This document shows, one piece after another, positions 1 through 30,127 of a stretch of DNA of 30,127 nt. A model generated the notes under the pieces. That model saw nothing but the letters and a program-made list of their open reading frames with translations, searched no databases and was not told where the DNA came from. Positions within the stretch are counted from its first letter, which is position 1, and the number at the start of each line of letters is the position of its first letter. The translations under genes and the position numbers were made by a program. The stretch is from a virus, in the IMG/VR virus record IMGVR_UViG_3300031851_000116, positions 1 to 30,127 of that record, one strand, 5' to 3'.

Positions 1-145
1 TTCTCTCGTTATTACCCCAAAGTCTTTTAAAATATGAATCGTAGGTTCTTTCAACTTCTTGATCGCTCCAGGATCTATCAATAAGTTTTCCTTTAATTAA
101 CCAGTTAAGACGGTTAGCCTCTTTACGCACAAATGGTGAACACAT
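1..145 (-). CDS. Unknown protein, N-terminal part only (cut by window edge)
   Basis: The frame opens with ATG at 143-145 on the minus strand and stays open for 48 codons to the left edge, so the 3' end is missing. A strong Shine-Dalgarno (AAGGAG at 151-156) lies 6 bases upstream of the start. The visible protein begins MCSPFVRKEANRLNWL and is rich in charged and aromatic residues (Arg, Lys, Trp, Tyr), with no recognisable domain or signal peptide. It follows the gp13-like gene on the same strand with a 65-base gap, so it could be cotranscribed with it or use its own late-type promoter. Function unknown. The start and RBS are convincing; identity is not. Confidence 0.6.
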   Translation of the reverse strand, partial: MCSPFVRKEANRLNWLIKGKLIDRSWSDQEVERTYDSYFKRLWGNNER

Positions 146-150
146 GACTT

Positions 151-179
151 CTCCTTGTTACATACTGTATTTACAAGGA
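151..179 (-). promoter_or_regulatory. Hairpin enclosing the Shine-Dalgarno, with a late-promoter-like box
   Basis: On the minus strand, TCCTTGT (173-179) and ACAAGGA (152-158) form a perfect 7-bp stem whose 3' arm contains most of the AAGGAG ribosome binding site of the gene starting at 145. The loop holds GTAAATACA (minus strand of 166-174), which resembles the TATAAATA-type box found upstream of other genes here. The hairpin could dampen translation on readthrough mRNA; a transcript starting in the loop would lack the 5' arm. This is inference from sequence only. Confidence 0.35.
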
Positions 180-210
180 ACTGTAATCGTTAACGCTAAC
201 TTAGGTGTTT

Positions 211-960
211 TTAGCCAATTAAGAAACTGTATCCTGCTCCGCCGGCAACTTGTGTTTTAACTTCTTCTTCAAGTTTGTCCATTTCACTTTGAGCTTCTGC
301 TTTTAGACTTTGTCCATTTAAACTAGTTCCACCTTGTGGTCCTGCAATAGTAGCAAATTTTTCTCTTGCTTCGCCTAGCATATACTTACACGCAGCAAGT
401 GTATAATCTTTAATCCATTGCTGTGTTAAGTAATCGTTCATTAACTGATCATCTGGACGATAGTTATAACAATACAATAGTAATGTTTCTTCTGCTCGTG
501 GACGCTGTAATAACGTAAGTTTTTTAGTCTGTGTATTCCATTTGAATTCAATAAATGAACCAAACATACGACCAACTAATTCTTGATATTGACTAAACAT
601 ATCATAAGTTGCTAATCCGCCCATGTTTGAACTTGACAACAAGTATGCATTTGTGTATGCTAAGTTGAACGGTTCAAATATACTTCCGCCATCACCGCCG
701 CCACTTCTTGCACCAATGCTTCTACGAAATAGTTTTCTAACTTCAACTATTTCATTTGGAAGAGTATATTCGTTTTGATCAACTACAGTAGGCATAAAGA
801 AATATGATTCTTCTACACTATTATCGCTACGTTGTCTAAAACGTGTAAGTGCTTTTTTTAATGCTGTTTCATAGTGAATAGGATCGAGCTCAACATCGAC
901 CATGCCTCCACCTAGCATTGCGTGTACGTAATCAAATATTTCTTGCTTTTGTATTGCCAT
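211..960 (-). CDS. gp13: Neck protein, T4 gp13-like (head completion/connector)
   Basis: 249 aa, close to the size of neck proteins in this group. The order of features fits the gp13/adaptor class that sits between portal and tail: an N-terminal helix (IFDYVHAMLG), an ALTRFRQRSD helix, the strand motif EYTLPNEIVEVRKL typical of connector proteins, a central YQ-rich segment, a strand region (FKWNTQTKKLTLLQRP), then WIKDYTLAACKYMLGEAREKF and a glycine-rich stretch leading to a C-terminal helix. The ATG at 958-960 has GGAG about 10 bases upstream and a CGATAAATA box behind it (979-987). It is transcribed away from the gp14-like gene, whereas T4 genes 13, 14 and 15 are colinear. The family call comes from remembered motif patterns, not an alignment; a generic adaptor protein is the alternative. 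Confidence 0.72.
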   Translation of the reverse strand: MAIQKQEIFDYVHAMLGGGMVDVELDPIHYETALKKALTRFRQRSDNSVEESYFFMPTVVDQNEYTLPNEIVEVRKLFRRSIGARSGGGDGGSIFEPFNLAYTNAYLLSSSNMGGLATYDMFSQYQELVGRMFGSFIEFKWNTQTKKLTLLQRPRAEETLLLYCYNYRPDDQLMNDYLTQQWIKDYTLAACKYMLGEAREKFATIAGPQGGTSLNGQSLKAEAQSEMDKLEEEVKTQVAGGAGYSFLIG

Positions 961-978
961 AGTTTAAGTCTCCAATAG

Positions 979-1010
979 TATTTATCGTATTGGCTTACTA
1001 ACGATAAATA
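979..1010. promoter_or_regulatory. Divergent late-type promoter pair (inverted repeat)
   Basis: ACGATAAATA occurs at 1001-1010 on the plus strand and again on the minus strand at 979-988, giving a perfect 10-bp inverted repeat with a 12-base spacer. Each copy is one or two bases from the T4 late promoter box TATAAATA read by the gp55 sigma factor. The minus copy is suitably placed for the gp13-like gene. The plus copy abuts the gp14 start, leaving almost no leader, so its role for gp14 is less certain. An operator for a dimeric regulator is an alternative reading. Confidence 0.5.
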
Positions 1011-2152
1011 TGTATATGCCAAGATTAAGTTTATATAAGCCACAACGCGGTAACGATTATAGTTTCATAGACAAGCAAGTTTATGAAATGTTTACGGTTG
1101 GTGGCACGGATATCAATATCCACAAGTTCCTAGGTGCTGAAAATCCTAGCGATGCTGATGCAACAGCTGATCAGCCACAGTATGATGCTGTTAAAGAAAC
1201 TAACATACAAGACTTGTTATTTTTAGAAAACAGAGATCGAAAATATGATCCTGATGTTTATACAATGCGTGGTATTTATAATGTACAAGACATAGACTTT
1301 AATCTTAGTCAATTTGGATTATTTTTAAGTAATGATACGTTATTTTTAACAATACATATTAATAGTAGTGTAAAAACACTTGGTAGAAAAGTTATGGCAG
1401 GCGATGTAGTAGAATTACCACATTTAAAAGACGAGTATGCACTTAATGATCTATCATTTGCACTTAAACGTTTTTACGTAGTTGAAGATGTTAACAGAGC
1501 TGCAGAAGGATTTTCACAAACTTGGTATCCACATCTATATAGATTAAAATTAAAACAAATAGTAGACTCACAAGAATTTAAAGAAATATTAGACTTACCT
1601 GCAGAAGAAGGAGCCGACGGCGGCGATACATTACGTAGTTTGTTAAGCACATATGACAAAGAAATGCAAATTAATAATGCTGTAGTTGCACAAGCTGAAG
1701 CTGATGCTCCAAAAGCAGGATATGACACTAGTCATTACTACAGTTTACAAATTGACGAAAATGGAAATACAGAACTAGTAGACACAGACGGGGACAATAT
1801 ACCCGATACTATGCAAAGTGCTGTTAAGTCAGGGTACAACGGATACTTGTTAGGTGATGGAATACCTACTAACGGAGAGCAGTTTGGTCATGGTATATCT
1901 TTTCCTCTTGATAATTCAACTGGAGATTTTTTCTTACGTACTGATTTTTCACCAAATAGATTATTTAGATTTGATGGCGCACGTTGGGTTAAACAAGAAG
2001 ACAATGTACGTATGACACTAACTGGTACTAACACACGTACACACCAAAAAGGTACATTCATAAATAACACTAAAACAAATACTATTGCAGGTGAAAGTGT
2101 TACTGAAAGACAAAGTCTATCTAAAGCACTAAGACCAAAGGCAGATGAATAA
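1010..2152 (+). CDS. gp14: Neck protein, T4 gp14-like
   Basis: 380 aa; T4 gp14 is about 256 aa, so this version carries a long C-terminal extension. The first 190 residues show the gp14 pattern: a start rich in Pro/Arg/Leu, an ENRDRKYDPDVY segment, the DFNLSQFGLFLSNDTLFLTI strand block, VMAGDVVELPHL, and a final KRFYVVEDVNR...YRLKLKQIVDSQEF segment. Residues after about 195 contain an acidic linker, a DTDGDNIPD calcium-loop-like motif and an FRFDGARW motif also met in fibre proteins. A second ATG two codons in (1016, giving MPRLSL) is an equally good start; neither has a Shine-Dalgarno. It heads the plus-strand unit and ends in a TAATG overlap with the next gene. Expected role: closing the filled head and forming the collar for tail docking. 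Confidence 0.8.
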   Translation: MYMPRLSLYKPQRGNDYSFIDKQVYEMFTVGGTDINIHKFLGAENPSDADATADQPQYDAVKETNIQDLLFLENRDRKYDPDVYTMRGIYNVQDIDFNLSQFGLFLSNDTLFLTIHINSSVKTLGRKVMAGDVVELPHLKDEYALNDLSFALKRFYVVEDVNRAAEGFSQTWYPHLYRLKLKQIVDSQEFKEILDLPAEEGADGGDTLRSLLSTYDKEMQINNAVVAQAEADAPKAGYDTSHYYSLQIDENGNTELVDTDGDNIPDTMQSAVKSGYNGYLLGDGIPTNGEQFGHGISFPLDNSTGDFFLRTDFSPNRLFRFDGARWVKQEDNVRMTLTGTNTRTHQKGTFINNTKTNTIAGESVTERQSLSKALRPKADE

Positions 2153-3189
2153 TGAGATATCAAGATTTAAAAATTAAAGAAAATGTAACTAAAGATATTG
2201 TTGGGCTGTTAACACGACCAATTATAAAATATTTTACTAGAAATTGCAATGACGAAAAACGAATTAATCAACAGTTAACTAATTTACGAAAAAATTTAGC
2301 AAAATATCCTGAAAAAAGAAATCCTGTAATACAAGGACTTAGTGCCTATCCTGTTCTAGCCAAGTTAGTCAAGGGTACTGTTTATCCTATACAGATAGCA
2401 GGAAGTGGGTTTTCAACACCAGAGTACAAAAAAGAAATGTGCATCAAAGGTAAATCTCAAGGAGGAATTGGATTAGATGCATTTGGTGGTCCAGGCGGGA
2501 AAGTAGATGGCACAACTACAAACGGTACTAAAGATGGCACAACTACAAACGGTACTAAAGATGGCACAACTACAAACGGTACTAAAGATGGCGGCGGAGA
2601 AAAAACAACTGGCGATAAGTTTGGTACAGAAAAGACTACATTTGGAAACTTCCTTGACAACAACGATTTAGCAGGTGCTTTAAAATTCTTAGACGGAAAT
2701 CCTGCGTTTGAAAAAGCAATTGGGTCAAAGTTTAGAACAGATATTCAATCTGCATTAGATGCTCAGGAAGCAAAAGAACGTAATAGATTAGCCCAAGAAA
2801 AAGCAGACAAAGAAGCTGAAGAAGCTCAACGTATTGCTGACGAAAAAGCAGCAAAAGAAGCTAAAGAAAAAGCAGATGCTGCCGCAGAAGCTAAACGTAT
2901 TGCAGATGCAGAAGAACAAAAAAGACTTGATGCTATTGAAGCAGAACGTAAAGCAGCAGAAGCTAAGAAAGCAAAAGACGAAGCTGACGCAAAAGCCGAA
3001 CGTGAACGTCAGCAAGCAGAACTTGATAGATTAGAAAAAGAAGCAGAACAAGCTCGTATTGCTGCTGAGAAACTAGAAAAAGAAAGAATCGAAGCTGAGG
3101 CTGAAGCTCAACGTATAGCCGACGAAGAAGAAGCGAAAAAAGCAGAAAAAGAAAATGATAGAATTGTCATACCGTTTGAGGAGTTATAA
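2152..3189 (+). CDS. Unknown phage protein with tandem repeat and TolA-like coiled coil
   Basis: 345 aa. Residues 1-115 form a possibly folded N-terminal part starting MRYQDLKIKEN. Residues 119-145 are three identical DGTTTNGTK units. Residues about 165-200 (FGNFLDNNDLAGALKFL) look helical. From about 201 to 340 the chain is almost only Ala, Glu, Lys, Arg, Asp and Gln with AEEAQRIADEKAAKEAKEKA-type repeats, predicting a long charged coiled coil like the middle of TolA. There is no membrane segment or signal peptide. It overlaps gp14 by one base (TAATG), and the next gene follows after 2 bases. Its place between gp14 and gp15 suggests a virion, head or assembly role. Its opening resembles that of the next protein. 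Function not recognised. Confidence 0.85.
   Translation: MRYQDLKIKENVTKDIVGLLTRPIIKYFTRNCNDEKRINQQLTNLRKNLAKYPEKRNPVIQGLSAYPVLAKLVKGTVYPIQIAGSGFSTPEYKKEMCIKGKSQGGIGLDAFGGPGGKVDGTTTNGTKDGTTTNGTKDGTTTNGTKDGGGEKTTGDKFGTEKTTFGNFLDNNDLAGALKFLDGNPAFEKAIGSKFRTDIQSALDAQEAKERNRLAQEKADKEAEEAQRIADEKAAKEAKEKADAAAEAKRIADAEEQKRLDAIEAERKAAEAKKAKDEADAKAERERQQAELDRLEKEAEQARIAAEKLEKERIEAEAEAQRIADEEEAKKAEKENDRIVIPFEEL
2506..2586 (+). repeat. Perfect 27-bp tandem repeat, three copies
   Basis: The unit beginning GATGGCACAACTACA is repeated without a mismatch at 2506-2532, 2533-2559 and 2560-2586, and a fourth copy begins (GATGGCGG) and diverges. It encodes DGTTTNGTK three times in a Thr/Gly/Asn linker. Base-perfect identity, including third positions, points to recent slippage or strong conversion. 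Confidence 0.95.
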
Positions 3190-3191
3190 AA

Positions 3192-3989
3192 ATGAAATAT
3201 AGTGATATAAGAATTGTAGAAAATAAAGAAGAATATACTGCGTTAGTTATAACTAATGACAATACAGAAATTGAGATTCCTAATATACCTAAATCTTATA
3301 TTAGTAGTAAGACAAGATTAAAAACAGCAATTGATAAATTAATAGCAAGATACAATTCAAATAAAGGAACATCCTTTAGTATTAAAGAAATTAAAATAGT
3401 TGACGCTACCGGAAAATCAATTAATGTTCCTAATACTGCTACAAATGATGTAACTCCTAGTAGTGGTAATAGTGAACCTGATACATTCCAAGCTAGTGAT
3501 GACGAAAAAGAAGCTATGAAAAATGTATTAAATTTACATAGACTGATAATGAATACTATGGAGGACAGTGTTTGGAAAGGATTGAAACTAAATCCTAATT
3601 TTGAAGAAAAAGAAAAAATGTACTTACCAAGATCAGTTGATCCTGAATTCCCTACAGGCATATCATTTGAGTATACTATAGGCGGCAAAAGATTTAAAAT
3701 TAATGACATCAAAAACGAAATTGGTATTGACGTAATAATAAACACTAAGAATCCTAAAAAAGATGAGTTAGGATATTTACATGCTGAAGGTTGGCCAGTT
3801 TACATGGATGAATGGGACGACATGAAGCAAATAACTATTGATGCTGTTAATGCTAGAGAACACATTTCAACAGTTGGACCAGCGCAACCTAAACAAAAAG
3901 TTGGCGGGCCTTTGCGTATTGCAATTTCACCTAAATCATTTTATTATAGAAATGCTGTAACTGTAGCACCAAGTACGGATAACAACTAA
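3192..3989 (+). CDS. Unknown phage protein between gp14 and gp15
   Basis: 265 aa, not recognised. It opens MKYSDIRIVEN, closely like MRYQDLKIKEN in the preceding gene. A first domain (to about 78) alternates strands and helices (SSKTRLKTAIDKLIARYNSN). A Ser/Pro/Asn/Asp-rich linker follows at about 80-102, then a second domain with DEKEAMKNVLNLHRLIMNTMEDSVWKG split by short loops, a strand region GISFEYTIGGKRFKIND, and a C-terminal PLRIAISPKSFYYRNAV. There is no signal peptide or membrane helix. A strong GAGGAG sits upstream of the ATG, partly inside the previous gene's last codons, and its stop overlaps gp15 (TAATG). Context argues for a virion or assembly role. Confidence 0.85.
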   Translation: MKYSDIRIVENKEEYTALVITNDNTEIEIPNIPKSYISSKTRLKTAIDKLIARYNSNKGTSFSIKEIKIVDATGKSINVPNTATNDVTPSSGNSEPDTFQASDDEKEAMKNVLNLHRLIMNTMEDSVWKGLKLNPNFEEKEKMYLPRSVDPEFPTGISFEYTIGGKRFKINDIKNEIGIDVIINTKNPKKDELGYLHAEGWPVYMDEWDDMKQITIDAVNAREHISTVGPAQPKQKVGGPLRIAISPKSFYYRNAVTVAPSTDNN

Positions 3990-5467
3990 TGCAACATTTT
4001 TATGACGGACAAATAAGACGCTACATAACACAAATGGTACGCCTCATGAGTAACTTTAGTTACAAAGACGGCAAAGGTAACCTAACTGAAATACCTGTTA
4101 TGTACGGTGATCTAACACGTCAAGTTGCAAATATTATTCGTGACAACAGCGAAAACAAAATACCTAGCGCACCTCGTATGAGTGTTTATATTACAGGACT
4201 TGCTATGGATACAGCAAGACTTGCTGACTCAAGTTATATTAATAAAGTTAACATACGTGAACAAGCATATGACACTGACGGTAATGAATACTTAAACAAA
4301 GAAGGCAAGAACTATACTGTTGAACGATTAATGCCTACTCCATATACCCTTACAGTTAATGTGGATATTTGGAGTACTAATACAGATCAAAAATTACAAA
4401 TACTAGAGCAAATATTAATGTTGTTTAATCCTAGTTTAGAGATACAAACTACAGACAACTATATTGACTGGACAAGTTTAAGTGTAGTTAATTTAGAAAA
4501 CTTAACTTTTAGTAGTAGAAGTGTTCCTGTTGGAGTAGACAGCGAAATTGATGTTGCAACAATGACATTTAATACGCCGATTTATATATCACCACCTGTT
4601 AAAGTAAAACGTTTAGGTGTTATTACCCAAGTAGTACAAAGTATTTTTAACGAAACAAAAGGCACTATTGATTTAGATCTTGCTAGACCTATTAGTCAAG
4701 CATACGATGATGCGCCAGTTCCACAAAGTGATGTAACAACTAGAATTGCTGTTGCAGGTACTGGTGAAATTGAAGAGCAAATTACAAATGAAGGTATATT
4801 AAAGACTGATGTAGATTCACTATTAACAACAGGGCATGATAATTATGGATTGCTTGTTCTTGGCACCACAGCTAAATTAATCAACAAAGGTGTTGTTGGA
4901 GCAGAAACGTGGACAGGGTATATCAGCGATATGCCGTTTAACTTTAATAGCGGAGTTACTGAACTAAGGTTAAGACGTACAGACATTGCTAATGAACTAG
5001 TAGGTACTGTAGTTATAAATCCATTAGACGAATACGAATTAACTATTTCTTGGGATAGTGATAGTTTCCCTGCAGATACAATTATGCATGGTCCTAATGG
5101 TGATAGAAACAAAATTGATTATATTATTAATCCTTATAAAACTAATCCTACTCCGTTAAAATCAGGCAACCCACGTATACTAATACTAGCAGACATTAAC
5201 AACAGTGCTAACGTAGAGGATGCAGCATATGACGGTCCTGATGCTTGGAAGAACAATGACGGTACTGAATTTGTAGCATCAACTAATGATATTATCGAAT
5301 GGGATGGTAGCAGCTGGCATATTGTATTTGATGCTAGTCAAGACGATAGTACTGTTGTTTATACAAGTAATCTTAACACAGGTAAACAATACAAGTACGA
5401 AAATGACGAATGGTTATTGGCATACGACGGTGAATACCAAAACGGCACCTGGCGCCTAGCATTTTAA
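3989..5467 (+). CDS. gp15: Tail completion and sheath stabiliser, T4 gp15-like
   Basis: 492 aa against about 272 in T4, so roughly the last 220 residues are extra. The start FYDGQIRRYITQMVRLMSNF matches the T4 gp15 opening pattern (FYNSSFRRYATLMGDLFSN). It is followed by the family's IPVMYGD segment, an RMSVYITGLAMDTAR strand, the MPTPYTLTVNVDIWS...QKLQILEQILMLFNPSLEI core and a FNTPIYISPPVKV segment. In T4 this protein caps the tail tube and sheath and contacts the neck. The extension has LRLRRTDIANELVG and a C-terminal pair of Trp-rich hairpins (IEWDGSSWHIVFD and NDEWLLAYDGEYQNGTWRL). The ATG overlaps the previous stop. This is one of the firmest identifications in the window. Confidence 0.85.
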   Translation: MQHFYDGQIRRYITQMVRLMSNFSYKDGKGNLTEIPVMYGDLTRQVANIIRDNSENKIPSAPRMSVYITGLAMDTARLADSSYINKVNIREQAYDTDGNEYLNKEGKNYTVERLMPTPYTLTVNVDIWSTNTDQKLQILEQILMLFNPSLEIQTTDNYIDWTSLSVVNLENLTFSSRSVPVGVDSEIDVATMTFNTPIYISPPVKVKRLGVITQVVQSIFNETKGTIDLDLARPISQAYDDAPVPQSDVTTRIAVAGTGEIEEQITNEGILKTDVDSLLTTGHDNYGLLVLGTTAKLINKGVVGAETWTGYISDMPFNFNSGVTELRLRRTDIANELVGTVVINPLDEYELTISWDSDSFPADTIMHGPNGDRNKIDYIINPYKTNPTPLKSGNPRILILADINNSANVEDAAYDGPDAWKNNDGTEFVASTNDIIEWDGSSWHIVFDASQDDSTVVYTSNLNTGKQYKYENDEWLLAYDGEYQNGTWRLAF

Positions 5468-5480
5468 AATAACTATTAGT

Positions 5481-5918
5481 ATGAAAGATAATATTACTGT
5501 ATGTAGCGGAGCGTTATTCTATGCTCTAAATACCAAACGCTTTTTGTTCTTACACAGAGCTCAAGGGCGTACAGGAAACCTATGGGGATTAGTAGGCGGT
5601 ACTAATGAAAAAGCTGAAACGCCGTGGGAAGGGTTGAAGAGAGAAATCTTTGAAGAAATTGGCACTGTTGAAATTAAAAAAACAATGCCTTTAGAAACGT
5701 TTGTAAGCAATGATACTAACTTTTTATTCCACACTTATCTTTGCGTTGTTAACCAAGAATTTTTACCTAAATTAAATCATGAACATGACGGTTATGCTTG
5801 GGTAAATTTTGGACAATGGCCAAAACCGTTACACAACGGATTAAAGAATACACTCAATAATAAAACTAATCAACGTAAACTTGAAACAGTATTTCGAGTA
5901 ATAGATTTAATGGATTAA
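5481..5918 (+). CDS. Nudix hydrolase
   Basis: 145 aa, a normal size for a single-domain Nudix enzyme. The Nudix box fits the GX5EX7REUXEEXG signature: G40, E46, R54-E55, E58-E59 and G61 (short core REIFEEIG). The glutamates bind the Mg2+ used to hydrolyse a nucleoside diphosphate linked to another group. An N-terminal VCSGALFYAL strand and a downstream HDGYAWVNFGQWP segment complete the fold. The substrate cannot be read from the sequence; NDP-sugars, ADP-ribose, dinucleoside polyphosphates or mutagenic nucleotides are all possible. The gene lies 13 bases after gp15 in the structural unit and has no clear Shine-Dalgarno, so it may depend on translational coupling. Confidence 0.88.
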   Translation: MKDNITVCSGALFYALNTKRFLFLHRAQGRTGNLWGLVGGTNEKAETPWEGLKREIFEEIGTVEIKKTMPLETFVSNDTNFLFHTYLCVVNQEFLPKLNHEHDGYAWVNFGQWPKPLHNGLKNTLNNKTNQRKLETVFRVIDLMD

Positions 5919-5921
5919 TAT

Positions 5922-6284
5922 ATGGAAAATTTACAAAGTGCATCACAAAAAACAGAATGGGGATATGAGTTAGTATGGGCAAGTGCTGAAAATTATGGTG
6001 CAAAAATGCTAGTGTTTACTCAACCTGGAAAGACTCCATTTGCATTTACAAAGAAACAAGAACGTACTTGGTTTATTAATAGCGGTAATATAAAACTACG
6101 CTGGATAGACACTAATAAAGGTCAGTTGTACGAAGCAATTTTAAATGAGGGTCAAACATATCATGTTCCTCCTCATCAACCTGTTAGTATCGAAGCATTG
6201 AGCGGAGAAACTAGTATTACTGAAGTTAACAATGGTACGTTTGAAGATGATAAATGTGTTATACTTAAACCTGAAGGTATATAA
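5922..6284 (+). CDS. Small cupin-fold protein
   Basis: 120 aa. The pattern fits a single beta-barrel cupin: KTEWGYELVWASAENYGAK, then FAFTKKQERTWFINSGNIKLRW (first cupin motif region, split here by QERTW), GQTYHVPPHQPVSIEAL (second motif region) and ITEVNNG. Similar proteins are often labelled mannose-6-phosphate isomerase-like. Metal ligands are only partly present: a histidine pair appears in YHVPPHQP, but the canonical HXH of motif 1 is not visible, so the protein may be non-catalytic or bind a sugar or ligand. It starts 3 bases after the Nudix stop and overlaps the next ATG by one base (TATAATG). Confidence 0.7.
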   Translation: MENLQSASQKTEWGYELVWASAENYGAKMLVFTQPGKTPFAFTKKQERTWFINSGNIKLRWIDTNKGQLYEAILNEGQTYHVPPHQPVSIEALSGETSITEVNNGTFEDDKCVILKPEGI

Positions 6285-6553
6285 TGTTTCCAAAGTTAAC
6301 AGATTCTAAACAGTTTAAAAAAGATCTACAAAGTTTCAAATCGGCATTAAATGAGTGTCCTGAACAGTACAAAGGTAGAATGCAAGAGTTATACGAAGTT
6401 TGGTTAACTAAAGCAGAACAAATAGATGTTGGGCACGACTTGTCCTCAGGTGCAAATGTTGATCCAAGAAGTCTCAAAGATGCACGATTTACAATAAATC
6501 GTACTAGGACTCAAATTTTTGATTTAATGAAAAAATTATCTTTAAATTATTGA
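6284..6553 (+). CDS. Small unknown protein
   Basis: 89 aa, mostly predicted helix: KQFKKDLQSFKSALNECP, QELYEVWLTKAEQIDV and RTRTQIFDLMKKLSL. There are single Cys and Trp residues, no signal peptide and no recognised domain. A weak Shine-Dalgarno (GAAGG) lies just upstream, and the start overlaps the cupin stop. It is the last gene of the plus-strand unit. Its stop lies inside the 3' end of the convergent fibre gene (12-base overlap), so there is no room for a terminator between them. Confidence 0.7.
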   Translation: MFPKLTDSKQFKKDLQSFKSALNECPEQYKGRMQELYEVWLTKAEQIDVGHDLSSGANVDPRSLKDARFTINRTRTQIFDLMKKLSLNY

Positions 6554-8116
6554 AATACGCTTAACAGTTATAGCACCAACCATAGATGCATGTAGCGTAC
6601 ATTGATATCTATAACCACCTGATATTGTTTCCGGAACTTCCCAATATAATGTTCCAGCATCTTGTCCGTTTGCACTAGCACCTGTACTTACATTACCAAT
6701 AACGTCAACGTGTGTAAGTCCCGTTGAATATGCTGTTCCTGTACCATCTTGTATTTCAAATGGATGTCCGCCAACACCGTCTAAATCAAATGCAATAGTC
6801 ATTCCGCCAATAGCATAAATCGTAGGATTGTTTCCAGTATATCCGTGACTATCAACACTGTATGCAGTATTACCTACATTATTCATTCTAATCATTGCAA
6901 ATGCCGGCATGTAACTTTTATCAATAGTTCTACCAGTATTTTGGACTTCTGATAATGCATTATAACTTGTTACACCTAATGTACCTGTAAAGTTAATTGT
7001 AATAGTGTCATTTGATGCACTTGTAGAAATATTTGTTCCGCCTGCAACAGTCATAGTATCTGTTATACTATTTGCAGTAAGTGAACCTGCATCACCGTTA
7101 AATTGATACCATAAGTTTTGATCTGGATCACCGCCGCCACCGCTTACTGTGTCTGGACCCCATGAGTCACCGTCCCATACAAGTGCTTGTCCTGTTGCTG
7201 GAGCAGTTGCATCTACGTTTGCTAAACTTGCTAAAGTAGAACTAGTATTTAATGCATCTGTAATACCAAAACCTGATATAGTAGTTGGCTTTGCACCTAA
7301 GTCAGCAAAGTCTACTACAGCGTCAGTAATTCCATATCCTGCTATAGTAGTTGGCTTTACACCTAAGTCAGCAAAGTCTACTACAGCGTCAGTAATTCCA
7401 TATCCTGCTATAGTAGTTGGTTTACTTGTTAAACTACCAAACACGCCATCAAATAATAACGTTGTAGTGTCTGTTAAGTCACTTACGTCTGCAGGTATAC
7501 TTGGTGTATTTTGTAAGTTATTATAATTTAAGAAATAGATACTATCTTGTCCATCAAGTGTATCAGCGTCAGTACCTGCACCACCTGTTGTAGCATCAGT
7601 GCCTGGCGACCATTTTGCACCATCCCATTTTAACACATTTCCTGCTACAGGTGTTGTGTTAGATGTATCAACATCAGTTAAATCGTCAATACTTAAACTA
7701 GGAGTAGACCCTGTTATAGTTAGTGTTTTACCTGATATTCCTGTGCTTACACTTCCTGCGCCTGCAACAGTAATTGCGTCAGTTGTACTATCAGCTGTAA
7801 CATTGCCAGCATCACTATTAATTGTTGCGAATAAATTTTGATCTGGATCGCCTAATGATCCAGTTACATCTAAAGTAACAATATCGCCTGTTACTGAACT
7901 AGTTAGATTTGTACCGCCTGCAATAGTAAGTGTGTCTGTTGGACTATTTGCTGTAGTCGAACCAGTGTCACCTGCTACTGTTTTAAATTGATCAACATTG
8001 GCTGCTGCTACAGCGCCGCTGTCAACTATCCATGCTGTACCATTCCATTTCCAAGTGGTGGTGCCGTCTGTAAATGTATCGTCTAGTACCGGTGATGCCG
8101 GAAAATTTAATGCCAT
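6542..8116 (-). CDS. Tail-fibre-like protein with C-terminal cupredoxin-like domain
   Basis: 524 aa. The N terminus (FPASPVLDDTFTDGTTTWKWNGTAWIV) is a common phage fibre opening. Repetitive strand-rich stretches follow (PDQNLFATINSDAGNVTADS and a near copy near 330-350). Residues 232-275 hold two 22-residue units built on KPTTIAGYGITDAV, with a third partial. The last 115 residues look unlike a fibre: GGMTIAFDL, HPFEI, then YQCTLHASMVGAITV. His451, Cys506, His509 and Met512 match the spacing of a type 1 copper site (H...C-x2-H-x2-M) in a cupredoxin fold. That domain call rests on motif and strand pattern only; copper binding is inferred. An AGAGG Shine-Dalgarno and a late-type box precede the start. 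Confidence 0.82.
   Translation of the reverse strand: MALNFPASPVLDDTFTDGTTTWKWNGTAWIVDSGAVAAANVDQFKTVAGDTGSTTANSPTDTLTIAGGTNLTSSVTGDIVTLDVTGSLGDPDQNLFATINSDAGNVTADSTTDAITVAGAGSVSTGISGKTLTITGSTPSLSIDDLTDVDTSNTTPVAGNVLKWDGAKWSPGTDATTGGAGTDADTLDGQDSIYFLNYNNLQNTPSIPADVSDLTDTTTLLFDGVFGSLTSKPTTIAGYGITDAVVDFADLGVKPTTIAGYGITDAVVDFADLGAKPTTISGFGITDALNTSSTLASLANVDATAPATGQALVWDGDSWGPDTVSGGGGDPDQNLWYQFNGDAGSLTANSITDTMTVAGGTNISTSASNDTITINFTGTLGVTSYNALSEVQNTGRTIDKSYMPAFAMIRMNNVGNTAYSVDSHGYTGNNPTIYAIGGMTIAFDLDGVGGHPFEIQDGTGTAYSTGLTHVDVIGNVSTGASANGQDAGTLYWEVPETISGGYRYQCTLHASMVGAITVKRISII
7275..7406 (-). repeat. 66-bp in-frame tandem repeat in fibre gene
   Basis: Two adjacent 66-base units (7275-7340 and 7341-7406) differ at only a couple of positions and are flanked by diverged partial copies. 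Each encodes a 22-residue unit containing KPTTIAGYGITDA, a motif common in phage fibre shafts. Copy number change by slippage or recombination would alter fibre length. Confidence 0.9.
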
Positions 8117-8132
8117 AATAAACCTCTACTAA

Positions 8133-8141
8133 TATTTATTC
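8133..8141 (-). promoter_or_regulatory. Late-promoter-like box upstream of fibre gene
   Basis: GAATAAATA on the minus strand, 17 bases before the fibre ATG and in the short gap after the protease stop. It differs from the T4 late box TATAAATA only at its first positions and is followed by the Shine-Dalgarno AGAGG. Motif similarity only. Confidence 0.4.
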
Positions 8142-8147
8142 ATATTA

Positions 8148-9695
8148 TTATTTTGTAATTGTAACTCCGCCTGATATATTATACGGTTGTCTACCGTATT
8201 TACTATATAAAAACTTATTAGGTGCTCCTAATAACGATGTTCCAAATTCTGAATAGTCGGAATCTGAGCCTGTTGAAAATAATGTTGGCTTTGATTCATT
8301 TAAAATTTTATCTTTTACATTCTTAGGAGATAGTGTTGGTTGCACTGTAAGATACTGTGCTATTACACCTGCTACTTGCGGTGCTGCCATACTAGTTCCA
8401 TTAATTAATGCTATTTTATAATTTGTGTCCGGAGTATAATCACCTGTAGCGTATATTGACGTTGTACTACATGTGCTTATTATGTTTGTTCCTGGTGCGT
8501 AGCAAGTTAATCTTGGACCTCTACTAGAGCTATTACTAGTTTTATCTAAAAAGTCTGCTCCGCTTTGTTCAGCTACTGAATCTGAATTACCTACTATAAT
8601 AGCTTCGTCGCTGTGCGGACTGCTTCCTCTATGGTAGTAGTAAGTTGATCCTCCGTATACTATAGTGTTATCGTAATCAACTCCGCCAATAACATCTCCT
8701 TTATAATAGTCGTTACCTGCTGCAATTACAACATGTATTCCTGCATCAATCATATCTTCTATCTCAGCATCAACAGATGGTACTCTAACAGGAATAATTC
8801 TATTTGCGCCGCTTATTGGAATTACTATACCCGTTGCTTGCCAAAGAGCAAGGTTAGCTGTATAATCAACTCCCCAAGTCCAACCAGTTCCTCTATAATT
8901 CCCTCCAGTAGGACTTCCGCCTACACTAGCACTATATCCCCAACTCATGTTTACTATTGTTGGTCTTCCGTTTGTCTTTGCTGCATGCCACAATCTAATA
9001 GCATCAAATGCATCAGAAATAGGAATACCTGAATTAGGATCTGATGGTGCTTCTAATCCGGCTAATTTTTGAGCATATACGTTTGCATTTTTAGCCCACC
9101 CATATGTTTTGCCAGCTGCAATACCTGCACAGTGTGTACCGTGTCCGTCAAAATCTCTATAATGATTTACGTTTTGTGATCCGGGTAATCCGCTCTCTGT
9201 ATACCAATCAATTTGTTGTACTCTACCTACAAACTCTGGATGGTCAACTTGTAGCCCACTATCTTGTATAACAACATCAACTCCGGTTCCGTCTAATGCA
9301 TATGGATATTCGTTACTTGCTGTTGTACCGTTACTGTATATATTAGTAGCTTCTATACATCGTCTTAGTCCCCAGTTTACTTTGTCCGAATCTAATGCAG
9401 AAGGTTTAGTAAAATCTGATGTTTGTGTTGCTTTAATTCCAATCTGAATATCGTTTCTTTGATCTGGTGGTATTTCTACACTTAGTACTCGTTCGTCGTT
9501 AAGTAATTGTTCTGCTTCATCATCTGATAACATCCAGTGAGTCATTCTTTTACTACCAGGTCTAGCATTTGCAACTTCAATAGCCCTGCTTGGTATAGCA
9601 GAACTAGCACCGTATTCAGAAGACATTTCTTGATCAAATTCAGTTAGGTCTACGCCTCTGTTTACAACAACAATATATTCTTTTTCGTTACTCAT
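8148..9695 (-). CDS. Subtilisin-like serine protease (S8 family)
   Basis: 515 aa. All catalytic elements are visible: Asp145 in VVIQDSG, His185 in DGHGTHCAG, the oxyanion Asn328 in VVIAAGN, and the nucleophile Ser435 in NGTSMAAP. Residues 1-75 (KEYIVVVNRGVDLTEF...VLSVEIPPD) resemble an inhibitor-type propeptide, and WGLRRC at 108-113 matches the usual mature N-terminal region. No signal peptide is present, so secretion by the host Sec path is unlikely; it probably works inside the infected cell or as a virion part. It lies between a fibre gene and a beta-propeller gene on the same strand, with gaps of 8 and 31 bases. Plausible jobs are maturation of neighbouring fibre proteins or digestion of host surface protein on adsorption. 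Upstream is TATAAGTA (9701-9708), close to a late box. Confidence 0.93.
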   Translation of the reverse strand: MSNEKEYIVVVNRGVDLTEFDQEMSSEYGASSAIPSRAIEVANARPGSKRMTHWMLSDDEAEQLLNDERVLSVEIPPDQRNDIQIGIKATQTSDFTKPSALDSDKVNWGLRRCIEATNIYSNGTTASNEYPYALDGTGVDVVIQDSGLQVDHPEFVGRVQQIDWYTESGLPGSQNVNHYRDFDGHGTHCAGIAAGKTYGWAKNANVYAQKLAGLEAPSDPNSGIPISDAFDAIRLWHAAKTNGRPTIVNMSWGYSASVGGSPTGGNYRGTGWTWGVDYTANLALWQATGIVIPISGANRIIPVRVPSVDAEIEDMIDAGIHVVIAAGNDYYKGDVIGGVDYDNTIVYGGSTYYYHRGSSPHSDEAIIVGNSDSVAEQSGADFLDKTSNSSSRGPRLTCYAPGTNIISTCSTTSIYATGDYTPDTNYKIALINGTSMAAPQVAGVIAQYLTVQPTLSPKNVKDKILNESKPTLFSTGSDSDYSEFGTSLLGAPNKFLYSKYGRQPYNISGGVTITK

Positions 9696-9703
9696 TATAA
9701 TAC

Positions 9704-11005
9704 TTATACCTTATACAAATATGCAACACCGCTATTATCGGCTCCGTCAGCGTCTTCGGCTTTCACGCCAACACACAATCTAGTACTACTCATACTCATT
9801 ACATCACCAAAGTTATCATTATCTACATTACCAAATGCATTTGGATTGTCAATAGTCTTTATTAGTGATCCGTCTGACAAACTAAAAATGTAAACATTTC
9901 CGCTAGACTGACCTGCGGCTGTATCTTCGTCTTGTGCAGCTACCGCACAGTAACTACCATTAATGGCAACTTCTGATCCAAAGTAATCATTATTCACAGT
10001 GTTATATGCATTTGGATTTGATAGTCTTCTAAGTAGTGTCCAAGAACCTCCAGATAACTCGTATATAAATGCATTACCACTATTTGTTCCGTCGATGTCT
10101 TCACCCGGTGCTCCTGCTATAATATAATTTCCGCTTATGTCAACACTATATCCAAATTGGTCAAAGTTATCAGTTCCAATAGCCGGACCATTTGGATTAG
10201 GATTTAAGATTGTTTGTACTGCTCCTGTAGAGTTTGTTATAATATGTATGGCACCACTGTCGCCGCCGCCTGTAGCGCCAGCTGTATTTTCTCTCCAGCT
10301 TCCTACAACTGTGTACGTATCATTCATTGCAAGAGTTTGTACCCGGCCGCCTAATTGATCTCCTGGATATTCATCTTCTCCATCAATATTTGGATTTTTA
10401 ATACTATGTAACAAACTACCGTCACTAGTATCAAATATATAAATCCATCCAGTATCATCACCTATACCAACTTCATCTTCACGTGGTGCTGCAACTGCCG
10501 CATAGTTTTCTGATATAGCTACACTACTACCAAATGCATCACCGTTAGGATTTATTTCTGAAGTTGTAGGATTTGGATTAGCAAGTGTAAACAATAAACT
10601 ACCGTCTGTAATATCAAATATAAATGCTGCACCAGTATCAGTATCTGATCCAACATCTTCTCGTTCTGCACCTGCTATAATATAACTATCACTACATGCA
10701 ACTGCTGTACCAAATTGATCGCCTTCACCTAATCCCGGTGGTGCTGTTGTACTAGGATTATCTATAGTGTATTGTAGTATACCTGCACTATTAAACACAT
10801 AAACTTTACCGTTTTGCGAAGCTGCTGCATCGCTTTCAATACTACCAATAACAGTGTAACTATTATTAACAGCAACGCTACTTGCAAAATAATCATCCTG
10901 TTTTACATCGTATGCATTAGGATTATCAATTTGTTTGATAAACTTAAATTCCGATTGCGGACTACTAAAAAATATGTTACTAGTTAAAGATCCTAAACGA
11001 GGCAT
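9704..11005 (-). CDS. FG-GAP repeat beta-propeller (seven repeats)
   Basis: 433 aa. Seven repeats are each anchored by a D-x-[FL]-[GA] motif: DYFASSVAV, DQFGTAVAC, DAFGSSVAI, DQLGGRVQT, DQFGYSVDI, DYFGSEVAI and DNFGDVMSM. Each is followed by a strand (YTVIGS, YIIAGA, YAAVAA and so on), an acidic Gly-rich loop such as DTDTG or DGTNSG, and a closing strand (VYVFN, AFIFD, WIYIFD, AIHIIT, AFIYEL, VYIFS, VAYLYK). Seven repeats predict one complete seven-bladed propeller like the integrin-alpha head, with Ca2+ likely in the acidic loops. A short MPRLGSLTS leader precedes it. It is probably a virion surface binding module. No signal peptide. It starts 6 bases after the preceding fibre stop. Confidence 0.88.
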   Translation of the reverse strand: MPRLGSLTSNIFFSSPQSEFKFIKQIDNPNAYDVKQDDYFASSVAVNNSYTVIGSIESDAAASQNGKVYVFNSAGILQYTIDNPSTTAPPGLGEGDQFGTAVACSDSYIIAGAEREDVGSDTDTGAAFIFDITDGSLLFTLANPNPTTSEINPNGDAFGSSVAISENYAAVAAPREDEVGIGDDTGWIYIFDTSDGSLLHSIKNPNIDGEDEYPGDQLGGRVQTLAMNDTYTVVGSWRENTAGATGGGDSGAIHIITNSTGAVQTILNPNPNGPAIGTDNFDQFGYSVDISGNYIIAGAPGEDIDGTNSGNAFIYELSGGSWTLLRRLSNPNAYNTVNNDYFGSEVAINGSYCAVAAQDEDTAAGQSSGNVYIFSLSDGSLIKTIDNPNAFGNVDNDNFGDVMSMSSTRLCVGVKAEDADGADNSGVAYLYKV

Positions 11006-11011
11006 TGGCTG

Positions 11012-12481
11012 TTATCCATAGTTTGTATAACCACCTAACACAGTCCATGTTGCACCTACTCTTAATAAAGAGAACGTAATTACGTCTATTGAATTTGCGT
11101 TTCCTGTAGGTACAAGAGCTTCAACCCAATTTATTGTTTGAGCTACTCCATCAATTTGTACTGCATTTGGTATATACGGTGTTGCACCTTGACGTAATAC
11201 AAGAACCACGTTTAATGCTCTATCTGTAGTTGTCGGTACATTAGTTATATTTGCTGTAAAGTTTGATGCAATAGAAGTATGATCAAATATTGCGTTTGCG
11301 CCAAAGTCGTGTGCAACAACTCCAGTTGCTCCTGTTAACGACGATAATATTTCAGATTGTTTTGATATGTTTTCTAATAGTATTCCGTCTGGTGCATCTA
11401 ATGTAATAGTTGAAGCACTATCAAATACTGCTCCGCCTGATCCGCTGTTAGTAAAACTAGGTGTTGTAAGACTTGCAAAAGTTACGCTGTCTGATGTATT
11501 CAAACTTTGATCATATGAGCCACCGCCGCCTCCGCCGCCACCTGTACTATTAATAGTAAGTGTGTTACTAGCTTCGTCAATAGTCATTGTAATATTTGTG
11601 CCAGCTGTAAAGTTTAATGTATCTGATTTTGTAGATGCATCTATACTTTGAGCACCACCTGTAATTTGTACACTACTAAATGTACTAAAATCTGGTACAG
11701 GAGCAGTTGGTTGAACCCATTGACTACTATCGCTATCAGTAATATAAACAAACAGTGAACCTGTTGCACTATCAAACCAAATACTTCCAGCACTTGGTGT
11801 TGAAGGAGGTGTGTCACTTACATCGACACTTGCACCACCGCCGCTACCACTGCCGCCGGTTCCTGGATCAGAAACGGTAATCTCATTACCTTGATTTGTA
11901 TGAAAATGACACCAGTAGTATAAGGTGTCTGGTGCGCTACTTTTAACTGTAAATAAAACTTTTTTTGTTGTAGCAGCTTGAAAATTATCTGTATAGTATC
12001 TCATTGATACAGGATCGTCGTCTAGTAAATAAACTATTCCTGGATTATAATGAGCACCGCCTTCTATTAAGTCTCCATTTGGAGTAGTAGCAAACATTAA
12101 CGGATGCCATAATCCAGCATACGAATTGTTTGTTTCATCTGATTGATCAAATAGATATGTATATCCTCTAACAAAATCTAGTTGAGGTTTTTCTACTCCG
12201 TCAATATAAAATACACCAGTTGCCTGACCATTTACAGTATCAACACCTACAGTAACAGTTTTTTCAAGTAGTGCAACACCAGCATCTGCAAGTTGTTGCG
12301 ATAAATTTCCTGCTGTTAATAATGAAAATCCGCCGGCTTGTTTGCCACTGTATAATCTTAGAGTGTTTGCTTGCTTATCGTAAAAGACTTCACCACTAGC
12401 ACCAACATTTCTATCAAGAAAGTCATCGGGTCTGGGTATAATTCGTATTCTGTCTACTACTGGTGCTGTATTTGATGCCAT
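11012..12481 (-). CDS. Virion fibre-like protein with internal cupredoxin-like domain
   Basis: 489 aa. The N-terminal 75 residues (RIRIIPRPDDFLDRNVGASGEVFYD, then LRLYSGKQAGGF, split by a short linker) resemble a structural attachment module. Residues about 78-203 look like a cupredoxin: GYTYLFDQSD, LWHPLMFATTPNG, then LYYWCHFHTNQGNEITV. His126, Cys191 and His194 match copper ligands, with Gln197 where Met is usual, as in stellacyanin-type sites. Next come a Gly/Ser linker, a strand module (IWFDSATGSLFVYITD), a polyglycine stretch and a fibre-like C-terminal part ending WTVLGGYTNYG. It has its own late-type box upstream, so it probably starts a new transcript after the enzyme cassette. Domain calls are from motif spacing only. 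Confidence 0.8.
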   Translation of the reverse strand: MASNTAPVVDRIRIIPRPDDFLDRNVGASGEVFYDKQANTLRLYSGKQAGGFSLLTAGNLSQQLADAGVALLEKTVTVGVDTVNGQATGVFYIDGVEKPQLDFVRGYTYLFDQSDETNNSYAGLWHPLMFATTPNGDLIEGGAHYNPGIVYLLDDDPVSMRYYTDNFQAATTKKVLFTVKSSAPDTLYYWCHFHTNQGNEITVSDPGTGGSGSGGGASVDVSDTPPSTPSAGSIWFDSATGSLFVYITDSDSSQWVQPTAPVPDFSTFSSVQITGGAQSIDASTKSDTLNFTAGTNITMTIDEASNTLTINSTGGGGGGGGSYDQSLNTSDSVTFASLTTPSFTNSGSGGAVFDSASTITLDAPDGILLENISKQSEILSSLTGATGVVAHDFGANAIFDHTSIASNFTANITNVPTTTDRALNVVLVLRQGATPYIPNAVQIDGVAQTINWVEALVPTGNANSIDVITFSLLRVGATWTVLGGYTNYG

Positions 12482-12503
12482 GTTATTCCCTCATTACTAT
12501 ATG

Positions 12504-12512
12504 TATTTATCC
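12504..12512 (-). promoter_or_regulatory. Late-promoter-like box upstream of fibre gene
   Basis: GGATAAATA on the minus strand, 22 bases before the ATG at 12481 and just after the stop of the last cassette gene. A GAGGGAATAAC Shine-Dalgarno region follows. It differs from TATAAATA only at the 5' end. Evidence is motif and position only. Confidence 0.45.
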
Positions 12513-12518
12513 GCGAAT

Positions 12519-12740
12519 TTAGAATATTCTTCGGTAGTAATGATCCCAAGTAGCTTTCCAATCTTCGAATGCCTTTACATCAGTAAAATTAATTTGATCT
12601 TTATCATGACTTAATTTAACTTTAAATGCCGCATAGTGCGGATATCGTCTTTGCCAAGCTAAAAAATTTTGATGTGCCATATTACCAACTTTATCTGTCC
12701 TATTTGCGTATGGACAGATTTCAACTCTTATAAATGCCAT
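12519..12740 (-). CDS. Small unknown protein, end of enzyme cassette
   Basis: 73 aa, strongly aromatic and basic: MAFIRVEICPYANRTDKVG, then NFLAWQRRYPHYAAFKVKLSH, then KAFEDWKATWDHYYRRIF. No signal peptide, membrane segment or recognised domain. The AGGAGA Shine-Dalgarno lies inside the last codons of the J-domain gene, and the start overlaps its stop by one base. It may pair functionally with the J-domain protein because the two are tightly coupled. Function unknown. Confidence 0.75.
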   Translation of the reverse strand: MAFIRVEICPYANRTDKVGNMAHQNFLAWQRRYPHYAAFKVKLSHDKDQINFTDVKAFEDWKATWDHYYRRIF

Positions 12741-13003
12741 TAGTTTCTCCTACCATAAGGTCCATATTTGCTACCAAACATTGCCTTAAAAAACTCATCT
12801 GCTGAGTTATTGCTTCTATCTATGTTGCTTGTATTTTTATTTATATTAGATATAAAGCGGTACGCTTCTAATATTTCATTAAACGTTTTAGGATCGCCGC
12901 CTCTATCAGGATGATGTTGCATTGAAAGTTTTCTAAACTTAACTTTTACTTCGTCTTGCGAAGTGGTTGTGCTTACATCTAATATGTCGTAATATCTTTG
13001 CAT
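12740..13003 (-). CDS. Stand-alone J-domain protein (DnaJ-like)
   Basis: 87 aa, essentially only a J domain. RYYDILDVSTTTSQDEVKVKF and RKLSMQHHPDRGGDPKTF show helices I-II and the diagnostic HPD at residues 31-33, followed by the helix III segment NEILEAYRFISN. The domain would stimulate the ATPase of a host or phage Hsp70. No zinc finger, Gly/Phe region or substrate-binding domain is present; the tail is Asn/Ser-rich and ends GRRN. A phage J protein could recruit host DnaK to fold or assemble a virion or enzyme component. It lies 7 bases after the preceding stop, in the same operon. Confidence 0.9.
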   Translation of the reverse strand: MQRYYDILDVSTTTSQDEVKVKFRKLSMQHHPDRGGDPKTFNEILEAYRFISNINKNTSNIDRSNNSADEFFKAMFGSKYGPYGRRN

Positions 13004-13015
13004 ATAGTATTTACT
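13004..13015 (-). promoter_or_regulatory. Possible late-type box before J-domain gene
   Basis: AGTAAATACTAT on the minus strand overlaps the stop codon of the preceding gene and ends at the J-domain ATG. Its TAAATACTAT part is identical to that upstream of the gp13-like gene. It lies too close to the start to leave a leader, so it may be only compositional. Confidence 0.2.
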
Positions 13016-13775
13016 TCCATTTGTATGTTTTCAATTTAGATGCATTTGTTATCCATTTGTTATCTATTGTTGCAGCACGTAACCTCAAATTATCTATATC
13101 GTTTTTGTTATACTCTCTTACTATAGCGTCTACTTCGTGTTTTTTTACAAGTATGTATTGACATAACGGAGTACCTGCAGGTATTATAATTTCATCATTT
13201 AATGAATGCCAAAATATCTGTACATTCAAAAAATTAGGACCAAAATCAGGATCTAAAAATCCTATACTTGCAGTAAAATCTTTATTATCAGGATACGGTA
13301 TAGGCATGCTCATTAAGTAGTAACCTTTAGGAATATATGCTACCCACGGTGATTGTATTTTAATAATTGTTTTTAAACTATTAGGATCCGGATTAAAAGT
13401 TGCATAAAGTTCTTCTGGATGTTGGTTAACATATGGCCAAGTCCAAGTATGATCAGCATCAACTCTGCTTTGGTCAATTGGAGTTGTCCAGCTAAAACTT
13501 TTCCCGTCACCGTTTGTTTTGATTGCAATATCTTGCCAAGATTTTTGTATCCATCCAGTTTTTTGAATTTGATTTATTCCTGGACACCTTGTAATATGGC
13601 TAAATCTTTGCGTTATATTTTTTGATTGTTGTCGTATATCTTTATAATCTTGAACTGCCTTTTTAACCCAATCAAACTTAACATTAGTAGTTGGTTCTAT
13701 AGGCATAAGCTGTGTTACTTCTGGAAGTAAACTAACAAATTCTAGTTTAGGTTTTTTCTTAAAGATATTAAACAT
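13011..13775 (-). CDS. Unknown protein, paralogue A (DUF6065-like pattern)
   Basis: 254 aa. It starts MFNIFKKKPKLEFVSLLPEV and shares its whole layout with the gene at 14187-14933: a KKKP-x-[IL]-E-F start, a CPGI motif, GWIQKSWQDIAIKTNGDGKSF, SPWVAYIPKGYYLMSMP, a FLDPDF segment, a NVQIFWHSLN strand and PAGTPLCQYILVKK near the C terminus. The order (P-x-G strand, a D-P strand, a W strand, an AGTPLC-type motif) recalls DUF6065-type proteins, a beta-rich family of unknown function; that link is tentative. No signal peptide. It overlaps the upstream 139-aa gene by 8 bases. Membership of the same operon as oxygenases and a halogenase suggests a part in that pathway. Confidence 0.8.
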   Translation of the reverse strand: MFNIFKKKPKLEFVSLLPEVTQLMPIEPTTNVKFDWVKKAVQDYKDIRQQSKNITQRFSHITRCPGINQIQKTGWIQKSWQDIAIKTNGDGKSFSWTTPIDQSRVDADHTWTWPYVNQHPEELYATFNPDPNSLKTIIKIQSPWVAYIPKGYYLMSMPIPYPDNKDFTASIGFLDPDFGPNFLNVQIFWHSLNDEIIIPAGTPLCQYILVKKHEVDAIVREYNKNDIDNLRLRAATIDNKWITNASKLKTYKWK

Positions 13776-14187
13776 ACATTGTTGCTTTATACTTTTTATC
13801 TAATTCATTTAATTGTTCGTCTCGTGCTAAAGACCATGATAAAATATTATCAACATGTATTACAAATGCATCTCTTTCAGGCATAGATATTAGTCTTACA
13901 TATTGGTCTTCTAAAACTTCTTCGCCGTTAATTGTTTCAGGTGTTAACGGAGTATCTTCCCATTCATAATTTTCAAATCCAACTCGTGTTGCTACTCTAC
14001 GTATCTTTTCATTTTCTTGGTTAATGTATTCTATCATAACTTCACGTGACTCAGTTACAGTGTTTAACCAATGTATGTGCTTATGTCTATCTTTTTGTAC
14101 TTTTCTTGCTGTGTATTCATCTTTTGCTTCTCTTAGAGATTGAGAATACGTTACAAAATCATCAGTGTTAGTTTCGCTTAATGGCAT
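13768..14187 (-). CDS. Unknown protein between two paralogues
   Basis: 139 aa, charged and mainly helical at the N terminus (SQSLREAKDEYTARKVQKDR, HIHWLNTVTESREVMIEYIN), then a short strand region (QYVRLISMPERDAFVIHVDN) and a C-terminal helix ending KYKATMYV. No recognised domain, signal or membrane segment. It sits between paralogues A and B, with TAATG coupling upstream and an 8-base overlap downstream, which points to a joint function, perhaps a complex. The AGGAGA Shine-Dalgarno lies in the final Arg-Arg-Asn codons of paralogue B. Confidence 0.8.
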   Translation of the reverse strand: MPLSETNTDDFVTYSQSLREAKDEYTARKVQKDRHKHIHWLNTVTESREVMIEYINQENEKIRRVATRVGFENYEWEDTPLTPETINGEEVLEDQYVRLISMPERDAFVIHVDNILSWSLARDEQLNELDKKYKATMYV

Positions 14188-14933
14188 TAGTTTCTCCTAA
14201 AGTGTTTGTTGTACATATTTTTTAATAATGCTTTGTTTACTTTAAATCCGTGAATTTGAAAGTATGTTCTTTTTTCAAACCATTTTAAATCGTGTTCAGT
14301 TGCATCTCTAACTTCGTAATCATATGACTCTTCAGTTAACGGAATTAAATGTGCAAGTGCGTGTCCTGCTTTTAATTGTTTCTCGCCTCTTTTAACATTC
14401 CAATATCCTTGGACATTTAATTCTGTACTATAACTTGGATCGAGTATTCCTGTTGATGCTTCAAATTCGTATGTATCTGTATATGCTACTGCTGTCATTA
14501 AGAATTTCATACCCTTTGGTGCAATTACATTCCAAGGTGTATTAAACTTCATTATAGGTGCAATACTTTGTGGGCGTTTTGGTAAAAACTTTGTAATATT
14601 ATATGGATGGGTACCTACTGGATCGCCTTTTAACATATCACTTAGTATTTCACTTGGATGCACATAACCAAAGGCTTCGTTTTCGCCTTCTGTTTTTATA
14701 ACAGTGTCGTGCCATAAAGGGATTATAAAGCCGTGTTTATATAAATCAAATATTCCAGGGCATTGTTGTAAATGGCTAGGCACTCTATAATTCTTTGTTC
14801 TAATGTAATCTTCTTTACATGCTTTCATCCATCTCGGTGAAAACTTACTTGCTGGAATAATAGGATAAGTGTCAGCAATACCCGGTACTTTACTAAAAAA
14901 TTCTATTTTTGGTTTTTTCTTTTTAAAGAACAT
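14187..14933 (-). CDS. Unknown protein, paralogue B (DUF6065-like pattern)
   Basis: 248 aa, the sister of the gene at 13011-13775. Shared features in order: MFFKKKKPKIEFFSKVPGI, CPGIFDLYKHGFIIPLWHD, IKTEGENEAFGYVHP, TPWNVIAPKGMKFLMTAVAY, GILDPSY, NVQGYWNVKRGE and KAGHALAHLIPLTEE. The two proteins have diverged clearly but keep the same length and motif order, so they come from an old duplication. A 139-aa gene now separates them. The KKKKP start is basic with no signal peptide. The tentative link to DUF6065-type proteins rests on the P-G strand / D-P strand / W strand / AG-x-x-L pattern. It begins 3 bases after the oxygenase stop. Enzymatic activity is not evident. Confidence 0.8.
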   Translation of the reverse strand: MFFKKKKPKIEFFSKVPGIADTYPIIPASKFSPRWMKACKEDYIRTKNYRVPSHLQQCPGIFDLYKHGFIIPLWHDTVIKTEGENEAFGYVHPSEILSDMLKGDPVGTHPYNITKFLPKRPQSIAPIMKFNTPWNVIAPKGMKFLMTAVAYTDTYEFEASTGILDPSYSTELNVQGYWNVKRGEKQLKAGHALAHLIPLTEESYDYEVRDATEHDLKWFEKRTYFQIHGFKVNKALLKNMYNKHFRRN

Positions 14934-14936
14934 AAA

Positions 14937-15506
14937 TTACCTATAGTTAAAATTTATTGCTACTCTTCTAGGAGTAGATGTTGGAGTTGTACTAGCATGA
15001 TATGTTAGACCATTAAAAATAATTAGTTTATTTTCTTCTGGAGTGCTTGTAGTATTGACTGTTAAATCTATTTTATCTTTGTAATCTTTTGAATTAACAC
15101 CAGATGTTAAATCATATTTTTCATTATATATTATAGTATCACCATCAGAGTCGTTTAGATATAGTATACCAGTTTTATGCTCTTCTTGCCAGTCAGTGTG
15201 TGGCTCATGTTTTATTGGCTCAGCTGTTGCTGTTATTAGGCCAATACGTATTCTAGTAAACAGTTCTATCGGTTCGTTTACAGCATCTAATGCGCCGATT
15301 AAGCAACTTTCAACTAACTGGGCTATCTGACTTCCAATTGAGCCTTCTTGAGTAACCATATGAAACCAACTAAAATCCATTATTTCAGGATTGTGATTTT
15401 CATATGCTGTATATTCACTAAAATACCACGGAGTACTGCCTGCTAGAACTTCGTGTTGTAACCTTTTAAACAAGGTTGGCGATACTGCATTTTTATAAGT
15501 TTTCAT
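14937..15506 (-). CDS. Putative 2OG-Fe(II) oxygenase
   Basis: 189 aa. The iron triad can be placed: His103 and Asp105 in EPHTDWQ and His170 in GLTYHAS, with Arg180 or Arg181 ten or so residues later as the 2-oxoglutarate ligand. The GILYLNDSDGD strand and KLIIFNGLTYHA core fit the jelly-roll of the prolyl-hydroxylase-like superfamily, which uses Fe(II), O2 and 2-oxoglutarate to hydroxylate a substrate. The N terminus MKTYKNAVSPTLFKRL is the usual start of these short phage enzymes. The substrate is not predictable. It is directly abutted (no gap) by the second oxygenase gene upstream. Confidence 0.82.
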   Translation of the reverse strand: MKTYKNAVSPTLFKRLQHEVLAGSTPWYFSEYTAYENHNPEIMDFSWFHMVTQEGSIGSQIAQLVESCLIGALDAVNEPIELFTRIRIGLITATAEPIKHEPHTDWQEEHKTGILYLNDSDGDTIIYNEKYDLTSGVNSKDYKDKIDLTVNTTSTPEENKLIIFNGLTYHASTTPTSTPRRVAINFNYR

Positions 15507-16082
15507 TTATGTTACCTGTATACTAAACGCTAAATTAATGCGCTGTCTTTCTGATTCATTTCTAAGCACTTCATGAGGAACCCATCCTGGCCATAAAAAT
15601 AATTCACCGTCTGCTGGATATACTAAAGAATCTCGCACAAAAGGACTTCGTGGACTACAATTATTAAGTAAGTTTGCAGGATTGATAAATTTTAATGGGC
15701 CTGTGTCTTTTCCCTGTACATAATACACACAGGTAAAACTATCAGCAACGTGAGAATGAGTAACGTTGCGGCTGTTAGGTTCGTTTACATTTGTCCAATA
15801 ATCTAATAATATTTTTCTCTCAGGTACATTATCTTTAAATGTACTATCGTGTGCAAAATAATGATCACATGCATGTGCAGTAAGATCTCTTATAAAATTT
15901 GTAAGCCATTCTATGTTGTCATAGGTAGTATTACTTCTCCAACAATTATCATTATTCATTAGCATAGGTGAAGTGTCATTATCTTTTGCTTCAAGGATCT
16001 GTTTTTTTAGATCATTAATTTGCTCTGGGGTTCCAATTTTTTCTACAAAAAAATCTGATTTAAATTGTGTCACACGTTCCAT
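15507..16082 (-). CDS. Second putative 2OG-Fe(II) oxygenase
   Basis: 191 aa from the ATG at 16080-16082 (MERVTQF). A frame opening four codons earlier uses TTG and is less likely. Motifs fit the phage 2OG-Fe(II) oxygenase type: NVTHSHVADSFTCVYYVQG carries the proximal histidines (His109 and/or His111 in this numbering), and GELFLWPGWVPHEVLRN carries the distal His170, with Arg181 in RQRINLAF as the likely 2-oxoglutarate ligand. PLKFINPANLL is also typical. It differs clearly from the neighbouring oxygenase, so they are not a recent duplication. The start overlaps the 3' end of the halogenase gene by 13 bases. Probable hydroxylase; substrate unknown. Confidence 0.8.
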   Translation of the reverse strand: MERVTQFKSDFFVEKIGTPEQINDLKKQILEAKDNDTSPMLMNNDNCWRSNTTYDNIEWLTNFIRDLTAHACDHYFAHDSTFKDNVPERKILLDYWTNVNEPNSRNVTHSHVADSFTCVYYVQGKDTGPLKFINPANLLNNCSPRSPFVRDSLVYPADGELFLWPGWVPHEVLRNESERQRINLAFSIQVT

Positions 16083-17575
16083 TTTTTGTACCAATCTTCT
16101 AAAAATTCATAGTGATTTGGAAATGTTTCTTTTGCTTTATCTACACGAAACGTTTGTGTATCAGTAAAATATTTTAGATATGTTTTTTCGTCTTCACTTA
16201 AATTTGGATTATAATCTGCGTATCCGCCACCTGCATGTATCATACTCCACCATTGTACACTACTAAACATACTCTGTGGACTATAAAATATAAAATCTTG
16301 CGGGATTGGATAATATGCACTTATCATTTGTTGTGCAAAAGGTGGTAGGTCATTTAAATTTAATTCACGGACTGCCTTCCAATACGGAGTATCATCTTTG
16401 TTACTAAAATAATAATGAGCAAAAACAAATGATAATATTTCAATATTCATTTCGTAGAACCCTTGGTTCATGCTATCACGCATTTGATCATTCCAAGTTC
16501 CGTTACCCATGTTTAATAGTTCACATAGTGAAGTAACCGTTGCAGTTGTAAATGTAATTCCTGTTGCTTCTAATGGTTCAACAAACCCAGCAGCAAGTCC
16601 AATACCTACAACATTTTTTATTGCTACTTCTTTGTGTGTTCCGCATTTCATAGTTAAATGATTAGCCGGAGCATCGTACTCACCTATTGAGTCTCTTAAT
16701 TCTTTTTCAGCTTCTTCTGGAGTTATAAAATCTGAACTATACACATAGCCGTTTCCTATTCTATGAAATGTAGGGATCGTCCAACGCCATCCACTAGTCA
16801 TAGCAGTTGCTTTAGTATAAGGATGACATTCATCTTTAGGATTAGTATATTGTGTTGGTATAGCAACAGCACTATCGTTTAATAACCAAGGTTTATAACT
16901 AATAAATTCTGCACCTAGTGTCTTTTCTAATAACGCACTTTTGAATCCACTACAGTCAAGATATAAGTCTGCTGTGTATTCATTTTTATCAGAATCAATT
17001 AGTTTACTAATGCCCTGCATACCTTTAGCAACTTGGGTAATCTTTGTGTCTACATATGTTATCTTATCTAGTATAATATCTTTTATAGTTGCAATAATAT
17101 CATATGCACTAAAATGTACAGCACCGTAACCATCTGGTCCAGTATTAAAATTACTATCTAACTCAGGACTTAACTTAGGACTTACGTTTGCTTTTGCTAA
17201 TCTATATGCAGGATGCCATTTTGCAAATTCACTATAAGGTTTATCGGCAAAATATTTATTTGCATAAAGATGCGGAGCTGCTACTGTATTATTAACATTG
17301 TCGTTGTCAACAAAATACGGCTCATTATTCCATCCGTCTAATTCAACTCCGTACTTGAATGCTGCATTACTAGGTTTCATCCAGTGGTGTGCTTCAATTC
17401 CGCATGCATATAAAAATTTTGCTGTTAACGGTTGAGTACCTTCTCCAACACCAATTGGACCTGCACTTGCATCTTCAATTAACGTAATCTTAGTATCAGT
17501 TTTTAAATTATTAACAAGGTATGCGGCTGACAACCAACCACTTGTTCCGCCTCCAAAAATTATTATATTATTCAT
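16070..17575 (-). CDS. Flavin-dependent halogenase (tryptophan halogenase family)
   Basis: 501 aa, full length for the family. FAD-binding GGGTSGW lies at residues 8-14. The catalytic lysine equivalent is Lys74 in AAFKYGVELDGW. The diagnostic W-x-W-x-I-P motif is at 263-268 (WRWTIP), and AAGFVEPLEATGI holds the conserved glutamate segment. These enzymes use reduced flavin, O2 and halide to make a Lys-bound halogenating species. Phage members are known; VirX1 from cyanophage Syn10 is a characterised viral halogenase with a preference for iodide. No flavin reductase is seen here, so host reductases would have to supply FADH2. The start overlaps the stop of the upstream fusion gene (TAATG). Substrate unknown; free tryptophan is not implied by the name. 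Confidence 0.93.
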   Translation of the reverse strand: MNNIIIFGGGTSGWLSAAYLVNNLKTDTKITLIEDASAGPIGVGEGTQPLTAKFLYACGIEAHHWMKPSNAAFKYGVELDGWNNEPYFVDNDNVNNTVAAPHLYANKYFADKPYSEFAKWHPAYRLAKANVSPKLSPELDSNFNTGPDGYGAVHFSAYDIIATIKDIILDKITYVDTKITQVAKGMQGISKLIDSDKNEYTADLYLDCSGFKSALLEKTLGAEFISYKPWLLNDSAVAIPTQYTNPKDECHPYTKATAMTSGWRWTIPTFHRIGNGYVYSSDFITPEEAEKELRDSIGEYDAPANHLTMKCGTHKEVAIKNVVGIGLAAGFVEPLEATGITFTTATVTSLCELLNMGNGTWNDQMRDSMNQGFYEMNIEILSFVFAHYYFSNKDDTPYWKAVRELNLNDLPPFAQQMISAYYPIPQDFIFYSPQSMFSSVQWWSMIHAGGGYADYNPNLSEDEKTYLKYFTDTQTFRVDKAKETFPNHYEFLEDWYKKWNV

Positions 17576-19296
17576 TATATTTCTATTACGACCTCTTCTT
17601 CAATTTTAGATGTTTGTTCTACTTTATTAATAACAACAATATAAAGTCCGTTCCACCAACTGTTACTGTCTTCAACATCACATAACAGTAATTTTTCATA
17701 TCCTACTTCTGCACCTATTGCATTAATGCCTTTTCTTGCGCCTTCAACAACTCCGTCCCAGTTTGCGTCATCGAAAATTAAAACTGCTTCTTGTGAGAAA
17801 GATGATGCATAATACTCAACAGCTCTAGCAGTTGATAATGCATCGTGAGGTCCGTCATAGAACCACATGTTTATCTTGTCTTTATATGCTGATAAATTTA
17901 CACTAAAGATATCTTTATTAATAACATCAATTTTATTATCACCTTTGAATCTTTTTGCATTTTCAATAAACGATACACGATCATTTGTAGGTAATTTTTC
18001 TCTACCAAGTTCTTGTGGTTGTATATTTTCATGCCATTTATCAATTGCAATAGCGTGTAAGTTGTTGTCTTTAATTGCTCCAAAGAAAGTTGCTCCTTGT
18101 GCAGTACCAACTTCCATGTATGTTTCAACACCTTGTGCAATGTTATTTAAAACTGTCTGTACTCTACTACTAGTTAACCCTGGAACATCTATCTTAACTG
18201 TAGGAATACCTGATTTAATTATGCTATCTGATGTATGTTTAACTAAATTAGTGTGAACAATTTTAGATTTAACTTTGTAAATATCATCACAAAAATGACA
18301 TTCCCAACAATCAAATTTACAGTTGCGAATTTTCTTACGCCAAGCATTAATAGGTTTTTCTTGTAAATTATTTGCTTCTAAATAATTGTTAAAGTTATCA
18401 TAAAGTATTTCGTCACCATTGGCCCAACGTTTAACAATATCCATAGTTTCATATAGTCTACTAATTGCTTCACGTCCGTGCATTTTAAACACGTCAATAC
18501 CAAGATTATCTAAAAACTCTTGCCAGTCTTCTCTCCACGGAGGAATATTTGCTGTCTTTAAATGTACACTAGGATCGTCCACGTCCCATTTTGGACAACT
18601 TACTCTACTAATAGGATTGTAAAAGTATTGCGGATCGGTGCCTTCGCGTGTATTGTTATATTCAAAATGTTCTACCATCATTGGACAATTACCTAAGCAT
18701 CCTTCGTTTGCTAGTAAACTATAATGAATATCTTTTCCTAAATTTTCCTTAATCCAAACTTTTGCTTCAACTAATCTTTTTAACGTATCAGTATCACGCA
18801 TTAAATCTCTATCAAGATTTATGTAATTAAATCCACGTTTTGCTAAATTTACAATTTCAGCTGCAACTCTAACATCACGTAGTATTGTATTCTTTACATA
18901 CAATTCTGGAAATGCTTTTTGTATTTGGCCTGTTGCCATCCAATGCGTATGTGGAATAGTAGCAGTACGTACACCTTTATCATATAGAGGTTTAAAGTTT
19001 TTTATAAATGTATCTAAATTCTTTTGGGTAGGAGGAACTTGTATATTATTAAATGTAGCACTTACAGGAACACCGGTATGTGTTTGTACAAACAAAGCCT
19101 GCTTAATTGCTACATCATTTGAATCTTCGTGTACAAAGACATCGCCCATTGCATCTTGATTAAACGGTGCAATTCTAGTTGTAAAGTACACATCTTTAAT
19201 GTAATCTTTGTAATCATTTACAAAATTAACAAACTCTATGTATTGCTGTTCGTTTAGTTTAGGGTTTAAAGGTATACTAAATATTTTCTGTGTCAT
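17575..19296 (-). CDS. U32-like / Cys-cluster / SAM methyltransferase fusion
   Basis: 573 aa with three parts. Residues 1-300 resemble the U32 (YhbU/UbiU-type) fold: LLANEGCLGNCPMMVEHF carries Cys200 and Cys204, and VSCPKW carries Cys234. Residues 326-336 form a compact cluster C-x3-C-x2-C-x2-C (NCKFDCWECHFC). U32 relatives such as UbiU/UbiV bind a 4Fe-4S cluster and take part in O2-independent hydroxylation. Residues about 390-560 are a class I SAM methyltransferase: YMEVGTAQGATF is motif I, MWFYDGPHD and VLIFDDANWDG are later strands. It is the first gene of the enzyme operon. Both the fusion and its place beside a halogenase and oxygenases are unusual. Cluster binding and substrate are inferred. 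Confidence 0.8.
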   Translation of the reverse strand: MTQKIFSIPLNPKLNEQQYIEFVNFVNDYKDYIKDVYFTTRIAPFNQDAMGDVFVHEDSNDVAIKQALFVQTHTGVPVSATFNNIQVPPTQKNLDTFIKNFKPLYDKGVRTATIPHTHWMATGQIQKAFPELYVKNTILRDVRVAAEIVNLAKRGFNYINLDRDLMRDTDTLKRLVEAKVWIKENLGKDIHYSLLANEGCLGNCPMMVEHFEYNNTREGTDPQYFYNPISRVSCPKWDVDDPSVHLKTANIPPWREDWQEFLDNLGIDVFKMHGREAISRLYETMDIVKRWANGDEILYDNFNNYLEANNLQEKPINAWRKKIRNCKFDCWECHFCDDIYKVKSKIVHTNLVKHTSDSIIKSGIPTVKIDVPGLTSSRVQTVLNNIAQGVETYMEVGTAQGATFFGAIKDNNLHAIAIDKWHENIQPQELGREKLPTNDRVSFIENAKRFKGDNKIDVINKDIFSVNLSAYKDKINMWFYDGPHDALSTARAVEYYASSFSQEAVLIFDDANWDGVVEGARKGINAIGAEVGYEKLLLCDVEDSNSWWNGLYIVVINKVEQTSKIEEEVVIEI

Positions 19297-19317
19297 GTTT
19301 ATCCATCGAGTAACCGT

Positions 19318-19356
19318 AAAAAAAGGTGTTACTATGTACTTATAATAACACCTTTT
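19318..19356 (-). terminator. Intrinsic terminator with promoter-like loop
   Basis: AAAAGGTGTTA (19321-19331) and TAACACCTTTT (19346-19356) form a perfect 11-bp stem with a 14-base loop. Read on the minus strand the hairpin runs into seven T residues (19324-19318), a good rho-independent terminator for the two-gene unit ending at 19376. The plus-strand reading also ends in TTTT, so it may be bidirectional. The minus-strand loop contains TATAAGTA (19337-19344), one base from the late box TATAAATA, suitably placed to drive the enzyme operon starting at 19296. Confidence 0.75.
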
Positions 19357-19375
19357 CTATAATTTGTAAAGCGAT

Positions 19376-19918
19376 TTATGGGATAAGTGTTTCAGAAAAT
19401 GTTGATGTAGTAAACTGAGGTGTTTTATCTTTATTTGCCGTGTATGCACATTCCCATTCAAAATATGTAGCCATATACATTTGAGTATCTTTAAGAGTCT
19501 GTAACCCAGGTACTTGTGCTTTAATTTGTACAAGTCCTGTTGCTTCTGTAAAATGGTTTTCTGCAAAATTAAGCATAATTGCTTTTAGTAATCCTACAGT
19601 GTTTAATTCATCTGTTGATGTTAAACTATAGTTTATTTTTTCGTAATTACTATCACCAAAACTAGTTGGTTGTACTATATCTCTTGGATTATTAACATTC
19701 CGCATAATTGGTACTTCGCCATCTAATGCATTAGTAAAGTTATGTGCGTTTGCCATACCTTCAGTAATAGTAGTTGCTTTTAACCATTCAACATTAACAG
19801 AACCTTCGTCTGCTGGTGCAATATATCCTATAGTATAATGCCATTCACTAGCAACCATTTGTATTCGATTGTCACGTCTAGGATCGTTACTTGCTATGCT
19901 CTCATATATTATATACAT
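19376..19918 (-). CDS. Unknown phage protein
   Basis: 180 aa, not recognised. It starts MYIIYESIASNDPRRDNR and has alternating strand and loop segments, including VASEWHYTIGYIAPADEGSV, VEWLKATTITEGMANAHNF, a LKAIMLNFAENHF helix and a YFEWECAYTANKDKT strand near the end. No signal peptide or membrane helix. The gene overlaps the upstream gene by 17 bases and has a GAGG Shine-Dalgarno inside it, so they are cotranslated. A terminator follows its stop. The position between fibre genes and the enzyme cassette suggests a virion or assembly role, without direct support. Confidence 0.8.
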   Translation of the reverse strand: MYIIYESIASNDPRRDNRIQMVASEWHYTIGYIAPADEGSVNVEWLKATTITEGMANAHNFTNALDGEVPIMRNVNNPRDIVQPTSFGDSNYEKINYSLTSTDELNTVGLLKAIMLNFAENHFTEATGLVQIKAQVPGLQTLKDTQMYMATYFEWECAYTANKDKTPQFTTSTFSETLIP

Positions 19919-20744
19919 CGTTTATGTCCTCGTTAGAATCAGTAGTAGCAGATGATTCTAATTTTTGTTTTTCTTCTTTAGGTGCTAATAAAGATTCATT
20001 ATTAACTGATCCTTGCAATTTAAGATTTTCTTCAGCTTCGCTTTGTAATCTTTGTGTGTATGATTGTATTTGCGTACTGAAGTTCATTGTAAGTGCAAGT
20101 GTTTCGGCTTGTTGTTTTGGATCCATACTTAAAATAGCATCCATGTTACCTGTTCCGATTCTGCCATAAAATAACATATCTGTTGCAGCTTGTTTTGCTA
20201 ATCTATTAGTCCAATACTCTGCTTCATAATCATCTTCAGCTTCTGTATTTATAATGTCCCAATATGTGCGTCCTGATCCGTCTGGTAATTTACCTTCGTC
20301 TGATTCAGTAAATTCTTTTAATAAATCTAAAAGCTGATGGCGTTCTAAATACCAGTCTTGTAATCTTCTTTTACTCATAGTTAAGTTACGTGTAGCATTC
20401 CATTTTTCAACTTCTGCTAGTCTGCGATCTAAATCATCATGTGCTTCGTCAGCCATACGTGCAAATCTATCTACTTCGATTTCATATTTTGCAATTTCGT
20501 ATTCCATGTTTTCAATTGATTCTTCTTTAGATTTAATTTCTAAAAGCCACTGTCTAAATTTTGAAAAAGGAGTAATTTGTGCTTGTCCAACAAAATATCT
20601 CATTTTGTATTTTGGATTGGTCCACTCTTTATTCATTGCTTTTGTAATCAAGTCCTTTTCGTCATCGGACATCATTGATGTATCAGATTCAATAACACTC
20701 TGAAATCTATGGTTTTCTGAATATTGTGAACGTCTATCTGTCAT
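19902..20744 (-). CDS. Unknown, mainly helical phage protein
   Basis: 280 aa, highly charged and helical: EESIENMEYEIAKYEIEVDRF, with the following DEAHDDLDRRLAEVEKWNAT, reads as a coiled coil around residues 73-115. A second helical block has RLQDWYLERHQLLDLLKEF. An EDDYEAEYWTNRLAKQAATDM segment, split by short turns, precedes a Gln-rich helix (FSTQIQSYTQRLQSEAEENL) and an acidic, disordered tail. No catalytic motif, signal or membrane segment is seen. A strong AAGGAG lies 8 bases upstream of the ATG, and an AT-rich promoter-like region lies behind it. It heads a two-gene unit with the 180-aa gene. A scaffold or assembly factor is conceivable but not shown. Confidence 0.82.
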   Translation of the reverse strand: MTDRRSQYSENHRFQSVIESDTSMMSDDEKDLITKAMNKEWTNPKYKMRYFVGQAQITPFSKFRQWLLEIKSKEESIENMEYEIAKYEIEVDRFARMADEAHDDLDRRLAEVEKWNATRNLTMSKRRLQDWYLERHQLLDLLKEFTESDEGKLPDGSGRTYWDIINTEAEDDYEAEYWTNRLAKQAATDMLFYGRIGTGNMDAILSMDPKQQAETLALTMNFSTQIQSYTQRLQSEAEENLKLQGSVNNESLLAPKEEKQKLESSATTDSNEDINDVYNI

Positions 20745-20785
20745 ATTAATTTCTCCTTAGTAAATTATATATAATATTTACCTAT
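20745..20785 (-). promoter_or_regulatory. AT-rich promoter-like gap with strong RBS
   Basis: This 41-base gap between the Kelch-like fibre gene stop and the next start is almost all A/T. On the minus strand it reads GGTAAATATTATATAT, a late-box-like element, and then a GTAAAT/ATTTAC 6-bp imperfect dyad, followed by AAGGAG. Promoter assignment is by resemblance only. Confidence 0.35.
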
Positions 20786-21826
20786 TTAATCTCTCCAACT
20801 CATCGTTGCTGAACTTTGTCCATTTACGCCTTTTGCATTAAGACTTGATCCGCCTCTAACACTCTGTCTTGTAGCATAAACAAACTTAGCAGAGTCAACA
20901 ACGTGGTTACCTTGATACCAACCAACAGCATAACCCCAATCTTGGCCTGCGATCATATTTTCTTCGCCGCCATAGTAACTCTTGCCACCAATAACATCTT
21001 TAGTTTGATCATTATAGAAGTTAGTTTCTCTCCAGTTTGTACTAGGATTACGTTCTCTTCCTCCTACCATATTAGCATGCTTAAACATCATACAGTGTTG
21101 GTGTTTGTCACCTTGTGGGCTTGTTGCGCCACGACTATATGGAGTTTCTGATGACCATTTAAATCCTTGGTTTGGATTTTCACACCAAATACCATAATTT
21201 TCGTGTTGTATACCCCAAGTACCACCACTTGTTCCTGAACTACCTTGCTGTGCTCCTAGTGTTTGTGTAACCATGTCAAAGTATCTAATTTGACTACTAT
21301 TACCTCCAGTGATCCACGCTTTAGTCATTTCAGGATTTTGTATCATTCCTGGATTATTAGTTGACCAAGTAAATGTTCTAGTATAACCACTTGTGTAGTT
21401 ATTTTCAGTTCTATGATTATATGCTGTAATACCGTTGTTGTTAGCACAGTGTGCGTTAGCAGCTCCGCCAAATGTCCAACAGTTATTTACATCATGACAA
21501 CTATCTTTATAGTTATGTCCACGTTCTTGTTTACCAGCTAGATCAATTGTAGTATCTGTTGCAAAGGTAACTCTATTAGTTTCGTCCCAAACAACACTAC
21601 TAGCATATCCGCCATGTATATAACCTGTGGTAATAATTTGTCTTGATAAAAATGGCTGTACCATTGCAGTCCAATGTCCGCCGCCGCTTTGTGATTGGTA
21701 TACTTCTATCTTACCATCTCGTCCGTTAAATCTTAATGCACCGTTAGTACCTGCGCCAGAAGTAGTATTACCGGGTAATGTTAAGTGACCAGTGTCATTA
21801 ATATTTGTATTTTTAAGCGTTGCCAT
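20786..21826 (-). CDS. Tail-fibre-like protein with Kelch-like region (short paralogue)
   Basis: 346 aa. The first 20 residues (MATLKNTNINDTGHLTLPGN) are a tag shared with the two upstream genes. GALRFNGRDGKIEVYQ follows, a common fibre linker. The rest has repeats of about 50 residues with paired GG/GA motifs and alternating strands (YIHGGYASSVVWDETNR, CWTFGGAANAHCANNNG, AWITGGNSSQIRYFD, GIQHENYGIWCENP), consistent with a Kelch-like propeller. The C terminus is SATMSWRD. It is a paralogue of the C-terminal half of the next gene. It overlaps that gene's stop by one base (TAATG). Likely a virion surface recognition protein. Confidence 0.78.
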   Translation of the reverse strand: MATLKNTNINDTGHLTLPGNTTSGAGTNGALRFNGRDGKIEVYQSQSGGGHWTAMVQPFLSRQIITTGYIHGGYASSVVWDETNRVTFATDTTIDLAGKQERGHNYKDSCHDVNNCWTFGGAANAHCANNNGITAYNHRTENNYTSGYTRTFTWSTNNPGMIQNPEMTKAWITGGNSSQIRYFDMVTQTLGAQQGSSGTSGGTWGIQHENYGIWCENPNQGFKWSSETPYSRGATSPQGDKHQHCMMFKHANMVGGRERNPSTNWRETNFYNDQTKDVIGGKSYYGGEENMIAGQDWGYAVGWYQGNHVVDSAKFVYATRQSVRGGSSLNAKGVNGQSSATMSWRD

Positions 21827-23754
21827 TAGTTATCTCTCCATCCTACTGATCCTGAACTAGAACCTGCTTTTCCTTTTGGTTCAAGTGTATAACCCTTTTC
21901 AGCGCCAGTTTCAGTATAAAAATCCCATCTAAAAGAACCGTTGTTTTGTGAACCATTATACTCGCCTAAGCAATATGCATGATCCTGACCACTACCGTAA
22001 TTTTCTTCACCACAGTTTCCTCTTGGTTTATTATAAGATCCACTAGTTGTTCTTGTTATAAAGTTAGTTCTACGGAAAGCATATCCACCATTATAACTTC
22101 CGTTTGTACCTGCCCAGCAATAGTTAAGTTTACTTGGTATTGATTTTTGTTGTGGGTGATTTGATGGCTGTGTTCCGCTCCAAGATGTATATGTTTCTGT
22201 AGCAAAGTTCCACATTCTACTGTCATTTGACCAATAAAATAGTCCTTCATTTTCCCAACTCATTCCCCACATGTCTGTTGTAGAACCTGCTGGTAATCCT
22301 TGTCCTGTTGTTGCTTGCTCTGTCATAAAGTTAAAGCGTGTTAAGTTACTACCACCTGTTGCCCATGCCATATAATGCTCTTTATAAGTACCACCGTCAC
22401 GTAGTCTATTACCGTCCATTGTTCTAGTAAATGTACCAGTATACTGTTGTTCAGTACGCATGTTATATCCAATAATATAATTAGACTGTACAGCGTGTCC
22501 ATTACCTGCACCAAAAATAAAGTGTACGTGTTTTGAACATGCACCCCATTGATAGTTAAATGATCTTTCTAAACTGTTGTCACCTAAGTTAATTGTACTA
22601 TCAGTTGCGTGTGTACATCTATTTACATTGTTCCATGCACTAGATGATTTGTAACCGCCACACATATATGAAAATTCTATTATTTGTCGTTCTTTAAATG
22701 GTAACGTCAATGTTTGCCAAGATCCTGCATTATCTAATACTTCTGCAGATCCTGTATCAGTGTTCATTCTAAGTGCGCCTGATGCTGACTCGTTAACAGG
22801 TGATGCTGCATTGTGCCTTACAATTACAATACCTGATCCGCCATTACCGCCATAGTTGTTGGAGTTATAGTGAGATCCACCACCTCCACCGCCACCAGTG
22901 TTTGCTCCTGCGTTACCACCTGGTGTTTGTGCCCAAGTACTAGTACCGCCACCGCCGCCACCGTTGCCGTTATTATATCCTCTGCCGCCGAATGTTGTGC
23001 CAACAGCGCCACCGCCGCCTCCACCAATTCCGCCGTCTCCGCCGATGCCTTGATAGCCTGAGCCACCTCCGCCACCGCCCCAATAAATTATTGAACCAGT
23101 TATATCGTTTGCAACTCCGTCACCACCGTGACCTGGTGCAGCTTGTCCTGGTGAGCCAGCTCCGCCGCCTCCTCCTGGATACCATCTAGTTACTGTTGAC
23201 CATGCTCCGTCGTGTCCTTCTCCCGGATATATACTCTTGCCTCTATTACCGCCACCGTAGCCCGAACTAGTTGCTGGAAAGTCTTGGTTACCTCTACCAC
23301 CACTTGCTCCGCCACCACTTGCTCCGTCTGCTGCTGGTGCGCCTGAACCATCATGTCTCGATGCTCCGCCTCCGCCACCGTGTGCTGTAATTGAACCAAA
23401 TACTGAGTTACTACCACTAGAACCTCTTACTCGCCCTTGTCCTGCTGGTGCGCCAACTCCACCGCCACCAACTGTAACTGATATAGTTTCGCCCGGTGTT
23501 GTTGGGTAATTAGCAGTATATCTAACTCCACCTGCGCCGCCTCCGCCGCCCATGTCAGAGCCGCCACCGCCTCCTCCACCAACTACTAATACTTCAACAC
23601 TATTTACATTTGCTGGAACTGTCCATTGACTAGTACTTACACTTGTAAAATACACTAGAGTTCCTGCAGCTGAACTAAGCCGTTGTGCTGTAGTACCAAC
23701 TGGTAAGGATAAGTAACCTGTGTCGTTAATTGTTGTATTTCTAAGTATTGCCAT
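21826..23754 (-). CDS. Tail-fibre-like protein: glycine-rich insert plus Kelch-like region
   Basis: 642 aa. The tag MAILRNTTINDTGYLSLPVG is followed by a strand module (WTVPANVNSVEVLVVGG), then about 270 residues dominated by Gly runs of up to seven (VGGGGGGGSDMGGGGGAGG). Such Gly-rich domains are known in phage adhesins, where they form polyglycine-II-type surfaces. From about residue 325 it resumes with GALRMNTDTGSAEV and a Kelch-like region (YMCGGYKSSSAWNNVNR, HFIFGAGNGHA, AWATGGSNLTRFN) matching the 346-aa paralogue, ending SVGWRDN. So the gene looks like the short paralogue with a Gly-rich insert. A GATAATAACTAATG junction precedes it. Probable host-binding fibre. Confidence 0.8.
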   Translation of the reverse strand: MAILRNTTINDTGYLSLPVGTTAQRLSSAAGTLVYFTSVSTSQWTVPANVNSVEVLVVGGGGGGGSDMGGGGGAGGVRYTANYPTTPGETISVTVGGGGVGAPAGQGRVRGSSGSNSVFGSITAHGGGGGASRHDGSGAPAADGASGGGASGGRGNQDFPATSSGYGGGNRGKSIYPGEGHDGAWSTVTRWYPGGGGGAGSPGQAAPGHGGDGVANDITGSIIYWGGGGGGSGYQGIGGDGGIGGGGGGAVGTTFGGRGYNNGNGGGGGGTSTWAQTPGGNAGANTGGGGGGGSHYNSNNYGGNGGSGIVIVRHNAASPVNESASGALRMNTDTGSAEVLDNAGSWQTLTLPFKERQIIEFSYMCGGYKSSSAWNNVNRCTHATDSTINLGDNSLERSFNYQWGACSKHVHFIFGAGNGHAVQSNYIIGYNMRTEQQYTGTFTRTMDGNRLRDGGTYKEHYMAWATGGSNLTRFNFMTEQATTGQGLPAGSTTDMWGMSWENEGLFYWSNDSRMWNFATETYTSWSGTQPSNHPQQKSIPSKLNYCWAGTNGSYNGGYAFRRTNFITRTTSGSYNKPRGNCGEENYGSGQDHAYCLGEYNGSQNNGSFRWDFYTETGAEKGYTLEPKGKAGSSSGSVGWRDN

Positions 23755-23760
23755 TAGTTA

Positions 23761-24630
23761 TTATCCTTGTGAATAGACTTGTTTTTGCTGTACGTTATTT
23801 TTAGCCATCATAGCCATAGTTGACTGCTTTACTTCGTCTTTTGTCATTGCTCTATTGTAGATTAATATTTCTGATACTTGACCTGTTGACTGTTCTGAAT
23901 TCATTGTTTGATAGATGCCAACTAAAAATCCTTGAGGTCCTTGTGATCCGCCTGTATCTTGGTCGCCGGTTACACGTTGTCCGTCTATCCAAAAGCTATA
24001 AAAGTCAGGAGTTGTTCTGCCAACACCAGCATGTACACGCCATTGCTCATCGTTTACTACTTGGCCGCCACCACTAGTACCGTATATCCAACCTTCAGCA
24101 TAATGATTAGTAGCTCCACTACTCCAATGGCCTAATAGCCAGTTGTTTCTACGACCGCATAACATTCTTCCTCTCGTGCCGCCGCTGTATCTTTGACAAG
24201 CAATAACAGTGTATCCGTTTGTAGGAGATCTTAGATCAAATGCACCGTTTGAATTTGAATCCATCTCAACATAACTACTGTTGTTACCATTTGTTTGAAT
24301 TACATTACCTGGAGTACTAGTAGTCCTAGTGATACCTACTAATGTAGCATGATTATTATTTCCTGAAATATCAAACCATGTATTACCAGAGCCAGTATTA
24401 CTGTCAGGATGATTTGCATCAAAATGTGCAACTAAATCTGTCATAACTGGTTTTCCTGCTCCAGTTGAAAGATCAAACCAATAGCCCTTCCAATAACATT
24501 CAGTGTAACCTAAGTCAGTGTTGTAACGCATTGCTCCTTCAGGTGGGTTACTAGGACGTTGTGCTGTAGTACCGCCTGGTAATCCGATTGCACCTGTGTC
24601 GTTTATGACTGTATTCTTTAGTTCGGCCAT
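23761..24630 (-). CDS. Fibre-like protein with LamG/concanavalin-like domain
   Basis: 289 aa. The shared N-terminal tag (MAELKNTVINDTGAIGLPGG) leads to GAMRYNTDLGYTECYWKGYW, a common phage fibre linker. Residues about 60-270 fit a LamG/concanavalin A-like lectin jelly roll: LVAHFDANHPDS, TWFDISGNNNHATL, YVEMDSNSNGAF, YTVIACQRYSG, WRVHAGVGRTTPDFYSFWIDG, then VSEILIYNRAMTKDEV, the typical closing motif. The fold often binds glycans, which suits receptor recognition. The C-terminal KNNVQQKQVYSQG is likely flexible. It is 6 bases upstream of the Gly-rich gene and 7 bases after the S74 gene, in the fibre operon. Confidence 0.82.
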   Translation of the reverse strand: MAELKNTVINDTGAIGLPGGTTAQRPSNPPEGAMRYNTDLGYTECYWKGYWFDLSTGAGKPVMTDLVAHFDANHPDSNTGSGNTWFDISGNNNHATLVGITRTTSTPGNVIQTNGNNSSYVEMDSNSNGAFDLRSPTNGYTVIACQRYSGGTRGRMLCGRRNNWLLGHWSSGATNHYAEGWIYGTSGGGQVVNDEQWRVHAGVGRTTPDFYSFWIDGQRVTGDQDTGGSQGPQGFLVGIYQTMNSEQSTGQVSEILIYNRAMTKDEVKQSTMAMMAKNNVQQKQVYSQG

Positions 24631-24637
24631 GTTTGAG

Positions 24638-25588
24638 TTACCTTAATTTCGTTTTTATAGCATCTAAATCTTCTTTGATTGTTTTAATTGCTTCAACTAG
24701 ATATGCACTAATTTTTGTATAATTAATACCTTCTGGATTTCCTTGTTCGTCTTTAGTAACAATATTAGGAATCACTTTGTCAGTATGTTCTGCAATTAAT
24801 CCTGCTTCATTTTTACTAGATCCGTCTTTTCTGTCGTACACAACACCAGCTAACTGTATTACTTTTTCTAAAGCATTTTCAATTGGAGATATATTTTCCT
24901 TTAGTGTAATACTTGATGTCTCTGTAAGTGTTTGTGCTTGAACTGTTCCGCCTACATAACAACTACCAGATATACCAACACCACCTGCAACTCTTAGTGC
25001 TCCAGTTGTTGTTGAACTACTTGCTGTGTTTTCGTCTACGTATACTTGACCTTTTGTTCCGCCACTAGTACTTCTAAGTACTAAATTGTTGCTGTTACCT
25101 TCGCCGCCTGTTAGTATTTGTGAGAATAAATTTCCTGTGCTAGGTTGATAAAATAATTTATTGTTACTTGCACTTACACCACTAACTGAACCAGCACTAG
25201 TTGAACTAAACAATAGATAGTTGTTATTATTTGCTGTTGAAACGTCATTAGTAATGTTAATACCTGGTGACCCCCAACTTAAATTTCCTGATCCGTCACC
25301 TTGTAAAACTTGTCCGTTACTACCATAACTATTTGGTAACACAAGTGTTAAGTCTGAACCTGTTGTTGCTGGACCTTTTAATGCTACCCAGTTTGAATTA
25401 TCTGCGTCACCAAATTTTAAAAGTCCTGCACTGTTAATTTGAGCGTTTCCAGTTACCTTAACTTCGCCCGAGCCATTAGGATTAATATTTAGATCCTCGT
25501 TTGCCAACAATGTAGTAATTGTATTATCTAACAAAAGTTGACTTCCAGTAATTACATCACCTGCAGTTCCTATTCCAATTTTACGCAT
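24638..25588 (-). CDS. Fibre protein with C-terminal S74 intramolecular chaperone
   Basis: 316 aa. Residues 1-220 are strand-rich fibre sequence (ANEDLNINPNGSGEVKVTGN, GNLSWGSPG, GALRVAGGVGISGSCYVGG). Residues about 224-316 fit the peptidase S74 (endosialidase-type) domain: SSITLKENISPIENALEKV, YDRKDGSS, EAGLIAEHTDKVIP and INYTKISAYLVEAIKTIK, ending in a short coiled coil. This domain trimerises the fibre and then cuts itself off with a Ser-Lys pair; Ser225 and Lys230 keep the S-x4-K spacing, though the usual Asp after Ser is replaced. It follows the small beta protein by 10 bases. The start has AAGG upstream. Confidence 0.87.
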   Translation of the reverse strand: MRKIGIGTAGDVITGSQLLLDNTITTLLANEDLNINPNGSGEVKVTGNAQINSAGLLKFGDADNSNWVALKGPATTGSDLTLVLPNSYGSNGQVLQGDGSGNLSWGSPGINITNDVSTANNNNYLLFSSTSAGSVSGVSASNNKLFYQPSTGNLFSQILTGGEGNSNNLVLRSTSGGTKGQVYVDENTASSSTTTGALRVAGGVGISGSCYVGGTVQAQTLTETSSITLKENISPIENALEKVIQLAGVVYDRKDGSSKNEAGLIAEHTDKVIPNIVTKDEQGNPEGINYTKISAYLVEAIKTIKEDLDAIKTKLR

Positions 25589-25598
25589 TTTATTTTCC

Positions 25599-25919
25599 TT
25601 AAGCTGTTGCTGTTTCTAGTCCATACACTACTGCTGAAACATCAACACTGTTTGCAAATACTACGATTTTTTGTCCTGCATTTACAACAATACCTGTTCT
25701 TTCAAGCGTACCGTTTCCAACTAGACTAGTGTCATATTCAATATATTCACCTGGTGTAGGTGTGTCAGCAGCTGCTACAGCTACTCTAATTGATCGTTGT
25801 GTTGTGCTACGGTTACACATACTAAGTGTTACCACAGCAAAGTTTGCAGCCGGCACAGTGTACACAGTTGTATTTGTGTTAGCTGCTAAGTCTGCTGTTC
25901 CTAATCTTCCGTTTGCCAT
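25599..25919 (-). CDS. Small beta-rich virion protein
   Basis: 106 aa. Alternating strands: TVYTVPAANFAVVTLSMCNRS, then SIRVAVAAADTPTPGEYIEYD, then TGIVVNAGQKIVVFANSVDV and AVVYGLET. The VYTVPAANFAVVTL pattern, with Ser/Thr and Gly turns, is common among small structural proteins of marine T4-like phages, and the fold would be a compact beta sandwich. No signal peptide. GGAG lies 7 bases before the ATG. It lies 18 bases after the giant structural gene and before the S74 fibre gene. A decoration or fibre-joint role is likely, but no specific function is recognised. Confidence 0.78.
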   Translation of the reverse strand: MANGRLGTADLAANTNTTVYTVPAANFAVVTLSMCNRSTTQRSIRVAVAAADTPTPGEYIEYDTSLVGNGTLERTGIVVNAGQKIVVFANSVDVSAVVYGLETATA

Positions 25920-25937
25920 TTTTTATCTCCAATTATG

Positions 25938-28900
25938 TTATCTTAAGAAGTAGTTATACGCCACCGGTAAACCTGTAATACTTCCTGTGAAATTCATGTT
26001 CGCAGTTATATTTATCAGTTCTCCTGATGCCGTTGTAATAACGTTGTTACTTATAAATATGTCTCCAGCTGTTATACTGTTAACGTTTAGTGTAGCACCA
26101 CCGCCACCAATTTGTGCTTCAATGTATGCTTTAATAGCACGTTGTGTTGGTACAACACTATCACTGTTAGCAGTAAAGAATGGGTCTGTACTAAACTCAC
26201 TTACGCTTGCAGAGTTACCGCCTAGTGTAACTTCACCTAGTGTAAGTTCTTGTAGTCCTGCAATGTTAAATGCTTCAGCATTCAATGTTGCAACACCCGT
26301 TGACTGTTCAATACTAAACAAGTCACCAACTCTAAAGTTACCATCTTGGTCAGTAGCTGTGAAGAACACTCTTCCGCCATCTGCATCAAATGATTCTTTT
26401 GTTTGATCTGGATCAACTGTTGGTGTTCCTGGATAGTTAGTAGTTACAAATCCACCTGTACCAATGTCTAAGAAATCGTGTCCAGTTAGACGTACTTGAC
26501 TAAATCTAATACGCATGTCTATAGCATCACCGTTTACTGGAGCATCACCAATAGACATACTTGGACTAACTTGTAAGAACGTTGTATAACTTCCGTCATT
26601 AGTTCCTAAGAACGAAATAGTATTAACAAGTTTAAAGTATTGATTTGGTAAACTAGCAAAAGTAACGTTAGATCCTGGAACAGGTCTTTCTGTTAAACGT
26701 CTTACTGCAATAAACGAACCATTCTGTAAGAAGTCTGCATTACCATTTGAATTTGCTGCATTTAATTCAGCTGTTGCTGTAGCAAAGCCTATACCTGGAT
26801 TAACTACTGTTGGTGTTCCAAGTGCGCCGTCTCCTAATCTTGCAGTAATTACAACATCATCAACGTTGTTAGGATCTGTAACTGTTATAGTAGGAGCACT
26901 TGAATAAGTACTACCCGGTTCTGTTATTCTAACTGCAAATATTTTTTCACTTGCAACACTTACTCGTCCTCTTGCTCTTGCGCCTAGTACACAATTTGCA
27001 ACATTAGTTGCACTTGCACCAGTACCTACAGCAACAAATTCAGGAGTTCTATTTGGGTTACCAAATGCTATTCCGTTATATCCGCCTGTTGCAGATGTTA
27101 CTGCCTGTGTAGTCCAAGGTGTAGTTCCGTACTCTGAGTATGCAATACCGTCAGCATCTGTACTAGATACAGCAAACATTCCTTGACCGTAAGTAATTTG
27201 TTTTGGCAATCCACTAGCAAGACCAATAGTTAATGCAGTCCATGTTATACCATCCATACTATAAGCGCCAGTTGCATTATCTGCGGCAATAGCAATAAAT
27301 CGTCCGTTACCCCAAACAACATCTACCCAATCTCTTGAAGCTGGTAACGTTCTAGCTGTCCAGGTTATACCATCTTCTGATGTTGCTGCGGATGTTGATC
27401 CGCCTCCTGTGACTGCAACAAACAAACCTTTTCCGTATGTTATTGCTTTAAATCCTGTGTTAGGTAATGCAGCTGATTGTAAAGTCCAAGTTCCGCCTGC
27501 ATCTAAACTGTATGCAATATCAGTATCTGATTCACTTACTACAACAAATGTGTTTACACCTACACCTGTGTATCCGTATGCAATATCTTGTCCACTAGCA
27601 GTATTAAGTGCGCCCGGTAATGCTGTGCCTGCACTCCATGTTGTGCCGTTTGTACTAACTGCTGTATTACTTGATCCAGTACATACTGCAATTGCTGCAC
27701 TTGATTTATAAACTGAACTTCCGTCGTTTTGTAAACCACTTACTACTGCTGTCCAATTTCCACTTCCGGAACTTGGGAATGTTGAAGCACTCCAAGTTGA
27801 TCCATCTGTACTGTATTGACCAGCTGTGTTATTAGGTACAGCAATATAATTACCACCTACTGGAAGTCCACTTATATCAAAGTCAACTACTGCTCCGCTA
27901 GTAACTGTTGTTGCTGTTATAACTAAATCGTTAGCAGGTGTTGCGCCGCCTAAACTTGTTCCAGCAATAGTAATTGTTTCTAATCTTGTATGTAACGATC
28001 CACCTGCATTTAATGAAACATAGTATTTCAACCCAACTCTATTTACATCGAACGTTGCTCCTGTTCCGTTACTACTTGTTGTACCGCTAAGTGCTGTATA
28101 CTGAGCTGCTGTTTCAAGAAACTCTACATCATTATATTGATTTGAAGCAATAGTATGATTTGTTGCACTCTTTGCTGGTACAGTAAACGATATTGCAGGT
28201 TCAATTTGATATGTACTTGAACTGTTTGGTGTTATAATAGTTGTTCCTGGAACAAAATGATCCCAGCCTGCTGTGCCGTCAGTTTCTTTAAGTACTGTAG
28301 CAACTTTTGTACCTGAGTTATATGTATCTATTAATCCATACTGACCAACTCCTGCACCACCTGTAATAACTAGTTTCATACCTGGATATGCTGTTGATAA
28401 GTTACCATCTGTTGCTGCAAGTGAAAGTTGTGTAGTTGTACCTTGCTGAGCAGTGTTTGATGCTATTAGATAACTTGATCCACCTGCATCACCGTCTACT
28501 TGGTCATCAACAACTCTAGCTTGCATCATTGCACCGTCTCTAAATTCGTCTGCAATTATTTCTTCATTAGAACCTGCACCAAATATATCAATTTGTGCTT
28601 CAGTATAATCATTACCAGCATGTGTATATTCTAAGTTTAATATACCTGCTTGGTCTGTGTTTGTTAATCCTACTGTTGCATTATATTGGAATTTATTATC
28701 GATAATAGCTGTTACTGGTGTTTCATCAGGATCAACTCCTTCTGCAACCGAACCGTATGTACCATATGAGTTGTTACCGTTAGTAGCACGAGCTCTTCCG
28801 CCTGTTTCACACAAATACCCAATATGTGAGTAATATGTAAACACTGACACCATTTCAGCTCTACCATTGTTAAGTAACCATGCTCCAATACCGTCACTAA

Positions 28901-30127
28901 TAACTTGTGTAAAGTCGTTACTAACAATTGAATCGTTACCGCCATCATGTAGTGCGCCGTCAATTTTCTGTCCAACTGCACCGTAACCAAATGTTGTACA
29001 GTTTTGTACATATGGTGAACGTGCTGTAATCCATACACGCTCGTCAGCTGGTCCCCAACCTGGATCAAGTGATGCGTATGCGCCGCCTGTTGGTCTACTA
29101 GTACCGTTTGCACTTGCAGGACCTAAGTCTCCGTATAGACCTTCCATTGTTTGTAGTCTTAAACCAGTACCATTACGTAAGTAGTAGAAATCTTCTTCTT
29201 GTGATCCTATTACAGAATTTACATAATATCTAGCACAGTATTTAGATTTATAGTTTGCCGGTAATGATACAGTAATACTATTTGTGTATTCTCTAACATA
29301 ATTCTTTGGATAATTTAAATCCCATTTCATTGCATCAACAATAGTTCTTACATCTCGTTTACACAATACTGCGTTATACTCATATGCCATTTCTACAGTT
29401 AATGTACCTGTAGCATCACTAACATCTAATGCTGTTCCGCCAATTGTAGTACTAACTGTAAATGTAGTTGCACTTAGTATTTCTTTTACATAATAAGTTG
29501 TGCTAGTAGATATGCCACCAAATGTAGTGCCACTAAACTTAATGTCCATATTTTGTTCTAACCAAGCTGTACTTGTTATAGTTATAGCATCAGTTGAGTC
29601 TGTAGTTGCTGTTGCAGTATCTTTATAATAATTATTAACATATGCTACTGCTTCAGAAGCAATAAATTCTTTGTTTAATTCAAGTTGTCTAATTGCACTT
29701 GCAACATCAAAGTCTGGTGATGCTTTATTAGCAGCTTCATTGCCGCCACCGTAAATAATATCATTAACTAGTTGCATTGTGTTGTCAATTTGTGCAATTG
29801 CAGTTGCTTCTGATGTTACTGCACGAGCTAATGTTCTAGCATACTCATTAGATGCAATAGTTGCGTCTTTCTGATCGCCTAGTACTTTTTTGCTCGGTGC
29901 TCGTTTATAACTGTAAGCTGCTACCATACTTGCATAGTTTGTATCTAAACAAAAATCGTATCTTGCTGCGTCTAGAATATATCCAATATCTCTTTCACAC
30001 TTTGCACTATCATATGTTAAGCTAGGAAAGTTAGCTGTTATAAATGTTGTAACACTTGATTTAATTGTTGCCATCTGTGTGCCAATATCAGCATGATCAC
30101 TTTGTAGTGCCGCTGATGCACCAGTAA
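25938..30127 (-). CDS. Giant virion structural protein, 5' end beyond window
   Basis: At least 1,396 codons. An ATG at 30072-30074 has no Shine-Dalgarno, and the frame stays open for 17 more codons to the edge (reading TGASAALQSDHADIGTQ), so the true start probably lies outside. Numbering is from that ATG. A Cys-Arg-Asp motif occurs twice (CERDIGYILDAARYD at 26-40, CKRDVRTIVDAMKWD near 235). Around 330-520 the run of short strands (VQNCTTFGYGAV, SIVSNDFTQVISDG, MVSVFTYYSHIGYL) suggests a parallel beta-helix. Residues about 735-1015 hold at least six Asp-box-like repeats (STDGSTW, STNGTTW, SEDGITW, SMDGITW), suggesting a beta-propeller. The C terminus has fibre-like strands. It is likely a long tail or baseplate fibre. 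Confidence 0.85.
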   Translation of the reverse strand, partial: TGASAALQSDHADIGTQMATIKSSVTTFITANFPSLTYDSAKCERDIGYILDAARYDFCLDTNYASMVAAYSYKRAPSKKVLGDQKDATIASNEYARTLARAVTSEATAIAQIDNTMQLVNDIIYGGGNEAANKASPDFDVASAIRQLELNKEFIASEAVAYVNNYYKDTATATTDSTDAITITSTAWLEQNMDIKFSGTTFGGISTSTTYYVKEILSATTFTVSTTIGGTALDVSDATGTLTVEMAYEYNAVLCKRDVRTIVDAMKWDLNYPKNYVREYTNSITVSLPANYKSKYCARYYVNSVIGSQEEDFYYLRNGTGLRLQTMEGLYGDLGPASANGTSRPTGGAYASLDPGWGPADERVWITARSPYVQNCTTFGYGAVGQKIDGALHDGGNDSIVSNDFTQVISDGIGAWLLNNGRAEMVSVFTYYSHIGYLCETGGRARATNGNNSYGTYGSVAEGVDPDETPVTAIIDNKFQYNATVGLTNTDQAGILNLEYTHAGNDYTEAQIDIFGAGSNEEIIADEFRDGAMMQARVVDDQVDGDAGGSSYLIASNTAQQGTTTQLSLAATDGNLSTAYPGMKLVITGGAGVGQYGLIDTYNSGTKVATVLKETDGTAGWDHFVPGTTIITPNSSSTYQIEPAISFTVPAKSATNHTIASNQYNDVEFLETAAQYTALSGTTSSNGTGATFDVNRVGLKYYVSLNAGGSLHTRLETITIAGTSLGGATPANDLVITATTVTSGAVVDFDISGLPVGGNYIAVPNNTAGQYSTDGSTWSASTFPSSGSGNWTAVVSGLQNDGSSVYKSSAAIAVCTGSSNTAVSTNGTTWSAGTALPGALNTASGQDIAYGYTGVGVNTFVVVSESDTDIAYSLDAGGTWTLQSAALPNTGFKAITYGKGLFVAVTGGGSTSAATSEDGITWTARTLPASRDWVDVVWGNGRFIAIAADNATGAYSMDGITWTALTIGLASGLPKQITYGQGMFAVSSTDADGIAYSEYGTTPWTTQAVTSATGGYNGIAFGNPNRTPEFVAVGTGASATNVANCVLGARARGRVSVASEKIFAVRITEPGSTYSSAPTITVTDPNNVDDVVITARLGDGALGTPTVVNPGIGFATATAELNAANSNGNADFLQNGSFIAVRRLTERPVPGSNVTFASLPNQYFKLVNTISFLGTNDGSYTTFLQVSPSMSIGDAPVNGDAIDMRIRFSQVRLTGHDFLDIGTGGFVTTNYPGTPTVDPDQTKESFDADGGRVFFTATDQDGNFRVGDLFSIEQSTGVATLNAEAFNIAGLQELTLGEVTLGGNSASVSEFSTDPFFTANSDSVVPTQRAIKAYIEAQIGGGGATLNVNSITAGDIFISNNVITTASGELINITANMNFTGSITGLPVAYNYFLR

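Follow-up and report, generated by a model that had tools for sequence, protein, structure and literature searches.

Reports of halogenases and of extensive 2OG oxygenase sets in marine phages go back to the early cyanophage genomes, and such genes are usually classed as auxiliary metabolic genes with no substrate assigned. Clusters that combine them are visible in the cultured cyanophages syn9, Syn10, S-CREM1, P-TIM40 and S-RIM44, where one or more flavin halogenases, a dUTPase-like protein of family phrog_7084 and several 2OG genes directly follow the tail-fibre genes, frequently including a second halogenase or numerous 2OG genes. In the S-CREM1 cluster, the halogenase, the dUTPase-like protein and a series of 2OG/JmjC genes come after a glycine-rich fibre-like protein. 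A second described component is the phrog_1458 gene found at the tail-fibre locus of cyanophages S-H25 and S-RIM2. Cyanophage halogenases have been interpreted as antibiotic or metabolite genes (PMC2984593; PMC9964418), and VirX1 of Syn10 (PDB 6QGM) halogenates many small aromatics in vitro (PMC8407142).

The 30,127-nt stretch of viral DNA analysed here (the window) and its relatives show the same pattern of halogenase, phrog_7084 protein and 2OG oxygenase beside a tail fibre. VirX1, likewise from a T4-like marine phage, belongs to the same family as the window's halogenase (E=4e-57) and shares the catalytic Lys and Glu, but it is distant, the syn9 and Syn10 halogenases being 30% identical to that of the window; ~30% also describes the halogenases of the cultured clusters as a group. 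The clusters of syn9, P-TIM40 and S-RIM44 also lack the TIM/Cys-methyltransferase fusion that heads the cassette here, and a search of 50,697 phage records gave no match to the 139-aa gene, which was not seen in any cultured phage. The phrog_1458 genes of S-H25 and S-RIM2 encode the same fusion, with 46-47% identity. In S-H25 and six contigs, however, no halogenase follows this gene, and it overlaps the tail-cluster gene before it, whereas the window's cassette has its own promoter.

The nine-gene minus-strand run at 12519-19296 is real and evolutionarily stable. The ORF coordinates agree with the tight packing described in the earlier note: neighbouring genes either overlap or lie no more than 7 bases apart. 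The two longer overlaps are of 25 nt at the halogenase/OG1 junction (TTG start) and of 8 nt between the 139-aa gene and paralogue B. Single-nucleotide overlaps fall at 17575, 14187 and 12740, and the remaining spacings are 0 (OG1/OG2), 3 (OG2/paralogue A) and 7 nt (paralogue B/J-domain gene). The same gene set and order had been proposed as something to seek in other phages, and the core does recur. Among 74 first-gene relatives with enough flanking sequence, a halogenase lies behind the first gene in 68, a 2OG oxygenase is found in 67 and a member of the paralogue A/B family in 59; the order is almost always that of the window, and the cassette often ends at a tail-fibre gene. Order and near-zero spacing are kept in ~70 relatives, and the core set and its order are retained where the first gene is as little as 54% identical. 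Since the catalytic residues of the cassette enzymes are also invariant among relatives, this conservation exceeds chance. A psbA-type gene, typical of T4-like cyanophages, was not found in 14 relative records of 47-246 kb, which are possibly fragments.

Table 1 Features of the cassette and its borders in the window.
Feature	Position	Strand	Basis or remark
Composite promoter-terminator	19319..19370	-	-35 TTTACA 19370-19365, 17-bp spacer, -10 TATTAT 19347-19342
First gene: TIM-barrel domain fused to class I SAM methyltransferase (phrog_1458)	17575..19296	-	profile, fold, conservation
Flavin-dependent halogenase (PF04820, phrog_2928)	16070..17575	-	PF04820 E=4e-88
2OG-Fe(II) oxygenase OG1 (PF13759)	15507..16094	-	PF13759 E=3e-13, above cut-off
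2OG-Fe(II) oxygenase-like OG2 (phrog_274)	14937..15506	-	variable member
Paralogue A (phrog_7084), predicted dUTPase-like fold	14187..14933	-	profile and predicted fold, pLDDT 94
139-aa protein, function unassigned	13768..14187	-	seen in 49/74 relatives
Paralogue B (phrog_7084)	13011..13775	-	predicted dUTPase-like fold, by homology to A
J-domain protein, 87 aa	12740..13003	-	PF00226 E=2e-14
73-aa aromatic-rich conserved protein (g73)	12519..12740	-	conservation
T4-type late box ATAAATA	12504..12510	-	upstream of next fibre gene (11012-12481)

The first gene had been read in the earlier note as a U32/Fe-S/methyltransferase fusion, of which the methyltransferase part stands: PF13578 matches above its cut-off (E=9e-7), the SAM-site residues G397, G401, D419 and D481 are invariant, and the fold agrees. 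The peptidase U32 identity was dropped, as Pfam and NCBIfam gave no U32 match at E<0.1, an hhalign comparison with peptidase U32 (PF01136) using a three-sequence U32 profile gave P=0.06, and the fold matches are generic TIM barrels and methyltransferases. Seven Cys of the TIM-barrel domain (200, 204, 234, 326, 330, 333 and 336) are invariant. In bacteria, relatives of this domain are encoded immediately upstream of TolC/ABC/HlyD secretion genes (loci L109 and L111), and another adjoins DUF6445 and radical-SAM/SPASM genes (locus L112).

Profile matches (Table 1) bear out the earlier calls of a flavin halogenase, two 2OG-Fe(II) oxygenases, a paralogous pair and a J-domain protein. The halogenase is a member of the flavin-dependent family by HMM and by its catalytic residues, with GGGTSG (GxGxxG), K74, W263-R-W265-T-I-P268 (WxWxxP) and E333/E336 all present, and its activity is predicted from these. 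In OG1, the site HxH...H...R, with His in place of Asp, occurs in 27/27 sequences. OG2 falls below the Pfam cut-off (PF13640 E=4e-5) yet has the complete HxD..H..R metal/2OG site in all 15 sequences; its "DNA endonuclease V" label was dismissed as a mistaken PHROG name. Matches to phrog_7084 were obtained with paralogue A (E=6e-44) and paralogue B (E=8e-41), which are 31% identical to each other. PDB sequence searches with first-gene profiles, OG2 and paralogue A returned nothing convincing.

The cassette is preceded by a terminator, as the earlier note had seen: a 15-bp hairpin (arms 19356-19342 and 19335-19321) followed by a T-run (19319-19356, z=-4.55). The TG-extended -10 of a sigma70-type promoter sits inside the left arm. 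The arrangement resembles the PeSLs of T4-like phages, which combine a host-type early promoter with a stem-loop terminator at module borders, as summarized in PMC4503421, citing Comeau 2014. PeSLs are described there as dense where shuffling is intense, whereas the element here is nearly single-copy: 1.47 Mb of flanking loci gave 22 matches, 16 of them immediately before the first gene. One of the other six is the window's own, and three of the remaining five repeat hairpins already counted, read in the opposite direction; when half the loci were shuffled, two matches arose. Upstream of the first gene, the sigma70 score is 9.48 versus 7.95 in shuffled sequence, and strong extended -10 sites occur in 23/58 cases versus 0-4 for other families.

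A late promoter for the cassette was rejected. The late-type box that the earlier note placed after the terminator was not confirmed: none of the 58 distinct relatives has canonical ATAAATA ahead of the first gene, and the only candidate is a variant, TAAGTA, lying over the -10 (in the window, TATAAGTA at 19337-19344). With this variant, a mixed early/late (RB49-like) mode is possible. The fibre gene behind the cassette has late boxes in 37/76 cases versus none for the first gene, and in the window its late box shows where the cassette's unit ends. The promoter evidence speaks against the cassette simply being expressed together with the late fibre genes.

Tentatively, as a reading that is plausible but short of probable, we propose that a clade of marine T4-like phages carries, inserted between its adhesin/tail-fibre genes, a self-contained accessory operon, and that this operon modifies a protein, the first choice being the phage's own adhesins or fibres. 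Transcripts arriving from upstream genes would stop at the hairpin. From the anatomy of the element, the operon mRNA is predicted to start inside the hairpin loop and therefore to escape the terminator, and we infer early timing from the host-type promoter. The translationally coupled enzymes would then act on one target, the flavin halogenase adding halogen, one or two 2OG oxygenases hydroxyl and the C-terminal domain of the fusion methyl, with the dUTPase-fold proteins as putative binding or scaffold partners. The likeliest target would be protein side chains, perhaps of adhesin/fibre proteins made later, which the J-domain protein may help to present. A protein target is suggested, though not decisively, by the J-domain gene and by the bacterial relatives located near genes for secretion and peptide modification. 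The glycine-rich fibre-like neighbour in S-CREM1 and the overlap of the first gene with a tail-cluster gene in S-H25 and six contigs also speak for it. The fuller version, in which the phage halogenates, hydroxylates and methylates residues of its own adhesins or tail fibres with enzymes made from the early-type promoter before the fibres, is possible but doubtful. Against the fibre reading, no collagen-like repeats turned up in the fibres next to the cassette, beyond a single glycine-rich stretch in 21826-23754.

The same promoter, lacking a canonical late box, would also suit a module that, early in infection, makes or alters a host amino acid, pigment, quinone or signalling compound, and the range of VirX1 in vitro and the antibiotic or metabolite reading of cyanophage halogenases cited above point that way. 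We consider this rather unlikely: the cassette has no transporter or dedicated biosynthetic gene, J-domain and dUTPase-fold proteins would be unexpected in it, and its place in the fibre locus is constant throughout the clade. Early expression, which the promoter suggests, would fit host takeover at least as well as virion modification, for example through hydroxylation, methylation or halogenation of ribosomal or other host proteins, or of RNA; hydroxylation of ribosomal proteins is a known activity of bacterial 2OG oxygenases (a reference given in PMC9602691). However, such takeover leaves the constant residence among adhesin genes unexplained, and no RNA-binding domain was found, so it appears quite improbable.

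A protein target also has to be weighed against the fold of the paralogues, which could point to nucleotides. By fold, paralogue A best matches dUTPases and dCTP deaminases (Foldseek to dUTPase E=2e-4, prob 1.0, best TMt about 0.6-0.68), and its hhalign match to trimeric dUTPase (PF00692) has P=0.007 with a probability of only 5.5%. Paralogue A, and paralogue B by homology to it, are predicted to adopt a dUTPase-like fold, their GxLD and AGxPL aligning with dUTPase GTID and GxRxAQ. In contrast to the enzyme, they are longer, motif II (PRSG) is replaced by a PIPYPD-like sequence, and no C-terminal glycine-rich (GGFG-type) motif V was found. Proteins of this fold might sort nucleotides for the oxidative enzymes, and a distant homologue lies near a class II ribonucleotide reductase in Haloarcula virus HCTV-8, but given the altered motifs and the distance of the fibre region from the replication genes, nucleotide or DNA modification seems very unlikely.

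Joint function of the cassette, which the earlier note drew from its tight coupling, is well supported within the clade by gene order, packing and the operon's own composite element. Outside the clade, and only there, parts occur at unrelated loci: the halogenase stands alone beside DNA polymerase (locus L096), near recombination genes (S-B64), near psbA (S-MbCM6) and between terminase genes (HTVC008M), which counts against the fibre reading. Together with S-H25 and the six contigs, and with syn9, P-TIM40 and S-RIM44, these cases show that the set is modular. There is a slim chance that unrelated genes merely hitch-hike behind one mobile promoter-terminator with no common target, since OG2 (6/74 relatives), the J-domain gene, paralogue B and g73 come and go and such elements are tied to gene shuffling in T4-like phages (cited in PMC4503421), but despite deep divergence the halogenase/OG1/paralogue A core retains both its gene order and its active sites, and the combination of a halogenase, phrog_7084 and 2OG genes recurs in cyanophages at ~30% halogenase identity. 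The complete set as one operon, singled out earlier as notable, is a standing arrangement of an uncultured clade, although looser clusters of this kind already exist in cultured cyanophages.

The constant partners, constant location and separate promoter of this conserved operon narrow down what these enzymes may do. Should a metabolite or host protein be the target, the early-type promoter gives a time of action to look for. If the fibres are modified, as we tentatively prefer, this would explain the presence of the enzymes at the tail-fibre locus and add halogenation to the ways in which phages may alter receptor binding; if true, it would represent a form of post-translational maturation so far undescribed for the receptor-binding proteins of viruses.

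The window, a 30,127-base IMG/VR fragment from a T4-like marine phage, also encodes a head-tail adaptor, a tail sheath stabiliser, a baseplate-fibre connector and multiple fibre/adhesin genes. All nine minus-strand genes claimed for the cassette are present; neighbours overlap or lie no more than 7 bases apart, and the predicted active sites of the enzymes are conserved. Halogenase residues K74, W263, P268, E333 and E336 are invariant in 32/32 relatives, as are, in 38/38, the first gene's seven cysteines and SAM-site residues; the first 2OG-Fe(II) oxygenase (OG1) keeps its HxH..H..R in 27/27 relatives and the second (OG2) its HxD..H..R in all 15. Phrog_274 and cyanophage genes named 'denV / DNA endonuclease V' (~163-184 aa) have their Pfam matches among 2OG-Fe(II) oxygenase families, which makes the endonuclease label look like an annotation error passed from record to record. 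The fibre locus also contains genes for a subtilase-family protein (PF00082) and for a protein with FG-GAP repeats, Nudix-like and cysteine-dioxygenase-like genes follow a tail-sheath-stabiliser-like gene, and a 642-aa protein in which glycine makes up 23% of residues and includes a poly-glycine stretch is similar to glycine-rich phage adhesins.

Features of the cassette and its surroundings (window positions unless a compared locus, L, is named)
Feature	Position	Match or remark
First gene, methyltransferase part	17575-19296 (-), whole gene	Methyltransf_24, E=9e-7
Halogenase	16070-17575 (-)	Trp_halogenase, E=4e-88
OG1	15507-16094 (-)	2OG-FeII_Oxy_5, E=3e-13
OG2 (phrog_274/'denV' type)	14937-15506 (-)	2OG-FeII_Oxy_3, E=4e-5, below cut-off
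Further phrog_274/'denV' type genes	L146:16273-16821; L152:8441-8995; L153:10440-10931	
Paralogue A	14187-14933 (-)	phrog_7084
139-aa gene	13768-14187 (-)	
Paralogue B	13011-13775 (-)	phrog_7084
J-domain gene	12740-13003 (-)	DnaJ, E=2e-14
g73 (73-aa protein)	12519-12740 (-)	
Late box ATAAATA	12504-12510	before fibre gene behind cassette
Subtilase-family gene	8148-9695	PF00082
FG-GAP repeat gene	9704-11005	
Nudix-like gene	5481-5918 (+)	
Cysteine-dioxygenase-like gene	5922-6284 (+)	
642-aa glycine-rich protein	21826-23754	
HCTV-8 gp35	L143:8848-9681	distant phrog_7084 homologue

Conservation was assessed in the best 80 of 197 IMG/VR candidates for first-gene relatives. Among the 74 of these loci whose downstream flank reaches 6.5 kb or more (the closest relatives, including some near-duplicates and short contigs), 68 have the halogenase, 67 OG1-family genes, 59 the paralogue A family, 49 the 139-aa gene, 22 paralogue B, 22 g73, 12 the J-domain gene and 6 OG2. 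Adjacent matched genes have a median gap of -4, in the order first gene - (2OG) - halogenase - OG1 - A - 139 aa - (B) - (J) - g73 - fibre. The gene set and order on which the earlier note remarked are stable in their core; all nine genes together, OG2 included, are found less often. More distant relatives (L043, L053, L063, L064, L083) carry extra halogenase copies within a few kb past the cassette, in some cases on the other strand.

Joint function would, by the earlier note, be refuted if the genes occurred independently at unrelated loci in related phages; such occurrences were found only outside the clade, where the halogenase adjoins DNA polymerase (contig L096), lies between terminase genes (Pelagibacter phage HTVC008M), or is found near recombination genes (S-B64) or psbA (S-MbCM6). 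In S-H25 and six contigs the first gene overlaps its upstream gene without a halogenase behind it; syn9, P-TIM40 and S-RIM44 carry clusters of halogenase, phrog_7084 and 2OG genes that lack the first gene. S-CREM1 similarly combines a glycine-rich protein, a halogenase, a phrog_7084 homologue (annotated 'triphosphate nucleotidohydrolase') and a series of 2OG/JmjC genes. Given these separate occurrences, the cassette is two modules, each known from cultured cyanophages, joined and extended. The closest isolate matches are distant (~47% for the first gene, 26-35% for the halogenase) and nothing in 50,697 phage records matched the 139-aa protein, so the clade appears to have no isolate in that collection. 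Its hosts may well not be cyanobacteria: psbA is missing from 14 large records of relatives, though these may be fragments.

The terminator claimed upstream was recovered as a 15-bp hairpin and T-run within the 79 bases preceding the first gene (-20.2 kcal/mol, z=-4.55). Its left arm includes TATTAT preceded by a TG element, with TTTACA 17 bases farther up. Across 58 distinct relatives, which are linked by descent and hence not independent events, the mean best sigma70 score before the first gene is 9.48 versus 7.95 for shuffled sequence, and a strong extended -10 is present in 23, versus 0-4 for nine other gene families. Scanning 1.47 Mb for promoters inside terminator hairpins gave 22 hits among these related loci. 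Of these, 16 immediately precede the first gene, one is that of the window itself, three are the same hairpins read from the opposite strand and two are stray; after mononucleotide shuffling, the first 40 loci yielded 2 hits. Pair-keeping changes occur in the hairpin arms of relatives (GGTGC/GCACC in L013, GATGC/GCATC in L017). Transcripts arriving from upstream would be expected to end at the hairpin, and the cassette transcript to begin in its loop, unable to form it.

A late-type box before the cassette was not borne out. Canonical ATAAATA, enriched 20-fold before ORF starts in the compared loci, precedes the first gene in 0/58 relatives; before the fibre gene behind the cassette it is found in 37-45 of 76, varying with the motif and stretch scanned. 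Unmodified host polymerase is believed to transcribe cyanophage early genes from sigma70-like promoters, with late genes transcribed from NATAAATA (PMC2984593). Because a TAAGTA variant overlaps the -10 in 28/58 relatives, a mixed early/late mode like the one suggested for RB49 and S-PM2 (PMC2984593) could apply.

The U32 assignment of the first gene did not hold, as no U32 match was found; the structural matches of its AlphaFold model (pLDDT 82) are generic TIM barrels and class I methyltransferases. MAGs of Campylobacterota and Syntrophaceae encode stand-alone relatives of the N-domain with 39-44% identity, which keep most cysteines. In two loci (L109, L111) genes for TolC, a C39-like ABC transporter and HlyD follow directly downstream of the bacterial TIM/Cys-domain gene, and in another (L112) it adjoins DUF6445 and a radical-SAM/SPASM protein; by these neighbourhoods, a secreted protein or peptide would be the candidate substrate, and the three relatives possibly represent an undescribed protein-modification system. 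Context differs in L108/L110 (sulfate-assimilation genes) and L113 (CRISPR type III genes). Two contigs labelled as Dehalococcoidia and Euryarchaeota MAGs (L106, PBPE01000072.1; L107, DANB01000001.1) carry the first gene in its phage-type form, next to tail-cluster genes that are also of phage type, and are probably misbinned phage DNA.

For paralogue A, the structures that match the model (pLDDT 94) are dUTPases and dCTP deaminases (best E=2e-4, prob 1.0). Comparison of the paralogue profile with 17 bacterial dUTPases placed GILDPSYSTEL opposite GTIDADYRGEI and AGHALAHLIP opposite RGMRLAQMIV (P=0.007 in one comparison, HHsuite probability just 5.5%). Both paralogues have a PIPYPD-like sequence instead of the dUTPase PRSG motif, and the C-terminal glycine-rich motif was not found in their sequences. 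We conclude from the model that A, and by homology B, has a predicted dUTPase-like fold, and by sequence both probably lack dUTPase activity. A distant phrog_7084 homologue in a haloarchaeal tailed virus, Haloarcula virus HCTV-8 (gp35), lies near genes for a class II ribonucleotide reductase and for tail fibres.

For the cassette as a whole, the analysis shows which genes are present and in what order, that their active sites are conserved, which folds are predicted and how the regulatory region is built; from these we infer enzyme activity, expression timing and a common substrate. The cassette may tailor protein side chains, the leading candidate target being the phage's adhesins; we favour this tentatively because within the clade the module keeps its place among adhesin genes, where it also recurs in cyanophages, because it carries a J-domain protein, and because the first enzyme's bacterial relatives adjoin secretion and peptide-modification genes. 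Mainly the early-type promoter keeps host-directed readings in play: action on a metabolite seems rather unlikely, and action on host protein or RNA, to which the same promoter lends itself, distinctly improbable. The cassette is real, conserved and under-described. Clusters of this kind can already be seen in cultured cyanophages, and the chemistry is putative; new, as far as found, are the joined TIM/Cys-methyltransferase, the predicted dUTPase-like fold of phrog_7084, and a predicted promoter-in-terminator that would set the cassette apart from late fibre expression.
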